Assembly (NCBI RefSeq): GCF_900188185.1
Contig: NZ_FZPA01000011.1
Coordinates: 62,001 to 126,000, forward strand
Direction: 5' to 3'
DNA from: Sphingopyxis indica
Lineage (GTDB): Bacteria > Pseudomonadota > Alphaproteobacteria > Sphingomonadales > Sphingomonadaceae
DNA length: 64,000 bases
Shown: in pieces, positions 1 to 64,000 of the stretch
Numbering within the stretch: position 1 is the stretch's first letter
How the letters are laid out: the number at the start of each line of letters is the position of its first letter
Program-made: the position numbers and the translations under genes
The notes under the pieces: generated by a model
The model's input: only the letters and a program-made list of their open reading frames with translations
Told to the model about the DNA's origin: nothing
Databases searched by the model: none

Positions 1-535
1 GCGCGAGTTCGAAATAGCCGAACCCCGCCCCGGTTTCCGAAATCTTCCATTCGTTGACGATCAGGTTGGCGGGCGTGCCGGTCAGCGAGCACAGCCCGCC
101 GAGCAGCGTCGCGAAAGACAAGGGCATCAGGACGCGCGCAGGCGGGATGTCGAGGCGGGCACACACCGACAGCGCGACCGGGAAGACGAGGGCAAGCGCC
201 CCGACGTTGTTCATGAAAACCGATGTCAGCGCCGCCGTGCCGCACAAGGCCGCCAGAATCACCGTCTCGTTCTGGCTCCGGCCGACCAGCCGCCGCGCGA
301 AATTGTCGATCGTTCGCGTCTGCGCGAGCGATGCGACGATTAGCAGTATTTCGATCACGGTGATGACGGCGGGGCTCGAAAAGCCCGCAAAGAGATTGGA
401 CGGCGGCACCACGCCGAGCAGAAAGGCTGCGGCGAGCCCGGCCATCGCCACCATTTCGACGCGGAACCGCTCCGACGCGTAGACGAGCAGCATCGCTGAC
501 AAGATTCCCACGATCGCGAACTGCTCGAACGTCAT
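1..535 (-). CDS. SLC13/DASS-type permease, 5' part only
   Basis: The gene starts at the ATG at 535 and runs off the left edge, leaving 178 visible codons. The translation begins MTFEQFAIVGILSAMLLVY and is almost entirely membrane segments. A conserved asparagine pair in VFMNNVGALALVFP and the re-entrant-loop motif LLGGLCSLTGTPANLIV are typical of the ion-transporter (IT) superfamily, especially SLC13-like anion permeases that take up sulfate or dicarboxylates. TrkA-C domains often follow in this family but would lie outside the window. A sulfate-type substrate would suit the sulfatase operon nearby, but nothing visible fixes the substrate. Confidence 0.8.
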   Translation of the reverse strand, partial: MTFEQFAIVGILSAMLLVYASERFRVEMVAMAGLAAAFLLGVVPPSNLFAGFSSPAVITVIEILLIVASLAQTRTIDNFARRLVGRSQNETVILAALCGTAALTSVFMNNVGALALVFPVALSVCARLDIPPARVLMPLSFATLLGGLCSLTGTPANLIVNEWKISETGAGFGYFELA

Positions 536-882
536 ACGGAATGCCTATTGCCGATAGGCGGAAAGCGAAAGCCCGCGTGCAAGATTTCCCTGCCGCCCAC
601 CGGCGGCCGGCACCGTGGCCGACCTTCCGGCAAGTCGCCGCATGCCCGGAGCGCCTCGCCGCTGAATGCCAGGGAGAGGCTTGCACCGCAATATCAACTA
701 ATTTAGTAATCAATTGTGCCGAACCCGCTCCGACGTTGTCGTGAGGGGCGAAAGGCCGGCCGAGGCGTCGTCGTCAGGCACCACTTCCCCACCATGCGCA
801 GGCCGAGCCGGGCCACCGCGCGCATAACCCACCGGCGGCCCTGCGCTGCCCGGCCGCAACCGACCAGCAAAGGAACTCGACG
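536..882. promoter_or_regulatory. Divergent intergenic region with a short palindrome
   Basis: This 347-base gap separates the divergent permease and hydrolase genes. No convincing gene was found in it. An AT-rich patch at about 690-715 contains the perfect inverted repeat ACTAA-T-TTAGT at 697-707. That is the composition expected of a promoter with an operator, but the regulator is unknown. Confidence 0.35.
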
Positions 883-1554
883 ATGCTCGACAGATCCGAT
901 CCCCCGATCCGGCTCTATGCCATTCTGACCGTTCCCGGGCTCGAAAACAGCGGACCCGCCCACTGGCAAAGCCTCTGGGAGGATTCGGATCCCGCGTGCA
1001 CCCGCGTCGAACTCGGACAATGGGACCGTCCCCATCGCAACAGCTGGGTTCGGCGATTGAACGAAGCGATTGCCGCCTCCGATCGGCCGGTCCTGCTTGC
1101 GGCACACAGCCTCGGTTGCCATGCGGTGGCATGGTGGAGCTCCCTTGAACCTTCGGCAGGGGACGGCAAGGTCGCCGGGGCCCTGCTCGTTGCGCCGCCG
1201 GCAGTGGAATATGGCCGCCGCGATCCCCGTCTGGCGGCGTTCGCGCCCCTCGTCCGCGAACGCTTGCCCTTTCCGTCGATCCTCGCCGCCAGTCAGGATG
1301 ATCCCTATGTGTCCTTCGGCCGCGCCGCAAAGATGGCGCGCCATTGGGGAAGCCGGTTGGCCGATGCGGGCTGGGTCGGCCACATCAACGCTGACAGCGA
1401 TCTCGGCCACTGGCCCTATGGCCGGTTCCTGCTCAGCCAACTCGCGGCGGCGGGCGCGGCGCTCGGCGACCGCGCCGGCGCGGTCGCCCGCTTCCTTCCC
1501 TCACGCTCTCGGCAGACCGAAGCCGCCGCCCACGCATTCCCCGCGCACGGCTAG
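883..1554 (+). CDS. RBBP9/YdeN-family alpha/beta hydrolase
   Basis: A 223-residue cytosolic serine hydrolase of the RBBP9/YdeN family, the usual size. The early motif VPGLENSGPAHWQ is typical of the family (GxxGSGPxHWQ). The nucleophile serine sits in AAHSLGCHA (about residue 72), the acid in ASQDDPYV (about 146) and the histidine in DSDLGHWPYG (about 172), so the catalytic triad is complete. The GAA...GGAACTCGACG stretch just before the ATG offers a Shine-Dalgarno-like GGAA. The gene converges on the flavoprotein gene that ends at 1564. Substrate is unknown; family members are carboxylesterase-like. Confidence 0.85.
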   Translation: MLDRSDPPIRLYAILTVPGLENSGPAHWQSLWEDSDPACTRVELGQWDRPHRNSWVRRLNEAIAASDRPVLLAAHSLGCHAVAWWSSLEPSAGDGKVAGALLVAPPAVEYGRRDPRLAAFAPLVRERLPFPSILAASQDDPYVSFGRAAKMARHWGSRLADAGWVGHINADSDLGHWPYGRFLLSQLAAAGAALGDRAGAVARFLPSRSRQTEAAAHAFPAHG

Positions 1555-1563
1555 GACGGGGAG

Positions 1564-2964
1564 CTAAAGACCTTCGCCCGCCGTCCAGTGCGCATTGACG
1601 AGACGGCGGGCGAGCGCGCTGACCTGGACCCGAATGTCCGGAACTGCGACGACTTCCCAGAGGTCGCCGCGCGTCATCGGGCCGATCGCCAGCAGGCGCT
1701 TCGACACGAGCCCGCCGGCACCGATGACATGACCTTCGCGGTCGATATCGAGACCCAACCGGAGCTGGTCGGGCCGAATCCGCCCTGCCATCAGCATGCG
1801 CCCGACGAGCGGGTCGGCGGACCGGATGAGATCGCCCTGCGGTCCGGTGCAGTTGATGGCCCGGGCGACCTCCAATGTTGCGATATTCGACTGCCCGCGC
1901 GCACGCCAATCGAGGATCAGCGTGTCGGTGCCTGCGCGCGCGTTCAAGATCTTACCCGCGCGGAAGCGGAGCCGGCCGGACGCGATCAGGGCGTCGATGC
2001 GCGCCGCGACGGCCGGCGCGAGACGGTGGCGATGCACGTCCCAATAGGGGCGCAGATGACGCAGGAACCGCGCCCGCTTTTCACGGTCGGCCGAAGCCCA
2101 CATCATCTGGGTGACGGGTCGCAGCGAATCGATGACGAGCCGCCAGTCGCGCTGCGCCGCTTCGGTGCGTGCCCAGCGCACGAGCGCGGAAAGGTCGGGC
2201 GCTGGCCGGGCAAGAACCGGCTTCGGCCAAGACAGGCCTTCGAGGTGGCGATGCGGCCGCAGACCCCGCCGTGACATCGCGGTGATCAGCCCCTTATGTC
2301 CGCGTGCATCGAGCCGTAGAATGACGTCGATCGCGGTCAGGCCGGTGCCGACCACAAGGACCGACGCATCTTCGGGCAGCCCCTCTTCGAAGGCCGTCGC
2401 CCAGGGATCGCGGACATAGAGATTCGCGGGCAGGCGCTCATCGGCGAGCGCCGGGGGATCGTGCGGCGGCAGATTGCCGATCGCAAGAACCGCGCGGTCG
2501 GCTTCGATCGGGCCGCCGTTCACAAGGCTCAGCGAAACCCGACCATCCCCTTCATCGATGGCGAGCACCTCGTCGTTGACCAGCTTCAGCCGCGCACCAT
2601 TTTCTCCCAGCGCGTCCGCCAGCGTCTCGCGGAGATAGCGACCATAGGTGGCGCGCGTTACAAAAGCATCGTCGCATCCAAGCCCGCGCGCGGAGAGCCA
2701 ATTGCAGAAATGTTCGGGGCGATCGGCGAATGCGCTCATGTTCGCGGCCCGGACGTTGAGCAGATGCGTGGACTCGAGGCTGCTATAGGCCACGCCGGTG
2801 CCCATTCGCCCGCGATCCCGCTCGATCAACAGCACCTCGACGTCAGGCTGCTCGAGAAGGTTGAGCGCGAGCATCGTCCCCGAAAAGCCGGCTCCGACAA
2901 TCGCCACCCTGTTCGCGGTTCGAAGCCGCGGCCTGAACTGGAAAAGCGGAGAGCCGTCGCTCAT
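1564..2964 (-). CDS. FAD/NAD(P)-binding protein (COG4529-like)
   Basis: A 466-residue flavoprotein, last gene of the sulfate-ester operon. The start at 2964 is chosen because it overlaps the stop of the upstream dioxygenase as TGATG; an in-frame start 20 codons upstream would lie inside that gene. The dinucleotide-binding motif VAIVGAGFSGTMLALNL lies near residue 20 and a second one, VLVVGTGLTAIDVIL, near residue 190. The segment GTGVAYSSLESTHLLNVRAANM is typical of the COG4529/HI0933-like family of uncharacterised oxidoreductases. It may supply a redox step to the dioxygenases or sulfatase, but the reaction is unknown. Confidence 0.82.
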   Translation of the reverse strand: MSDGSPLFQFRPRLRTANRVAIVGAGFSGTMLALNLLEQPDVEVLLIERDRGRMGTGVAYSSLESTHLLNVRAANMSAFADRPEHFCNWLSARGLGCDDAFVTRATYGRYLRETLADALGENGARLKLVNDEVLAIDEGDGRVSLSLVNGGPIEADRAVLAIGNLPPHDPPALADERLPANLYVRDPWATAFEEGLPEDASVLVVGTGLTAIDVILRLDARGHKGLITAMSRRGLRPHRHLEGLSWPKPVLARPAPDLSALVRWARTEAAQRDWRLVIDSLRPVTQMMWASADREKRARFLRHLRPYWDVHRHRLAPAVAARIDALIASGRLRFRAGKILNARAGTDTLILDWRARGQSNIATLEVARAINCTGPQGDLIRSADPLVGRMLMAGRIRPDQLRLGLDIDREGHVIGAGGLVSKRLLAIGPMTRGDLWEVVAVPDIRVQVSALARRLVNAHWTAGEGL

Positions 2965-3857
2965 CACCGCGTGACCACGTCCCCGCTGACAGTCACGCGC
3001 TCGAGCACCCGATGATGCGGCCAATAGTCGCCGACCGCATAATGCTGTGTCGAGCGATTGTCCCAGATGCCGATCGCGTTCGGCGACCAGCGGAAGCGCA
3101 CCTGATATTCGGGGACCTTGATCCGATCGAACAACAGACGCAGCAGGCTGTCGCTTTCCTCTTCGGGGATGCCGAGGATCCGCGTCGTGAAGGTGTAATT
3201 GACGTACAGGATCTTCTCGCCGGTTTCGGGATGGCGTCGCACGACCGGATGGCGAACGGGCGGAAAGGCCGCCGCCAGTTCCGCCCGCTTCTCCTCGCTG
3301 ACGCGTCCCCCGAAGCTGCGGACGATGTCATGCTCGGCCTCGAGATCCTCGATGCGGTCCTTCACCGCCTGGGGCAGCCCCGCATAGGCTGCGACGGTGT
3401 CGGCCCACATGGTGTCACCGCCAAGCGGCGGCAGGATGCGCGCCCGCAGAATCGACGCGACCGACGGTCGCGCCCGAAACGTCACATCGGTGTGCCATTT
3501 GTTATAGGCCTGAAAAGGGGCCAGCGTTTCGGCCGACAGCTGGACCCCCTCGACACCTTCGATCCGCAGGATTTCGGGATATCCCTCGACATGCGGTATG
3601 ACCGGATGGCCTTCAAGCTCGCCAAACAGCCGGCCCAGCCGGACATGGCTTTCGTAGCTGATGTCCTGATGTCGAAAGAAGAGCACCTTGTGCGCGATCC
3701 AGGCATCGTGCAGCCACTCGGCTTGCGTTACATTCAGCGGACCGTCGAGATCGAGGCCGGACACTTCGGCGCCGATCGTGGGAGTGGAAGGCAGCAGGTC
3801 GAGCCCTAGCGACGCGGCGCGCTCATACAGGGTCGGATCGATCGTCTTGGTGGCCAT
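2964..3857 (-). CDS. TauD/TfdA-family alpha-ketoglutarate dioxygenase
   Basis: A 297-residue Fe(II)/alpha-ketoglutarate-dependent dioxygenase. The iron-binding HxD is in KWHTDVTF (H122, D124), the distal histidine in STQHYAVGDYW (about H272), and the 2-oxoglutarate-binding arginine follows near 283-287. TauD, TfdA and AtsK relatives hydroxylate a C-H next to a sulfonate, ether or sulfate ester so that the product collapses and frees sulfite or sulfate. It is one of two such enzymes in this operon. The other is only moderately similar, which suggests different substrates. Its stop overlaps the flavoprotein start. Confidence 0.9.
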   Translation of the reverse strand: MATKTIDPTLYERAASLGLDLLPSTPTIGAEVSGLDLDGPLNVTQAEWLHDAWIAHKVLFFRHQDISYESHVRLGRLFGELEGHPVIPHVEGYPEILRIEGVEGVQLSAETLAPFQAYNKWHTDVTFRARPSVASILRARILPPLGGDTMWADTVAAYAGLPQAVKDRIEDLEAEHDIVRSFGGRVSEEKRAELAAAFPPVRHPVVRRHPETGEKILYVNYTFTTRILGIPEEESDSLLRLLFDRIKVPEYQVRFRWSPNAIGIWDNRSTQHYAVGDYWPHHRVLERVTVSGDVVTR

Positions 3858-3956
3858 GCGTCATCTCTCTTGATGAAGCCCCTGGCCGGTCGACTCGTGG
3901 CGTCCCGACGGCTCCGATATTAAGGCAATTATTTCAGTTGACAATAGGTTGGACGA

Positions 3957-5612
3957 CTAAGGTCGATAGGGGATGGAATCGGGCAACACGATTCCCACCC
4001 GTGCAGCGTAGCTTTCCCAGGCCTTTTCCAGCTCGGCCCTGCGACCGGGCTCGGCGAGCGACAGGTCCCGTGTTTCGCCGGGATCGCGCACGATGTCGAA
4101 CAGTCGCCACACACCATCGCCGATGTCGGTAATCTTCCAGTCGCCGCGGCGATAGGCGCGCGAACCGAACAGCTCGGTGCCGATACCGTCCTCGGCGCCA
4201 TAGATGCGCGCGGCCGCATCGCGAAGCCACGGCGCCCACGACCGCCCCGTAATCGGCCGCACGGCGCGACCCGCAACCTCGGTCCGCGAAGCATCGACGC
4301 CCGCTACGTCGAGCAGGGTCGGCGCGATATCCGCGACCGACATATATTGCGTTTCGGCCGCGCGACGTTGCGGAATGCCGGCGCCGCTGACGAAGGCGAC
4401 GGTGCGCGTCCCGCCTTCACTCGCATAGCCCTTGGTCAGCCACGATGGCGCCGTCGCGGCCTGCGCCCAGCCCGCGCCATAGGTGAGATAGGAGGTCGCG
4501 GAGCCGCGGTTGCGAAGGCTGTTGTCGGCACCCGCGAGCGCGCTTGCAAGCATCTGCTTGCCCGTCGTCTCGACATCGAGCGCCTCGGCGCCATTGTCGG
4601 CGAGGAACAGGATCACCGTATTGTCGAGCTGGCCCGCGGCGCGCAGCGCATCAAGAACACGGCCGACATTCTGGTCGAGCCGGTCGACCATCGCGGCATA
4701 GATTTCCATGTTGCGCGCCGCGAGCCGCTGCTGTTCGGCGGTCAGCGAATCCCAGCTTCCGTCGCGGTTGCGCGGCGTGTGCGCGGCAATGTCGGGAGCG
4801 AGAATGCCGAGATCGCGCTGACGCGCGAGGCGTCGCTCGCGCAGCACATCGAATCCTTCGTCATAGCGCCCCTTGTAACGCGCGATATCCTCGGGCGGGG
4901 CCTGAAGCGGCCAATGCGGCGCCGTGAAGGCAAGATAGGCGAAAAAAGGACGATCCTGCGCTTCGGGCTTCGGCGCTTCCGCAAGGAAGCCGATCAGCCG
5001 CGAGGTGAAATAGTCGCTCGAATAGAAGTCGGCGGGCAGCTTCGTCACTCGCTTGCCGTTTTCGCGATAGGTCGAAGCGTGCGGATCGCCCGGGTCGGTG
5101 TCGACGCCGAAGTGATTGTGCCCGCCCTGCAGCAGCGCGAAGCTGCGTTCGAACCCGCGAGCATGCGGGCTCTGATCGTCCGCGAGCCCGAGATGCCACT
5201 TGCCCGAGAACAGGGTGCGATAGCCACCGGCGGAAAGGCGCTCGGCGAGCGTCGCGACATCGCGACGCAAATAGCCCTCATATCCCGGCTTGCCTTGTTG
5301 GTTCGGCCGGATCAGCTCGGCCATGGTGCCAAGTCCCGCGAGGTGATTGTCGGTGCCGGTCAGCAGCATCGCGCGCGTCGGCGAGCATGTCGGGGCGGTG
5401 TGGAACCCGGCGAGACGGACGCCCGCAAGCGCAAGTCGGTCGAGGTTGGGGGTGCGGATTTCGCCCCCGAACGCTCCGATATCCGAGTAGCCGAGATCGT
5501 CGGCGACGATCAGCAGGATGTTGGGTCGGCTCTCCTTGGCCGCGACGGCGGGCGACAGGCCGCCCGCGAGCAACAGGACCAGGAAAGTGCGAAAGCGGCG
5601 GCGAACGGTCAT
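3957..5612 (-). CDS. Arylsulfatase, secreted
   Basis: A 551-residue type I sulfatase that hydrolyses sulfate esters. It begins with a signal peptide (basic RRRFRT, hydrophobic core, cut likely after AVAA). The metal-binding pair is in LIVADDLGYSD (D38, D39). The signature CSPTR (C76-R80) carries the cysteine that maturation converts to formylglycine; conversion needs a formylglycine-generating or anSME enzyme, not seen in this window. Later motifs FSGKWHLG, TAPHWPLQAP and FLADNGAE are also typical. It probably acts in the periplasm on esters brought in by the TonB receptor of the same operon. Confidence 0.93.
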   Translation of the reverse strand: MTVRRRFRTFLVLLLAGGLSPAVAAKESRPNILLIVADDLGYSDIGAFGGEIRTPNLDRLALAGVRLAGFHTAPTCSPTRAMLLTGTDNHLAGLGTMAELIRPNQQGKPGYEGYLRRDVATLAERLSAGGYRTLFSGKWHLGLADDQSPHARGFERSFALLQGGHNHFGVDTDPGDPHASTYRENGKRVTKLPADFYSSDYFTSRLIGFLAEAPKPEAQDRPFFAYLAFTAPHWPLQAPPEDIARYKGRYDEGFDVLRERRLARQRDLGILAPDIAAHTPRNRDGSWDSLTAEQQRLAARNMEIYAAMVDRLDQNVGRVLDALRAAGQLDNTVILFLADNGAEALDVETTGKQMLASALAGADNSLRNRGSATSYLTYGAGWAQAATAPSWLTKGYASEGGTRTVAFVSGAGIPQRRAAETQYMSVADIAPTLLDVAGVDASRTEVAGRAVRPITGRSWAPWLRDAAARIYGAEDGIGTELFGSRAYRRGDWKITDIGDGVWRLFDIVRDPGETRDLSLAEPGRRAELEKAWESYAARVGIVLPDSIPYRP

Positions 5613-5732
5613 ATGGCGTACCTCGACAGGAAAGAAGGGCGGCGCGGCCGGGCGAATGGAACCCGGACGCGCCGCGAGGAAGACCGGCGCTGTCGCAAGA
5701 TGGAGGAGAGCCTGGCGCCGGTCGGGAGCCGG

Positions 5733-6686
5733 TCAGGCGGGTTCGTACTGGACCGCCTTTTCCTTGCGGACCGTGCGGCTGCTGCGACCGTCGATCCCCA
5801 CTGGCACTTCGCCGGCGATCGTCGCGCGGCGCAGCGTCCGGCGCTGAAGACCGAAGTCGGCCGTCGCGCGATGCTGGGTCGCCTGATTGTCCCAGATAGC
5901 CACGTCGCCCTCGCGCCAGCGCCAGCGCACGACATTCTCGGGCTTGGTGATATGGTCCTGAAGCGTCTGGAACAGACGGGCGGAGTCGGCGGCATTCAGC
6001 CCGACGAACTGCTTGACGAAATGGCCGAGCAACAGGCTGCGCTGGCCGCTGACCGGATGAACGCGCACCACCGGATGCTCGGTTTCATAGACGGTCGAGG
6101 CAAAGACGTCGCGATGCTGCGCAATGCGCTCGCGCGCGCTGTCGCCATCGGGCGCCGACTGGAGGATCGCCGCATAGTCATAGAGGTTCGTATGCGTGGC
6201 CCACAGATTGTTGACGAGCTGCCGCAATACTTCGGGCAGACCGTCATAGGCGGTTTCGCCATTCGCCCACTGGGTGTCGCCGCCTGCTTCGGGAATGGTG
6301 ATCGCGCGCAGGATCGACGCCTTCGGATAGGCATCGACAAAGGTCACGTCGGTGTGCCAGCTCGACGCGGCATAGCCCTCGCGGCTGTCCAGTTCGAGCA
6401 GGTAGCGCGATCCTTCGGCGACCGGCACGGTCGGATGCGCGACCGGATCGCCGAGCAGCGCGGCGAACGCTTCATGCTCGCTGTCGGTCAGATGCTGCTG
6501 GTCACGGAAGAACAGCACCTTGTGGCGCGTCAGAGCGGCCTCGATGGCCTGCACGGTCGCTGCCGGCAGGTCGCCCGAAAGCTGGACGCCGTTGACGACC
6601 GCGCCGATGGTGCCGGTCACCGGGGAAATGTCGAGATCGATCCCCTTGTCGCGGGCGTTGGCGTAGCTGGTATGAAGGTCCGTCAT
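5733..6686 (-). CDS. TauD/TfdA-family dioxygenase, AtsK-like
   Basis: A 317-residue alpha-ketoglutarate dioxygenase with the iron site in SSWHTDVTF (H111, D113) and the distal histidine in ATQHRATADFG. Features such as DTQWANGETAYDGLP resemble alkylsulfatase AtsK of Pseudomonas, which oxidises alkyl sulfate esters to aldehyde plus sulfate. That assignment is by family resemblance. The gene sits between the transporter and the arylsulfatase, with a 120-base gap to the latter. Together the two dioxygenases and the sulfatase would release sulfate from both alkyl and aryl esters. Confidence 0.9.
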   Translation of the reverse strand: MTDLHTSYANARDKGIDLDISPVTGTIGAVVNGVQLSGDLPAATVQAIEAALTRHKVLFFRDQQHLTDSEHEAFAALLGDPVAHPTVPVAEGSRYLLELDSREGYAASSWHTDVTFVDAYPKASILRAITIPEAGGDTQWANGETAYDGLPEVLRQLVNNLWATHTNLYDYAAILQSAPDGDSARERIAQHRDVFASTVYETEHPVVRVHPVSGQRSLLLGHFVKQFVGLNAADSARLFQTLQDHITKPENVVRWRWREGDVAIWDNQATQHRATADFGLQRRTLRRATIAGEVPVGIDGRSSRTVRKEKAVQYEPA

Positions 6687-6717
6687 GGTCAGTCTCCTTT
6701 GAGGTTTGGACGGCGGG

Positions 6718-8070
6718 TCATTCGGCGAAGGCCAGATCGGGAGAATCCCGGTCGAGCCGTCGGCGAATTTCGGAATGCGCCGCCTCGTCGAGCGGGAAGC
6801 GCGCGATCAGGGCGGCGGAAAGGCTGTGGGCGACGGCGGGGCCGATCGCGAAGACGAGCAGCAGGCCATCGAGCGCTTCGGCGCTGTTGGACGCCTTGGG
6901 GTCGAAGCCCAGCCAGCTGACGAGCGGCAGCGCGATCCCGACCGCGGCGGCGGTTGCGCCCTTGCCGGCGAGGCTGAAGACCGAATAGAAAAGGCCGGTC
7001 CGATCGTCGCCGCTTTCGAGGCGATGTTTGTCGGCCACGTCGGCGACGATCGCGCGCAGCATCAGATTGCCCGCCCCTTGGGCGAGCCCCTGCGCGAGCG
7101 TCAGCGCGAGCAGCAGGCCGAAGGTCTGGGGTGTGACGAACAGCAGCGAAAGGTTGATCGCCACCTGGACCAGTTCGCCCGCCACCGCCGTGCGATGCTT
7201 GCCGAAACGGCGCCCGATCCTGAGCCAGATCGGCCCGGCGAAGATACCGAAAACGAACTGGAAGAGGAACAGGCCGCCGGCCCATTCGGGGCGGCCCATA
7301 TAGAAGCTGACGAAGAAGACGATCAGCGCGGCGCGGATATGCTGGGCCAGAGTCACCGCGAAATCGGAGGCAAGGACGCGGAGCAGCAGCGGCTCGCCGA
7401 CGACCGCCGCTACGGTCTCGCGCACACGCGGCCGCGCCACGGGTAACGCCGGCAGGGGCGGCTCGCGCAGCGCGGTGAGGGTCGACAGTAACGCGGGAAC
7501 GATGCTGGCGAGCACGAGACCGCCCATCAGGCTGAGCTGGAGACGGCCATCGCCGGGGCGAATCTGATCGGCGATCGTCGGCAGGATCAGGGTCAGCAAC
7601 AGCGCGCTCGCGGTGACGACCGTCTGATAGGTCGCGATCCGCGTCCGCTGGTGATAATCGCCCGACACCTCGCCGCCCCAGGCCTGGAACGGTATCTGAA
7701 CCGCGGTCCAGCCAAGATAGAAGAAGAACAGCACGAGCCCGAGCGACAGCGGCGTCACGCCGAAAGGCGGAAAAAAGAGAAAGATCGAGGCGAGCGCGAA
7801 CACCGCCCCGCCCCCGGCAATCCACGGCTTGCGGCGCCCGTGGATCGTGCGCGTGCGGTCGCTGAGCGTCCCGATCAGCGGATCGGATACCGCATCCCAT
7901 AGCCTGCCTAGCAGAAACACGAGACCGATGGTCGTCAGCGAGAGCCCATAGTCGCGCGCATAGATTGCGGGCAGATAGACGCCGAGCGGCAGGCCGGCGG
8001 CCGCGAGCGGAATCGCCACGGCGGAAAAGCGGACCAGCTCGCTGGCCGTCGGGGGCGGAGCGGCGGTCAC
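6718..8070 (-). CDS. GPH-type MFS transporter (inner membrane)
   Basis: A 450-residue membrane protein with about twelve hydrophobic segments. The segments GRLWDAVSDPLIGTLSDRTR and RRKPWIAGGG are the signature of the glycoside-pentoside-hexuronide:cation symporter branch of the major facilitator superfamily (MelB-like). The start overlaps the TonB-receptor stop by four bases (ATGA). It most likely imports the compound delivered by that receptor, a sulfated or desulfated organic molecule, into the cytoplasm where the dioxygenases act. The exact substrate cannot be read from the sequence. Confidence 0.88.
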   Translation of the reverse strand: MTAAPPPTASELVRFSAVAIPLAAAGLPLGVYLPAIYARDYGLSLTTIGLVFLLGRLWDAVSDPLIGTLSDRTRTIHGRRKPWIAGGGAVFALASIFLFFPPFGVTPLSLGLVLFFFYLGWTAVQIPFQAWGGEVSGDYHQRTRIATYQTVVTASALLLTLILPTIADQIRPGDGRLQLSLMGGLVLASIVPALLSTLTALREPPLPALPVARPRVRETVAAVVGEPLLLRVLASDFAVTLAQHIRAALIVFFVSFYMGRPEWAGGLFLFQFVFGIFAGPIWLRIGRRFGKHRTAVAGELVQVAINLSLLFVTPQTFGLLLALTLAQGLAQGAGNLMLRAIVADVADKHRLESGDDRTGLFYSVFSLAGKGATAAAVGIALPLVSWLGFDPKASNSAEALDGLLLVFAIGPAVAHSLSAALIARFPLDEAAHSEIRRRLDRDSPDLAFAE

Positions 8071-10460
8071 AGCTTCGTCCTCACGGTCAGCCCGAGCGTG
8101 CGAGGCTCGCCGATCAGCGCGGTCACCAGCCCTGTTGCGCCGGGTGACAGGGTCTGGAAATAATCCTTGTCGAACAGGTTGCGCGCCCAGATCGACAGGT
8201 CGAACAATCCATCCTCGGTGCGGATCCCGATGCGCGCATTGGCGATGCCAAAGGCGGGCACATCGGCATAAATGCTGTTGCTCGAGGAGGTGTTGAAGGA
8301 CGAGCGGTGCGAGTAATCGGCGTGTGCGTAAGCCGCCAGACTGCGTCCGCCGAGAGATCCGACCGGGGCGGATGCGTCGCCGCCGAGCGTGTAGGTGAAT
8401 TTGGGGACGCCCGGGAGACGCTCGCCCGTCAGGTCCTGGTTGCCGCCCTCATTCGCCCGTTCGGGCGCCTGCGGCGCTTCGGGATAGCTGAGATAGGTCG
8501 TGTCCGTATAGGCGAGCGAGCCATAGAAGCTCACATGCTCGGTGGGCGCGGCGGAGAGGTCGACCTCGACGCCGCGCGATCGCGCGCCGGGAATATTGGC
8601 GATATATTGGCGGTAGTTGAGCTGCGACACCTGTTCGAAGATCGCCGTCTGATAGTCGGCAATCTCGGTCCAATACGCGGCGGCATTGAGTGTTACGGCT
8701 CTCCCGAACCATTGGGATTTGAAGCCGATTTCATAATTATCGACGGTTTCGGGCGCGACGTCGGGGTCGATGCCGACCGGCAGGTTGGTCAGGTTGAGCC
8801 CGCCCGACTTATTGCCGCGCGCATAGCTGGCATAAACCAGCGCATCGCCCGAAACTTGCCACGACAGGGTGGCGAGACCCGAGAGGCTGTCGTCGCTAAA
8901 GCCGGTCGAATAGCTGGTTTCGGGATTGAAGAGATTGCGGATATTGACGACCGCGGCCGCCAATGGGCCGGGCAGCGTAGCCGGATCGACCCCCGCGACC
9001 CAGAATTGATTGAACGATCCGCGCTTCTTTTCATGCGTGTAGCGCAGGCCCGCGGTCAGCGTGAGACGGTCGGTGATCGACCAGTCGGCCTGGCCGAAAA
9101 AAGCGAGGCTCTTGGTTTCAGGGTCAGAGGTCGAATTGGACTCAAAGCCGTCGAGCGCGGGGGTCGCGACCGTCGCTGGCACGGCCGGCAGAAACCAGGC
9201 CGGCGCCGCGCTGCCATAGCCCACCTTCCCGTAGCCGCGAATGATCTGCCAGAAATAATAGGCGCCGACGACATAGTCTAGCGGGCCGTCCGCGTCCGAA
9301 GCGAGGCGCAGTTCCTGGCTGAACTGGCGTTGGCGGTTGGACTGCTGCGCGAGCGAAACGGCAGGCAGCGACGTCGAATCGCCGTCGTTTGCGGGGTTCC
9401 AGTCCCACCAGCGGTAGGCGGTGATCGATGTGATTTTGGCGGGCCCGGCATCCCAATCGACCTGCCCCGACACGCCATATCCATCCATGTTCGACTGATA
9501 GTGCGCATCGGCCTCGCCGACGCGCGCGAACGGATCGATCACCGGAAATGTGTAACCCGGAAAGCGCGCTGCGCGCTGGGCGAAATTGTTCGGAATGGCG
9601 GTTCCGTCCGCATAGGTGCCGAAATAGCCGGCAAGGATGTTGAGGACGTGATTCTGTTTCTGGCGCGCGAAGTCGCCGATCAGACGCACTTCCAGATCCG
9701 CGGTGGGCGTGAAGAGCAGCTGCCCGCGCAGACTCCAGTTCGAATAATCCTGCGCCCGGGCCTTCTGCGTGCTGTTATAAAGAAAGCCGCGCCGCTCGGT
9801 GACCGCACCGCTCAAGCGCACCGCCAGGACATCGTCGAGCAACGGTCCCGAAGCAGAGCCCCGCAACTGGTAATAGCCATAGTCGCCGACGCTCGCTTCC
9901 CCCGAGAATTCGGGGGCGAAGCTCGGCTTCCTGGAACTGATGTTGATCGCACCAGCGGTCGTATTCTTGCCGAACAAGGTGCCTTGCGGGCCGCGCAGCA
10001 CTTCGATTTGCGCAAGATCGACGAGATCGAACTGCAACTGGCCGACGCGCCCGTAATAGACATTGTCGATATAGACGCCGACGCCATTCTCGAGACCGTC
10101 GTTGGTCAGCGACACATTGCTGCCGAGGCCGCGAATGTTGACGTTGGTATTGCGGGGGTTGAAGCTGAACACCTGCAGGCTCGGAACGAGCTGCTGCACC
10201 TGCGCGAGGGAATAATTCCCCGTTGCCTCGAGCGTGTCGGAATTTACGACCGACAGCGCGACGGGCACATCTTGCGCGCTCTCGTCCCGGCGCCGTGCCG
10301 AAACGATGATCTCATTGCCATAATCGGCGTCGACGAAGGTCGCGGCCTCGGCTGCCGCGGCGCCGGCCTCCCCATCGGCCGCAAAGGCGGGGGTGGAGGG
10401 CAGGAGCACCGCGATGCCGAGCAAGAGCGACGCACGAAAATCGGAAGAGTGGCTGGTCAT
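8067..10460 (-). CDS. TonB-dependent outer-membrane receptor
   Basis: A 797-residue receptor with an N-terminal signal peptide, a plug domain beginning near NEIIVSARRRDESAQDVPVA, the plug motif VEVLRGPQGTLFGKNTT-like (IEVLRGPQGTLFGKNTTAGA, residues about 150-170) and a C-terminal 22-strand barrel ending in the aromatic-poor LGLTVRTKL. The family moves large or scarce substrates across the outer membrane with TonB energy. It heads the sulfate-ester operon and is translationally coupled to the transporter gene. The start lies three bases after a small upstream ORF. Confidence 0.92.
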   Translation of the reverse strand: MTSHSSDFRASLLLGIAVLLPSTPAFAADGEAGAAAAEAATFVDADYGNEIIVSARRRDESAQDVPVALSVVNSDTLEATGNYSLAQVQQLVPSLQVFSFNPRNTNVNIRGLGSNVSLTNDGLENGVGVYIDNVYYGRVGQLQFDLVDLAQIEVLRGPQGTLFGKNTTAGAINISSRKPSFAPEFSGEASVGDYGYYQLRGSASGPLLDDVLAVRLSGAVTERRGFLYNSTQKARAQDYSNWSLRGQLLFTPTADLEVRLIGDFARQKQNHVLNILAGYFGTYADGTAIPNNFAQRAARFPGYTFPVIDPFARVGEADAHYQSNMDGYGVSGQVDWDAGPAKITSITAYRWWDWNPANDGDSTSLPAVSLAQQSNRQRQFSQELRLASDADGPLDYVVGAYYFWQIIRGYGKVGYGSAAPAWFLPAVPATVATPALDGFESNSTSDPETKSLAFFGQADWSITDRLTLTAGLRYTHEKKRGSFNQFWVAGVDPATLPGPLAAAVVNIRNLFNPETSYSTGFSDDSLSGLATLSWQVSGDALVYASYARGNKSGGLNLTNLPVGIDPDVAPETVDNYEIGFKSQWFGRAVTLNAAAYWTEIADYQTAIFEQVSQLNYRQYIANIPGARSRGVEVDLSAAPTEHVSFYGSLAYTDTTYLSYPEAPQAPERANEGGNQDLTGERLPGVPKFTYTLGGDASAPVGSLGGRSLAAYAHADYSHRSSFNTSSSNSIYADVPAFGIANARIGIRTEDGLFDLSIWARNLFDKDYFQTLSPGATGLVTALIGEPRTLGLTVRTKL

Positions 10461-10463
10461 TCG

Positions 10464-10640
10464 TTATTGCTTCCGGGCGTGGCGCCCGGCCCCTTTTTTG
10501 ATTGAATGGATGGCGGCGCGAAGCGCCGGGCCGGATCGCTCGCTCGCGTCCGCGCTGCCCCACAAAGCGCGGGCGGCGCTGCGCAGGGACGCGGGATAGC
10601 GAGCCAGGTCCGACAGGTCGGATCGGGTCAGATACGGCAT
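10464..10640 (-). CDS. Small leader-like ORF before the TonB receptor, 58 aa
   Basis: An ORF of 58 codons ends three bases before the receptor ATG. It begins MPYLTRSDLSDLARYP and ends in KKGAGRHARKQ. An AGGTG Shine-Dalgarno-like sequence lies five bases before its ATG, and its third codon positions are GC-rich like those of neighbouring genes, so translation is plausible. The position suggests translational coupling or a leader function. I recognise no family, and it could be a chance ORF. Confidence 0.45.
   Translation of the reverse strand: MPYLTRSDLSDLARYPASLRSAARALWGSADASERSGPALRAAIHSIKKGAGRHARKQ
10473..10489 (-). promoter_or_regulatory. Perfect hairpin at the end of the leader ORF
   Basis: The inverted repeat CCGGGCG-N3-CGCCCGG lies 13 bases before the receptor start, inside the last codons of the small ORF. 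In the transcript it would form a stable stem next to the ribosome-binding region, so ribosomes translating the small ORF would melt it. Regulation by this mechanism is inference. Confidence 0.45.
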
Positions 10641-11172
10641 GATTCACCTGCCGCCGGCGCATGAGCGCCGGACGCACGGCCGCTACGCCTCAGGCAAGGA
10701 AGCAGGGTATCGATGGGAGAAAATGATCGGCCAAATCAGCGGGCGCGGTCGATCCGCCAGCCCGACGGCTTCGGCTTCGACGATCAGTGTCTGGTGCTAC
10801 AAATCTGCATCGCGAGTTCCCTTTTCACGGAGGAACGCAATGCCTGGCGATGTCGCCCGAGCATCACGCGCTTTAGCCTTTGGTAACGCGGAGCAAGCTG
10901 CTTCCTGGATCAAAAGCCGCGGGCCGAAAAGAGGATGTCGTCCGGATCGGCCAATCCGAAAGACAAACTCAACTTAATAGATTGAATTTTGATTCGTCAA
11001 CAACGGATCGCGATATTTGCGACGAAGAAAATCTTTCCGGCGACCAGCGGAGGCTTGGCCGGACGCTGCGGCGATCGGCGTGCGCAAAACGGGAGAAGAC
11101 TCCCCGCAGGCTCCGGGCACCGGGCGTTCCAAGCAGGATTGCCAAGGATGACGAGCTGCGAAATATGGCGCG
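10641..11172. other. Intergenic region, promoters expected
   Basis: About 530 bases between two divergent genes. I see no convincing gene. An AT-rich stretch at about 10965-11005, with TCAA-N9-TTGA, is the best candidate for promoter or operator sequence; the sulfate-ester operon should be read leftward from here. Confidence 0.3.
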
Positions 11173-11976
11173 ATGGATATGCAGCTTCTTGTGATCTGCC
11201 TTTTGACGGCGGTCATCAACCTGATCGGCACACTGGCCTATGGCGCGCGCATCGCAGGGGTGCGCACACGCCGGATTGCGATGAGCTTTGCGCTGTTCAA
11301 CATTCTCGTCCTTGTTTCCAGAACGTCGAACGGCTTTCTCGGTCCCTTTCTCGCAAAGCGGATCGAAACGCGGATCGCGGGCGGCGGAGGGGACGCTCTC
11401 CTGGGGGACTTCCGGCTCGTGCTCGCGTCGGCAGCAGTGTCGGTCTTCGCGGGCATCCTGCTGGTCCCGACGAGCCAGAGACTTTTCTCGCGGGCCATTG
11501 GCTATTTCCAGGAGCACCGGTCGACGACACGGCTTCTCCTGCGCAGTGCCACGCCCTCCGGAATGCGGTCCATCAGGCAAGCCATCGCTTTTTCCGGACG
11601 CGGCCAGCTGCGCGCCCTTGGCCGGCCGCGGGGCGTCGGATGGCAGGTGCTGTTCGCGAACTGCCTCGCTCAGGCACTGTTGACGGTTGGCGTTCTCGCG
11701 TCGCTCTATGCGGGCTATCTTAATCCCGAATATCGCGTCACGGCCTCACAATTATCGGCAATCGTCAACGGCTTTGCCACCATCCTGCTGTTTGCACTGA
11801 TCGACCCGCAGCTGTCGGTGATGACCGACGACGTCATTGACGGTCGCATCGATGAACCGCTCTTTCGCAGGACGATCGTCTGGATATCGTTCAGCCGACT
11901 TGCCGGAACCTTGCTTGCGCAGGTCATGTTTCTCCCCGCAGCGGAAGTCATCGCCTGGATCGCGACGCGCGTGTAA
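11173..11976 (+). CDS. amj: Amj-family lipid II flippase (alternative to MurJ)
   Basis: A 267-residue membrane protein beginning MDMQLLVICLLTAVINLIGT, followed by LAYGARIAGVRTRRIAMSFA. The length and the N-terminal pattern (NLIGTLAYxARIAGVRTxRIAxSFALFN) match the Amj (YdaH, DUF2837) family, a MurJ substitute that flips lipid-linked peptidoglycan precursor across the inner membrane in Bacillus subtilis. Six or more hydrophobic segments are visible. In sphingomonads it is likely a second flippase or a backup against MurJ-directed antagonists. It stands alone, divergent from the sulfate-ester operon and convergent with the relaxase operon. Confidence 0.8.
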   Translation: MDMQLLVICLLTAVINLIGTLAYGARIAGVRTRRIAMSFALFNILVLVSRTSNGFLGPFLAKRIETRIAGGGGDALLGDFRLVLASAAVSVFAGILLVPTSQRLFSRAIGYFQEHRSTTRLLLRSATPSGMRSIRQAIAFSGRGQLRALGRPRGVGWQVLFANCLAQALLTVGVLASLYAGYLNPEYRVTASQLSAIVNGFATILLFALIDPQLSVMTDDVIDGRIDEPLFRRTIVWISFSRLAGTLLAQVMFLPAAEVIAWIATRV

Positions 11977-12332
11977 CATAAGTCTCGGCGAAGTAGCTAC
12001 CGATCCGCCCAAATCAGGTGTCGAACAGAGGCGCGTCGCTCCCTGAAAATGTCAGCCCTTGGGCGTTGCTCGGTGCGCCCCGATCCGCCGATTTGATCTG
12101 TGCAACTGCCAAATGATGAAAGCGCTGCAAACGCGCTTTCGCCAGTCGACCGCGACGCAAAGCGCGCCTGCTCTGCTCTTCAAGACTTTACGGCCGACAT
12201 CGAGGGCCTCGGCGATCGCTTGATACGACGGGCCCTTTGGCCGGTGTAACATCAAATCCGCCGCGCCGTCGCGGACGGAAAATTGGCGCTCGGCTGCGGA
12301 CTGCTCGAATCTCCCGCATGCGTCGGCAAGAG
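11977..12332. other. Junction region with an inverted repeat and a sigma-like ORF remnant
   Basis: This gap lies between the flippase gene and the end of the relaxase gene and is the most likely left boundary of the conjugative element. A perfect inverted repeat GAAAGCGC-N7-GCGCTTTC lies at 12118-12140. On the minus strand an ORF read from about 12332 to 12055 contains PSYQAIAEALDVGRKVLKSR, which resembles a sigma-factor region 4 or similar HTH, but it lacks a convincing start and looks degenerate. No tRNA or duplicated attachment site is visible. Confidence 0.35.
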
Positions 12333-15128
12333 CTAAAGCCCCATCCCGGGCCGCGAAACCGCCGCGCCGATCGCCTTATCCGCGGCGGGCGCAGCGATGG
12401 CGGCCCGTGATTGGACGGCCTGAGCGACGGGTGTCCGTGAGAGCGCGGTCTGGACGGCGCCGGCACGTTCGCCGATCGCCGAAACCAGCTTCGCTCGGTC
12501 ATTGGTGACGATCGTCGCCGACGCCTTCGCGCGCGAGATGCCGACATAGAAGCTTTTCTGGTCGACCAGATTGGCGGCCCGGCTGTCGGCGTGGATGATG
12601 ACATGATCGGCAGTGCGCCCCTGCGCCGCGAAGGCGGTATCGACATAGGCGTGGGCGATATGCCGGTCGCGCGCGGCGTCGAGGTCGAGGATCTGCACCT
12701 GCCCGCGCGCGCCAAGCACCGTCGCCGTGCGTGCCTGCTCATCGATCGCAATGACTTCGCACCGCGCGCCGTTGATCCGCCCGGCCTCGCGATCGTTGCG
12801 CGTAAAGCGGATGCTGTCGCCGGTCCTGAGATCGATAGTCTGGGGCGCGAACAGCTGCACCTTGCCGGCGCCCCATTGCCGAAGGCGCCAGTCGACCTCG
12901 CGCCCATCTTCGGACCTCAGCGCAATGGCGGCCTTGGCCGGATCGGCCGCCTCGACACGATAGGCTTCGCCCCGCGCGACGCCCTTGTCGGCATAGTCGC
13001 GGGTGAAGCGCACGACATCGCCCCGGTCATAGCTGAACGGGTCGCGCGCCTCGGCGCGGGTGAGTCCCTTGTTGACGAGGCTCTCCATGGTGACGGCGGG
13101 ACCGGAAAGTGCAGCTGACTTCACCAGCGCCGCCCTTATGTCCGCCGTCAGCGCGTCGCGCCCTTCGCGCGAGGGTTCGATAACGAGCGTTCGCGCCCGC
13201 GCCGCCTTGTCGAGCCCGGCATAGCGCTCGGCGATAGCGGCGAAGCGGCCGGTGCGATCGGCATGTTCGACGATCTGGCCGCCGCCGCGATCGAGCGCGG
13301 CGAGCGCCTTCTTCGCATCGCCCTCGATCGACGCGAGCACCGCTTCCTTGGTCGCCGCATTGCTCTGCCGGACGATTTCGCCGAGCGTGGCGGTCTCCAT
13401 GCCGGCATCCTGAAGCTGCGCGAACGCCGCGCCGGCCTCGACCGATCCCAGCTGCTTCACGTCGCCGACAAGGATGACCCGGGCATCGTGCTGCTCGGCC
13501 AAGTTGAACAGCAGCGCGGTATCGCGCGCCGACAAAAGCGACGCCTCGTCGACGATCCACGCGGCCGGCGGGCCGGGCGCCGAACCTTCCGGCGCGAGCA
13601 AATGGCGCGCCACAGTATCGCCGCGTGTGCCGAGCGCCTCGCCGAGTGTCATCGCCGCCGATGCGGTCGGCGCCAGCGCGACCACCGACACGCCTCGCGC
13701 TTCGGCCTCGCGCGCGAAAGTCGCAAGCACCGTCGTCGTCTTGGCGGTCCCGGCATAGCCCTGCACAGCGGTGATCCGATTACGGCTGATAAGAAGCTGC
13801 TCGGTCGCGGTCTTCTGGTCGGCATTCCAGCCAAAGCCGGACCGTCCGGCCTTCGCCGCCGCACCCGCGACGGCCTTCGCGGCGGCGAGCGGCGAGGCGA
13901 TCGGCGCGAGCGCACCGCGTCCGTGCGCTTCGATCCGAAGCAGCGTCTTCTCGGCCGCGATATTCTGCCGGGTCGTGAATCCTGCGAATGCGGCGCCGCG
14001 CCGGTCGAGGAAGGTGCGGTCAATGAGCTCGCCCTCCTTTGTCGCCTGCCTGATCGCGTCGCCGATCTCGGCATAGCCTACCTTTCCAATTCCAACCCGC
14101 CCCGCCTCCTCATGCAGCGCCGCGACCGGGAACACCGATTGCCGCTCGCCAAGCTTGTCGGCGGCATGGGCGACAGCGCGGTCGGCAATCGATGGATCGG
14201 GAAGGTGAAGGCCGCTCGCCGCCCTGGCCCCTGCCTCACGCACTAACGCCAGCCGGACATCAGCATCGAACCCCGCCCGGTCCGCGATCTCGCGCCAGTC
14301 GGCGACAAGCGTGCCATGATCGGTCGTCCCCTTCGCCTGCCGCGTATCGAGCGCGGCGACCTGCTTTTCGGCGGCGCTGGCTTCCTCGCGCGATGTGCCC
14401 CGTTCGCCGAGCGCCGCCTCGATCTCGGCGCTGCGCGTGCTGAACGCCGCCATAACGTCCGCCGACACGCCCTTGATCTCGAACATCGAGTCATTTCGCG
14501 CCTCGATTTCATAGCCGAGCTCGCGAACCTTCAAGGCGAGCTCCTGCCGGTAGATGGCGCCGATCTGCTTCTGAAGCTGATAGATGGCGCGCGGTTCGAG
14601 GCTGCGCCACGATCCATCTTCACTCTGCGTCGCGTTCATGATGACATTGTGGGTGTGAAGCTGCGGGTCCTGCGCCCGGCTGGTGCCATGCTGGAAGCTC
14701 GCGACAATCAAATTGCCGGTGGCCGCGCGTATCACGTTGCCGCCGTGCCGGACGCGGGTCGCGGCCATATGCGCCTCGACATGAGCGAGCGCGGTCTTCA
14801 CCGCTTCCCCATGAGCCGCGATCAACCGACGGTCGCCGGCGACCTCGGCCATGATCGACACCGACTTGGGCGCACTCAGCGTCACATCCCAGCCGGGCCG
14901 ATGTTCGAGCTGGCCGTCACGAACGGTTCCAAGTTGCTCGCCCGCCACCTTACCGTCAAGCAACTCGCGGAAGGTGTCGCGATCGACGTCACCCGATAGC
15001 CCAAGCTCCTCGGCGCCCTTGCCGTGCCATTCGGACGGCGACAGCCCGCCGTCGGCGTAATAATCGTCGGCCTCATAATAGCTGCTCGCCTGCGCCGAAC
15101 TGGTCAGCACAGATACCGACGCGACCAT
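12333..15128 (-). CDS. MobF-family conjugative relaxase with helicase domain
   Basis: A 931-residue TrwC/TraI-type protein that nicks oriT, stays bound to the 5' end and unwinds the transferred strand. The N-terminal relaxase domain has two tyrosine pairs (Y17-Y18, Y23-Y24) and the three-histidine metal site (H147 in FQHGTS; H158 and H160 in QLHTHNVIMN). The RecD-like helicase domain has Walker A GYAGTAKTT (457-465) and Walker B WIVDEASLL. At 931 residues it is near TrwC in size and shorter than F TraI. Its start overlaps the coupling-protein stop (TGATG), giving the R388-like order accessory protein, coupling protein, relaxase. Confidence 0.95.
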   Translation of the reverse strand: MVASVSVLTSSAQASSYYEADDYYADGGLSPSEWHGKGAEELGLSGDVDRDTFRELLDGKVAGEQLGTVRDGQLEHRPGWDVTLSAPKSVSIMAEVAGDRRLIAAHGEAVKTALAHVEAHMAATRVRHGGNVIRAATGNLIVASFQHGTSRAQDPQLHTHNVIMNATQSEDGSWRSLEPRAIYQLQKQIGAIYRQELALKVRELGYEIEARNDSMFEIKGVSADVMAAFSTRSAEIEAALGERGTSREEASAAEKQVAALDTRQAKGTTDHGTLVADWREIADRAGFDADVRLALVREAGARAASGLHLPDPSIADRAVAHAADKLGERQSVFPVAALHEEAGRVGIGKVGYAEIGDAIRQATKEGELIDRTFLDRRGAAFAGFTTRQNIAAEKTLLRIEAHGRGALAPIASPLAAAKAVAGAAAKAGRSGFGWNADQKTATEQLLISRNRITAVQGYAGTAKTTTVLATFAREAEARGVSVVALAPTASAAMTLGEALGTRGDTVARHLLAPEGSAPGPPAAWIVDEASLLSARDTALLFNLAEQHDARVILVGDVKQLGSVEAGAAFAQLQDAGMETATLGEIVRQSNAATKEAVLASIEGDAKKALAALDRGGGQIVEHADRTGRFAAIAERYAGLDKAARARTLVIEPSREGRDALTADIRAALVKSAALSGPAVTMESLVNKGLTRAEARDPFSYDRGDVVRFTRDYADKGVARGEAYRVEAADPAKAAIALRSEDGREVDWRLRQWGAGKVQLFAPQTIDLRTGDSIRFTRNDREAGRINGARCEVIAIDEQARTATVLGARGQVQILDLDAARDRHIAHAYVDTAFAAQGRTADHVIIHADSRAANLVDQKSFYVGISRAKASATIVTNDRAKLVSAIGERAGAVQTALSRTPVAQAVQSRAAIAAPAADKAIGAAVSRPGMGL

Positions 15129-17023
15129 CAGACCGGTCCCTCGCCGCTCGGCTGAGGTTTCGGTGGCTTCGGCTCGGCCGGCGGCACCGGCTGAGATGGC
15201 GGCTCATCGGGCGCCGCTTTAACCGGCAGGGCCGCGACCGGCAATGGTTCGACCACCTGCTGCCAGAGGCTGGTCTTGGGGTCGCCCGCGATATACCCGA
15301 ACTGGCGCGCCTTGCCGCGCCGCACGATATGATCATCAGTGAGCGCGATCCTCGCGACCGGCAATCCATCAGGGAAGAGCAAATAGCCCTGATGCTTGGG
15401 TAGCCGCAGCTCGCTTTCGAGAATGGCGGGCCGAACCTTGCGCTGGCGGCCGAGCGTCGTGCGGGGCTTGTCGTCACGCTCGGCGAGCGCATCGCTCATC
15501 GTCGGCACTTCGACCTCGCAGCTCCCGATGGTGTCGCTCGCCCATTGCCGCGACTCGCTGTCGGTCATCTGGAGGAAGAGCTTGGTGTTGCAGCAGCCGA
15601 GCATCGATTCGGACAAATCCTGTCCATAGCGATGCCGCATCTGTCCGATCGCCTGAAAGCTAAGTATGACCGCCGCCCCGAACTTGCGCCCCTCGGGGAG
15701 CAGCCGGGCGAGATTGTCGACGCGCGGCAGGTCGGCGAGCTCGTCGAGGACGAACCAGACGCGGCGCTCGGCCGAAGGCGAAAGCCCGAGCATCGCACTC
15801 GCGGCACATTCGAGCCAGCAGGCGAGCAGCGGCTTCGACGCCTCGAAATAATCCTCCTTTCGCGGGACGAAGATCCAGGGCTTGGCGCCCTCATGCTCGT
15901 CGAGCCCCGAAATGAAGTCGCGGAACGCAAATAGCTCCCGCTTGTCCTCGTCGATGCGCAGGAACTGAATGAGGTTCGCAGCCTTGGCGAGCATGAAGAG
16001 GACGCTTCCGGTCGCGCGGTCGGCGTCCTCTGCGAAGGTGCGCGCCGACGAACTATTGCCTAGCCATAGCTTGAGATCGTCCTTGGTCCGCACCTGCAAG
16101 GCATGGAGCAGATCGGGCAATGTACATTTGCCCTCGCGCCACAGCGCGCGGATCATGTTCGCGACGAGGATGCGGCTCGTCTCCAGCCACACGTCGCGGT
16201 CATGCTGGCCGGTCTCGGTGACAAGCTGCTGCGCGATGCGGTTGGCGTCCGCCGGATGGGCGATCTCGGCGAAGGGTGTCCAGATCGCGCAGCGCGCATC
16301 GAACGGATTGAGAATGATGTCGCCGCGCCGGGGATCATAATATTGGGCGACGAACTCGCCGCTCGTGTCATAGACGAGTGCCGCCTCGCCGCGGGCTTCG
16401 ATACCGTCGAGCATCTGGCGGAGCACCGTGGTCTTGCCGCTCCCGGTCGTGCCGACGATCGCCATGTGGCGGGTTTCAAGGCGGGCAGGCATGGGTACTG
16501 TCGCGATGGCGAGGGCATGACCCCCTGCTTCGGAATGCGTCAGCTTCGCGAGCTTCGTCTCCGTCGTGACGATTGTTCCCCCGACGACGTGATCGCGCAG
16601 CATCCGCTCGCGCCGCCGGTCCATCGCCCCGCGAAGCAGGACCAGGCCCGACAGCCAGGCGCCAAACCCCAGCCAGCATCCGCGGATGACGAAGGCGATC
16701 ACCGTGTCGGCCGACCGGCGAAAATAGGGATGTGCCGCGACCGCGCGGGCCGAAGCTTCGTAGCGCTCGCCGCCGCCACCGATCATGACGCCGGGATCGG
16801 CGTCGGTGCCGCTCGATATCCACGTCTTCAAACGGGCGACATACCAGGTCCCGGTCGCCTGCATCGTCGCCGGCGTCAGCATGAGATAGGGAAGCGCCAG
16901 GCCGCCGAGCGCGATCGATCCCGCTAGGATGATCGCATGGCGTTTGAACTGCCGCGCCTGGTTCGATCGCCAGTGGCGCCGCAGCGCATCGGCATGGATG
17001 CGCCGGTCGCGATCGCGCATCAT
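15128..17023 (-). CDS. Type IV coupling protein (TraD/TrwB/VirD4)
   Basis: A 631-residue inner-membrane ATPase that hands the relaxase-DNA complex to the type IV secretion channel. Two transmembrane segments lie at about 30-50 and 108-130, followed by Walker A GTTGSGKTT (191-199) and a Walker B in VWFVLDELADLPRV. The C-terminal tail is rich in proline and lysine. The start overlaps the stop of the accessory protein as ATGA. No genes for the secretion channel itself (VirB4, VirB6 and so on) are in this window, so they must lie elsewhere on the element. Confidence 0.94.
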   Translation of the reverse strand: MMRDRDRRIHADALRRHWRSNQARQFKRHAIILAGSIALGGLALPYLMLTPATMQATGTWYVARLKTWISSGTDADPGVMIGGGGERYEASARAVAAHPYFRRSADTVIAFVIRGCWLGFGAWLSGLVLLRGAMDRRRERMLRDHVVGGTIVTTETKLAKLTHSEAGGHALAIATVPMPARLETRHMAIVGTTGSGKTTVLRQMLDGIEARGEAALVYDTSGEFVAQYYDPRRGDIILNPFDARCAIWTPFAEIAHPADANRIAQQLVTETGQHDRDVWLETSRILVANMIRALWREGKCTLPDLLHALQVRTKDDLKLWLGNSSSARTFAEDADRATGSVLFMLAKAANLIQFLRIDEDKRELFAFRDFISGLDEHEGAKPWIFVPRKEDYFEASKPLLACWLECAASAMLGLSPSAERRVWFVLDELADLPRVDNLARLLPEGRKFGAAVILSFQAIGQMRHRYGQDLSESMLGCCNTKLFLQMTDSESRQWASDTIGSCEVEVPTMSDALAERDDKPRTTLGRQRKVRPAILESELRLPKHQGYLLFPDGLPVARIALTDDHIVRRGKARQFGYIAGDPKTSLWQQVVEPLPVAALPVKAAPDEPPSQPVPPAEPKPPKPQPSGEGPV

Positions 17024-17391
17024 GACCGGCCCACCTCCGCAAGGCGCCGCTGGCGATCATGGGCGGGGCCGATCTCGGCGCCGATCTCCTCGTCGCTCTT
17101 CCCGCCGCCGAAGGCGGCGCTGCGCGCATAACAATAGGATGCGCAGGCAGTGAACAAGGTGCGGTCGAGCAGGCGCTCGACGTCGGCCAGCCGGGTGCCG
17201 AGCGACACAAGCTCGGCGACGAGTTCGCGGTTGTGGGATCCGTCCGCCACAGGGCTCGACAGCGCCGCAACCCCCGCTTCGACGCAGGTTGCGAGGATCG
17301 CATAGGCAGTTTCGCCTTTCACCTTCGCAAGCTCGCCTACCGCCTTGTCGACCTCGACCGGCAGTCGCACCGTATGCCTGACCAGCTTCAT
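17020..17391 (-). CDS. TrwA-like accessory DNA-binding protein of the relaxosome
   Basis: A 123-residue protein. I start it at the ATG at 17391 (MKLVRHTVRLPVEVDKAVGE) because the open frame upstream shows no protein-like composition and would run through the putative oriT. The N-terminal strand-helix-helix pattern, with TVRLPVEVDKAVGELAKVKG, is that of ribbon-helix-helix regulators such as TrwA or TraY. Such proteins bind oriT, stimulate nicking and autoregulate. Its position directly between the oriT candidate and the coupling-protein gene is the same as in R388. The exact family is not certain. Confidence 0.75.
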   Translation of the reverse strand: MKLVRHTVRLPVEVDKAVGELAKVKGETAYAILATCVEAGVAALSSPVADGSHNRELVAELVSLGTRLADVERLLDRTLFTACASYCYARSAAFGGGKSDEEIGAEIGPAHDRQRRLAEVGRS

Positions 17392-17477
17392 CGCGCTGCC
17401 CGATTGCGACGCCAATGCGGCGTCTCCAAAAGTGCCGGAATTCCGCCATTTGCGAGCATGCCGTCCGAAGCGACGTC

Positions 17478-17565
17478 GAATCCGCCGCTCGAAAAGCGGC
17501 GGAAATGCTGGATGCACCCGTGCGTGAGGTGTGTATCCAAATTATGGGTCCGATGCGTAGCATCG
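17478..17565 (+). other. oriT: Candidate origin of transfer (oriT) with nic site
   Basis: The sequence TGCGTGAGGTGT followed by GTATCC (17521-17538) closely matches the nic region of F, TGCGTGGGGTGT with the cut before a G; the expected cut here is between 17532 and 17533. A short GCAC-CC-GTGC repeat immediately precedes it, as the proximal hairpin does in R388. A perfect 9-bp hairpin TCCGCCGCT-N5-AGCGGCGGA lies at 17481-17503, and CGATGC-N3-GCATCG at 17551-17565. The cut strand would lead transfer rightward, so the relaxase and coupling genes enter last, as is usual. Confidence 0.7.
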
Positions 17566-17737
17566 CGGCCCAACTTCTTTGCCTGAATGACTATGACTTC
17601 AGACTTGAGCCGGGCTCCCGGCAGCAGAGAATTGAGGCTGCCAGCCCAGCGGGCCTGCATGCCGGGACCTGCAAGGGAAGGTGCAACGATTGGGGGCCAA
17701 TAGCGGCCGGCGTGGAGGATCTGGTATCGGCGCGCAA
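17566..17737. other. Non-coding remainder of the oriT region
   Basis: With the oriT candidate this completes a 346-base gap between the accessory-protein start and the transglycosylase stop. No gene is evident. The promoter for the accessory protein-coupling protein-relaxase operon should lie here, reading leftward. Confidence 0.4.
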
Positions 17738-18466
17738 TCATGGCCGATGCTGCTCGGACCGAGCAATGAAAAGCGGCGAACCTGCGTCCGGGACGGCGGC
17801 AGCTTCACCCGCAGAAGCTGCCGGGCGCGCAGCGTCGATCGCCGCCGCTGGTGCGACAAAAATGGCCGCATCGCGCCAGCCCGGCGACCGTCTTGGCAGC
17901 GAAGCGACGGCAGAAGTTCCAAGCGGCGCGTGCAGTTCGGGCGCGATCTTCGCGACATAGGCGCGCGTCTCGGCTGGCAGTCCGCGACGCCCCGCGACAT
18001 AGGCATCGGCGCGGCCGGGACCTGCATTATAGGCCGCGAGCATCAGCCGGACATCGCCATAGCGGTCCCACATCGCGCGCAGATACGCCGCACCTGCGAG
18101 AATATTCGCACGCGGGTCGAACGGGTCCGAGCCGAGCCGGTGGCGCACCGTCAGCGACGCCCAGGTTGCGGGCATGATTTGCATCAGACCCATGGCTCCG
18201 GCGCGCGAGACGGCGCCGGTACGGCCGCGGCTTTCGGCGTGCATCACCCGCCAGATCCAGAGTTCCGGGATGCCGAAGCGCTGCGCCGCTTCGGCGACCG
18301 GAGCGGCATAGGGATGGCGCTCCTGCTGCGTCGCGGCCGCAGCCGGAGCGCAGATTGGCGGCAGAAGCAGTGCAGCCGATATGGCCGCGCGCCGCGCGAC
18401 GACGCGCATCGACCGGCACAGCACAGACAGGATGGCGAGGCTTCGCCGCAGTCGCGCAGCGATCAT
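17738..18466 (-). CDS. Lytic transglycosylase of the conjugation system (VirB1-like)
   Basis: A 242-residue SLT-family muramidase that opens peptidoglycan for the transfer channel. I place the start at 18466, where ATGA overlaps the TraF stop; it gives a basic N-terminus, a hydrophobic segment and a cut near CAPAAAA, that is, a signal peptide. The catalytic glutamate is in MHAESRGRTGAVS, followed by GAMGLMQIMPATW and AAYNAGPGRADAYV, the classic SLT motifs. The tail after about residue 175 is low-complexity alanine-rich. Confidence 0.9.
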   Translation of the reverse strand: MIAARLRRSLAILSVLCRSMRVVARRAAISAALLLPPICAPAAAATQQERHPYAAPVAEAAQRFGIPELWIWRVMHAESRGRTGAVSRAGAMGLMQIMPATWASLTVRHRLGSDPFDPRANILAGAAYLRAMWDRYGDVRLMLAAYNAGPGRADAYVAGRRGLPAETRAYVAKIAPELHAPLGTSAVASLPRRSPGWRDAAIFVAPAAAIDAARPAASAGEAAAVPDAGSPLFIARSEQHRP

Positions 18467-19053
18467 CGTGCTTGCTCCCTCACGTCGGAAATGCGTTCGA
18501 AGGAAGGGCTCGCGCGGTGCCAGCGAAGCGGAGCTTCGGCGTTGCTGCGCGTCAGAACAGGGTGCGCCTTGCCGATCAGTCCGGATGCCGGAATTGGCCC
18601 GAAATAACGCCCATCGAGGCTGCCCCGTGCCGCACTGATCAGGAATAATTCCTGCGCGCCGACGATGCGGCAACCGCGCCAGACCGGGAGCGGACGGCCT
18701 GCCCCGTCGCGCGCCAGCGCGCGGGCTACGCCCGCTCCATCGATCGTGACAAAATCACCCGAACGGCAGACAAGAGCACCCGGAAGCGCGGCGATGCGCT
18801 TCAGCAGCGGTACGCCGCGCGGGAGATATCCGCGCCGGGAAAGATAGGCCGCGAGCGCCGGCGGCGGGTCGATGGCGACAAGGTCGCCGAGCCGCGGCCG
18901 CGCGCCGACATCGATCCGGTAGAGGCCGAGGGGAGCGCTGGCGCTCGCATTCCAGAGCAGACGTGGCGCCGGCTTTAGCCAGGCGACCGCGACAAAAGAG
19001 ACGGCAAACAGCGCCGCTGCGCCCACCGTCGCGTACAAGAGCCGGCGGTTCAT
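18463..19053 (-). CDS. traF: TraF-type S26 signal peptidase
   Basis: A 196-residue inner-membrane protease of the TraF/LepB (S26) family, which in RP4 processes and cyclises pilin. Start at 19053, overlapping the DUF2840 stop as ATGA. One N-terminal membrane segment (TVGAAALFAVSFVAVAWL) is followed by NASASAPLGLYRID with the nucleophile serine region, and LPRGVPLLKRIAALPG with the catalytic lysine. The late motif DGRYFGPIPASGLIGKA is also standard. It is coupled to the transglycosylase gene. Confidence 0.92.
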   Translation of the reverse strand: MNRRLLYATVGAAALFAVSFVAVAWLKPAPRLLWNASASAPLGLYRIDVGARPRLGDLVAIDPPPALAAYLSRRGYLPRGVPLLKRIAALPGALVCRSGDFVTIDGAGVARALARDGAGRPLPVWRGCRIVGAQELFLISAARGSLDGRYFGPIPASGLIGKAHPVLTRSNAEAPLRWHRASPSFERISDVREQAR

Positions 19054-19595
19054 GCCTCGATCGCCCGGCGGCGCAGCCATGCCGTGTGGCGATCGAGACC
19101 ATAGGGCCGGAAAGGCAGGCCGGCGGCGAGCCGGTTGCCGACATGGCGCCAGTGGTCGGGCGATGCATCGCAGGCCTCGATGCCAGCCGCCTCCACCGCG
19201 TCGATCGCCGCGAGCGCCTGCTGGACCTTCGGCCAGCCGTCGATCCGAGCAAGGATTTCGGCGCCGGGGCGGACGAAGGGCAGCGTCGAAAATTGTTCGC
19301 CGGGCGTCATCGCAATTGCGATCGCGATGGTCGAGTGGATGGTACCGAAGTCGTTCGACGTCCACCTGACAAAGCCAAAGACCGCGCCGGGACGAAAGGC
19401 CATAACGCGGGTGCTGCGGCTCAATATCCGCTCGGCGGCGACGCGGCCGAAGCGGATCCATTGTTCGTGGCGGCCCTCGATCCAGGTCAGTTCGACCTCG
19501 GTCAAACCGTTGCCATGGGGCGACGAAGAAACGCATCCGCTGTCGTCGCCGGAGCGGACGAGCGCAGCGCCGGACGCTTCGACAGCGCGCGGCAT
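19050..19595 (-). CDS. DUF2840 protein
   Basis: A 181-residue protein of the DUF2840 family, always found in this conjugation operon type between the HTH protein and TraF. Start at 19595, overlapping the HTH stop as TGATG; the open frame extends further upstream but without support. The motif VMAFRPGAVFGFVRWTSNDF followed by TIHSTIAIAI and QFSTLPFVRPGAEIL is the family core. There is no signal peptide. The function is unknown; the context implies a transfer or regulatory role. Confidence 0.87.
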   Translation of the reverse strand: MPRAVEASGAALVRSGDDSGCVSSSPHGNGLTEVELTWIEGRHEQWIRFGRVAAERILSRSTRVMAFRPGAVFGFVRWTSNDFGTIHSTIAIAIAMTPGEQFSTLPFVRPGAEILARIDGWPKVQQALAAIDAVEAAGIEACDASPDHWRHVGNRLAAGLPFRPYGLDRHTAWLRRRAIEA

Positions 19596-19837
19596 CAGGC
19601 GAGCCCCCGGCGCGCCGGATGCACGGTGCCCACGCCCGGATCGGAGGTCGACGAGCGCCGCCCGAGTTCGACCCATGCGTCGAGTTCGTCGATCGCATAG
19701 ACCACGCGCCCGCCGAGTTTGCGATAGGCCGGGCCGGTGCCGTAGCAGCGATGCTTTTCGAGCGTTCGCGGCGAGAGGCCGACGCGGCGCGCCGCGTCAG
19801 GGGTCCTCAAATAGCGGGGAGGGTGCGCGGCGGTCAT
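19595..19837 (-). CDS. AlpA/MerR-like helix-turn-helix protein
   Basis: An 80-residue winged-helix protein with the HTH RTPDAARRVGLSPRTLEKHR followed by GGRVVYAIDELDAWV, the pattern of AlpA/Xis-type excisionase and regulator proteins. A strong GGAAGGAG ribosome site lies seven bases before the ATG at 19837, which decides the start, although the frame is open further upstream into the DUF2285 remnant. Such proteins in integrative elements regulate transfer or excision. Its stop overlaps the DUF2840 start. Confidence 0.85.
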   Translation of the reverse strand: MTAAHPPRYLRTPDAARRVGLSPRTLEKHRCYGTGPAYRKLGGRVVYAIDELDAWVELGRRSSTSDPGVGTVHPARRGLA

Positions 19838-20717
19838 GGGATGCTCCTTCCAGCGGCGGCTCCCGAAAAGGCGGGGCAGCGCGCGATGGGGCGTCGTGGC
19901 GCGAAAGCGGGAGCGCGGGGGAGCGGCTGAATCGCAGCGCTGTTTTTGTCGCCCCGCGCCGCCGGCGAGGAGCGCGCGATAGCCGCCTGCGGCGAGCGCT
20001 TCGGCCTCGTGGATAAGGCGCTGGGTCCGGCGCCGCTCGGGGGACGACTTCCACGAAGCGCCCTGTCCTATCGAAAGGCGCGGATAGACGAGGCGCTGCG
20101 CGACCATATGGCTCGTGACATCGCGGCCGCGGCGAAGGTCGAGAATGGCCAGCAGCAGGTGGAGACGCCGAGCCTGATAGGCGGTTGGCCCGAACAACTG
20201 CGCACCGCGCCGCGCGCCGCGCAGCCATCGCTCGAGGCCCGCCAGCGCCTCGAGGCGGGCATCGAGCAGCGCATCGCAAGGGATCAGCGCAGCGAGCGGG
20301 TCGCCAACGGGCACGCCGCGCAGACAGATTCGATGAAGCGACACACCATCGCCCATCACCAGGTGCGTTTCGTCGACCGCCGACCGCGACGCGATGGCGA
20401 GAGGCCAATGGGCGGGATCGAAATGCGGCCTATCTTTCATACCGGCGATTGCGGCGCCGAGGATTATGACCTGGGGGCAGACGGCCGGGTTCCAGAAGCC
20501 AGGCGCGTCACGCGCCGACAGATGGGGATCGGCCGGGAAAGCAAAGGCCCCATCGCCGGGCCATCACCTCCTGCGCCTTCGGATCGCCCTCGGGATCCGA
20601 CATGACGTTCTTATAGTCGCGGCAATATTCGAGATTGCGGCGAAGAAATTCCTGCGCGAAGTCGGGGAAATCGAGCCGGGCCTTGCGGTCCCCTTCTTGC
20701 CTTGCTTCCTCCGCCAT
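19838..20717 (-). pseudogene. DUF6499-DUF2285 regulator, frameshifted
   Basis: The N-terminal DUF6499-like part (from 20717: FPDFAQEFLRRNLEYCRDY, then RRWGLCFP) ends at a stop at 20508. The DUF2285 part continues in another frame from about 20540: ADPHLSARDAPGFWNPAV, then HWPLAI, LHLLLAILDLRR, and WKSSPERRRTQRLIHEA. Removing one C from the CCC at about 20538-20540 (plus strand GGG) would join them as WGLCFPADPHLSARD, which reads like intact relatives. The reading frame also lacks a stop before the HTH gene. It may be a real mutation or a base-calling error. Confidence 0.7.
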
Positions 20718-20806
20718 GCGCGCCTCCGTGCAAGGCGGCAGACTTGGCGACGACGCTCAGGCCGCCAATTCCATGAGGCGGGGAGTCACATCCCCAGAAG
20801 TGGGTA

Positions 20807-20831
20807 TCCCGCCCGGCAGCGCCGGGCGGGA
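20807..20831 (-). terminator. Stable hairpin after the first DUF736 gene
   Basis: A perfect 11-bp stem TCCCGCCCGGC-AGC-GCCGGGCGGGA lies nine bases past the DUF736 stop. No U-tract follows on the minus strand, so it may stabilise the transcript end rather than terminate by itself. Confidence 0.5.
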
Positions 20832-20839
20832 GCGGAGCA

Positions 20840-21154
20840 TCAGTCGCCGCGGCGCGCCTGGCGATTCCAGACGAGGTCATGCTCATCGCCTTCGCCCGCG
20901 AAGAGCTGCGCGAAGATCGGCGCCGTGAAGCTGGGGTCGTCGAGCTTGACCGACAGATAGGGGCGCTTGTCCTGCGTCTGCTTCTCCCAGGCCGCGCCGA
21001 CTTCGACGTCGCCGATGAAGACGCGGTGGCTGGGGGCGTTGCCGGTCGGATTTTCCTCGGGCGCGATGCGAACCGACTTCGCCTGCACCGAGAGGGTGAC
21101 TATGCTGCCCCGAAATTCTCCGGAGACTTGTCTGAATGTGCCGATCTTGGCCAT
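20840..21154 (-). CDS. DUF736 family protein (copy 1)
   Basis: A 104-residue protein of the DUF736 family (MAKIGTFRQVSGEFRGSI, then GDVEVGAAWEKQ and RPYLSVKLDDPSF). The start at 21154 is preceded by AAGGAATGC. The family is small, beta-rich and abundant on sphingomonad and rhizobial conjugative elements; a single-strand-DNA or oriT-associated role has been guessed but not shown. A structured leader element lies about 115-170 bases upstream. A second, divergent copy lies at 22652-22972. Confidence 0.9.
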   Translation of the reverse strand: MAKIGTFRQVSGEFRGSIVTLSVQAKSVRIAPEENPTGNAPSHRVFIGDVEVGAAWEKQTQDKRPYLSVKLDDPSFTAPIFAQLFAGEGDEHDLVWNRQARRGD

Positions 21155-21251
21155 GATGCATTCCTTCCTTGGCTCGGACCGCACCATCGCGGTCTCGATG
21201 CGCATCGAAGGTCAGCGGGGACCGGCGGTGCAGCCAAGGGCCCGGAGCAAA

Positions 21252-21322
21252 GCGGAGGATGGCGCGTGCCCGTCTTTCTTGCTTCGCGAGGAACGGCGGC
21301 ACGCCGGGGGAAGAAAGACGGG
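21252..21322 (-). promoter_or_regulatory. Structured leader element A (upstream of DUF736 copy 1)
   Basis: A long stem GCCCGTCTTTCTT (21268-21280) with AAGAAAGACGGGC (21311-21323) encloses GCTTCGCGA and an inner CGGCG-N3-CGCCG hairpin. It is flanked on one side by GCGGAGGATGGCG (21252-21264), a segment repeated exactly beside element B at 57249-57261, and on the other by CGCCGTTGCG. The outer stem of B differs in sequence but is equally paired. It would sit in the 5' leader of the DUF736 transcript. Confidence 0.65.
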
Positions 21323-21464
21323 CGCGCGCCGTTGCGCCGAGCCGGTCAGCAAAGCGTCCCGCTGACAGATGGCGCATGTCGAGAGACCGCGACGGGAGGG
21401 CCGCAGGACGGACGCATAACCAATCGGCCGGTAAGGAGAGCGAAGATGGAGGGGGTAAGGCGGC

Positions 21465-21896
21465 CTAGACGGATAAGGCCGGTCGCTCGGCTGAAACCGC
21501 AGGTGACACGAGATCGCGCCAGCTCGCATAGCCGGTCACAAGGCCGGCGAGGATGGCGAGGCCATGCTCCGCACCCGCTTCAAGCCCGCCCAAGACGGCG
21601 AGCGCGGTCCCGGCCTGATAGCCGGCAAAGGCCGCGGCGCCGACGAACATCAGGATGACGCAGCGCGTCACGGGGAGCGGGGCCGTGCCGCCGACCAACC
21701 GCCGGCCAAGCGCCAGGACGGCGATTCCCGCGATCAGCGCCAACCCCAGGATCGTCAACCAGCCAAAGCCGAGATCGCGCAATGCGAAGCCGAGGGCGAT
21801 CGCGGCGCAGACGGGCAGCGCGAACTTGGCGCTGCGAAAGAGAAGCCGGAGACAGTAGAGCGCCGCGATAGCGCCGAGAATGAGCATCAGGGTCAT
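21465..21896 (-). CDS. Small integral membrane protein, unknown
   Basis: A 143-residue protein with about four hydrophobic segments (MTLMLILGAIAALYCLRLLF, FALPVCAAIALGFALRDLGF, WLTILGLALIAGIAVLAL and VILMFVGAAAFAGY). A strong AGGAGG site lies before the ATG at 21896, so I use this start. I do not recognise the family. It lies among core genes of the element and could be an entry-exclusion or channel-associated protein; that is speculation from context. Confidence 0.65.
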   Translation of the reverse strand: MTLMLILGAIAALYCLRLLFRSAKFALPVCAAIALGFALRDLGFGWLTILGLALIAGIAVLALGRRLVGGTAPLPVTRCVILMFVGAAAFAGYQAGTALAVLGGLEAGAEHGLAILAGLVTGYASWRDLVSPAVSAERPALSV

Positions 21897-22019
21897 GTAC
21901 GTCCTCCTGTCGGACGCGCCCGCCACCACCTCCACAGCGCAACCTGCGCGCGAAGCATAGCAGAAGCCGGTCCGGGGAAGAACCCGAACCGGCCCCAATC
22001 TGGACCTATTTTCAAAGGG

Positions 22020-22184
22020 TCAGCGATTGAAGGGGTCATATTCGCAGACGATCGTTTCGGGGTCGCCATCGAATTCGTCGAGCGGCATCACCGAATATCC
22101 GGCGCTGGTTTCGATAAGGATGATCACGGTCATCATGGTCCGGGCGAGGTTCCAGCCGAGCGATTGGGCGGTGGTGAGCGGCAT
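22020..22184 (-). CDS. Small hypothetical protein, 54 aa
   Basis: Begins MPLTTAQSLGWNLARTM at 22184 with GGAGTTC upstream. It contains one short hydrophobic stretch (MMTVIILIETSAGYSVM) and an acidic C-terminus DEFDGDPETIVCEYDPFNR. Codon use is like its neighbours. Similar short proteins sit between DUF736 genes in related elements, but no function is known. A possible structured element with an inner CCCCG-N5-CGGGG hairpin lies immediately upstream (22207-22254). Confidence 0.55.
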   Translation of the reverse strand: MPLTTAQSLGWNLARTMMTVIILIETSAGYSVMPLDEFDGDPETIVCEYDPFNR

Positions 22185-22262
22185 GGGATGAACTCCTGTC
22201 CTTGGGAGCGGGCCATTCCCGCTCGACAGGCGCCCCGCCGGACGGGGACTGGCCGCAATCAT

Positions 22263-22618
22263 CGCGGCAAAGCCGCGGCCCGAGCGCAGCGTGGGGACCC
22301 TTTACGGGTTGATTGAAGGAGGCCGGGCCTCGGCCAAGGGATCAGCGACAATCGAGAGCGGGGATGGCCCGCCCCCATGCGGCAGCCCCCATGCCGCCCA
22401 ATCGCCCCCTTGCCGCCGCTTCCCGGCGCCTGACCGAATTCTTACCGACACGCCAAACCAGCGATCCCTCACGCCGATCAATCATGATTTTCGAAGCGCC
22501 GCGACATGCGGCCCGTCAGGGTGATCCCCAACACAGTTGCCCATTTCGCCAGGGTCTGCCGGGCCGAACATGCCGAACGGCGGCCCGAAGACCGCCGTCC
22601 ATCGACAGAAGGGAGAAA
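22263..22618. other. Intergenic region, no gene seen
   Basis: About 350 bases. On the minus strand a short open frame ends RQTLAKWATVLGITLTGRM before a stop near 22482, but I find no start codon for it, so I do not call a gene. Confidence 0.3.
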
Positions 22619-22644
22619 CCGGCTCCGCCCGAGGGCGGAGCCGG
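22619..22644 (-). terminator. Stable hairpin after the second DUF736 gene
   Basis: An 11-bp perfect stem CCGGCTCCGCC-CGAG-GGCGGAGCCGG lies seven bases past the stop of DUF736 copy 2. No U-rich tail is present. It parallels the hairpin after copy 1. Confidence 0.5.
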
Positions 22645-22651
22645 GTGGCTG

Positions 22652-22972
22652 TCAGGCCGGCGGGTTCCAGATGATGACCTTCTTCATCGGGTCGTCGCCC
22701 GGCGCATTGGCGACATTGCCGTAGATGGTCCCGAATTCGGGGGCCGACATGGTCACCGACACATATTCGGCGCCGTTGCTCTGCGAGAAACGCTTCCAGC
22801 CGGCGCCGAGCTCGAAGCCGTTCTTGCGGCTGAGGATGCGGTAATCGGGCTCGTTTTCCTTGGTCTTGCGGCCATTGGGCACGATCGCGATCGGCGCGGT
22901 GACGTTGAGGGTGGCCAGCGTGCCTTCGAAGCTGCCGTCGGCCTTGACGTTGAGGTTGGCAATGGTGGGCAT
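22652..22972 (-). CDS. DUF736 family protein (copy 2)
   Basis: A 106-residue DUF736 protein beginning MPTIANLNVKADGSFEGTL. Core motifs PDYRILSRKNGFELGAGW and GAEYVSVTMSAPEFGTIYGN are clear. The start at 22972 has AAGGAGA seven bases upstream. It is only distantly similar to copy 1, so the two are likely specialised paralogues. A related structured leader element lies upstream. Confidence 0.9.
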   Translation of the reverse strand: MPTIANLNVKADGSFEGTLATLNVTAPIAIVPNGRKTKENEPDYRILSRKNGFELGAGWKRFSQSNGAEYVSVTMSAPEFGTIYGNVANAPGDDPMKKVIIWNPPA

Positions 22973-23006
22973 ATCAAATCTCCTTCGCTTGCTCGGGGAC
23001 ATCCCC

Positions 23007-23084
23007 GATGGCGCCGGAAGAAGGGGCCGCGAGCTGCCGTCACCGAGCGGCACGCGAGGGCGAACCCCGCATGGGGTTGACGGC
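23007..23084 (-). promoter_or_regulatory. Structured leader element E (upstream of DUF736 copy 2)
   Basis: Has GATGGCG at 23007-23013, an outer stem GCCGTC(A) (23036-23042) with (T)GACGGC (23078-23084), an inner hairpin AACCCC-GCAT-GGGGTT (23063-23078), and CGCGAGGGCGA between them. The layout matches elements A and B, with different stem sequences. Confidence 0.45.
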
Positions 23085-23578
23085 CAGAGGCGAGCCGGAC
23101 CCGCAAAAGGGCGACAGGAAGGGGTGACCTCGGGCAGGCCAAGGAGCGTTGCCCAGGCTGCCCAAACCTAGTCGATGCGCGATGCACCGTCAGGTCCGAG
23201 CGGGCTCCGTCGCTGAGATCTCGCAAGGGAATTCCCGCGCTACGAACGAGGAAATGGTGCAACCCTCAGTGCGACAACGGGCGGAGAAGAGGGCAAAATT
23301 TGTTAGGGTAAACAAGGCCGACAATTGCCGTTCCAGGCCCAAAATTCGTTCCAATGGGCCTCGACGCCTGCGCGAAGCGCCCGAGAAGAAGGCGCTCTTG
23401 GCGAGCCCGCAGCCGGGCGGCGTGCGCGCGGGCCTGGGGGCCAGCCGCCGTCCGGCAAGGATAGCGAGCCGAGTGCGCCGCGCGGCCCAAAACAACGTGC
23501 GGCCCCTGGCGCCGCCTGCCGGCGCCAGAGCACGCCCAATTCAGCCGCGCTCGATTTTGCCGGCCAGTTTCCGGACGT
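23085..23578. other. Intergenic region, no gene supported
   Basis: About 490 bases between the DUF736 copy 2 leader and the end of the small CxxC protein gene. Frames on both strands here show no family-like segments. A locally AT-rich patch at about 23290-23360 could hold the promoter of the leftward DUF736 genes. Confidence 0.3.
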
Positions 23579-23803
23579 TCAACCGTTGTAGCGAATGACT
23601 GGCCCTGGCTCCCCGCAGAGGCCGCACGGACCTCTCAACCGCTCGAAACCTCCGGTCCCGCTCGCCGAACTGGTGACGACACTCGCCTGTGCGATCGACG
23701 AGAGGTCGAGCCGGTCGGCGATACATTCGTCGCAAAGCGGCGTCCCGTCCATCCTGCGGACCAGTCCTGCCACTCGTTCTGCGATGGTCGGCCGCTTGGT
23801 CAT
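23579..23803 (-). CDS. Small CxxC zinc-ribbon-like protein, 74 aa
   Basis: Begins MTKRPTIAERVAGLVRRMDG at the ATG at 23803. Two cysteine pairs, in PLCDECIADRL and GPCGLCGEPGPVIR, make a plausible zinc-binding fold separated by about 35 residues. Such short proteins are common in alphaproteobacterial accessory regions and have no known role. The frame is open upstream, but the extension is not protein-like. It is the last gene before the cargo region. Confidence 0.6.
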   Translation of the reverse strand: MTKRPTIAERVAGLVRRMDGTPLCDECIADRLDLSSIAQASVVTSSASGTGGFERLRGPCGLCGEPGPVIRYNG

Positions 23804-24122
23804 GATGCTGCGATAGTCAGGCAGATCGGCAATCGGAAGCCCCCTGCGAGATTGGTCGCTAGCTGCCTGACGGCTTTGGTGCCTGAATTGGGAGAAGCAG
23901 CCACTAGTGATTGCCGACCCGCTACCGCATGAACCCACCCGTCAGCGATAGCCCTGCTCGTCCCACGTTCTCCGGCGGGGAGGCTAAAGAAGAAATCGGC
24001 TCCGAATTTGAGATGCAAACGATAGCGGTACCGACCTGGGACCGAAAATCAGTTTAGGCTTTGCGCGGAGCAAATGCTAAGCAACAGCGGGGCGGTCTCA
24101 TAGACCGAAATGGGGGAGCGAT
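23804..24122. promoter_or_regulatory. Upstream region of the Hxs operon
   Basis: 319 bases without a convincing gene. The promoter of the Hxs operon should lie here. GGGGGAG at 24112-24118 is the ribosome site for hxsB. No hxsD-like ORF is seen in this gap on the plus strand. Confidence 0.4.
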
Positions 24123-25565
24123 GTGACGATAGCGGCTGCGACTTTGGCTCCTTTAGGCGAGGCGGCAACAGCCTTCGACAGTCTGCGGGTCCGTGCGCGC
24201 GGTAACGACGTCTTACTTATCGATCGCGCCGGACGCTTCTTGTTAGTGAATCCACAGCTGGCTGCGCGATATGAGTCCGGTCAACTCTCTGCCAGTGATG
24301 AAGATTTTCTCGCGGAGCGCGGCCACTTTCCTCGGTCCGAGCTGGAACGATTAGCCGGAGCCTATATTCGCGGGCGACGCCAAGTCGTGCCCGGAGCACT
24401 GGATTATCTCATTCTGGTTCCAACGCTGCGCTGCAATCTCGCGTGCAGCTACTGCCAGGTGTCGCGCGCGGCGATCGATGCGCGGGGCCATGACTGGTCT
24501 TCGGCGACGCTCGCCGGGGTGGAGGCGCTTGTTGGGGGGTTGACCGGGCCTGAAGTGAAGATCGAATTCCAAGGCGGCGAACCCACGCTGCGCCCCGATC
24601 TCATCAGGGCAGTTATCGACGCAGTGCCAGCGGAGATCCAGGCGCAATTCATCATCTGCACAAATTTGCAAACGCTCAACGACGAGGCGATGGCGCTATT
24701 CGACCGCGATGATGTCCAGATCAGTACCTCGCTTGACGGCCCGCTAGCGGTCCATTCACGCCAACGTCAGGTTGACGCCGGCGAGGCCAAAGGATTTCAT
24801 GCCAATCTCAGGACGCTGCTCGCGCGCTATGGTCCGGGCAAGATTTCGGCACTGCCAACCATAAATCCGCTTTCGCCGCCCGATCCGGAGCAGCTGATCG
24901 ACAGCTTCGCCGAACTCGGCCTTGATTCGATCTATCTGCGCCCGATCAACTATCAGGGTTTCGCGCGCAAGCGGCACCCCGCATCGCGGGTCAACGGCGA
25001 CCAATGGCTCGCCTATCATGCAGCCTTCGTGCGCCGCCTGATCGCACGAAACTGGATCGACCGCAGCCGCGTCCTTGAAGAAAGCTATTTCAGCCTGCTC
25101 CTGAGGCGCATCTTTCGGCCAGGCGAGGATCGCCACGTCGACCTCAGAAACCCCAATCCGATCGGACGCGACTATATCGTGGTCGACCACGACGGATGCG
25201 TATATCCGACCGACGAGGCCCGGATGCTCACTCGCGCTGGCATCATCGATCTTTCGATCGGCGATATTCACGCAGGGTGGGATACGCCGGAACGCGCGGC
25301 CCTCGAAGCGGCCGCCACCAACGATGGCGACCCCGCTTGTGAAGCTTGTGCTTATCAGCCTTATTGCGGCCGCGACATCATCGACGACATCGCACGTTAT
25401 GGACGAATTGATCTGCCGCGCGAAGAAACCGACTTTTGCCGCCGCCACCTATATCTGTTCGATCTTGCCTTCGAGCTCATTCACTCCGATGACCCCGCAG
25501 TGCAATATTCGCTGCGTCGCTGGCTCGGATTAGCCGGCGAAACCGGCGCGCTGGCGGCGCCATGA
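24123..25565 (+). CDS. hxsB: His-Xaa-Ser system radical SAM maturase HxsB
   Basis: A 480-residue radical SAM enzyme predicted to modify the His-Xaa-Ser repeat protein. The [4Fe-4S] motif CNLACSYC (C104, C108, C111) sits in LRCNLACSYCQVSRA, a sequence characteristic of HxsB, followed by EFQGGEPTLRPDL. A C-terminal cysteine cluster (CEACAYQPYC, about residues 401-410) resembles a SPASM domain for extra iron-sulfur clusters. It starts with GTG at 24123; an ATG two bases earlier is followed directly by TGA. The stop overlaps the hxsC start as ATGA. The chemistry of the system is not established. Confidence 0.92.
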   Translation: MTIAAATLAPLGEAATAFDSLRVRARGNDVLLIDRAGRFLLVNPQLAARYESGQLSASDEDFLAERGHFPRSELERLAGAYIRGRRQVVPGALDYLILVPTLRCNLACSYCQVSRAAIDARGHDWSSATLAGVEALVGGLTGPEVKIEFQGGEPTLRPDLIRAVIDAVPAEIQAQFIICTNLQTLNDEAMALFDRDDVQISTSLDGPLAVHSRQRQVDAGEAKGFHANLRTLLARYGPGKISALPTINPLSPPDPEQLIDSFAELGLDSIYLRPINYQGFARKRHPASRVNGDQWLAYHAAFVRRLIARNWIDRSRVLEESYFSLLLRRIFRPGEDRHVDLRNPNPIGRDYIVVDHDGCVYPTDEARMLTRAGIIDLSIGDIHAGWDTPERAALEAAATNDGDPACEACAYQPYCGRDIIDDIARYGRIDLPREETDFCRRHLYLFDLAFELIHSDDPAVQYSLRRWLGLAGETGALAAP

Positions 25566-26635
25566 TCCCGCTCGTCCTAAACGCCGAGAGCGATGCCGAG
25601 GCGCCGTTCGTCACCCGGCTCGCTTCGCGTCGGTCGGCCGATCCCCGCGAGAGCTTTTGTCTTTCCTCCACGCCGACCCAAAGCCTTTGGTGCGGGATGG
25701 AAGGCTTGTTCACATTGGCTCATCCAATGGACGCCCTCACCGGCGACGTCGTCCTCGTGGACCCTTCCGCCCGGCGGGCCGAACGGCTTCTGCGTGCCGG
25801 TTCGCCGCACAACAGCCTCCTTGTCACCGAACAATGCGATCAGCTTTGCGTCATGTGTTCGCAGCCGCCGAAGAAGACGCATCGCGATCGCTTCGAACAT
25901 TTCGAGACGGCGTGCCGGCTTGCAGAGCAGGGCAGCGTCATAGGCATTACTGGCGGCGAGCCCACGCTCCATATGGGCCCTTTGCTTGCGATGATCGAGC
26001 GATTGCTCGCCGACCGACCCGACCTTGGCTTTCATATTTTGAGCAACGGACAGCATTTCGATGCGGCGAACACGGCGCGCCTTGCCGGACGGCTTCGCAC
26101 GAACATCGTCTGGGGCATCCCGCTATATGCCGCCGATGCGCCTCTCCACGACCATATTGTCGGCAAGCCCGGCGCGTTCGAGCGGCTGATCGCGAGCTTC
26201 GCGCATCTGCTCGTCGCCGGGGCGCGGATCGAATTGCGCACCGTCATGCTTGAAGACAATCTCGATGCGCTCGCGGGCCTTGCCCGGTTCGTCGCGCACA
26301 ATCTTCCCCATATCGAACAATGGTCGCTCATGGGGCTGGAGAATATCGGCTTCGCGCGGCGGCGCTGGGACGCGCTCCACGTCGATCTCCGCGCACGCTT
26401 CGCGCCGGTCGGCAACGCGCTGGATCAAGCGAGTCTCTACGGCGTGCCCGTCCGGCTGTTCAATATCCCGCTCTGCCACATTCCGCCCGAGTTCCGCGAT
26501 TACGCCGTCGCTTCGATCTCCGACTGGAAGCAACGCTTCGCCCCGGCGTGCGAAGGCTGCGCCGCGCGCGCAAATTGCGCGGGCTTCTTCGAATGGCATC
26601 CCGATCATCTCGTCGAGAAGGTAGTACCGCTGTGA
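25562..26635 (+). CDS. hxsC: His-Xaa-Ser system radical SAM maturase HxsC
   Basis: A 357-residue radical SAM enzyme, partner of HxsB. The cluster motif is in TEQCDQLCVMCSQPPKKTH (C92, C96, C99), the form typical of HxsC, followed by ITGGEPTLH. The C-terminus has CEGCAARANCAGFF, a possible auxiliary-cluster site. Overlaps at both ends (ATGA with hxsB, GTGA with hxsA) show it is co-translated with them. Two maturases for one small substrate is the defining feature of the system. Confidence 0.92.
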   Translation: MIPLVLNAESDAEAPFVTRLASRRSADPRESFCLSSTPTQSLWCGMEGLFTLAHPMDALTGDVVLVDPSARRAERLLRAGSPHNSLLVTEQCDQLCVMCSQPPKKTHRDRFEHFETACRLAEQGSVIGITGGEPTLHMGPLLAMIERLLADRPDLGFHILSNGQHFDAANTARLAGRLRTNIVWGIPLYAADAPLHDHIVGKPGAFERLIASFAHLLVAGARIELRTVMLEDNLDALAGLARFVAHNLPHIEQWSLMGLENIGFARRRWDALHVDLRARFAPVGNALDQASLYGVPVRLFNIPLCHIPPEFRDYAVASISDWKQRFAPACEGCAARANCAGFFEWHPDHLVEKVVPL

Positions 26636-27219
26636 AGAAAAGACGTTTCCTGATCTCGGGGCTCGTGGCTGCCGGTATCGCTCCGCTGCCTCCGGCACAG
26701 GCCACGCCCGCAGGATTTTCTCCGACCGGCGATGGAGGCGATGGCGACAAGGACGAGATGGTCCGCAAGTTTGCGCAGGACCATCGCTTCACGCTGGCAC
26801 AGCATCGTTCGCATTCAAGCCATGCATCGCATAGCAGCCATCGCTCAGGCTCGAGCGGACGCGCGCGGGCGCCGGTCTATACTCCGCCGCCGCCGCGTAA
26901 GCCGGTGACCCGCCCGGCACCTGCCCCGACGCCATCTCCGCGCAATGAACGCAGCACGCCGCCCTCGTCGATCCTGCCCTCGTCGCCTGCGATCGCCCCG
27001 CAGAGCTTCTATAGCGAGCCCTCCGCGCAGCAAATTCGCGACATCGTGATGCGCGTACAAATCTCGCTCAAGGCCTATGGCTATTATGATGGCGGCATCG
27101 ACGGCATGGCCGGACCCCAGACGCGCGAGGCGTTGAAGCGTTTCCAGACCGACTATGGCCTCAAAGTCACCGGCACCATCACTCCCGAAGTTCTCGATGC
27201 GTTCAAGATTTCAACCTGA
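26632..27219 (+). CDS. hxsA: His-Xaa-Ser repeat protein HxsA
   Basis: The presumed substrate, 195 residues from a GTG at 26632. A basic N-terminus and hydrophobic stretch (KKRRFLISGLVAAGIAPLPP) ending in AQA look like an export signal. Five tandem His-Xaa-Ser units (HRSHSSHASHSSHRS, residues 58-72) form the signature, followed by a proline-rich linker and a C-terminal peptidoglycan-binding domain (about 125-190: VQISLKAYGYYDGGIDGMAG, TREALKRFQTDYGLKVTGTI). This suggests a periplasmic, wall-bound protein whose repeat is chemically modified before export. Function in the cell is unknown. Confidence 0.92.
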   Translation: MKKRRFLISGLVAAGIAPLPPAQATPAGFSPTGDGGDGDKDEMVRKFAQDHRFTLAQHRSHSSHASHSSHRSGSSGRARAPVYTPPPPRKPVTRPAPAPTPSPRNERSTPPSSILPSSPAIAPQSFYSEPSAQQIRDIVMRVQISLKAYGYYDGGIDGMAGPQTREALKRFQTDYGLKVTGTITPEVLDAFKIST

Positions 27220-27595
27220 GCGGATCGCCACGCATCTCGTTGCGCTGCTTGTCGGCGCGCTGATAGCCTGGCTCGCCCTGCCGCTGTGGCGCGAGATGGT
27301 GATGGGCTGGAACCAGGAACGCTATGGGCTTCTCGTCGAACAATGCGACGGCGCGATGCGCGACCACTATCAGGCCAAGCAGACCGCCGCACTCGCGCCA
27401 TCGGCCGATGGGGCGCGCGCACTAGCCGCGAGCGAAATCGGTCTCATCATCTGTCAGGATTATGACCTCCACCAGAAGAAACTTCTCCAATGGGGCCTGA
27501 GCGAGAACGAGCTCGCACAGATGCGCCTGCGGGCGATCGAGGCGCGGGCAAGCGATCTTCAGGAAGTGATCGAGACTCATGAAATCCGTTTCTAA
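27197..27595 (+). CDS. TIGR03982-type His-Xaa-Ser system membrane protein
   Basis: A 132-residue protein starting at the ATG at 27197, inside the end of hxsA (23-base overlap). One N-terminal membrane anchor (THLVALLVGALIAWLALPLW) precedes a soluble domain with KLLQWGLSENELAQMRLRAI and two conserved-looking cysteines (VEQCDGAM, IICQDYD). By position and features it matches the TIGR03982 family known only from His-Xaa-Ser loci; this family name is from memory. It may hold the maturases or HxsA at the membrane. Confidence 0.75.
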   Translation: MRSRFQPERIATHLVALLVGALIAWLALPLWREMVMGWNQERYGLLVEQCDGAMRDHYQAKQTAALAPSADGARALAASEIGLIICQDYDLHQKKLLQWGLSENELAQMRLRAIEARASDLQEVIETHEIRF

Positions 27596-28844
27596 CGCGA
27601 CACTGCTCAGCGCGGCGCTGTTCCTCACCGCCTGCGATGCACCTCCCTCCGATGGATCGCAGGCGTCCGCAGAACCGGCGACTGACACCATGCGCATGGC
27701 GGCGCTGCGCGACGCCGCGATTGCTTCGGGCTTCGTGCGCGCCGAGGCGCTCGCGATCCCGGTCGATCCGGCGCGGCGCGATGCGGGCCGCCTGATCTTT
27801 GCGTCGACCAAGATGAGTCTCAACCAGAGCATCAGTTGCCGCGATTGCCATCTCAACGAGTTCGGCTCGACCGATGGTCTCCCCAACGCCGTCGGCGCCG
27901 GCGCTGTAGGTCATGGCGCGGCGCGCATGGCGAACAGCGAGGGGCCCATCCTTCCGCGCAACGTGCTTCCCTTCTGGGGCCGCGGCAGCAAGGGGTTCAC
28001 GACTTTTTTTTGGGACGGCAAGGTCAGCGTCGAGGATGGGAAAGTCGTCAGCCAGTTCGGTGACCGCGCCCCATCTGGCGATCCGATGGTGGTCGCGGCG
28101 CATCTTCCCTCGGTCGAGCTGCGCGAAATGATCGCCGATACACCTACGGTCCGCGACACATTGGTGACCGAAGATGTCGATGCGGCGCGGACGGTGCAGG
28201 ACGAGCTAGCACGCCGTTTCGCCGACGATGCCGAGATCGGTCCGCGCCTTGCCGCTGCCTATCGGCTGCCCGCCGGCAAGCTGGCTTTCGGACATGTCGC
28301 CGATGCACTTGCGGCCTTCATTCGCGACGAATTCCGCATTCGTCCCACGCGTCTCGAGGCATTCGTCTTTGACCGCGGCCAGATCTCGCGCACCGAGCTG
28401 GCTGGCGGTTTGCTGTTCTACGGTCGCGGCCGCTGCTCCTTTTGTCACAGCGGTCCCTATTTCAGCGATTTCGACTTTCATGCCGTTGCCTTTCCCCAGG
28501 CGGGCTTTGGCAAAAATGGCTTCGGCATTGATGAAGGCCGGTACAATGTCACCCTCGACCCAGCCGATCGCTTTCGCTTCCGTACCCCGCCGCTCTACAA
28601 TCTATCGAGCACCGGTCCCTATTCGCATTCGGGATCGGTCGTGCGCGTGGAGGATGCGATCATCGCCCATTTCGACCCGCTGCGCCTTATCGACACTAAA
28701 GACATGAGCATCCGCGAGCGCGCCGACCTTTATTCGCGGCTGGGACCCGCGTCGCGCGAGCCTCTGCCAAGCGCGCTTACCGATGCCGAAGTCCGCTCGA
28801 TCGCGGCATTTCTCCGGATGCTCGACTTCAAAGGCCCTAGCTAA
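27579..28844 (+). CDS. MauG-like diheme cytochrome c peroxidase-family lipoprotein
   Basis: A 421-residue exported protein. The N-terminus has a lipobox (FLTAC, C19), so it is probably a lipoprotein. Two c-type heme motifs are present: CRDCH (C87-H91) and CSFCH (C286-H290). The fold is that of bacterial diheme peroxidases and MauG, which oxidises protein side chains to make a quinone cofactor. MauG-like proteins are a recurrent companion of His-Xaa-Ser genes. It overlaps the previous gene by 17 bases, so it belongs to the same operon. It could carry out a second, periplasmic oxidation of HxsA; this is inference. Confidence 0.88.
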   Translation: MKSVSNATLLSAALFLTACDAPPSDGSQASAEPATDTMRMAALRDAAIASGFVRAEALAIPVDPARRDAGRLIFASTKMSLNQSISCRDCHLNEFGSTDGLPNAVGAGAVGHGAARMANSEGPILPRNVLPFWGRGSKGFTTFFWDGKVSVEDGKVVSQFGDRAPSGDPMVVAAHLPSVELREMIADTPTVRDTLVTEDVDAARTVQDELARRFADDAEIGPRLAAAYRLPAGKLAFGHVADALAAFIRDEFRIRPTRLEAFVFDRGQISRTELAGGLLFYGRGRCSFCHSGPYFSDFDFHAVAFPQAGFGKNGFGIDEGRYNVTLDPADRFRFRTPPLYNLSSTGPYSHSGSVVRVEDAIIAHFDPLRLIDTKDMSIRERADLYSRLGPASREPLPSALTDAEVRSIAAFLRMLDFKGPS

Positions 28845-29049
28845 GGGGTTCGTCCGAACCGCGCGCGAGCGCATCCAGCCGCGCCGCGATCGCTTTCCAC
28901 ATGGCAATGCCTTCGCTGTCACTCTGAAGCGCGAGCGCGCCGATCCGCTCGGCGACATGGAGCGCCGCGCAAGGCCCATATTGGTTCTGCACGGCAAGCG
29001 CGCACGCCCAGACATGCCGCTCCGCGGTCAGGGTGTCCTCAGCTGCCAA
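28837..29049 (-). CDS. Small DUF6961-like protein
   Basis: About 70 residues: LTAERHVWACALAVQNQYG, then HVAERIGALALQSDSEGIAM and WKAIAARLDALA. This pattern matches a small family frequent in sphingomonads (DUF6961, from memory). I place the start at a TTG at 29049, overlapping the preceding gene; a longer start at 29094 is possible. It converges on the MauG-like gene with an 8-base overlap of stops. Function unknown. Confidence 0.6.
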   Translation of the reverse strand: MAAEDTLTAERHVWACALAVQNQYGPCAALHVAERIGALALQSDSEGIAMWKAIAARLDALARGSDEPLS

Positions 29050-29152
29050 ACCGAATCCATATCTCCCACGCAATATTGCCGAACACCCAGGCACAGAGAG
29101 CGCAGCCGAAGGCGACGACGAGCCTTTCTTTATGGGCTGCGCTCAATCGCAT
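29039..29152 (-). CDS. Single-pass membrane miniprotein, 37 aa
   Basis: From the ATG at 29152: MRLSAAHKERLVVAFGCALC and then a continuous hydrophobic helix ending WEIWIRFGS. It overlaps the thermonuclease stop by ten bases and the next gene by eleven, as expected in a compact three-gene operon. Function unknown. Confidence 0.55.
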   Translation of the reverse strand: MRLSAAHKERLVVAFGCALCAWVFGNIAWEIWIRFGS

Positions 29153-29580
29153 CGATGACCCTCCCAATAGCGCTCCCATTTGGCGGCATAGCCATCGCGC
29201 ACCATTGCACAGGATAGGTCGCCCGAACGCGGCGAAATACAGAAGGCGGCCGTTCGATTGCCTCCCGCGCTGCCATGCGACATGCACTGCATCGCCGGGC
29301 CGGAAACGAGCATATGTCCCGTGGGGTTGGGGCCGCGCGGCTCCCCGACAAGCAAAACGAGATGGTCACGCGCTTTTTGCGCGTCGGCGTCTGGGCAGGG
29401 ATGTCCGGGGCTGCAACTTCCGTCTATCTCGCGCGCGGCAATACCGGCTAGCCGGACCCGTGGCCCTTCCGCGCACCAAATCGGGCCGTCGCCATCCCAC
29501 ACGGCGGTCGGCGTGCATGTGAACACACTTCCGTTGGGCACGACGGCTACGGTCCACAACAACAAGCTCAGAATCGTCAT
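29143..29580 (-). CDS. Exported thermonuclease (SNase-like)
   Basis: A 145-residue protein with a signal peptide (MTILSLLLWTVAVVPNGSVF) and a staphylococcal-nuclease-like domain. WDGDGPIWC and RVRLAGIAAREID match the SNase metal and active-site region (DGD, R), and DGYAAKW matches the conserved DG(Y/L)A segment. It has several cysteines and a glycine-asparagine insertion. It starts at 29580 with AGGGGGA just upstream; a TTG start at 29595 is less likely. It heads a small minus-strand operon convergent with the Hxs operon. Confidence 0.8.
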   Translation of the reverse strand: MTILSLLLWTVAVVPNGSVFTCTPTAVWDGDGPIWCAEGPRVRLAGIAAREIDGSCSPGHPCPDADAQKARDHLVLLVGEPRGPNPTGHMLVSGPAMQCMSHGSAGGNRTAAFCISPRSGDLSCAMVRDGYAAKWERYWEGHRCD

Positions 29581-29834
29581 CAGTCCCCCTAGCAAGCGAC
29601 GGTAACCGATCAGAGCATCGGGTCAATGCGGTCAAGCGGCGTCTCGATCAAGCGATGGCGTTGGTCCGCAAGTTCAGGCTGAACGGCGCTGTTCAGACGC
29701 AGGGTCGCCAAGCCATTGTTGTACCCGACTTTGGCCGGTGCACGAACCACTTCGTGGATTGGCGCTAGCCTCGATGTAAAGCAGCCCTTCGATCGGCGCG
29801 CCTGATTGAACGAGGGCCACCACAGGCAGACCCT

Positions 29835-29861
29835 TTCGACTCCTTTACCTGAGGAGTCGAA
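29835..29861 (+). promoter_or_regulatory. Hairpin that sequesters the recombinase ribosome site
   Basis: A perfect inverted repeat TTCGACTCC-N9-GGAGTCGAA ends two bases before the recombinase ATG at 29864. The GAGGAG Shine-Dalgarno (29851-29856) lies in its 3' arm, so folding would block translation. This would keep recombinase levels low; it is inference from the sequence. Confidence 0.6.
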
Positions 29862-29863
29862 CG

Positions 29864-30772
29864 ATGAATGAGCTTGTACAGATTGGCCCGATCAGCCCGC
29901 TACGCCAGCGGCTGATCGACGACATGACCATGCGCCGCTTCTCGAAGGAGACGCAGCGTAACTATCTGCGCGACGTCGGACGGTTCGCGACCTGGCTGGG
30001 GCGCTCGCCGCACACCGCAAGCGCCGAGGATATCCGGCAGTTCCAGATCGAGCAGCAACAGGCGGGCGTCCCGGCGCCGACCATGAACAGCATCGTCGGC
30101 GCGCTGAGGTTCTTCTTCACGCACACGCTCGACCGCCCCGATCTCGCGCGCAAGCTGGTCCGCACGAGGCAAGTTCGCAAGATCCCCCTCGTGCTGACGA
30201 TGGCCGAGGTAAAGCGCCTGCTCGATGCGACGCGCTCCTTGAAGCACCAGGCCGCGCTGTCGGTCGCTTACGGCGCGGGCTTGCGCGTCGCCGAGGTGTC
30301 GGCGCTCAAGGTGACCGATATCGACAGCAAGCGCATGCTGCTGCGGATCGAGCGCGGTAAAGGCGGACGCTACCGCAACGCCATGCTGCCCGAAGGCCTG
30401 CTCCTGCTCCTGCGCGACTGGTGGCGCGCGGGACGACAGCAGGGCATCCTCGTTCCCGATGGCTGGCTCTTCCCCGGACAGAGCGCCGCGGTTCCGATCA
30501 GCACGCGCCAGCTCTACCGCGTCGTCGTCGAAGCCGCCGAGGCCGCCGATATCGACAAGCGCGTCGGGCCGCACACCCTGCGCCACAGCTTCGCCACCCA
30601 TCTGCTCGAGGACGGCGTCGATATCCGCGTCATCCAGGCGCTGCTCGGCCACGCCAAGCTAAACACCACCGCCTTCTACACCCAGGTCGCGACCAAGACG
30701 GTACGGTCGATCGTCAGCCCGCTCGACAGGCTCGCGCTCGCATCGCCGAGCGAGGAGGCACCCGACGGTTAG
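29864..30772 (+). CDS. Tyrosine recombinase/integrase of the IS91 element
   Basis: A 302-residue phage-integrase-family protein. The N-terminal SAM-like core-binding domain (about 15-100) precedes the catalytic domain, with the first arginine in YGAGLRVAEVSAL, HTLRHSFATHLL (H and second R), GHAKLNTTAFY (last H) and the tyrosine nucleophile in TTAFYTQV. IS91-family elements often carry such a recombinase directly upstream of the transposase. Five bases separate it from the transposase start. Confidence 0.92.
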   Translation: MNELVQIGPISPLRQRLIDDMTMRRFSKETQRNYLRDVGRFATWLGRSPHTASAEDIRQFQIEQQQAGVPAPTMNSIVGALRFFFTHTLDRPDLARKLVRTRQVRKIPLVLTMAEVKRLLDATRSLKHQAALSVAYGAGLRVAEVSALKVTDIDSKRMLLRIERGKGGRYRNAMLPEGLLLLLRDWWRAGRQQGILVPDGWLFPGQSAAVPISTRQLYRVVVEAAEAADIDKRVGPHTLRHSFATHLLEDGVDIRVIQALLGHAKLNTTAFYTQVATKTVRSIVSPLDRLALASPSEEAPDG

Positions 30773-30777
30773 GGTTC

Positions 30778-31968
30778 GTGCGCGCCTCACTCGAGGTCGC
30801 CGACATCTTCCGTGCCGCTGGCCCCGCATATCGCACGGCCCATGCCGGGCACCTCAGCCTGCATCAGCTGAGGATCATGTCGGCGATCGAACATTGCCGC
30901 ACCGCCGCGCTCGGCGGTCATGTCGAGGCCTGTACTGACTGCGGGCACTGGCGGATCGCCTATAACAGCTGCCGCAACCGGCACTGCCCCAGGTGCCAGG
31001 GCGCTGCGGCGCGCAGCTGGCTCGAAGCGCGCGAGGCCGACCTCCTCCCGGTCGGCTATTTCCACGTCGTCTTCACCCTCCCTGCCGAGGTCGCCGCGAT
31101 CGCCTTCCACAACAAGGCGCTGGTCTATGACCTCTTGTTCAAGGCGGCGGCAGATACGATGCTGACCATCGCCGCCGATCCGAAGCACCTCGGCGCCCGG
31201 ATCGGCATCACCGCCGTCCTCCATACGTGGGGCTCGGCGCTCACCTATCATCCGCACATCCACATGATCGTGCCTGGCGGCGGCATCTCGCGTGATGGGA
31301 CACGCTGGATATCGGCGCGCCCCGCCTTCCTGCTCCCGGTCCGCGTGCTCGGCGCGCTTTTTCGCCGCCTGTTCCTCACCCGGCTGCGCGCGCTGCACGA
31401 TGCCGGCAAGCTCGCTTTCTTTGGCAGCCTCACGCATCTCGCCGAACGACGCGCATTCCTGCGGCACCTCTCGCCGGTCCGCAAAAAGCGCTGGGTCGTC
31501 TACGCCAAGGCCCCGTTCGCCGGCCCCGAAGCCGTGCTCGCTTATCTCGCGCGCTACACCCACCGCGTCGCCATATCGAACAGCCGCCTCCTCCGGTTCG
31601 ACAAGGCCGGGGTCACCTTCCGCTACAAGGATTACCGCAAGGCCGGCGCCGGACGGCAGCAGGTCATGACGCTCGCCGCCGACGAGTTCATCCGTCGCTT
31701 TCTTCTCCACGCCCTGCCGCGCGGGTTCCACCGCATCCGCCACTATGGCCTCCTCGCCAGCGCACACCGCAAGGATCATCTCGAGCGCGCCCGCCGTTTG
31801 CTCAGCGCCGCGCCTCCACCGGCCGCCGACTCGATCGATGAGCCCGAGGCCCGGCCGCTGTGCCCGTGCTGCGGCGGCACCATGGTGATCATCGAGGTCT
31901 TCGAACGTCGCTATCAACCCCGAGCGCCGCCACCGCCATCACTCTCATCCGGAACACAGGCGCCGTGA
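30778..31968 (+). CDS. IS91-family HUH transposase
   Basis: A 396-residue rolling-circle transposase from a GTG at 30778. An N-terminal zinc-binding region (CTDCGHWRIAYNSCRNRHCP, then RCQG) is followed by the HUH metal site in YHPHIHMIVPGGG and the tyrosine region in YLARYTHRVAISNSRL. A late CPCCGG knuckle completes it. Length and order are typical for the family, and the gene appears intact. The frame is open upstream through the recombinase gene but only the GTG is consistent with IS91 N-termini. Confidence 0.92.
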   Translation: MRASLEVADIFRAAGPAYRTAHAGHLSLHQLRIMSAIEHCRTAALGGHVEACTDCGHWRIAYNSCRNRHCPRCQGAAARSWLEAREADLLPVGYFHVVFTLPAEVAAIAFHNKALVYDLLFKAAADTMLTIAADPKHLGARIGITAVLHTWGSALTYHPHIHMIVPGGGISRDGTRWISARPAFLLPVRVLGALFRRLFLTRLRALHDAGKLAFFGSLTHLAERRAFLRHLSPVRKKRWVVYAKAPFAGPEAVLAYLARYTHRVAISNSRLLRFDKAGVTFRYKDYRKAGAGRQQVMTLAADEFIRRFLLHALPRGFHRIRHYGLLASAHRKDHLERARRLLSAAPPPAADSIDEPEARPLCPCCGGTMVIIEVFERRYQPRAPPPPSLSSGTQAP

Positions 31969-32276
31969 TCCGGCACGGCTCATCCATTCCCGTACCCGGC
32001 GCAGCCCTGCGTCCGGAAGCGGACACACTTGCGCTCGCCCTGCCCAAAAGCAGACGCCGCTATATCAAAATCGGCCCGTCCGCTTTTCGGCGTCCGCTTT
32101 TGCAATCTAAATTCAGACGGTCCGATCTCAGATACGTCCGATTTTGGGCAGCAACGGCCAGCACCACGAGCAGCGCAAAACAGCTTTCCCCATAGCTCAG
32201 TCCATGCGGCCCGCGGTTCGGGCACCGAAGACTTTCCGACGCCTGGCGGCGTCCGAAACTCTCAACGATAACGGAC

Positions 32277-32310
32277 AGGCAGCTTTCACCAGCAAACGGA
32301 CGAAAGCTGC
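32277..32310. repeat. Perfect 10-bp inverted repeat
   Basis: GGCAGCTTTC (32277-32286) and GAAAGCTGCC (32301-32310) flank 14 bases. It lies between the IS91 transposase and the crotonase gene. It could be an IS91 terminus, a hairpin terminator or a dispersed sphingomonad intergenic repeat. Confidence 0.5.
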
Positions 32311-32360
32311 CGCTAAGTTCCGGCAGCCTTACCCACTACTTCTCGCCAATCATAATGGGG

Positions 32361-32375
32361 TTGCACTGAGCGCAA
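32361..32375 (+). promoter_or_regulatory. Palindrome TTGC-N7-GCAA, site 1
   Basis: TTGC-ACTGAGC-GCAA, 69 bases before the crotonase start. This is a T-N11-A type LysR box. The same palindrome occurs upstream of four other units in the island. Confidence 0.55.
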
Positions 32376-32444
32376 TGCCCATTGTCGACAGCGTGCTCGT
32401 CAGATTTCTCGCCGCCGATATGTTCAGGCCGAGGGAGAAAATTC

Positions 32445-33290
32445 ATGAGCCCCCCAAGTCAGCGGCAGGACGATCGGCAGTATTCCGGATTTCAGGTCAC
32501 GCAGTCGGAGGGCGTAGACATCGTGACGCTCGACCGGCCCCACAGGCTGAACGCCATCGATTCCGCCATGGCGCACGACCTTGCCAACTATTTCAGGGAT
32601 CTGCGCAACGACGAGGCGTGCAGGGTCGTCGTGATGCGCGGAGCGGGCCGCGCCTTTTGCGCCGGGGTCGATCTGAAGGCGACAGAGGGATCCGCGCCAG
32701 ACCAGCAATTCGGTAATGCGGGAGTCCGCGCCGAACTCGCAATCCAGCGGGTCAATCGCGAATTTATCCTTGAGATGCGACGCTGTCCGCAACCGATCGT
32801 CGCGCTACTGCATGGCGCCGTTTGCGGTGCAGGCTTCGCGCTCGCGCTCGCCGCCGACATTCGCCTCGCCGCGGCTGATACCCGAATGAACTGTGCGTTC
32901 GTCAACGTTGGTCTCGGTGGGTGTGACATCGGCGTCAGTTACCTGCTTCCACGGTTGATCGGCGCCTCGGTCGCCGCCGAGTTGATCCTTACGGGCGACT
33001 TCATCCATTCTGACCGCGCACACAATCTGGGGTTGGTGTCGCAAATCGTGGCAGACGTGGAAGCGCTTGAAGGGGCCAGTGCAGCCTATATCAAGCGCCT
33101 GCTGAAGGTCGCGCCGATCGCGCTGCGGCTGTCGAAAGAGGCTTTGCGTCACGCGATTGACGCACCGTCGATCGACGCGGTGATCGCGATGGAAGATCGC
33201 AACCAGACGCTCTGCGCACGGACCGAGGATTTTCATGAAGCGATGCGCGCCTTTTTCGAACGACGCGATCCCGTTTGGCGTGACGCATGA
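32445..33290 (+). CDS. Enoyl-CoA hydratase/isomerase family protein
   Basis: A 281-residue crotonase. Start at 32445 (MSPPSQRQDD) with GAGGGAG upstream. The oxyanion-hole segments are AFCAGVDLKA and HGAVCGAGFALALAADIRLA. The region NVGLGGCDIGVSYLLPRLIG belongs to the GCDxG subfamily, in which an aspartate is near the usual catalytic glutamate position. It would hydrate the enoyl-CoA made by the dehydrogenase encoded downstream. It is coupled to the MFS gene by ATGA overlap and has the operator palindrome upstream. Confidence 0.88.
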   Translation: MSPPSQRQDDRQYSGFQVTQSEGVDIVTLDRPHRLNAIDSAMAHDLANYFRDLRNDEACRVVVMRGAGRAFCAGVDLKATEGSAPDQQFGNAGVRAELAIQRVNREFILEMRRCPQPIVALLHGAVCGAGFALALAADIRLAAADTRMNCAFVNVGLGGCDIGVSYLLPRLIGASVAAELILTGDFIHSDRAHNLGLVSQIVADVEALEGASAAYIKRLLKVAPIALRLSKEALRHAIDAPSIDAVIAMEDRNQTLCARTEDFHEAMRAFFERRDPVWRDA

Positions 33291-34573
33291 CACAGCAATC
33301 GAAGGCAACCGATCCACGCCTCGCGCTCGGGCTCCTGCTCGCCGTTTATAGTTTCAATTTCATCGACCGGACGGTCATCTCGATTCTCCAAGAGCCGATC
33401 AAGGCAGACCTTGGGCTCAGCGACACGCGATTGGGGTTGATATCGGGCACTGCTTTTGCCCTTTTTTATTCGGTGCTGGGTGTCCCGGTCGCCCGGATCG
33501 CCGAATGGGTCGACCGCCCCCGAATTATTGCCGTCGCGCTTGCGAGTTGGTCGGCGATGACGATGCTGTGCGGTGTCGCGACCAACTTTTTCCAGCTCTT
33601 CCTATTCCGCGTCGGTGTCGGGATCGGTGAAGCCGGCGGGACGCCGCCAGCGCATGCTTTGATCGCCGACCTTTTTCCCACTGAGCGCCGCGCTACGGCG
33701 ATCTCGATCTATTCGCTTGGCGTCCCGCTGGGCATATTGTTCGGCGCTGTCGCGGGTGGGGCGCTCGGCGAGGCGCTGGGCTGGAGAGCCGCCCTCATGC
33801 TCATGGGGGCACCTGGCCTACTCCTCGCGCTGCTGGTCCTCATCGTCATTCGTGACCCGCGATCGGCAGCGCAAGCTGCGGCAGCCGACCGTGCCGCGGT
33901 TCCACCGCTTCGTGCCGTGCTCACGCACTTGCTGGCGCGCCGCGCGTTCATCCATCTCACGATCGGAATCACCGCCGCATCGACGGCGGGTTACGGAATA
34001 TTGGCCTTCACCGCCCCTTTCTTCATGCGACAGTTCGATATGGGACTTGCCTCAGCCGGCTATACGACCGGCCTGATTTGGGGCGTCGCAGCGGGCGTTG
34101 GGACCCTGCTTGGCGGCCTGCTCGTTGACCGGGCAATGCGCCGCGACCGGCGTTTCGGCGCATGGATCCCCGCCGCAGGTCTCGCGCTTGCCGCACCCCT
34201 GTCGATCGCCGCTTATCTTCAGAATATGCGCGAGGCAGTCATCGCGCTCCTGCTCGTGTCGGGAACAGCGCAGTTTCTTTATCTCGGCCCAACCTATGCG
34301 CTGGTCCAGACGCTCGCCCGCCCTGCCATGCGCGCAACCGCAAGCGCGCTGGTCCTGTTGGTCGTCAATCTGATCGGGCTGGGCGTGGGACCGCCGCTGA
34401 CGGGCTGGCTCAGCGATTATTTCGCCGCGACATCGGGCACCGGCTCCGCCGACGCCAGTGCCGCCGGCCTGCGCACCGCCTTGATCGGGACCGCGACCTT
34501 ATTCCTTTGGAGCGCGGTCCATTACGGCATCGCGGCGCGTCACCTGCCCGGCGATCTGCACCGTTCCGAATAG
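33287..34573 (+). CDS. MFS transporter
   Basis: A 428-residue major facilitator with twelve hydrophobic segments. The N-terminal YSFNFIDRTVISILQEPIKA and GEAGGTPPAHALIADLFPTE are typical of the sphingomonad spinster/ACS-like branch. It most likely takes up an organic acid or lactone handled by the surrounding CoA pathway. It is translationally coupled to the crotonase gene. Confidence 0.9.
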   Translation: MTQQSKATDPRLALGLLLAVYSFNFIDRTVISILQEPIKADLGLSDTRLGLISGTAFALFYSVLGVPVARIAEWVDRPRIIAVALASWSAMTMLCGVATNFFQLFLFRVGVGIGEAGGTPPAHALIADLFPTERRATAISIYSLGVPLGILFGAVAGGALGEALGWRAALMLMGAPGLLLALLVLIVIRDPRSAAQAAAADRAAVPPLRAVLTHLLARRAFIHLTIGITAASTAGYGILAFTAPFFMRQFDMGLASAGYTTGLIWGVAAGVGTLLGGLLVDRAMRRDRRFGAWIPAAGLALAAPLSIAAYLQNMREAVIALLLVSGTAQFLYLGPTYALVQTLARPAMRATASALVLLVVNLIGLGVGPPLTGWLSDYFAATSGTGSADASAAGLRTALIGTATLFLWSAVHYGIAARHLPGDLHRSE

Positions 34574-34587
34574 ACGGGTCGCGATCC

Positions 34588-34604
34588 GTTGCCCGTTACG
34601 CAAC
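34588..34604 (+). promoter_or_regulatory. Palindrome GTTGC-N7-GCAAC, site 2
   Basis: GTTGC-CCGTTAC-GCAAC, with a further C/G pair outside, 71 bases before the phosphotransferase start. Second copy of the island palindrome. Confidence 0.6.
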
Positions 34605-34674
34605 GGCCGTTGGGATGTGCGCGATACCAGCCCATCGCCAACCCGCCTACGACGGACGCAGGAAAGGCGCTCCT

Positions 34675-35736
34675 ATGAACGAACTGGCTGTTATCGAAAC
34701 GAATTTGCAGGCGCAGCTGCTCGACGGTCCGATCGTGTCGCTACTCGAAAAATGCGTTGCGGGACTGCGCGCGCCGTTGTGGATCAGCCCGTTGACCGGG
34801 GGGCGCTCGAACCCAACCTATCGCCTTCGCGGACAAGGCGGCCGTTATGTCCTGCGCAGCCGGCCAAGCGGCGCCCGCGCATCGTCGGCGCACCGGATCG
34901 ATCGCGAAGTGCGCGTCCTGCGCGCGCTCCATGGGTCGGACATCCCGGTCCCCCAGGTGCTGCTGCACGTCACGGACCCGCACTATTTCGGCGAGCCCTT
35001 CTACCTCATGTCCTTGATGAACGGCGAGGCGGTGGAGGATGCCGCCCTGCCAGATCACTCCCCTGCCGCCCGGACCCAGGCCTATGAGCAGGCCATCGAT
35101 ATTCTGGCCAGACTCCATCGCCTGTCTCCCGATGCAGTCGGCCTCGCGGGATTCGGCGCGCCAGGAGATTATAACCGACGACAGTCGGCACGCTGGGCGG
35201 ATCAGATCGCTCGCGATGGACAGGAGCCACCGGCGCTTCGCGAACTCGCGGACCGGCTTGCGAGCGCTCTCCCGGCCCAGCAGCGGACCCGTGTCGTGCA
35301 TGGCGACTATCGATTCGGCAATCTGCTGCTGCAGGGCGCTCGAATCTCGGCGGTGCTCGATTGGGAACTGTCGACGCTTGGAGACCCCTTCGCCGATCTC
35401 GCCTATTTCCTCCTTGCCTTTGACCTCGCGCCGACGGGACAGATATTGCCGGGCGTCTCCGGCCTGCCACTGGGCGATCTGGGCATTCCCGACCCACAGG
35501 CGCTTTGCGATCGCTATTGCCGTGCGACTGGATTCACCCTGCCCGCAGACTGGCAATCCTATCGCGCCTTCGCGCTGCATCGCACCGCGGCGATCGCCCA
35601 CGGCGTTTTCTGCCGCAACGCCGATGGCCCCATTGCCGCCGACCAGCGCGGTCAGATCGAAACGCTCGCAGAAATCGGACTCGCCTATCTGGACGGGTCG
35701 TCAACCAATCGAAAGGACAGCATTCGTGGATTTTGA
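34675..35736 (+). CDS. APH-family phosphotransferase (ACAD11-kinase/LvaA-like)
   Basis: A 353-residue kinase-fold protein. The catalytic loop [12 protein letters not shown] (HGDxxxxN) and metal motif [12 protein letters not shown] are intact, as is [13 protein letters not shown] near the start. It is the class that precedes or is fused to acyl-CoA dehydrogenases; in mammalian ACAD10/11 and in the levulinate pathway (LvaA) such kinases phosphorylate the 4-hydroxyl of 4-hydroxyacyl-CoA. The dehydrogenase gene follows with an 11-base overlap, strengthening that reading. I see no lvaB-like small partner. Confidence 0.87.
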
Positions 35737-37033
35737 GTTTTCCGACCGCTGCAAGGCGCTGCTCGCGCGGCTACAGAACTTCATGGAGAAGCATGTCTAT
35801 CCGAACGAAGGCGTGATTTATGACCAGGTCTTTGCCCAGCCCGACGATTTTCGCCGCTGGGAGCCGCTGGAAATCCTCGAGGAATTGAAGACCAAGGCGC
35901 GCGCGGCCGGATTGTGGAACCTGTTCCTTCCCGACAGCGAGTTCGGCGCGGGTCTCGGCAACCTCGACTATGCGCCGCTCGCCGAAATTATGGGGCGATC
36001 CTATTGGGCACCGGAAATCTTCAACTGCGATGCGCCGAACACCGGCAATATGGAAGTGCTCGTGCGATACGGAACCCCGGCGCAGCAACAGCAATGGCTC
36101 GAACCCTTGCTCGACGGCCGCATCCGGTCGGCGTTCGCGATGACCGAACCCGCAGTGGCATCGTCCGACGCCACCAATATCGGCACCCGGATCCGCCGCG
36201 ACGGCGACGAATATGTCATTTCGGGCCGAAAATGGTGGACGTCGGGCGCGGGCGATCCGCGCTGCAAGATACTGATCGTGATGGGGCAAAGCGATCCCGA
36301 CAATCCCAATCGCCACGCCCGCCAGTCGATGATCCTGGTGCCGACCGAGACCCCCGGCGTGCATATCCGCCGTTATCTGCCGATTTTCGGGGTGAGCGAT
36401 GCCCCGCACGGGCATATGGAAACGATCTTCGACGACGTCCGCGTTCCCGCTGACAACATGCTGCTCGGCGAAGGCCGGGGATTTGAGATTGCGCAGGGGC
36501 GGCTGGGGCCAGGGCGCATCCATCATTGCATGCGGCTGATCGGCGTCGCCGACCGGGCGTTGGAACGCGCGTGCCGCCGTCTGTCGGAGCGCACGACCTT
36601 TGGCGAACTGGTCGCCGACCAGTCGCTATGGCGCTTCCGTATCGCCGAGGCGCGATGCCGGATCGAGCAGGCGCGGTTGATGACGCTGAAAGCCGCGTGG
36701 ATGATGGACGTCGCAGGGAACAAGGCCGCGAAGGCCGAGATTGCGATGATCAAGATCATCGTGCCGCGGATGGCCGCCGAAATCGTCGACATGGCGATCC
36801 AGGCATTCGGCGGCGGCGGCTTCGCCGACACCGCGCTGACGATGGCCTATGTCTATGCCCGCACGACGCAGGTCGCAGACGGACCCGACGAGGTTCATTC
36901 GAACCAGCTCGCAAAGTTCGAGCTGGCGCGCCACGCGGTAGCAGACCCCGCGAATACGGCCGGCGAAGCGGCGGTCATGGTGGCGCAAGGGCGCGACTAT
37001 CAACGATTGGAAGGCTGGTCGCTCGGCGTGTGA
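35726..37033 (+). CDS. Acyl-CoA dehydrogenase, ACAD11-like
   Basis: A 435-residue flavoenzyme from a GTG at 35726 that overlaps the kinase gene. Motifs [53 protein letters not shown] and [20 protein letters not shown] are those of the ACAD10/11 branch rather than of ordinary beta-oxidation enzymes. In that branch the enzyme removes phosphate from 4-phosphoacyl-CoA to give an enoyl-CoA. The product would feed the crotonase encoded upstream. Confidence 0.9.
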
Positions 37034-37084
37034 CGCCCGGCCTTCACGGCATCGGGCGCGTGGTGTAAGGCGAAGGAGGGAGGC

Positions 37085-37993
37085 TTGAGCAGAACCATCC
37101 GACGTCAGGCACCTCCACTCGAGGCGATCGAAGCCTTCATCCTCGCGACGCGCTCGTCGAGCTTTCGCGACGCCGCCGATCGGCTTGCGCTCAGCCCTTC
37201 CGCCTTTTCGCGGCGTATCCAGGCGCTCGAAGCTTTCGTTGGCGTTGCGTTGTTCGTTCGCGACAAAGGGTCTGTTACGCTGTCGAAAACGGGCGAGCGC
37301 TATCTGCGGATGGTCGAGCCGGCGATCGATTCGATCCGCCGCGCAACCGTCGACCTGCAGGCCGAGCGCGGCGGCATGGCGCTGCGTGTCGTCGTGCCGC
37401 AATCCTTCGCGATCGGCTGGCTTATTCCCAATTTGCCCGACTTTCAGCACAAGCATGCCGACGTAAAGGTCGAGCTGCGCATCGGCCGCGACATCGATGA
37501 TCTGCGCCGCGGCCATGCCGACGTCGCTATCTATGTGGGGCCTGGGAATATCGGATCGATGCCGGCGATCCGCATCGCGCCGATCAACGGGGTTATGGTT
37601 TCGGCCCCGGTGCTCGCGTCGGGTTCCGCGCCGCCGACCAGTCTGGCAGAGTTGCCCAATGTCGACCGGCTCGCCGTCTATCGTCCCGAAGGTTTGTGGG
37701 AACGCTGGCTGCGCAACCTGAAATATGATGGCCCACCGCTCGCGCCGCCGACCTATTTCGAAGCGCAGTTTCTGATGTTCGAGGCAGCGGCTGCCGGGCT
37801 GGGCGTGGCGATCGTAGCGCCAATTCTGGCCCATCGGCTGCTCGATCAGGGCCGGCTGGTGCGCCTAGGCGCCCATGAAGCGCCGCTGGGCATCGACTAT
37901 TATCTGGTGTCCGCCGACGAGGCGGTGCAGCGCCGCCCCGACGCCATCAAGTTCCGAAAATGGATCGGCGAAGGTCTGGCGCGCTTTAGCTGA
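37085..37993 (+). CDS. LysR-family transcriptional regulator
   Basis: A 302-residue regulator from a TTG at 37085 with GGAGGGAGG upstream. The winged HTH (FRDAADRLALSPSAFSRRIQ, about 28-48) is followed by a LysR effector domain resembling the GcvA subgroup (DDLRRGHADVAIYVGPG). It is the only regulator in the island and lies between the kinase-dehydrogenase genes and the lactonase-ligase genes. The TTGC-N7-GCAA palindromes before five units have the LysR T-N11-A form, so it is the obvious candidate to bind them. The effector is unknown. Confidence 0.9.
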   Translation: MSRTIRRQAPPLEAIEAFILATRSSSFRDAADRLALSPSAFSRRIQALEAFVGVALFVRDKGSVTLSKTGERYLRMVEPAIDSIRRATVDLQAERGGMALRVVVPQSFAIGWLIPNLPDFQHKHADVKVELRIGRDIDDLRRGHADVAIYVGPGNIGSMPAIRIAPINGVMVSAPVLASGSAPPTSLAELPNVDRLAVYRPEGLWERWLRNLKYDGPPLAPPTYFEAQFLMFEAAAAGLGVAIVAPILAHRLLDQGRLVRLGAHEAPLGIDYYLVSADEAVQRRPDAIKFRKWIGEGLARFS

Positions 37994-37999
37994 GCCGGG

Positions 38000-38929
38000 T
38001 CAAGCTCCGGCATGATTCAGTCGCAGACCCGGGCGCGGCCAGCGCATCGACACCACGCGCCCGATGCCCGAAAGCGTGATGTAGGCGGTCTGCATATCGC
38101 GGCCGCCGAAGCAAATGTTCGTCGTGAAAACATCCGGTGTCGGTACGAATTCGACGACATCGCCCGTCGGCGAAATCACCGAAATGCCCGGCTCGCCGAT
38201 CGTCGCGACGCAGATATTGCCGCATTCTTCGACCGCGAGGCTGTCGAAAAAGCGAAAACCCGCCGGACGATACAGGAAGCGCCCACCATGGCCGAACAAA
38301 TTTGCGTGCGGCACGATCTCGCCCGGTCCTGCGATCTCGAACGCCCAGAGCTGGCAAGTATAAGTTTCGGCGACATAGAGGGTGCGTCCGTCGGGCGAGA
38401 GTCCGATACCGTTTGGATTTTCGAGCGGAAAAATGACTTCGCGGATTTCGCTGCCGTCAGCGGTCGCATAGAATATGCCGACGCGGTCGCGCTGGCGGTG
38501 AAAGCTCTTGCCATGGTCGGTGAACCAGAAGCCCCCATGCCGGTCGAAAACCAGGTCGTTGGGCCCACGCAGCTGAACGCCATCGGCCTCGCGATAAAGT
38601 GTGCGGACCTCGCCGGTCTCAAGATCGACGCGCTGGATCGAGCCGCCCGCATAATCGCTTGCGGGGCCCACGGGGACATTGATGCCATGGAGCTCGACAT
38701 CACCGAACTCGAACCCGCCGTTGTTGCAGATGTAGATCGCGCCATCGGGGCCGACGGCGGCACCATTGGGGCCGCCCCCCAACGCAGTCAGTTGATACCG
38801 CCGGCCTGCCGCGTCGATCCGCGTCAGGCATTGGCTGCGAATTTCGACCAGCAGAAGACTGCCATCGGGCAGCGCGATGGGTCCTTCGGGAAAGCCGAGG
38901 CCCGACGCAACGATGTTGAATTCATCCAT
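38000..38929 (-). CDS. SMP-30/gluconolactonase/LRE-family lactonase
   Basis: A 309-residue six-bladed beta-propeller. The start at 38929 (MDEFNIVASGLGFPEGPIAL) overlaps the ligase stop by eight bases. Metal-binding residues are in FPEGP (E), GPNDLVFD (N, D) and PNGIGLSPDG (N and D), as in SMP-30 lactonases that open sugar or fatty acid lactones. Opening a gamma-lactone would give the 4-hydroxy acid needed by the ligase and kinase of the same island. Confidence 0.88.
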   Translation of the reverse strand: MDEFNIVASGLGFPEGPIALPDGSLLLVEIRSQCLTRIDAAGRRYQLTALGGGPNGAAVGPDGAIYICNNGGFEFGDVELHGINVPVGPASDYAGGSIQRVDLETGEVRTLYREADGVQLRGPNDLVFDRHGGFWFTDHGKSFHRQRDRVGIFYATADGSEIREVIFPLENPNGIGLSPDGRTLYVAETYTCQLWAFEIAGPGEIVPHANLFGHGGRFLYRPAGFRFFDSLAVEECGNICVATIGEPGISVISPTGDVVEFVPTPDVFTTNICFGGRDMQTAYITLSGIGRVVSMRWPRPGLRLNHAGA

Positions 38930-40547
38930 GACCGCCAGCCTTTTGCATAGAGGCATCGCGCAATTCCTTGCGTGACAATTTGCCCGCCGCCGTTCGCGGC
39001 AGCTGGTCGTGCAGATCGAGCCGCGCCGGCAGTTCGTGGCGGCCAAGCTTGTCGGCGAGAAAGGCGCGGAGCCCGTCCAGCGTCAGCGTCTGGTCCGACC
39101 GCAGTTTGACCGCCGCGACCGCAATCTCGCCCCGATAGGGATCGGGCGCGCCGAACACGGTCGCTTCGGCGACCGCTGGATGCTCGTAAATCGCATCCTC
39201 CACCACGCGTGGATAGACATTGAAACCGGACGAGATGATCAGATCCTTCATCCGGTCGACGAGATGGATCTGGCCGTCTGCATCGGCATAGCCCATGTCA
39301 CCTGTCAGCAGATGATGTCCGGAAAAGGCTGAGGCACTCTCCTCCTGGCGGTTCCAGTAACCGCCAAAAATATGCGGGCCGGAGATCGCAATCTCGCCAA
39401 CCGTGCCGGGCGCGACGGGATTTCGTTCGCCCTCCAGCGCCAATATGGCGATCGACGCGCCGGGCAGCGGATGGCCGATGGCGCCGGGTGGGCTCTTGTC
39501 GCCGACGCGACCCAGCGTTCCCGCACCGCAGGTCTCGGTCATGCCCCAGCCGACGATCGGCGGCCGCCCAATCAGCGCGGCCATGCGGTTGGCAACCTCG
39601 CCCGGCAGGGGCGCGCCGCCCGACACGCACAATGTGAGGGAAGACAGGTCATGATCGCCGATGTCCGGACACTCGAGAAGCGCGACGAACATGGTGGGAA
39701 CGCCGAAGAAGAAATTCGCACCGCCGCGACATATATCGTCGAGCACCTGCTCTGCGTCGAACCGGTCGCGCAGCATGATCGTCTCGCCGTTGGCGACTGC
39801 ACGGAGCATGACGCCGGCCAGTGCATAGATATGAAACAGCGGCAACACGCCGATATGCCGCGCCTCGCCCCGTCGCCATGCCGATCCGGCGGCAATCGCT
39901 TCGTCGAACATCGCGACAGCGCTCCGCAGATTGCTGTGCGAAATCATCGCCCCCTTGGGCGTCCCGGTCGTGCCGCCGGTATATTGGATGAGCGCCAGAT
40001 CGTGCGACGCACATTTTGCGGCGGGGCAAGTCGCAGGCGTGACGATCGCCGCGTCGAGCGACATGGTTTGACCGCTTCCAGCGATCAACGACCCGCTGCC
40101 CGTCCAATACTCGTCGCTACCGATGAGCAACAGGTCGATCAGGCCTTCATCGAGCAACGCACGTGCTTGCACACCGAAAGGCTGCTGATCGAGCGTCGCC
40201 AGGACACGGGCGCCGGTGTCGGTCAGCTTGAAGCGCAGTTCGCGCGCCGCATCGAGCGGCGAGAGATTCACGACGGTCGCGCCCAGCCGCATCGCGGCAA
40301 AGAAGACCACCGGATAGTGCGGCGTGTTCGGGAAATAGAGCGCCACGACATCACCCTTCCCGACGCCCCGACCGGCAAGCGTAGCTGCCACATGTTCGGC
40401 CGCTGCCGCCATCTCGGCAAAGCTGATCGCACGGCCCCGAAACTCGAGCAGGGCCCGATCCGCGTGCTGCGCCGCGGCATCAAACAATAAATGGCCCACC
40501 GACGAAACATCATCGCGAACTAGCGTCGGAATTTCGGTCGATACCAT
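38922..40547 (-). CDS. Acyl-CoA synthetase (AMP-binding)
   Basis: A 541-residue class I adenylate-forming ligase, 4-coumarate-CoA-ligase-like. The P-loop IQYTGGTTGTPKGAMIS, GWGMTETCGAG and the A8 region TGDMGYADADGQIHLVDRMK, ending LPRTAAGKLSRKEL with the catalytic lysine, are all intact. It would activate a carboxylic acid with CoA. It is divergent from the TonB receptor gene, with a palindrome in the shared promoter region. Confidence 0.92.
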   Translation of the reverse strand: MVSTEIPTLVRDDVSSVGHLLFDAAAQHADRALLEFRGRAISFAEMAAAAEHVAATLAGRGVGKGDVVALYFPNTPHYPVVFFAAMRLGATVVNLSPLDAARELRFKLTDTGARVLATLDQQPFGVQARALLDEGLIDLLLIGSDEYWTGSGSLIAGSGQTMSLDAAIVTPATCPAAKCASHDLALIQYTGGTTGTPKGAMISHSNLRSAVAMFDEAIAAGSAWRRGEARHIGVLPLFHIYALAGVMLRAVANGETIMLRDRFDAEQVLDDICRGGANFFFGVPTMFVALLECPDIGDHDLSSLTLCVSGGAPLPGEVANRMAALIGRPPIVGWGMTETCGAGTLGRVGDKSPPGAIGHPLPGASIAILALEGERNPVAPGTVGEIAISGPHIFGGYWNRQEESASAFSGHHLLTGDMGYADADGQIHLVDRMKDLIISSGFNVYPRVVEDAIYEHPAVAEATVFGAPDPYRGEIAVAAVKLRSDQTLTLDGLRAFLADKLGRHELPARLDLHDQLPRTAAGKLSRKELRDASMQKAGGHG

Positions 40548-40771
40548 GCGATGCCCCTCCCTTTCGGCCTACGCTCCAGTCCCGCCCACTATAACCGCCT
40601 TCCGCGTCGAACCTGTTGCTGAGCGTGCAACGGTGTTTGCACCCGGCGCGGGCGAAGCATTGTGCGGCGCGCAACGGCGGTCGCAGACCCGTCAATAGCG
40701 GCAAACGGCCTTCTCCCTCATCATCGGCGGGGACGAACCGCTACGAGTGCGTCCATGTGGGGAGAGCAGAC
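40548..40771. promoter_or_regulatory. Divergent promoter region with palindrome site 3
   Basis: GTTGC-TGAGCGT-GCAAC at 40615-40631 is the third copy of the island palindrome, placed 68 bases from the ligase start and 141 from the receptor start. A weaker TTG-N9-CAA half-match lies near 40670-40685. One bound regulator could control both directions. Confidence 0.6.
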
Positions 40772-43090
40772 GTGAAGAAGAAATGGCTTGCCGGGACCGG
40801 ACTGATCATGATCACCGCGCCATGCGGCGCGATCGCGCAAGAGGCATCGGCGCCCGCCGCCGACCAGCTTGGCGAGATTGTCGTCACCGCGCAGAAGCGC
40901 GATCAGAATCTTCAGGATGTCGGCGTATCGATCGCGGCCTTTACCGGGGACCAGCTCAAGGATCTCGGCGTGACCTCGGCAGAGCAGATCGCCGAATCGG
41001 TCTCGGGGGTGCAGGTCTACAGCTATCTCGGTCGCCAGCCGACCTTTGTCATTCGCGGCATCGGCGTTCAGGATTTTGCCCCCAATGTCGCCCCGGCTGC
41101 TGCGGTCTATCTCGACGAAGTCTATCTCGGCTCCAACATCCTGACCGGCTTCCAGATTTTCGACACCGATCGCGTCGAAATATTGAAGGGGCCGCAGGGT
41201 ACCTTGTTCGGAAGGAACACGACCGGCGGCGCCGTCAGCTATTCGACGCGGCGACCGGGCGACGCGGTCGAGGGCTATGCCGAGCTTTCCTATGACAATT
41301 ATCGGACGGTGACGCTCGACGCCGCGGTCGGCGGCCCGCTTTCCCCCGCGCTCAGCGCGCGGCTCGCAGGGCGCTACGCCAAACAATCGCGCGGATTTTA
41401 TCACAACGACTGGACGCCAGCCGACACTACGCTGCCACTGAGCCCCTTGTTCTTCGATCCCAAACGACGCCCTGGCGAGCAGGAAAGCTGGGCGGCGCGC
41501 GGCCTGCTCGAATATGACGACTTTGACGGTGTCGGGCTGCTTCTCAATCTCCACGGCGGCGAAACCAGCGGCGACGTCCAGCCGCTGAGCTCGATCGGTT
41601 TCACCTCGATCCCCGGCGCCGCCGAGCCCTGCACAGCAACACCGCTCGAAGGCGTCAGCGACCCGCGTTTTTGCGGTGACGCGTTCGGCTATTCCGACCG
41701 CGACGGCGATCCTTACCGCGTACGGGTCGATTTCGTCGGCCGCAATCATGAGCGCAATTATGGCGCTTCGCTGCGTGGCGAATTCGCTCTCGGTGCAGCG
41801 ACGCTCACCTCGATCACATCCTATGACTGGGCCCGCAAACGAGCCTTCACCGATACCGACGGTGCGCCGCATCACGAACTCAACCAGCTTCGTGATACGC
41901 GGCTGGAACAATATGCGCAGGAGCTGCGGCTGGCGTCGAGCGATGAAGGGCCGCTGTACTGGATCGCAGGGCTTTACGGAGCGCGGGAGACGATCGACCT
42001 GCGCTTCTTTGGGACGCTGTCCCCCCTGTTGGGGCTCACCAATTTTACCGATCCGGCGCTTGCCGGGCGCGTCGCCGACCAGCTCGAACTGAACTTCGCG
42101 CAGGATACTTGGAGCGCGGCCGCCTATGCGCATGCCGAATGGAAAGCGAGCGACCGGCTGACCGTCATCGCCGGGGTACGCTATTCCTATGAGGACAAGG
42201 CTTTCCGCAGCCGGTCCGAATGGATCTATACCGACGGCGGAACGCCAGGGCGAGCGGTGGTCAATTTCGGCGCCACCGCCGCCGACGCGGCGGTGGTCGA
42301 TGACAGTGCGATCTACAAAAGTTTTTCGGGCAAGGTCGGGCTCAATTACAAGCCGTCGGACGAGGTGTTGATCTTTACCAGCATCAGCCGCGGGTTCAAG
42401 AGCGGCGGTTTTGACGGCGACTTCGCCTTTACGCGGCAACAGCTGCAGCCGTTCGACGAGGAGAAGCTGACCGCCTATGAGGTGGGCGTCAAAACGACGC
42501 TCCTCGACGGCCGTCTGTTTCTCAACGCTTCGGCCTATCACTACGATTTTCGTCAACCGCAAGTTCGTGTCGCGCAGGTCGATACCGTCACAGGACTACC
42601 ATTCAACCAGCTCCGAAACCTGGCCAAGGCGCGGGTCAACGGGCTGGAGGTTGATGCGACGCTGCGACCGTTTCGGGGTTTCGACCTGCGCGGCGGCGTC
42701 GCGTGGATGGACACGCGGATCGACGACCCGGCGCAGCCGGTTTTCGACAGCAATGACCTGCCGCTCGCCGCTAAATTTTCTGCCAACCTGCTCGCGCGCT
42801 ATCAGTTTGCGATCGGCGATGGATGGGACATGGCGATCCAGGTCGACGGCAAACATAGCGGCGCCTATTTCCTCAATGCCGAAAACACGCCTTATCTTCG
42901 CGAAAAGTCGCGCACGCTGGTTAACGCCCGCGTCGGCCTGATTGCCGAGCGCGGTTGGGATCTGGCGCTGTGGGCGCGCAACATCACGCGCGAAAGTTTT
43001 GCGGTGCAAAGTTTTGCGCTCTTCGGCGCCTATTCGGTGGCCTATAATCCGCCGCGCACCTATGGCGCGACGCTGCGGTTCGACTGGTGA
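40772..43090 (+). CDS. TonB-dependent outer-membrane receptor
   Basis: A 772-residue receptor from a GTG at 40772 preceded by GGGGAG; the open frame upstream contains no signal peptide, whereas this start gives KKKWLAGTGLIMITAPCGAI and a cut after IAQ. Plug motif RVEILKGPQGTLFGRNTTGG and a barrel ending in RTYGATLRFDW, whose terminal Trp suits outer-membrane insertion. It would import the island substrate. Its stop overlaps the thioesterase start (GTGA). Confidence 0.92.
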   Translation: MKKKWLAGTGLIMITAPCGAIAQEASAPAADQLGEIVVTAQKRDQNLQDVGVSIAAFTGDQLKDLGVTSAEQIAESVSGVQVYSYLGRQPTFVIRGIGVQDFAPNVAPAAAVYLDEVYLGSNILTGFQIFDTDRVEILKGPQGTLFGRNTTGGAVSYSTRRPGDAVEGYAELSYDNYRTVTLDAAVGGPLSPALSARLAGRYAKQSRGFYHNDWTPADTTLPLSPLFFDPKRRPGEQESWAARGLLEYDDFDGVGLLLNLHGGETSGDVQPLSSIGFTSIPGAAEPCTATPLEGVSDPRFCGDAFGYSDRDGDPYRVRVDFVGRNHERNYGASLRGEFALGAATLTSITSYDWARKRAFTDTDGAPHHELNQLRDTRLEQYAQELRLASSDEGPLYWIAGLYGARETIDLRFFGTLSPLLGLTNFTDPALAGRVADQLELNFAQDTWSAAAYAHAEWKASDRLTVIAGVRYSYEDKAFRSRSEWIYTDGGTPGRAVVNFGATAADAAVVDDSAIYKSFSGKVGLNYKPSDEVLIFTSISRGFKSGGFDGDFAFTRQQLQPFDEEKLTAYEVGVKTTLLDGRLFLNASAYHYDFRQPQVRVAQVDTVTGLPFNQLRNLAKARVNGLEVDATLRPFRGFDLRGGVAWMDTRIDDPAQPVFDSNDLPLAAKFSANLLARYQFAIGDGWDMAIQVDGKHSGAYFLNAENTPYLREKSRTLVNARVGLIAERGWDLALWARNITRESFAVQSFALFGAYSVAYNPPRTYGATLRFDW

Positions 43091-43521
43091 GCGGCAGCAT
43101 TGATCCGCCGGCGGGGTTCGAACCGCATTTCCGGCGCAGTCCCGTCACCGACGCATGGGAACCGCTCTTTTCAAAGCGCGAAGGCGACCGCTTCGTCTTT
43201 GGGCTGCGCGTGACTGAAGCACATTGCAATGCGCGCGCGATGCTGCACGGCGGGGTGCTGTCGTCTCTCTGCGACAATGCCATGGGGATTGCCTGCGCGC
43301 TGGCGCTCGGTGAGAACACGTCGCTCGTGACCATCCATCTGGCGGTCGACTTCCTCGGCGCCGTGCGGGTTGGCCAATGGCTCGAAATTTCGGCGACGGC
43401 GACCCAGCCGGGGCGAACCATCGCCTTTGCATCGGCCGAGGCACACGCCGACGGCAAGAGGATAGGAAACGCGTCCGCCCTGTTCCGTGTCGTTTCGACC
43501 GGCGGTACGTCTCCCGGTTGA
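43087..43521 (+). CDS. PaaI-family acyl-CoA thioesterase (hotdog fold)
   Basis: A 144-residue hotdog protein from a GTG at 43087, coupled to the receptor. ARAMLHGGVLSSLCDNAMG is the HGG(x)4-D/E signature of PaaI-like thioesterases, and ITIHLAVDFLG-like VTIHLAVDFLGAVRVGQWL is the second core strand. It probably releases CoA from stalled or dead-end acyl-CoA intermediates of the pathway. Confidence 0.88.
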   Translation: MSGSIDPPAGFEPHFRRSPVTDAWEPLFSKREGDRFVFGLRVTEAHCNARAMLHGGVLSSLCDNAMGIACALALGENTSLVTIHLAVDFLGAVRVGQWLEISATATQPGRTIAFASAEAHADGKRIGNASALFRVVSTGGTSPG

Positions 43522-43546
43522 CTGAGAGCGGCGATCGCGCACGGAG

Positions 43547-43579
43547 AAGGGCCGGCCCCATATAGGCACCGGCCCTTTT
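43547..43579 (+). terminator. Intrinsic terminator between convergent operons
   Basis: A 9-bp stem AAGGGCCGG-N13-CCGGCCCTT is followed by TTA on the plus strand, 25 bases past the thioesterase stop. It can serve both the rightward thioesterase transcript and, less well, the leftward receptor transcript. Confidence 0.65.
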
Positions 43580-43585
43580 ACCGCC

Positions 43586-45979
43586 CTATCGAAGTTTGGT
43601 GCGCAGCGTCAGCCCATAGGTCCGCGGCTCGCCTTGCGCGCCGACAAGCGTACCGCCTTGGAAGGTCGCGGGGATCGACGAAGCGATGTAGCGCTGGTTC
43701 GTCAGATTGCGTGCCCATAGTTCGGCCGTCCAGCGTTCGTCGGCGTCGCCGAGGCCGAGCCGCGCGTTGAGCAGCGCATAGCCCTTTTGCCCCGAGGTCG
43801 GCCGCAGCAACCGTTCGGTCAGCACCGCCGACTGATAGCGCCCGTCGAGCTGGACGAAAGCGCGCAGCCGGTCGCTCGAAATGCGGTCGTCCCAGCCGAC
43901 CGAGCCGGTGACGACCCAGTCGGGCGCATTCGCAAGCTGTTTGCCCGCGATCGCGACCACATTGGCGGGCGGCCCGGCCGGAATCGCGCCATAGCGAGCG
44001 CGCGCATAAGTCACTCCGCCGCCCAACTGCCATCCGCGCGCCGGACGCGCGGCCAGCTCAAGCTCAAAACCCTTGGTCGTCACGCGCGGGATATTGGTGG
44101 TGATCAGCGCCGCGCCGGTATTGTAGCTGAGCTGATAATCGGTAAATCGCGTGTAGAAGAGCGCACCATTGACCGTCAGCGCGCCGCCAGGCGAGCGGTA
44201 TTTCAGCCCGCCTTCATAGTTAGTCGCGAACTCGGGATCGAACGCCAGATCGTCGGCGTCGGGCGCCTTGAGCGTGATCGGCCGGAAGCCTGCGCGATCG
44301 AGCACGAAGCCGCCAGCCTTGTAACCGCGGCTATAGGTCGCATAGCCGTGCAGCGTGTCGCTGAAGTCATAACTGATCGTCGCGATACCCGACCATTCCT
44401 TCTCGACCTTGCGTGAGGTGAAAGACCCGTCGTAGCGCGCGTCGAACAATTGCAGGCACTGGATGCCCGAGATCGGGGTCGCGCCGGGCGCCGAAAGCCC
44501 CGCCGCGATCAGCGCCTGGCAGCCGGGGTTGTCGGTGCCGACAATATCGACATCAACGCGCTTCGCCTCACGCGTGAAGCGGATGCCGCCGATCAGGTCG
44601 AGGCGGTCGGTCACATGCCAGACATTGTGCGTGAAGACCGAAATGCTGCGCGACGTCTGGTCAAAATCGTCGCGCCCGACCCCCGACCCTTCGGGATAGC
44701 TCGCCCCCACAGGCAGGCCGGTGTAAAAGGAAATGGGGTTCGCCTGCCCCGTCGCGGGCGCGAAGAGACGATCGAGAAAGGGTTCAAGATCGCGGCCGAT
44801 CCGGTAGCCATAGCGGCCGAAAGCCTTTTCATGGCTGTAGAAGCCACCGACCATCCAGTCGAGGGCGCCGGCCGAGCCATCGAAGCGCAGTTCTTGGGTA
44901 AAAGTCTCGAACGCCTGCTGCGCCGCCTTGAACGGAATGTAGACAAGATCGGCTTCGGCATAATCGACTTCGCGCGCCTGATCATTGTGCCAATGGCGAT
45001 AGCCCGTGATCGCCGTCAGGCGGGCGCCGCCGAGATCCCAATTCACCTCGCCAGACAGGCCCCATTGCTCGGTTTTTTCGAACGACGCCCGGTCTTCGCT
45101 CGTCGTGATCGTCAGATCCTTGCGGCCGATATGGCTCGGGAAGCCCATCGCCTGAAAAATCGCCACATAGAGCGGGTCGTTCACGGTCGGCGAATAAGTG
45201 TCGGGCCCGGTTTCGCGGCGGCGACCATAATCGGCGATCAGGCGGACATCGACATTGTCGGCCGGGGCCAGCAGCAATTGCCCGCGGACCGTGAAGCGGT
45301 TGCGATTGCGATAGCGCTGGCCGCTGTCGAAATCGCGCAGGAAGCCGTCGCGCCGCTGATAGGCGCCATCGAGCCGAATGGCTGCGATCCCGTCGACCAA
45401 CGCGCCCCCGCCACCTGCGTTCACGCGGACCATATCGTAATTGCCATAGGAGAGCGCCGCGTCGAGGCTCGGTTCGAATTTGGGGGCAAAGGTGACGACG
45501 TTGATCAGGCCCGCCGACGTGTTCTTGCCGAACAGCGTCCCTTGCGGTCCGCGCAGCACCTCGATCCGTTCGATCCCCGGTATGTCGGTCAGGCTGAGGT
45601 TCGATCGGCTCCGATAGACGCCGTCGACAAAGGTCGCGACCGACGATTCAAGGCCGGGGTTGATCGCCTCGCTGCCCACCCCCCGCAAACGGATGACCAC
45701 GCCCGCCGAGTCCGATGTCGTGCTCGTCAGGTTGAGGCTGGGAGCGAGCCCCATCAGCTCGCGCGTGTCGTTGATCCCGGACTTCTGGAGCTGCTCCGAC
45801 GAAAAGGCCGACACGGCGACGGGAACATCCTGAAGATTCTCGGACCTTTTGGTCGCGGTGACGATGATGTCGCCGCGCCCGTCGTCGCCATCCTGGGTCG
45901 GCGCGGCGATTTGGGCCAGCGCCGGCACCGCACCGATCGTGGCGGCGAGCGACAGCCCGCCGAAAAATATCCGTTTCAT
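43586..45979 (-). CDS. TonB-dependent outer-membrane receptor
   Basis: A 797-residue receptor. Start at 45979 (MKRIFFGGLSLAATIGAVPA) with a clear signal peptide and GGGAGG upstream. The plug has DIIVTATKRSENLQDVPVAV and IEVLRGPQGTLFGKNTSAGL; the barrel ends YGLTLRTKLR. It follows the DUF2855 gene by 16 bases, so both are likely one transcript. It is one of three receptors in the island, which suggests more than one form of substrate or a ligand that is scarce. Confidence 0.92.
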   Translation of the reverse strand: MKRIFFGGLSLAATIGAVPALAQIAAPTQDGDDGRGDIIVTATKRSENLQDVPVAVSAFSSEQLQKSGINDTRELMGLAPSLNLTSTTSDSAGVVIRLRGVGSEAINPGLESSVATFVDGVYRSRSNLSLTDIPGIERIEVLRGPQGTLFGKNTSAGLINVVTFAPKFEPSLDAALSYGNYDMVRVNAGGGGALVDGIAAIRLDGAYQRRDGFLRDFDSGQRYRNRNRFTVRGQLLLAPADNVDVRLIADYGRRRETGPDTYSPTVNDPLYVAIFQAMGFPSHIGRKDLTITTSEDRASFEKTEQWGLSGEVNWDLGGARLTAITGYRHWHNDQAREVDYAEADLVYIPFKAAQQAFETFTQELRFDGSAGALDWMVGGFYSHEKAFGRYGYRIGRDLEPFLDRLFAPATGQANPISFYTGLPVGASYPEGSGVGRDDFDQTSRSISVFTHNVWHVTDRLDLIGGIRFTREAKRVDVDIVGTDNPGCQALIAAGLSAPGATPISGIQCLQLFDARYDGSFTSRKVEKEWSGIATISYDFSDTLHGYATYSRGYKAGGFVLDRAGFRPITLKAPDADDLAFDPEFATNYEGGLKYRSPGGALTVNGALFYTRFTDYQLSYNTGAALITTNIPRVTTKGFELELAARPARGWQLGGGVTYARARYGAIPAGPPANVVAIAGKQLANAPDWVVTGSVGWDDRISSDRLRAFVQLDGRYQSAVLTERLLRPTSGQKGYALLNARLGLGDADERWTAELWARNLTNQRYIASSIPATFQGGTLVGAQGEPRTYGLTLRTKLR

Positions 45980-45995
45980 ACATCCTCCCACTTTT

Positions 45996-47063
45996 TCAGA
46001 AACTTGCAACGATCGCCGAGGTCGGGTCGCCGGAGCCGAACCGCAGGCGCGCCCAGGCCTCTCCGATCGCCGTGCCGCCGCGGACAACTTCGATGCCCAG
46101 CCATGGTCGCGATGCCGCGATGAATGCGCGCGTCGCCTCGGCAAGCGCGGCGTCGAACCCGGCCGGCCCCAGCTCGGCTGCCGCCTTGATGATCGCGTCG
46201 GGCGCAAAGAAAAATTCGTCGTGGGCGCCGCGTGGCGCCAGCTCCTCGCTCCCGTCGCGCCAATGCGTCATGCCGACCCGGCAAAGCCGCGCGCCGGTGC
46301 CGTTACCGCGCAGTCGGTCCAGCATGTCGTGATCACCCGAAAAATCGATGATCACGGCCCCGTCGGATCGCGGCAGATCATCATAGGTTGCGACCGCGTC
46401 GAACAGCCCGAGCGCCGTCACCGCGTCGCGATTGCGCGGCGACGTGATGCCGATGCTTCGCTTGGCGGGGCGGTCCCGCAGCAACCAGCCGAGCCCCAGA
46501 GCGGTCTTGCTCGACGCGCTGGTGACAATGACCGTGTCGCTTTCGGTGGACGCAGCAACACGCCGGTCTAGCAGGAAGGAGGTGATGAAGAGCGGACGCA
46601 GGACCGCCTGCCGATCCTCGCTGCCCGGCGCGTGTATCGGGTCGGCGGCGAGCCGGAAATAGCTGTTGTACGCGGGCGGCAGCGCGCGGCGATGCGGCGA
46701 ATTTTCGACGATCAGCCGCGCATTGACCCGTCCCGGCTTGAGCACCGTCTCGCTCGCCATCGGCCAAAGGCCATAGAGGCATTCGCCAATCGCGATCCGG
46801 TCATCCGCGCTGTCGATGACCGTTGCGAAACCCCAGGCGGGAACGATGCCCCACGGCTCGCCCACCGGGAACAGCGCCCAATATCCCATCCTATCGCCGA
46901 GCAGGGCATAGGTAAGATTGTTGGCGCTGAGGCTGAACCGGTCGATGCGCAGGCGAATCTGCCCGTCGCGCAACGGCAGGCGCTCATCGACGACGCGCTG
47001 CAATTGTCCAGGCAGCGTCCCCGACCGATCGACCGCGAGCGTGATGATTTCGGCGCCGTCCAA
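45996..47063 (-). CDS. DUF2855 family protein
   Basis: A 355-residue cytosolic protein of the DUF2855 family. It has a distant medium-chain-reductase-like layout: an N-terminal domain with NNLTYALLGDRMGYWALFPV and a central VIVTSASSKTALGLGWLL that looks like a nucleotide-binding loop. The family's reaction is unknown. The promoter region carries the fifth copy of the island palindrome, so it is probably part of the same regulon. Confidence 0.82.
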   Translation of the reverse strand: MDGAEIITLAVDRSGTLPGQLQRVVDERLPLRDGQIRLRIDRFSLSANNLTYALLGDRMGYWALFPVGEPWGIVPAWGFATVIDSADDRIAIGECLYGLWPMASETVLKPGRVNARLIVENSPHRRALPPAYNSYFRLAADPIHAPGSEDRQAVLRPLFITSFLLDRRVAASTESDTVIVTSASSKTALGLGWLLRDRPAKRSIGITSPRNRDAVTALGLFDAVATYDDLPRSDGAVIIDFSGDHDMLDRLRGNGTGARLCRVGMTHWRDGSEELAPRGAHDEFFFAPDAIIKAAAELGPAGFDAALAEATRAFIAASRPWLGIEVVRGGTAIGEAWARLRFGSGDPTSAIVASF

Positions 47064-47169
47064 AGTCCATCCCCTGCCATTGGCCGTCGTCGCGACGGGC
47101 GCGATGCCATTGTGAGGACAGGTTCGGCGTGTTGGCGCGCGCGATCAAACGGCCAGAGTCGAACGACGA

Positions 47170-47184
47170 TTGCGCGAATTGCAA
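47170..47184 (-). promoter_or_regulatory. Palindrome TTGC-N7-GCAA, site 4
   Basis: CGATTGC-GCGAATT-GCAATCG at 47167-47187 has 7-bp arms with the core TTGC-N7-GCAA. It lies about 104 bases before the DUF2855 start, in the gap after the PhoD gene. Confidence 0.6.
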
Positions 47185-47203
47185 TCGCCAAAGCCGTGTG
47201 CGG

Positions 47204-48712
47204 TCAGTCGAAGCCGGGGCGGCCGTCGGCAATCGTGCGCCTGGCGAGAGAAAAGCATCGTGCGGCGGGATCGGCGAGCGATGCGACCGCGCGCAAGTCG
47301 ATGTCGATACGATCCGGGACAATGTCGAGCAGCACATAGCCGGCATGCGCGTTGTCGAGAAAGCGGACATGCGGGTTGAGCGCGCGCGCCGTATCGAACA
47401 GCGCCGCAGGGCCATTGCGCGACGCGAGGCAGCTCGTCACCACCTCACTCGCGATCACCTTCGACGCCGGGTCGCCGAAATCGGCGCGGATATTGTTGAG
47501 CCAGAAGGAGTGGACGTCGCCGCCGAGCAGCACGGCGTTGCGTACTGCGGGACGCGTCAGGCTGATGGTCGCGCGCTGCCGCGCGGCTTCGTAACCGTCC
47601 CATATGTCCGAATAGCGGGCATCGGGTGCCTGTGGGAGCGCGAGGCGCGAAAAAATCGTCTGCTGGGTGACAAGACTCCAAGTGCTTCTCTCCTGCGCCA
47701 GTCCCCGGTCCAGCCAGGCTTCCTGCCGCGCCCCCAGCACCGTCGCCCGGGGATCGCGCACGGCATCGCAATCCTGCACGATCTGCCCTCCCCGCTTGCC
47801 GTTCGAGCATGGCTGGGCCGAGCGGTACTGCCGTGTGTCGAGCATATGGACCGTCGCGAGGCGGCCCCAGCGAAAGCGGCGATAAAGCTGCAAGCCGCCG
47901 TCCGCCCGGAGCGCCGAGGGGCGCAGCGGCATATGTTCGAAATAGGCCTGCCATGCTGCGGTCCGGCGGCGCAGAAACGCCGCACGGTCGGCGGTGACCC
48001 CGCCGATTTCACCAGCGTAGTCGTTTTCGACTTCGTGGTCGTCGAATGCGACGATGAAGGGCATGGCGGCATGGGCGGCGGAAAGGGCGGCGTCGCTGCG
48101 GTACAGCGCGTGGCGCGCGCGATAATCGTCCAGCGTCACCGGATCGGGCGATCCGAACGACCGGACATTGGGGCCGTTTCCGAATGATTTTTCGTAAATA
48201 TAGTCGCCCACCTGAAGCACCGCCTCGACGCCCTCTGCGATCATGTCGCGATAGGCGCTGAACCAGCCATGTTCCCAATGCTGGCACGATGTGAGCGCGA
48301 GGCGCAGCCGCGCAGGGTTGAGCGGCAGGGTTGCCGTGCGGCCGACGCGGCTTACCGCGTCGCCCAAGTGAAAGCGATAGAACCAGGGGCGGCCTGCGGG
48401 AAGCCCGCGCACCTCCAGATGAGCGGCACCGCCGCGCGCCGCCGTGGCCGTGACCGTCCCGGACCGCGCGATCGCCCGAAACCCCTCGTCATGCGCGATT
48501 TCATACCCCAAGCGGACGTCCTGATCGAGGCCAACCGCGCGCGTCCACAAAACGAAGCCGTCGGCGGCGGGTTCGCCCGACGCCACGCCGAGCGCGAAGG
48601 GGTCGGTCACAAGGCGCGGCGCGGCCCAGATCGACGGGTTGCCTGTCGCCGAGAGAAATCGCTCGGCGGCGAGGGCAATTGCCCCTGCGAACAAGTCGCG
48701 TCGGCCGAACAT
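47204..48712 (-). CDS. PhoD-like alkaline phosphatase D family protein
   Basis: A 502-residue exported metallophosphoesterase. Start at 48712, overlapping the receptor stop as TGATG. The N-terminus (MFGRRDLFAGAIALAAERFL) looks like a Tat signal, usual for PhoD. Metal-site motifs ALTSCQHWEHG, VLQVGDYIYEK, FDDHEVENDY and LLGGDVHSFW are intact. PhoD enzymes hydrolyse phosphodiesters and some other esters. Pairing with a TonB receptor suggests it acts on a substrate brought across the outer membrane. Confidence 0.9.
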   Translation of the reverse strand: MFGRRDLFAGAIALAAERFLSATGNPSIWAAPRLVTDPFALGVASGEPAADGFVLWTRAVGLDQDVRLGYEIAHDEGFRAIARSGTVTATAARGGAAHLEVRGLPAGRPWFYRFHLGDAVSRVGRTATLPLNPARLRLALTSCQHWEHGWFSAYRDMIAEGVEAVLQVGDYIYEKSFGNGPNVRSFGSPDPVTLDDYRARHALYRSDAALSAAHAAMPFIVAFDDHEVENDYAGEIGGVTADRAAFLRRRTAAWQAYFEHMPLRPSALRADGGLQLYRRFRWGRLATVHMLDTRQYRSAQPCSNGKRGGQIVQDCDAVRDPRATVLGARQEAWLDRGLAQERSTWSLVTQQTIFSRLALPQAPDARYSDIWDGYEAARQRATISLTRPAVRNAVLLGGDVHSFWLNNIRADFGDPASKVIASEVVTSCLASRNGPAALFDTARALNPHVRFLDNAHAGYVLLDIVPDRIDIDLRAVASLADPAARCFSLARRTIADGRPGFD

Positions 48713-51006
48713 CAAAAGCGCGCCGACAGGCGAGCGTACCAGGTACGCCCGTTGAGGCCGATCGGTGTCTCCTCGCCGGTCGGAAAGCTCCCCCCCGTTG
48801 CCGCGATAAAGAGTTGCTGGTCGTCGATCGTGTCGGGTTTCGCATCAATCAGATTCTGCACGCCCATCCCGAACCGGACGCCCGGCAGGATACGATAGCC
48901 TAGCGACAAATCGACCGTTTCCTTGCCGCCAAAGGTCTGCACCGCAGCGATCGGCTGCGATGTATAGGTTCCGAAGGCGGCGACATTAAGTCCGGCATCG
49001 AACGCACCATGCTCGATGCTGGCCTGAAGCGTGAATTTCGATTTCGGTTGGGCTTCCGTCACGAACAGAATCGATTTCCGATTGAGCAGCGGCAGTGCGG
49101 GCAATACCGGGTTGGGGCGAAGCGTGTCGAGCCGACTCTTGAACCAGCCGTAGCCGGCGGTCAGCGACAGGCGCGTATCGGGCGCGATGTCGCCCTGCCA
49201 GCGCGCGGTCACCTCGACACCGTGCGTCGTCGTATCGATCGCGTTGGTAAAAAATCGCACCTGCTGGAAATTGGTGATGCCGGCGGTGGTCAAGATGCTG
49301 ATAACGGCGGCCCCACCCAATTGTTCGCTGAGCGCGATGCGATCCTTGATCCGGATGTGAAAATAATCTGCGGTAAAGGAAAAACCTTCGATCGGGCCGA
49401 CGACGAGCCCTGCGGTGAAATTGCGCGATCGCTCGGGCTTGAGGTCGCTGGCTCCCAGCGCGCGCGCCACCGGGTCGCCGACCGGCAGCGTCCCCACAGT
49501 GACGAGCCGGCCGGCGCTGAGCGCGCCTTGCACCGCGCTGAAAAACTGCTGCTGTAGCGACGGAGCGCGAAAGCCGGTGCCGTATGTCGCGCGGATCGCC
49601 GCCCCCTCCATGAGTTCAAGGCGCGAGGTCGCACGCCAAGTCGTCTTGCCGCCGAAATCGCCATAATGGTCATGGCGCACCGCACCGCCAAGCAGCAGCG
49701 GCCGCACCGGGCGCAGTTCGAGGTCCAGAAAGGCGGCCCACGCGTTGCGTCCTTCATCGGTCGGATTGCGCGGATTGAAGCCTGCAAAACCATCGGCTCC
49801 GGCGCCGAAATAGGCATCGGGTTCGCCGCTCCGGATCTTGTAGCTTTCGTGTCGGTACTGGCCGCCCGCGGCGATGTTGCCGCCCGCGAGAACATTGTCG
49901 AGAGGAAGCGACAGGGCGAAGTCGGTCACATACTGGCGATAAGTTACCCCGCCCGAATCGAATGCCGTCGGGCTGGTAAGACCGAGCGAGACATTGGCCG
50001 TGTCGAAAACACGAAAATCGGCCTTGTTGGACCCGAAACTTTGGCTGAGATCGGCCTTGAGCGCGCCAACCTCCGCACGCGCACCGATTGTGGCACCGAT
50101 GTCCCAGATGCGCGGTTCGATAATGGGGAGGAAGCCGTCGGGATGGCGGAGAGAGAAGCCCGGCACGCGAAAGCCCGCGCCATTGTTCGATATTTTGCGC
50201 GTCAGCGTCCCGAAACCATAGAGTTCGGCCGTCCCGCCGAGCGGCACCGCGGTATCGATCGCGAGGCTGGCGACCGAGGCCTTGGGATCGCCGATCCGAT
50301 ACGTCACCCGGTCGAAACGCTGATCGACGAAGGCGCGATTGGTCGGCTTTTGCGCGCGCGCCGAAACGCTGAGCGTCAGATGCCCCGAATCGCCCACCGC
50401 AAACCCCGCGCTGGCGCTCGCCAGAGCGGTTTCGCCGTCGCCCTCCTCGGTAATGCTGCCGAGCAGTTCGGCGCTCGCCCCTCCGGCGTTGGATTTCAGA
50501 ATGATGTTGACCACACCCGCAATCGCATCGGAGCCATATTGCGCCGCCGCACCATCCCGAAGAATTTCGATGCGTTCGATCGCGCTTTCGGGAATGGTGT
50601 CAAGGTCGACCGCTGCCGAACCGCGGCCGATGCTGTTGTTGACGTTCAGCACGGCGTTGGCATGGCGCCGCTTGCCATTGACCAGCACGAGCGTCTGATC
50701 GGGAGCGAGGCCGCGCAGCGTGACCGGCTTCGTATTCGCAGCGGTCGCCGTCGTCGCGGCACGCGCGAAGTTGATCGACGGCTGGAGAAAATTGAGCGCG
50801 CGGCCCAGATCGGGGAAGCCGGTCGCTGTGATCGTTTCGCCGCTGACGACATCTACGGGGGCCGACGATTCGAGCGCCGCTCGACCGGAGGATCGCGTGC
50901 CGGTTACTATGATCTCACTCTCCGGCGACGGACCGGCTTCGGATTGCGCCTGCGCCGTCCCGCTGGCCAGCGCCGCGAACCCTGCCAACGGAAAATAATA
51001 TTTCAT
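48712..51006 (-). CDS. TonB-dependent outer-membrane receptor
   Basis: A 764-residue receptor with signal peptide (AGFAALASGTAQAQS) and plug motifs SEIIVTGTRSSGRAALESSA and LRDGAAAQYGSDAIAGVVNI; the latter is a different plug subtype from the other receptors here (closer to siderophore or nutrient receptors with GSDAIAG). The barrel ends TWYARLSARF. It heads the operon with phoD. The palindrome lies 80 bases upstream. Confidence 0.92.
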   Translation of the reverse strand: MKYYFPLAGFAALASGTAQAQSEAGPSPESEIIVTGTRSSGRAALESSAPVDVVSGETITATGFPDLGRALNFLQPSINFARAATTATAANTKPVTLRGLAPDQTLVLVNGKRRHANAVLNVNNSIGRGSAAVDLDTIPESAIERIEILRDGAAAQYGSDAIAGVVNIILKSNAGGASAELLGSITEEGDGETALASASAGFAVGDSGHLTLSVSARAQKPTNRAFVDQRFDRVTYRIGDPKASVASLAIDTAVPLGGTAELYGFGTLTRKISNNGAGFRVPGFSLRHPDGFLPIIEPRIWDIGATIGARAEVGALKADLSQSFGSNKADFRVFDTANVSLGLTSPTAFDSGGVTYRQYVTDFALSLPLDNVLAGGNIAAGGQYRHESYKIRSGEPDAYFGAGADGFAGFNPRNPTDEGRNAWAAFLDLELRPVRPLLLGGAVRHDHYGDFGGKTTWRATSRLELMEGAAIRATYGTGFRAPSLQQQFFSAVQGALSAGRLVTVGTLPVGDPVARALGASDLKPERSRNFTAGLVVGPIEGFSFTADYFHIRIKDRIALSEQLGGAAVISILTTAGITNFQQVRFFTNAIDTTTHGVEVTARWQGDIAPDTRLSLTAGYGWFKSRLDTLRPNPVLPALPLLNRKSILFVTEAQPKSKFTLQASIEHGAFDAGLNVAAFGTYTSQPIAAVQTFGGKETVDLSLGYRILPGVRFGMGVQNLIDAKPDTIDDQQLFIAATGGSFPTGEETPIGLNGRTWYARLSARF

Positions 51007-51085
51007 AGGTGCCGCCCTCCTGAATCTTCGCGGTCATTTAGGCGAAGCGGCGCACGGCGTGTTATTGCTCAACCGGAGAGCAGCG

Positions 51086-51100
51086 TTGCGACAAACGCAA
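51086..51100 (-). promoter_or_regulatory. Palindrome TTGC-N7-GCAA, site 5
   Basis: TTGC-GACAAAC-GCAA, 80 bases before the start of the receptor-PhoD operon. Fifth copy of the island palindrome. Confidence 0.6.
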
Positions 51101-51660
51101 TGCCTCCGCACCAAGACTGTCATGGAAGAGAATTAGCGGTGGATGTTTCAACCGTTACAACGCGCTCGAAAGGAGCTGGCTTGCCTTGGCCGATTGCGGT
51201 CGGACCGCTTCTTGCTAAAGGATTAGGGAATCAGACAGTGCGCGATCAGCCAAAGCCTTGCAGCGAGCGGCTCGCGTTCTTTAGTGAGCGCTCCGATCTC
51301 GCATTGATGCACGTGCGTCAGCGGACCATGCTCGATGGAGCGATCGGGCGCTTTCGGTCCCCTTCGCCGGTGCGGAACATGATGGGACGAATTGAGGCTG
51401 CCACGGAGATGTAATTATCACTTCAATCGAGAAGATCGCGAACCAAAGGCGCATGTCCTTCCCCTCGGCATTTCGAGGGAGTTCTGACCATCGATCATTT
51501 CTTTCTATCGCATCCCTCAAGCCAACATGGAGCTTCCGAGACTCTATCGGCGATTGGCAAACAGGGCAGAGCCCCCTATTTGCCATCAATGATATTATCC
51601 TGCTCAGAATGAGTTAGAGCCATCCTAGCTACGTTAAAGACATCGAGGACCGGACGCCTG
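51101..51660. other. Intergenic region, right end of the catabolic island
   Basis: About 560 bases with no supported gene. A plus-strand frame ending near 51414 contains short unrecognised peptide stretches only. Base composition becomes more AT-rich than in the island, which fits a boundary between separately acquired segments. Confidence 0.3.
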
Positions 51661-51690
51661 CTGCTATTTTTTGCGGCAGCGTTTCTCTAT

Positions 51691-51990
51691 GTGCTGCAGC
51701 CCCTCGATGCTGCCGGGCATCTCGGTGCCGAAGCTGTTGCTGCAGGTTCCAACTCTACGGCTGCCAAGGTCGTCAGCAGCTTCGACGTGCTCGAGGATTC
51801 GCTGGATTTCTTCCCTTCGAACAAAGGAACGAGCGAAGCCCATCAGCATCAATTCCATTTCGATCTTCGCTTCGAAGATCGCTCCGTTGCAGACGCAGAT
51901 TATCGAGCTGCAACGATGGTCGTCGACTTCATCGAAACATTCTTAGCCGAATCGCCGACAGGCTCTCTGCTGCGACCGCCCCGAATCTGA
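51691..51990 (+). CDS. Small exported protein of a metal-efflux locus (czc leader-like)
   Basis: About 100 residues. The frame is open from 51613 and reads RLLLFFAAAFLYVLQPLDAA before GHLGAEAVAAGS, which looks like a signal peptide, but there is no ATG; a GTG at 51691 lies within that signal, so the true start may have been lost. Acidic and histidine-containing segments (SEAHQHQFHFDLRF) and the position just before a CzcC/TolC-like start fit the small periplasmic proteins that precede CzcCBA pumps. This is inference. Confidence 0.5.
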   Translation: MLQPLDAAGHLGAEAVAAGSNSTAAKVVSSFDVLEDSLDFFPSNKGTSEAHQHQFHFDLRFEDRSVADADYRAATMVVDFIETFLAESPTGSLLRPPRI

Positions 51991-52047
51991 CCTCACGCGA
52001 CGCCGCGCGAACAGCGTGGTCGACGAGGTCCAGATTCGGAGTTTCAA

Positions 52048-52138
52048 ATGCACAAAGGCTTGGCGCGCATGGTCGCGATCATCGTTGCGGGTTTTGCAAC
52101 CACGTGGTGTGGTTACGCAAACGCGCAAACAATAACAT
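52048..52138 (+). pseudogene. CzcC/TolC-like outer-membrane efflux protein, N-terminal stub
   Basis: Begins MHKGLARMVAIIVAGFATTW with a signal peptide and AQTITL, after a GGAG ribosome site; then the sequence changes to IS21 terminus. Only about 30 codons remain. The AQT-(I/L)TL start is usual for CzcC-type efflux outer-membrane factors, and the rest of the pump is missing. Confidence 0.55.
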
Positions 52139-52635
52139 TGTCAAACGGCGTTCAAAAGGGACCCCCGATCGGCGTCGAAGAGGGACCCCCTTTGAGGATA
52201 TGCTGAGGGTTTGTTGAAGATGGCCTTGCGCTGCGTGCGGCGGAGGGCGGGCGTAGCCCGACCGGAGGCGCGCGCAGCGCAAGATAGATTTTTGAAGGCG
52301 CCGAAGGTGGCTGTCAGCTGCGGTTTTTGAAGCGCCAGCTGTCGTTGCCCGTCTCGACGATATCGCAGTGGTGGGTGACGCGGTCGAGCAGCGCCGTGGT
52401 CATCTTGGGATCGCCGAACACGGTCGGCCATTCGCCGAAGGCGAGGTTCGTGGTGATGATGACGCTGGTCCGCTCATAAAGCTTGCTGATGAGGTGGAAC
52501 AGCAACTGCCCTCCCGAGCGGGCGAACGGCAGATAACCGAGCTCGTCGAGCACGATCAGGTCGAGCCGCGACAGCTGCGCCGCCAGGGTCCCGCCTTTGC
52601 CGATCCGGGTCTCCTCTTCGAGGCGTGTCACCATC
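52139..52635 (-). mobile_element. IS21-family remnant (one terminus and 3' part of istB)
   Basis: The element starts with TG at 52139 and has two copies of AGGGACCCCC (52157-52166, 52181-52190), the repeated-end structure typical of IS21. It contains the 3' part of istB. istA, the first part of istB and the other terminus are gone, so it cannot move by itself. Confidence 0.7.
52314..52635 (-). pseudogene. istB: istB (IS21 helper ATPase), truncated
   Basis: About 107 C-terminal residues remain: [20 protein letters not shown], then [20 protein letters not shown] (Walker B), [16 protein letters not shown] and [18 protein letters not shown]. The N-terminal Walker A half is missing, and at about 52633 the sequence switches to the end of a cation-efflux gene on the other strand. 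Confidence 0.85.
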
Positions 52636-52824
52636 CTATCGGCCCGCAACGATGTCCTGGCCAACATAGCCATTATCGCAGCCGGCATCGTCACGGCGAT
52701 TACACTCTCCTTCTGGCCTGATCTAATCGTTGGAATCGGTATCGCGTTACTAAATCTCGACGCTGCCAAAGAGGTCTGGGAGGCTTCGGATTCCGAGACC
52801 TCGGATCTCGAGGCCGAGGCTTGA
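52636..52824 (+). pseudogene. Cation diffusion facilitator, C-terminal stub
   Basis: The frame reads [20 protein letters not shown], then [20 protein letters not shown] and an acidic tail. This is the last transmembrane pair and C-terminus of a CDF transporter (compare SxRNDxxxNxAV...WPDLxVG). The beginning is lost at the junction with truncated istB. Confidence 0.7.
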
Positions 52825-52973
52825 ACGTGCCAAGTCCAGACGCCTGTCGCGAGGGCACCAAAGACCTGCCCTGTGCTATGTCTGATGCCTTAAAGCGAAG
52901 GCGTCAGTCTCCCTCGCAACACTGCGGTCAATCGTCGTTGACCGCCTGTCCTTCTGTCTAATAGGTCGACGCC

Positions 52974-53936
52974 ATGCATCATGATCAGACCCACCCCTCC
53001 GTCCATAAGCACGATTTTCTCGGATCGTCGCACGACATTCACGCCCGCCGAACTCGATGGGTCGTAGCGCTTACCGCGGCTATGATGGTCCTCGAAATCG
53101 CCGCTGGACTGTGGACAGGTTCCATGGCCTTGTTGGCGGACGGCATTCACATGGCGACACACGCTGGCGCTCTGGGTGTGGCAGCCTTCGCATACTGGTT
53201 CGCGAAACGGCATGTCGGCAATCCCCGCTTCACCTTCGGAACGGGGAAGGTCGGCGACCTCGCGGGGTTCGCGAGCGCCTTGCTTCTCGCGGTCTTCGCG
53301 ATCGGTATTGCGGTAGAATCCTTTCAGCGTCTGCTCGCCCCGGCCAATATTGCCTATTCCGAGGCGATCTGGGTGGCTGTCCTCGGTTTGCTGGTCAACT
53401 TGGCCAGCGCATGGCTGCTAGGCGGAGATCATCATCACCATCATCATGGTCATGATCATTCGCACGATCACGGCCACGCGCACTCGCATACCGACAACAA
53501 TCTTCGTTCCGCTTACCTCCACGTTCTCGCCGATGCATTGACCTCCGTCATGGCGATCGTCGCGCTACTCGCCGGCCGCTATTTGGGATGGGCCTGGATG
53601 GACGCTGCCATGGGTCTCGTCGGCGCGTTCGTTATCGCTCGGTGGTCTTGGTCGTTGATGCGCGATACGGCAAGTGTCCTCATTGACGCGGAAGCTGGCC
53701 CGGATCGTCTTGCGGAAGTTCGCGAAGCGATCGAGGACGGAGATGCGGTGGTGAACGATCTCCACGTTTGGCGGGTCGGCCCCGGGCACTATGCCGTCAT
53801 CGTCTCGCTGGTTGCCGATCGTCCACTTGCGCCGCAAGAATATGCCGATCGGCTGGCAATCCATGAGGAATACGCACACGTAACCATCGAGGTGCACTCC
53901 TGTGAGGGCGCGCATCGGCTGCGACACGCGGCGTGA
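52974..53936 (+). CDS. dmeF: CDF-family Co/Ni (Zn/Cd) efflux transporter, DmeF-like
   Basis: A 320-residue inner-membrane cation exporter. Six membrane segments, metal-site motifs LLADGIHMATHAG (DGxHMxxH) and HVLADALTSVMAI (HxLADxxTS), and a long histidine-rich loop (HHHHHHGHDHSHDHGHAHSH, about 150-170) between segments four and five are as in DmeF. The N-terminus is also rich in histidine. It seems to be the only intact gene of a former metal-resistance cluster. Confidence 0.88.
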   Translation: MHHDQTHPSVHKHDFLGSSHDIHARRTRWVVALTAAMMVLEIAAGLWTGSMALLADGIHMATHAGALGVAAFAYWFAKRHVGNPRFTFGTGKVGDLAGFASALLLAVFAIGIAVESFQRLLAPANIAYSEAIWVAVLGLLVNLASAWLLGGDHHHHHHGHDHSHDHGHAHSHTDNNLRSAYLHVLADALTSVMAIVALLAGRYLGWAWMDAAMGLVGAFVIARWSWSLMRDTASVLIDAEAGPDRLAEVREAIEDGDAVVNDLHVWRVGPGHYAVIVSLVADRPLAPQEYADRLAIHEEYAHVTIEVHSCEGAHRLRHAA

Positions 53937-54079
53937 AGTGATGCTGCGGTCTACTGCTTCCAAGTCGCTCAGCTTTTGCGCTGCTTCCGCTTAGCTCTGC
54001 GAACGACGGCTTTTAGGACCCCATTATATTAGCGGGAATGACCGATGAGAGGCGCAAAGCCGACCAGTCGTCTTGCCAA

Positions 54080-54994
54080 TCAAACTTGCCAAAGTGGCCG
54101 CCGCTGCCAGTTCGCAGGAAAGCCCATCGATCGCATGTCGCCCTCGGGATGGGTCACGATGTGCGCCGCCACATCGGCAAGCCAGGTGGATTCCGGCGCC
54201 ACGGTATTGATGACGTGGCCGATCATGCAGATGCCATTGTAAAGCTTGGCGGGTGCCTGAGTCGCGCTCTGATCGATGGTCGCCTGTAGGGATTTGGGCT
54301 TTTGCGCGAGCTTTGGAGGGGTAAGGAAGCCCCGGTTCCACAACCGGCCGTGATGCGCGCAGATGTTACGAATATCCGTCACATGACGGACGAGGGGCAC
54401 CAGAACCGTCTCCGGCAGACCGAGGGGCGCAGCAATTCGTGTTCGAAGAGCGCGGTCTGCGAGGCTCGAATACCAGCGTGAAAGGTGACCGAAGGACATC
54501 ATTTCTGCGACCATCCAGACCGGCGGCAAAGCGGGCAGATCGTAGTTTTGCCGATAATGCTTGATATAGGTCTCGTTCGAACGCCCTACTTCGCCGGCCA
54601 GTTTCGAGAGGCGAAGATGATAGTCGGTGCGGTCGCTATAAAGACTGGCGTCGAGATAGCTGTGCCCGTCGCCAAGCCCGGCGAGGTGATAAGCCCAGCT
54701 CCCGCGCAAGGCCACTTCGACATGCTCGGTACCGCGCATCAGGAGGCGCCGGAGTAGCCGGTCGAAATCATAGAGGGCGGTGACTCGTTCGAATGTCGTG
54801 CCGGGAAGGAAGCGCGGCCCCGCCTGTCCCTTCGGATGTTCGAAATAAAGCCAGTAGGCGCTCAGCCGGTAGTAGCTCACATGGCGGAGCCACGCCTCGG
54901 CCGCCGGCTCGTCGGCGACGATCATGCCGTTTGCCCGGAGGTGAGCGATTTGCTGCGCGTAGGTGAGAGTCGGTTTGGAATAGGCGCGTGACAT
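54080..54994 (-). CDS. Abi-family (Abi_2/AbiD/F) abortive-infection protein, HEPN
   Basis: A 304-residue protein of the Abi_2 family. LTYAQQIAHLRANGMIV and WLRHVSYYRLSAYW at the start and the HEPN ribonuclease motif R-x4-H in RNICAHHGRLWN (R209, H214) are clear. Relatives (AbiD, AbiF) stop phage growth, presumably by cutting RNA. The family is related to Cas13-type HEPN nucleases, and some members are reported to be paired with a structured RNA; a candidate RNA lies just upstream here. Confidence 0.9.
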   Translation of the reverse strand: MSRAYSKPTLTYAQQIAHLRANGMIVADEPAAEAWLRHVSYYRLSAYWLYFEHPKGQAGPRFLPGTTFERVTALYDFDRLLRRLLMRGTEHVEVALRGSWAYHLAGLGDGHSYLDASLYSDRTDYHLRLSKLAGEVGRSNETYIKHYRQNYDLPALPPVWMVAEMMSFGHLSRWYSSLADRALRTRIAAPLGLPETVLVPLVRHVTDIRNICAHHGRLWNRGFLTPPKLAQKPKSLQATIDQSATQAPAKLYNGICMIGHVINTVAPESTWLADVAAHIVTHPEGDMRSMGFPANWQRRPLWQV

Positions 54995-55021
54995 TGACCA
55001 TCGTCATGCGTCAACGGCGCC

Positions 55022-55083
55022 CAAAATAAAAGACCCGCCCAGTGTGCATATCCTTGCGGACAGAGGCCGGGCGGGTGCGATTG
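55022..55083 (-). ncRNA. Candidate structured small RNA upstream of the Abi gene
   Basis: On the minus strand, ACCCGCCCGG (55076-55067) pairs with CTGGGCGGGT (55042-55033) as a 10-bp stem around an inner hairpin TGTCC-GCAA-GGATA with a GNRA tetraloop, and CTTTTATTTT follows directly. A promoter-like TTGATT (55117-55112), 17-base spacer and TATGTG (55094-55089) would start a transcript near 55083. So promoter, structured RNA and terminator fit in about 95 bases. It ends about 28 bases before the Abi start. It could instead be a terminator for the upstream gene ending at 55209. Confidence 0.5.
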
Positions 55084-55208
55084 ATGCCCACATAGGGCAG
55101 ACAAGCGAAGAAATCAATAACAAGCGTTGCAGCGCAACACGAAATAGGACCCTTCCACCCCGGCATCATCCGGCCAAGGGAAGGCCGCCCAAAGGCCTCC
55201 ACTGCATG

Positions 55209-56135
55209 TCAGGCCGCCGGAATACGAGCCTCCAGTTCGGCGATGCGCTCCGAACAGATCGCATGCACCGCGCGGCCCAGCTCCTCGACATGCGCAGCGA
55301 GCCACAGCAGGTCCGTCTCGCTGATGCGATAATGTTTCGAATAGCGGGCCTTCACATAAGCTTCTTTCAGCTTCTCGAAGCGTGAGCGATCGGCCTTCAA
55401 CGCGCGGGGCCATGCGTCTACCAACCGCATATCGATCCGTTCCGCCTGCGTTCGCAGGAAGCCGAGATTATGGACGTGTGGCGTGTAGAAAGTGCAGACC
55501 AGCAAGACGCAGTGGTACAGAAATTCGGAAGATTGGTGCAGATCGAAAGCGGCTGGCTTTAGGTAGCCCTTTTCGCGTCCCATTGCAGACAATTCGAACC
55601 GCTGCATGGCGAGCGGAAACCACTCCTCAAAATACTCCCGCGCCATCGCCAATGCCTGCTCGGGCGTCTTCGGCTTCGGCTGATGCAATAACTTGTCGTC
55701 ATATTCGTAGAGCGCGATCCCGTCGCGCGCGACGTCCATGAAGAAATAGCGCCCGTGCGCCAGCCCGTCGTTCACCTCCTGCAAGGTGTGCACGATGAAG
55801 TTCACCGGCGTGTGCAGCGTCTTGTCGATCGCCAGCTCGCGGGTCAGCCGATCCTCGAGCTTCGACCAGAAGTCGATCTTGTCGGTGAGGCGCTTGTCGT
55901 TGACGATGATGAGCAGATCGAAGTCGGAGCGATAGCCCTTGGCGGTGTGCGGCTCGTCGACCCAGCCTCCGCGCGCATAACTTCCGTACAGGATGATCTT
56001 GTCGATCCGGCCCTTCTTCTTCCAGCCCATCGTCGAAAGCGCGACGGCATCTTCGAATTCTTCGAAGATGATTGCCTTCACGCGCTCGAGTTCGCGCTGC
56101 TTATTGGCCGGGAGATGATCGAGATCGATACGCAT
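55209..56135 (-). CDS. Fused nucleotidyltransferase-HEPN protein
   Basis: A 308-residue protein joining a minimal nucleotidyltransferase domain (ILYGSYARGGW, then SDFDLL: G51-S52, D71, D73) to a C-terminal HEPN domain. The HEPN part carries RYSKHYRIS (R264-x3-H268-Y269), similar to the RxxxxHxY site that MNT antitoxins AMPylate in two-gene HEPN-MNT toxin-antitoxin pairs. In this fused form toxin and antitoxin activities would be in one chain. Such proteins occur on sphingomonad plasmids and elements. It lies next to the Abi gene. Confidence 0.85.
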   Translation of the reverse strand: MRIDLDHLPANKQRELERVKAIIFEEFEDAVALSTMGWKKKGRIDKIILYGSYARGGWVDEPHTAKGYRSDFDLLIIVNDKRLTDKIDFWSKLEDRLTRELAIDKTLHTPVNFIVHTLQEVNDGLAHGRYFFMDVARDGIALYEYDDKLLHQPKPKTPEQALAMAREYFEEWFPLAMQRFELSAMGREKGYLKPAAFDLHQSSEFLYHCVLLVCTFYTPHVHNLGFLRTQAERIDMRLVDAWPRALKADRSRFEKLKEAYVKARYSKHYRISETDLLWLAAHVEELGRAVHAICSERIAELEARIPAA

Positions 56136-56200
56136 CGTTCCTTCCTTCTGTGGTCACAAGCTCGCCCGATAGCAAGCATGGTCGGGTCCAGATCGACACC

Positions 56201-57142
56201 TCATGGCGCCTCGCGGATGCGGAAATCCCAGACCGGAATACCGAACGCCCGCGCCTTGTCGACGAGATTGTCCTGGATGCCGGTGCCCGAGAAGACGATG
56301 AGCCCGGCGGGCATGGCGTCGATCATGCGCTCGTTGCGCTTGAAGGGGGCGGCTTTCCGGTCGCGGTTCCAGTCGGGGCGGAAGGCCACCTGCGGCACCT
56401 TGCGGGCGTCGGCCCAGCAGGCGGCGGCGCGTTCGGCTCCGGTCGGCGTCGCTCCGTGGAGCAGGACCATATCGGCATGGCGGGCATGAACCTTGTCGAG
56501 CGCCGACCAGATATGCCGGTGATCGTTGCACGCGGGTCCACCGCTGAATGCTATGCGCGTCCCCTCGGGGATCAGCGCCTTGGCCTTTTCGCGGAGGCGG
56601 CGGTCCATGAAGTCGCGGCTGTCGATCATCGCCGCGGTCATCGTCTGATGGCGGATACGCGACCCGGTGCGCGGGACCCAGGCCTTGCGGGCGTGAATAC
56701 GATAATGTTCGGCAGCGCATTCACGGAAAAATTCCATCGCGTCGCGCCGCTCGATCAAGGTGATGCCCTCGGCGATCGCACGTTCGAGTTCGACCGAGCG
56801 AATTTCGCTGCCATCCTGTTCGCGCTGGAGATCGCGCTGCGCCGCCTCGTTGCGGTCGAGCTCGCGCTCGATCCGCGTGCCGGCGCCGTGGAAGAGATTG
56901 ACGACGCCCCAGAGCAAATCTTCGAGATCGGGTTCGATCCGCGTGTCGACGAGACAGGCCGCGAGCGCGTCGAAGATGTCGGCGACGGCGCCGCCGGCGA
57001 GCCGATCATCGGGTAGCGGCCGCCCATCGGGTTCGTCCTCGAAGGGGCGATAGCCATAGAGCTGCATTTCCTGAAGGAGATATGCGCTGGCGCCGGGCTC
57101 GGCGAGCTCGCCGCGTTCGGAAAAGTCTGACAGGTCGGTCAT
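56201..57142 (-). CDS. DUF2493 (SLOG-like) protein
   Basis: A 313-residue protein. Start at 57142 (MTDLSDFSERGELAEPGASA). The C-terminal part has the DUF2493 nucleotide-binding-like motifs RIAFSGGPACNDHRHIWSAL, VLLHGATPTGAE and GLIVFSGTGIQDNLVDKA, related to the SLOG superfamily. The N-terminal half is helical and charged. Proteins of this type are standard in the stable core of sphingomonad and rhizobial elements; the function is unknown, though SLOG proteins bind nucleotides or their derivatives. Confidence 0.85.
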   Translation of the reverse strand: MTDLSDFSERGELAEPGASAYLLQEMQLYGYRPFEDEPDGRPLPDDRLAGGAVADIFDALAACLVDTRIEPDLEDLLWGVVNLFHGAGTRIERELDRNEAAQRDLQREQDGSEIRSVELERAIAEGITLIERRDAMEFFRECAAEHYRIHARKAWVPRTGSRIRHQTMTAAMIDSRDFMDRRLREKAKALIPEGTRIAFSGGPACNDHRHIWSALDKVHARHADMVLLHGATPTGAERAAACWADARKVPQVAFRPDWNRDRKAAPFKRNERMIDAMPAGLIVFSGTGIQDNLVDKARAFGIPVWDFRIREAP

Positions 57143-57248
57143 GTCATGCCTCGTTTCTGGTGGCCGCGCCTCTCGCGGCCTTCGCGGCGACGCCCCCGCG
57201 GCGGCGGGTGCGGGTTCGCACCGCGCGGCACGCGCGGCCGAAGCACCG

Positions 57249-57320
57249 GCGGAGGATGGCGAGGGCGCGGCTATTTTGCCTCGCGATGCAAAGGGGCGAA
57301 GCCCCGGCGGAAAATAGCCG
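57249..57320 (-). promoter_or_regulatory. Structured leader element B (upstream of the DUF2493 gene)
   Basis: Outer stem CGGCTATTTT (57268-57277) with AAAATAGCCG (57311-57320) around GCCTCGCGA and an inner GGGGC-GAA-GCCCC hairpin. It is flanked by GCGGAGGATGGCG (57249-57261) on one side and CGCCATTGCG on the other. Both flanks match element A, but the outer stem is different in sequence and still perfectly paired. Confidence 0.65.
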
Positions 57321-57459
57321 TGCACCCGCCATTGCGGTGCCCGGACCCGTTGCCGCAGTCGCCCTCCAGCGAAGGCCGGAGGCGCTGCCGCCTCAGGAAA
57401 GCAATGGCCAAAACGGCCAGTCGAATGAGGAAGCGGTGATCCCGATGTCCGAAATAGCA

Positions 57460-58506
57460 CTATATATTTCGGACAAGGAAGCGATCTGCGTCGAGCGGCA
57501 GCATCCGGGCACGAAGCCGGGCGGCCATCTCTTCCCGGCCCATCCGAACAAGATCGCTGTTGAAATCGTCGAGCCGCGGATCGAGCGGAACGATCGCGAT
57601 CCCGAGCGGCTCGGCGCGCGCGGCCAATGTCTTCGTCGCCCAGGACCCGGCGGCGTCATCGTCGCGCGCGACATAGAGACGGCGCAGCGGCCCGGGGAAA
57701 TGGATCGCGGCAAGATGCGCGGCCGACAGACCCGCGATCATCGGGAGGTCCGGCAGCACCTCGCGAAGCGAAAGGATCGTCTCGATACCTTCGCCCGCGG
57801 CCATGACGTCCCCTGCAGGTCCGAAACGCACGCCATGTCCGAGCAGAGTCCCCATCGCGCGGCGGGGGCAGGCGACCGGCGCCTTGCCTCCCGCCGGATC
57901 GAGCCAGGTGCGATGAACGCCGGAGATTTGACCGGCGTCATCGGTTACCGCGGCGATCATGGCCGGCCAGGCGGTACGGACATCGGGCGCATCGTCGCTC
58001 GATGCCCGGTAATAGCAGCGCGGGTGAAGGCGGATGGCGCCATTGCCTGGGTCGATATCGATCCCGCGCGATGCAAGATAAGCTGCGGCCAACGTCCCGG
58101 CGACTGGCTTCGACGCAGCCCAGAGCCGCCGCGCCGCCGCAGGCGTTCCCATCATAGCCTTGCGCGTTCGCGGCGATCGCGACCCTGTCGGCTCCGGCAT
58201 CGGCATGCTCAGAAATCGCCGCGCCTCGGCGAGCGTCTCGCGCAAATCGATGTGACCGCAGCTGGCGGCGATGACATCGAGCAGGTCGCCATGTTCGCCG
58301 CTCGCGGCATCGGTCCATTTGCCGACTCGACCGCGCGCGTCATCCGACGACGACAGGAGAAGATAAAGGCTGCGACCGGGCGTACCCCGAACATCGCCGA
58401 CAAGCCAGTAGCGGCCTTCGCGGCGACCGTTCGGAAGATAATGTCGGCAGACGGCCTCGGCATTTTCGGCGAGGCGGCGCGCCAATTCACGGGCTGGACT
58501 TTCCAT
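57460..58506 (-). CDS. Toprim-domain protein (primase-like)
   Basis: A 348-residue protein with an N-terminal domain containing RYWLVGDVRGTPGRSLYLLL and DLLDVIAASCG, as in plasmid primase-like zinc-lacking proteins, and a C-terminal Toprim domain (AAGEGIETILSLREVLPDLP with the catalytic glutamate; LYVARDDDAAGSWA with the DxD pair). It may prime the complementary strand after transfer or help element replication. Start at 58506 with AAGGAGC upstream. Confidence 0.85.
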   Translation of the reverse strand: MESPARELARRLAENAEAVCRHYLPNGRREGRYWLVGDVRGTPGRSLYLLLSSSDDARGRVGKWTDAASGEHGDLLDVIAASCGHIDLRETLAEARRFLSMPMPEPTGSRSPRTRKAMMGTPAAARRLWAASKPVAGTLAAAYLASRGIDIDPGNGAIRLHPRCYYRASSDDAPDVRTAWPAMIAAVTDDAGQISGVHRTWLDPAGGKAPVACPRRAMGTLLGHGVRFGPAGDVMAAGEGIETILSLREVLPDLPMIAGLSAAHLAAIHFPGPLRRLYVARDDDAAGSWATKTLAARAEPLGIAIVPLDPRLDDFNSDLVRMGREEMAARLRARMLPLDADRFLVRNI

Positions 58507-58751
58507 GCGGGGCTCCTTCCAAGGCCTTGCGCCCGCGCAGATGTCGATCGAAGGGCGATCCGCACGGACAGCTCGGCACCGGCAGCCCCTGCCAGCGCGT
58601 AGAGCGTCATTTTCTCACATACGGGATTTTAGATTCAAGCATGATTTGCCCGCCCATCCAGCGGCGGGACCCGCGGGACAGGCGGTGTCGCTGCCGATCC
58701 AAACATGGCGGGCAGTATCGGCCCGCAGGCTATGTCGGCGAATGCCGTGCA

Positions 58752-59714
58752 TCAGGTCGGCATGAGCGGACGATAACCCCGGTCAGCGTCCATTTCCTCG
58801 GCCCAGAGCGCCATCTGGAAATCATCATAACTGACCCCGCACTGCTCGAGCATCCACGCCGCGAGCGCCGGATGATCGGCGACCGCTTCGACGAAATCGT
58901 CGCCATGCCCGCGCCCGCGGTCGAACCACCAGCCGACCTCTTCCTGGACGGCAGGATCGCGCTCGATCACCAGCTGCGACGCATCGAGTTCGAGCATGGC
59001 TTCGAGCAATTGCTCGCAATGGACGACATCGAGCGTCTCGCGCGGCCCGTGCTGACGCTGATAGCCCACCGACAGGTTGGTGCATTCGGCGACGATGCCG
59101 GCATATTCGTTGGTGTCGGTGTAAACCCCCGTGTCGTCGGGCGCGTAGCGGAACCCCATATTCTGGTGGTTGAGCGCGGCCGCGAGGCTGGTCGCAAAGG
59201 CATCGGAGCATGTGCGCCCATAGCTTTGGTGGGTGATGACGTCGCCAAGTCCGGCGCGATCGAGGGCGATCGCCGCGTCGATGTCTGCGAGCAGTTCGGG
59301 CGTATGGCGCTCGATCCAGCGCGAGCCGAGGCAGCCCTGCTCCTCGCCGCGGTGGAAGAGGTAGAGGCCGGGACGCGCGGCCGCGATCATGCCGAGCATG
59401 ATCCACAGCCCCGCGCCGTCGTCGGCGCCGAGCGACATGCCAGCCTTGCCGTCGCACAGCTGCGCGATGCCATGTTCGTCGACGCCCACCGCCTGATGCC
59501 CGCCGACGGCCGCGACGGTGTCGACATGGCAGCTCCACAATGTGCGCGGACGATCGCCGATTTCCAGCATCCGGTTGCCGAAGCCATCGGCGCGCATGCC
59601 GGGAACTGGATCGAGATATTCGCGGCAGAAGGCGCGTTCGGTCGCACTGTCATGGGGCCGTGCCCAGGACAGTATTTCGAGGAGGCCGGCGCGGCCTGAA
59701 AGGTCATGAGACAT
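58752..59714 (-). CDS. M20/M28-type metallopeptidase-like protein
   Basis: A 320-residue protein; start at 59714 (MSHDLSGRAGLLEILSWARP). The two-zinc site is complete: SCHVDTVAA (H63, D65), GADDGAGLWI (bridging D) and HRGEEQGCLGS (EE), as in M28 aminopeptidases. No signal peptide, so it would act in the cytoplasm. Such peptidase-like proteins are part of the conserved core of this element type, but no role in transfer is known. It lies five bases before the next upstream gene's stop. Confidence 0.83.
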   Translation of the reverse strand: MSHDLSGRAGLLEILSWARPHDSATERAFCREYLDPVPGMRADGFGNRMLEIGDRPRTLWSCHVDTVAAVGGHQAVGVDEHGIAQLCDGKAGMSLGADDGAGLWIMLGMIAAARPGLYLFHRGEEQGCLGSRWIERHTPELLADIDAAIALDRAGLGDVITHQSYGRTCSDAFATSLAAALNHQNMGFRYAPDDTGVYTDTNEYAGIVAECTNLSVGYQRQHGPRETLDVVHCEQLLEAMLELDASQLVIERDPAVQEEVGWWFDRGRGHGDDFVEAVADHPALAAWMLEQCGVSYDDFQMALWAEEMDADRGYRPLMPT

Positions 59715-59718
59715 GGGA

Positions 59719-61317
59719 TCAGGCTCCTGTCTGGCAAGGGGCGGCAATCGCAGCCACGGGCGCTGGGGTGGCGGCATCGAGGCCATCGGCCAGGTTCGGC
59801 GTTTCGGGAGAATTGCCGTGGGCGCATCCGCAGGCGCACGGTTCGAGCGGCGGGGATTGCATTGTTTCGAGGCGAAGGCGCTCGGCCGCCTCTTGCTCGC
59901 GCCTCAGCCGTTCTTCGCGGGCCCGCTCCCCGGCTGCCTGCCATTCGGCGACCTCGATTTCGATCGCGGACATTTCGTACCGAAACCAGTCGCGGGCGAG
60001 GACATGCGCGTTGGCGAGCGATGGATCGTCATCGTCGATCGGATCGGGCAGATAATCTGCGCTGAGCCATTCACCGTGATATTCGGTGAGATCGGCGGCA
60101 TGAAACCATTCGCCCGAAGCAGCGCATTGCCGGCAGCAGGTCGCGAGCCACCATTCGCCGCGATCTTCGAGAAAGACCGCACCGAAGGCCTCCACATCCT
60201 CTTCGAGGACGTCATGCTCGTCGCCATCGGCGAGTATGGTGATGAAGGTTTCGGTAGCGCTATAATTGCGCTCATTGTGGGCGCAGAAGACCGTGTAATC
60301 GGTGAAGCATTGATAACACCATTCTTCCGACGAGCCGTCGCGGTAGAAGACGATATCGTGCGGACTCGTGTCGTGATCGCACCGCGGGCAGTACCAGCAT
60401 CGATCGCCCAGCCCGTTGGTATTTTCGGACGGGATCTCACCATGACCGATGATGAGATATTCGCCGTCGTCGGCGAGGTCATCGCCGGCATCGATATAGG
60501 GCACGACGAAGCTGCCGCCGTCGACGAGCCGCCGGATGCGCGCGCCATTGAGGCTGCCCTTGGCATAGCCCGCATTTTCGAGCAGCAGCTTGAGCCGCGA
60601 TACATCGCCATAGATGCTGGTGTAGATTTTGAGCTCGGGCCACACCACGCTGCGTGCGCGGGCATCGTCGCGGGCGCCGATATAGGCGAGCGCCGTGTCG
60701 GGTCCGGCATAGACGCGCACCGGATGGCAGTAGCTTTCGAAGTCGCTAGCGCCATGTGACATGCAGCTCCCGGGGCCGCCGACATAGACCTCCTCGATTT
60801 CGTCGGCGTCCTGCGTGATCTTGAGCGCATCTTCCTCGAGCTGAACCGAGAGCCGGGCACACCAGCCCTCGATCGCATCGTTGTCGAGATGGGCCGAGAA
60901 GAAGCGTTGGAGATAGCGGCCCGGCGACATGACGAGCTGCCGGTCGACCTCACCCTTCGCGGCATTCTCGGTGAAAGCGATCTTGCCCGCCTGCTCGGTC
61001 GAGACATGGCAGAAATGCTCGTCATGCTTCTCCTGATACCAAGGCTCCTCATGCCAAGGCGTCGGCGCATAGGTGCCGTCGGCGAAGCGCAGCTTTTCGC
61101 GGACCGGCCAGTCGACGTCGCCGATGTCGGCACCCGCGAGCGCGATACGGAGCTGCGCATCGGGCGCGCGGAGGAGAAGCTGCTTCCGCGCGGCTTCGGC
61201 TTCGTCGAACGAGGGCCAAAGATATTGCTGGTCGCCATTGGGCGCGAAAAGAAATTCGATCGTGATCGGCCGCCACTCGGCTTCCGAGTGCGGGCAAAGG
61301 ATTTGAAACTGTGCCAT
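59719..61317 (-). CDS. Large cysteine-containing hypothetical protein
   Basis: A 532-residue cytosolic protein, start at 61317 (MAQFQILCPHSEAEWRPITI) preceded by GGAGTCCC. I recognise no family. The middle holds several cysteine pairs that could bind zinc: CWYCPRCDHD, WCYQCF, FCAHNE and CCRQCAAS. The C-terminus has a charged coiled-coil-like stretch (RAREERLRREQEAAERLRLE) and PCACGCAHG. It is acidic overall. It is coupled to the peptidase gene and is probably an element core gene of unknown function. Confidence 0.7.
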   Translation of the reverse strand: MAQFQILCPHSEAEWRPITIEFLFAPNGDQQYLWPSFDEAEAARKQLLLRAPDAQLRIALAGADIGDVDWPVREKLRFADGTYAPTPWHEEPWYQEKHDEHFCHVSTEQAGKIAFTENAAKGEVDRQLVMSPGRYLQRFFSAHLDNDAIEGWCARLSVQLEEDALKITQDADEIEEVYVGGPGSCMSHGASDFESYCHPVRVYAGPDTALAYIGARDDARARSVVWPELKIYTSIYGDVSRLKLLLENAGYAKGSLNGARIRRLVDGGSFVVPYIDAGDDLADDGEYLIIGHGEIPSENTNGLGDRCWYCPRCDHDTSPHDIVFYRDGSSEEWCYQCFTDYTVFCAHNERNYSATETFITILADGDEHDVLEEDVEAFGAVFLEDRGEWWLATCCRQCAASGEWFHAADLTEYHGEWLSADYLPDPIDDDDPSLANAHVLARDWFRYEMSAIEIEVAEWQAAGERAREERLRREQEAAERLRLETMQSPPLEPCACGCAHGNSPETPNLADGLDAATPAPVAAIAAPCQTGA

Positions 61318-61503
61318 GGATGGGACTCCGCGCAGCCGCGCGCGTGCCCCCAAAAAGGAGCGAGCGCGGGCTGCATTGTGTTGGGGTGGCGCAGGGTCAG
61401 CGAGGGTCTGGGTCCGCGTCCGGACTGCGGGCCGTACTGGCCTCGGATCGCGTCAAGCCGTCAGAGCGCGACTTTGCCGGCCACCGCTGCGCCGTGAAGA
61501 AAG

Positions 61504-61532
61504 ATCTGGCGGGAGCTACGCCCCCGCCAGAT
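61504..61532 (-). terminator. Intrinsic terminator after parB
   Basis: On the minus strand ATCTGGCGGG-N9-CCCGCCAGAT is a perfect 10-bp stem followed by CTTTCTTC, four bases past the parB stop. Confidence 0.75.
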
Positions 61533-61535
61533 GGC

Positions 61536-63623
61536 TCACTCGGCCGCTACGGGCAGCTCGGCGTCGCCGGGATCGCCCCCGTCGGCATCGATGGGCACCG
61601 CCGTTTCACCGCCGTCCGGATCGATGCGATCCAGACCCGGCGTTCGCATCGGCGCCGGGAGCCAGGTCGTTTCTGCGACCAGCCTCTCGGCTTCGCGGGC
61701 TATGTCGGCTTTCTTGAGATGGCCGATCATCCGGGCAGCTTCGCCTCCGCGCGCCTCGGCGACATCGGCGAGGATCTGCGGTTTGGTCACGTTGCTGAAA
61801 TAGCCTTCGGCGGTCGGCCGCCAGCCCGCGCCATGCACGTCGAGCCCCGCGGCCAGCGCGAGGACGTGGCTGTGGGCAATCCGGCGCTCGACGCCGTGCG
61901 CCGAGATGCGGCCATTGTCATATTTGGGGACGACCTCGGCTTGGGCGTTGACGCAGAGCGACGCGCAATGCGCCAACAGTTGGGACTGCTCCTCACCATC
62001 CAGGGTGAGCAGGAAGCTCCACAGCTCCTTGTCGGATTGCGGCAGCCGTGCCTTCCACGCCGCCGCGCGTGCGTCGAGCGCTTGCGCCGGCGCGCAATCG
62101 CGCAAACCACTTGGGGCGTTGGAAAAGGAGACCCGGTTCGCCGCGATCTGGACGCAGCACTCGCGGCTGAAGCTGTAGAAACAGCCGAGCACGAGGACGT
62201 GAAGCACTGCGGCGAAGGCGAGCGCTGGATCCTGCGCGACCCTGTCCTGCAGCGCGAGAGTGCGCCAGGCCGTGAGGTCCGAGACCAGACGGTCCGGAAG
62301 CGGCAGTAGCGCGCCCGGTTCCTCCGTACCGCTTGCATCATCCTGCGACTTCGCGGCTCCGTCGTCGCTGCGGTCCGCCGAAGAGCGGCCATCGTCGCCC
62401 GCTTCGGACGCGCCGTCGTCGCCAAGCCCTTCCCGCGGCTGATGCTCGGGCTTCACGAATCCACGCTCGACGCGAACCGACCCATCGCGGTCGATCGAAA
62501 CGAACGCTCCCGCCGTCGCCATTTCTTCAGCTTTGAAGATCAGCGGCCGGTCGACCAAGGCACCGAGTTCGGCATCGATCGCCTCGATCCGCGCATGGAC
62601 CTCGTCCGGCACATCATGCACATCGGCCCATTCGTCGCCGAGTTCCTCGCCTTCGGCTTCAAGCTCGGCGACGCGCGCTGCTTCCGCTTCGGTCAGCGCG
62701 ACCTCTTCGCGGTCGATCTCGCGAAACCCGCGCGTCGCGTCCCACGGCAGGTCGATAGCGGTCGTCACCCATTTCCAGCCCTCGGCGAGGATGCGGGCGC
62801 CTTCGGCTTTGAGCTTCGCGTCGACGAGCCGGTCAAGAAGCGCGGGATCGGTGAGCCAGCCGCCGCCATCGGCTTCGAACAGGTCGCGCGCGATGCTGCC
62901 GCCCGCTTCAAGATAGGTGTCGAGACCGACGAAGCCGACCCTTTTGTCGCCCGCGCGAACGCTGTTCTCGGTGAGTTTCTGGCGGATCCAGGTCGCCGAC
63001 TTGTTGAAGCTGTGTTCGAGCTGCTCCCAGACTTCCTCCTGCCGCGCATGGTCGTCGGCGATGGTGAAGGCCATGAGCTGATCGAGCGTCATCGCCTCTT
63101 CGGCGTAAAGCGCGTGCAGCTTCGGCGAGACACCGGCGAGCTTCAGGCGCTGGCGCACCGCGGCGGGGGTAGTGTGAAAATGCGCGGCGATTTCCTCGAT
63201 CCCGGCTTCCTTGTCGACCATCGCCTGCATCGCGCGAAATTCATCGAGCGGATGCAGCGCCTGGCGAAAGCTGTTTTCAGCGAGGCTGTCCTCTTCGGCG
63301 AGTATGTCATTGGCCGCACCGCCCACGACACAGGGGATCGGCGCGTCCTTCGCGAGCCTTTTCTGCTTCACCAGCAGTTCGAGCGCGCGAAAGCGCCGGC
63401 CTCCGGCCGGAATTTCGAACTGCCCCGTTTCCTGCCCTTCGCCATCGAGCAGCGGCCGCACGTTGAGGCTCTGGAGCAATCCGCGGCGGGCGATGTCCGC
63501 CGCCAGCGTATCGAGCGATACGCCTGCCTTCACGCGCCTCACATTGGCCTGCGACAGGCGCAAGCGGTCGAGAGGAATGTCGCGCGACGGGGCGAGGGTG
63601 ATTTTCGGAAGCGATTTGGCCAT
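61536..63623 (-). CDS. parB: ParB/RepB/Spo0J-family partition-type protein, large
   Basis: A 695-residue ParB-like protein; start at 63623 (MAKSLPKITLAPSRDIPLDR). The ParB/Srx domain has RLSQANVRRVKAG, GLLQSLNVRP and EIPAGGRRFRALELL; the HTH KVxxxFHTTPAAVRQRLKLAG-like EEIAAHFHTTPAAVRQRLKL follows near 165. The long C-terminal part (about 350 residues) with an acidic low-complexity linker is typical of the element- and plasmid-borne version rather than chromosomal ParB. It may act as a DNA-binding regulator or in partitioning; no parA is seen here. Confidence 0.9.
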   Translation of the reverse strand: MAKSLPKITLAPSRDIPLDRLRLSQANVRRVKAGVSLDTLAADIARRGLLQSLNVRPLLDGEGQETGQFEIPAGGRRFRALELLVKQKRLAKDAPIPCVVGGAANDILAEEDSLAENSFRQALHPLDEFRAMQAMVDKEAGIEEIAAHFHTTPAAVRQRLKLAGVSPKLHALYAEEAMTLDQLMAFTIADDHARQEEVWEQLEHSFNKSATWIRQKLTENSVRAGDKRVGFVGLDTYLEAGGSIARDLFEADGGGWLTDPALLDRLVDAKLKAEGARILAEGWKWVTTAIDLPWDATRGFREIDREEVALTEAEAARVAELEAEGEELGDEWADVHDVPDEVHARIEAIDAELGALVDRPLIFKAEEMATAGAFVSIDRDGSVRVERGFVKPEHQPREGLGDDGASEAGDDGRSSADRSDDGAAKSQDDASGTEEPGALLPLPDRLVSDLTAWRTLALQDRVAQDPALAFAAVLHVLVLGCFYSFSRECCVQIAANRVSFSNAPSGLRDCAPAQALDARAAAWKARLPQSDKELWSFLLTLDGEEQSQLLAHCASLCVNAQAEVVPKYDNGRISAHGVERRIAHSHVLALAAGLDVHGAGWRPTAEGYFSNVTKPQILADVAEARGGEAARMIGHLKKADIAREAERLVAETTWLPAPMRTPGLDRIDPDGGETAVPIDADGGDPGDAELPVAAE

Positions 63624-63746
63624 GGGCCTTCTCCATGACGGGCCGCCGCGAGACACTCTCCCGGCTCCTGAAACCCGTCACGAAGCCCCGGCTTCCCTCT
63701 TCCTCGAACGGGGCCGCCACCGGCGGCCCCGAACAAGTCCGCGGCC
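63624..63746 (-). promoter_or_regulatory. parB leader with a strong hairpin
   Basis: A perfect 9-bp stem GGGGCCGCC-ACC-GGCGGCCCC at 63705-63725 lies 82 bases before parB. It could end the DUF2958 transcript (its stop is at 63747) or form part of the parB leader. Confidence 0.45.
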
Positions 63747-64000
63747 TCAGCCCCGCCGCGAAGGCCGGCGCGCCGCTGCGTGCAGGCGCTGCTCGCCAAG
63801 GATGATCGAGCCCGCCGCGCGCGCCGCTTCGGCATAGACCGACAGGGGATGGCGTGCTTCGAAGTGGAGATCGCGCTCGATACCGAGCCCGAAGGGCAGG
63901 CGCACGCTCTCGAGTTCGGCAACCGAGAAGCTGCCGAGTTCGGGACAACCGAACCCCAGGTCCGCGAGGCCGAACAATATGCCGTCGGCATCGATCTCGG
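63747..64000 (-). CDS. DUF2958 protein, C-terminal part
   Basis: The last 83 codons of a gene that begins beyond the right edge. The sequence FGLADLGFGCPELGSFSVAE, then RLPFGLGIERDLHFEARHPL and SVYAEAARAAGSI is the DUF2958 core, a small protein family found on conjugative elements next to ParB. The C-terminus is basic (AARRPSRRG). Function unknown. Confidence 0.85.
   Translation of the reverse strand, partial: EIDADGILFGLADLGFGCPELGSFSVAELESVRLPFGLGIERDLHFEARHPLSVYAEAARAAGSIILGEQRLHAAARRPSRRG

Follow-up and report, generated by a model that had tools for sequence, protein, structure and literature searches.

A five-gene Hxs operon with a TIGR03982 and diheme enzyme module on a conjugative element of Sphingopyxis indica

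Described Hxs systems and the operon in Sphingopyxis indica

The Hxs genes form a known set whose product is uncharacterised; as the first-pass annotation of this DNA had stated, the mentions of Hxs that we found in the literature were only passing or bioinformatic (PMC9062424, PMC8446631). A four-gene form, hxsD-hxsB-hxsC-hxsA, is often seen in Rhizobium and on plasmids of Enterobacteriaceae. It shares HxsB, HxsC and an HxsA of 5-7 HxS units with the operon described here and possesses hxsD or a positional counterpart, whereas the last two genes of our operon, for the TIGR03982 protein and the diheme enzyme, are absent, and its HxsA linker is Tyr-rich and without the motif STPPSS[VI]LPSSP. 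A conjugative plasmid of Tritonibacter scottomollicae (NZ_CP136707, locus L079) carries these five genes in the same order, with its hxsB annotated as hxsB and no annotated hxsD, but the open frame of its HxsB begins about 90 residues further downstream and its diheme protein, 47% identical to the one here, lacks the lipobox.

In the window (the whole stretch of 64,000 nucleotides that was analysed), the first-pass annotation had described one operon of five overlapping genes, encoding two radical SAM enzymes with CxxxCxxC motifs, a small exported protein with five tandem HxS units and a peptidoglycan-binding domain, a one-pass membrane protein and a diheme lipoprotein, and our re-reading bore out these descriptions. 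All five genes were intact and formed one overlapping series at 24123-28844 on the forward strand: hxsB (24123..25565, 480 aa, TIGR03978), hxsC for the second radical SAM maturase (25562..26635, 357 aa, TIGR03977), hxsA for the exported repeat protein (26632..27219, 195 aa, TIGR03979 and PF01471), the TIGR03982 protein gene (27197..27595, 132 aa) and the diheme c-type lipoprotein gene (27579..28844, 421 aa, TIGR03981 and PF03150). The overlaps between neighbours were, in this order, 4, 4, 23 and 17 bases, with corrected starts at 26632 (GTG) for HxsA and 27197 for the TIGR03982 protein.

In the NCBIfam profile search that had been proposed along with the Hxs assignment, all five genes were best matched by families of the NCBI Hxs set. 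The assignment stood for HxsC (307.3 bits, cut-off 267.9), HxsA (138.6 bits, cut-off 121.65), the TIGR03982 protein (81.2 bits, cut-off 40) and the diheme enzyme (364.4 bits, cut-off 340), but HxsB, although matched over its full length with 357.3 bits (E 1.2e-106), fell 13 bits under the curated cut-off of 370 for TIGR03978; its second-best family reached only 78 bits, a gap of 279 bits. With both module proteins over their curated cut-offs, the five-gene operon is a complete Hxs set of the subtype with the TIGR03982/TIGR03981 module. The find is an ordinary one, since the operon belongs to a known, functionally unexplained gene set whose predicted role is the modification of a small exported cell-wall protein, and the comparative results narrow what to examine and correct the earlier MauG inference.

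The CxxxCxxC motif of HxsB covers residues 104-111 (bases 24432-24455) and that of HxsC residues 92-99 (bases 25835-25858), both intact. HxsB has further C-terminal Cys at 406, 409, 415 and 439, and HxsC at 305, 330, 333 and 339, and the Cys were invariant across 21/21 HxsB and 21/21 HxsC, respectively. In three other operons that carry the diheme enzyme (L045:5670-6977, L079:5705-6973, L080:6127-6912), HxsB was shortened at its N-terminus and no hxsD-like gene lay next to it, which could point to decay or to a reduced form.

Distribution, hxsD and the surrounding mobile DNA

The survey of operon content among relatives, also suggested in the first-pass annotation, recovered both the shorter and the five-gene forms, and the five-gene order recurred in further Sphingomonadales, in Rhodobacterales, in a Rhizobiaceae bin and in Aquisalinus. 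TIGR03981 was over its cut-off in 4 of 296 relatives, and these four genomes all belonged to the nine, out of 298, in which HxsC exceeded its own cut-off. TIGR03982 was rare: it passed its cut-off in 2/385 genomes of the class and 1/398 of the phylum, both figures including the genome of the window, and on plasmids in two loci only, both Hxs; the class, phylum and plasmid searches did not find TIGR03982 outside Hxs loci. Weak TIGR03982 matches in three genomes (G616, G445, G538) were taken as chance, because the two regions inspected had no Hxs genes and a match lay inside an ORF resembling a LacI-type regulator.

A profile search gave no match to the hxsD model TIGR03976 anywhere in the genome, and a home-made profile of alphaproteobacterial counterparts gave none in the 64-kb window; this absence of hxsD had gone unmentioned in the earlier annotation. 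TIGR03976 itself was discarded as a test and replaced by the home-made profile, because it missed positional counterparts of hxsD and is thus uninformative in alphaproteobacteria. These counterparts matched its C-terminal signature weakly (hhalign E 0.009, probability only 4%), and their position suggests that they are HxsD. An hxsD beside hxsB is usual, not universal: two annotated Hxs loci (L079 and L099) had no annotated hxsD, and the remaining diheme-carrying operons of sphingomonads lacked it as well, while a divergent positional counterpart was kept in two sphingomonad operons without that enzyme. At L074 and L078 a divergent hxsD-like ORF overlaps hxsB.

The operon is carried on a conjugative element, which the earlier annotation had likewise not mentioned. 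Its flanks (12333-23053 and 29864-31968) encode a TrwC relaxase, a TrwB coupling protein, an S26 peptidase, a RovC-type regulator and two DUF736 proteins, together with a tyrosine recombinase and an IS91 transposase (IS91-type unit). Moreover, HxsC relatives were present in 432 PLSDB plasmid records, 332 of them from Klebsiella and most of them conjugative, so that Hxs genes reside on hundreds of plasmids while their product is still uncharacterised. CBASS or AbiE-type genes were seen near plasmid Hxs operons (L081:1464-5914, L100:1-1295, L080:1-1267). Elsewhere in the window (1564-10460), a sulfatase, two TauD dioxygenases, an MFS transporter and a TonB receptor form a cluster that apparently serves organosulfur use.

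The HxsA linker and the TIGR03982 protein

HxsA consists of a signal peptide, the HxS run, a linker and a PG_binding_1 domain (PF01471, E 3e-16). The five tandem HxS units, (HxS)5 = HRSHSSHASHSSHRS, were read directly at 26803..26847 on the forward strand, and the linker motif RNERSTPPSSILPSSPA lies at 26941..26991 on the same strand (consensus STPPSS[VI]LPSSP), being present only in HxsA of loci with both TIGR03982 and the diheme enzyme. By a relaxed pattern, the motif occurred in 17/17 distinct HxsA from loci with these two genes and in 0/23 from loci without them (Fisher p 1e-11; strict pattern, 16/17 versus 0/23), counts made on the very sequences in which the motif had been picked by eye, and after a single relaxation of the pattern to admit one variant. 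Only four cases stood outside this discovery set: L087, a locus with the module that was found after the motif had been noticed, possessed the motif, and three later-found HxsA from loci without the diheme enzyme did not. A search for further genomes with TIGR03982, meant as a held-out set for the motif, yielded no new ones.

On the HxsB+HxsC tree, presence of the module changed five times, at least three of them on starred (supported) branches, and the motif tracked the module in 3/3 supported independent pairs, which are too few for significance by themselves (sign test p 0.25). The HxS run, in contrast, had 5-7 units both with and without the module, with no difference between the groups. 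The number of Tyr in the linker was 1.6 in HxsA with the diheme enzyme versus 5.2 without it, and HxsA from diheme-carrying loci had no conserved Trp. This tie between the linker motif and the presence of the TIGR03982 and diheme genes is new. Since the motif follows the module while the HxS run is unchanged, we infer that the two extra proteins most likely work on the HxsA linker or in concert with it, and that Hxs forms with and without the diheme enzyme share the radical SAM step. The motif would thus offer a defined peptide stretch as candidate meeting point of the periplasmic module and HxsA. As it has no obviously oxidisable residue, it may serve for docking or reflect mere co-inheritance.

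A second HxS cluster was present inside the linker of HxsA at L074 and L078 (9-10 HxS in total), and an apparent extra PG-binding-like repeat ahead of the C-terminal domain at L040 and L073. At L071:2688-2960 (numbered on the reverse-complemented locus), the gene for a short protein with an HxS run but no PG-binding domain immediately precedes an hxsD-like ORF and hxsB.

The TIGR03982 protein has a single N-terminal membrane helix followed by periplasmic helices, and its predicted structure is a long N-terminal helix with a helical bundle (pLDDT 86) for which Foldseek found no significant structural relative in the PDB. Cys50, Cys86, Tyr89, His57 and His128 were invariant in the TIGR03982 alignment, and a disulfide is likely.

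The pair might also be a separate passenger module on some Hxs operons with no biochemical link to HxsA, as its presence or absence among closely related operons and the location of the operon on mobile DNA would allow. However, the genes overlap in a fixed order, TIGR03982 was not found away from Hxs loci in the genomes and plasmids searched, and the HxsA motif switches together with the module, and we consider such independence quite improbable.

The diheme enzyme and its predicted heme 2 ligand

The diheme enzyme has two CxxCH motifs (27837-27851 and 28434-28448) and a lipobox, LTAC (27624-27635), and it also matched PF03150 (E 2e-13). Its best solved relatives, by PDB alignments and Foldseek, are diheme peroxidases, the best Foldseek matches being cytochrome c peroxidases (CcPs); no relative was found in the viral contigs searched. 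Both CxxCH motifs, Trp145, Pro177 and Glu183 were invariant in 14 diheme sequences, the last three spaced as Trp93, Pro107 and Glu113 of MauG. Heme 1 has no conserved distal His, none being conserved between heme 1 and residue 175, whereas classical bacterial diheme CcPs have a distal His loop at this heme.

The predicted axial ligand of heme 2 is His364 (codon 28668..28670, forward strand), which is invariant in 14/14 sequences. In ungapped PDB alignments, it aligned with residue 294 of MauG (Tyr294) and with residue 275 of Pseudomonas CcP (Met275), the Met ligand of that enzyme; classical CcPs differ from this one by having Met on heme 2. The best-scoring MauG entry was 3orv, a Y294H mutant, and with the C-terminal part as query, 3orv was the only MauG entry whose alignment reached residue 294. 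When MAFFT was used to align the enzyme with four proteins matched by the MauG model, each of them under its cut-off, a one-residue gap was placed at His364, so the assignment relies on the ungapped alignments and on the invariance of His364 next to a variable residue 365. AlphaFold recovered the fold, but the heme regions were too poor to place ligands (mean pLDDT 58), and therefore the ligand call comes from sequence alignment.

MauG acts on methylamine dehydrogenase via a bis-Fe(IV) state, and a MauG-type oxidation, which might yield a redox cofactor, a metal site or a cross-link, had been proposed for this operon. True MauG-like maturation, that is, a protein-derived quinone or cross-link made in HxsA via bis-Fe(IV), agrees with the diheme fold, the two CxxCH motifs, the inter-heme Trp and the peroxide pocket that the enzyme shares with MauG (TIGR03791) and MbnH (TIGR04039), including the MauG-like spacing of Trp145, Pro177 and Glu183, and with MbnH as its second-best NCBIfam family (83 bits). 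However, the enzyme scored far under the cut-offs of both families (57.3 bits versus 443.85 for TIGR03791), and HxsA from diheme loci lacks a conserved Trp and has few Tyr in its linker. Moreover, His364 replaces the Tyr ligand, and Y294H MauG reportedly loses TTQ formation. The heme 2 ligand separates the two groups: every MauG retains Tyr294, and CcPs have Met or His at this position (PMC7567364). The proposed MauG-type chemistry is weakened by these results, and we regard such maturation as very doubtful. The engineered Y294H MauG (PDB 3orv) would have a native equivalent in this enzyme, and the natural His in place of Tyr cautions against assuming TTQ-style chemistry.

The anatomy of the operon is compatible with the earlier two-compartment idea, and the motif correlation supports a connection of the extra genes with HxsA. 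We tentatively propose, at somewhat less than even confidence in the whole model, a cytoplasmic HxsB/HxsC step followed by a periplasmic, linker-guided step of the module. In the cytoplasm, HxsB and HxsC would modify the HxS run by a step shared with operons that lack the diheme enzyme, and HxsA would be exported and then retained at the peptidoglycan, where the TIGR03982 protein, anchored in the membrane, and the diheme enzyme, anchored by lipid, could meet it via the STPPSS[VI]LPSSP linker. Peroxide would be opened at the unhindered N-terminal heme, where no distal His is conserved and Pro177 and Glu183 are retained, electrons would be relayed via Trp145 to the His-ligated second heme, and the enzyme may oxidise HxsA after its export or, alternatively, the invariant Cys-x-x-Tyr-Asp site in TIGR03982. 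The specific version, with radical SAM modification inside and linker-guided oxidation by the His-ligated diheme enzyme and TIGR03982 outside, with no need for the Tyr-ligated bis-Fe(IV) heme pair of MauG, is possible but on the unlikely side.

The enzyme could instead be a peroxidase that takes electrons from the matured, peptidoglycan-bound HxsA or from TIGR03982, the operon then being a redox or peroxide-defence device rather than a two-step maturation system. The best Foldseek matches, the retained peroxide pocket residues and the His or Met that marks CcPs at the ligand position (PMC7567364) all fit such a role. However, other Hxs operons lack the diheme enzyme, so a peroxidase role would not be the general purpose of HxsA, and the nearest non-Hxs relatives adjoin genes for a secreted CRTAC1 protein in 3/4 places examined (L103 by sequence alone), suggesting a partner or substrate; we think this device unlikely. 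MauG-like diheme proteins of methanotrophs have also been proposed as oxidants of a co-transcribed secreted partner (PMC3912023). The CRTAC1-linked relatives, 'cytochrome c peroxidases' of Rhodobacterales (L101:4863-6215, L102:4908-6230, L103:5835-7304), share the His-x-Asp-Pro motif with its ligand His, but their partner is CRTAC1, not HxsA, and the inter-heme Trp is replaced by His.
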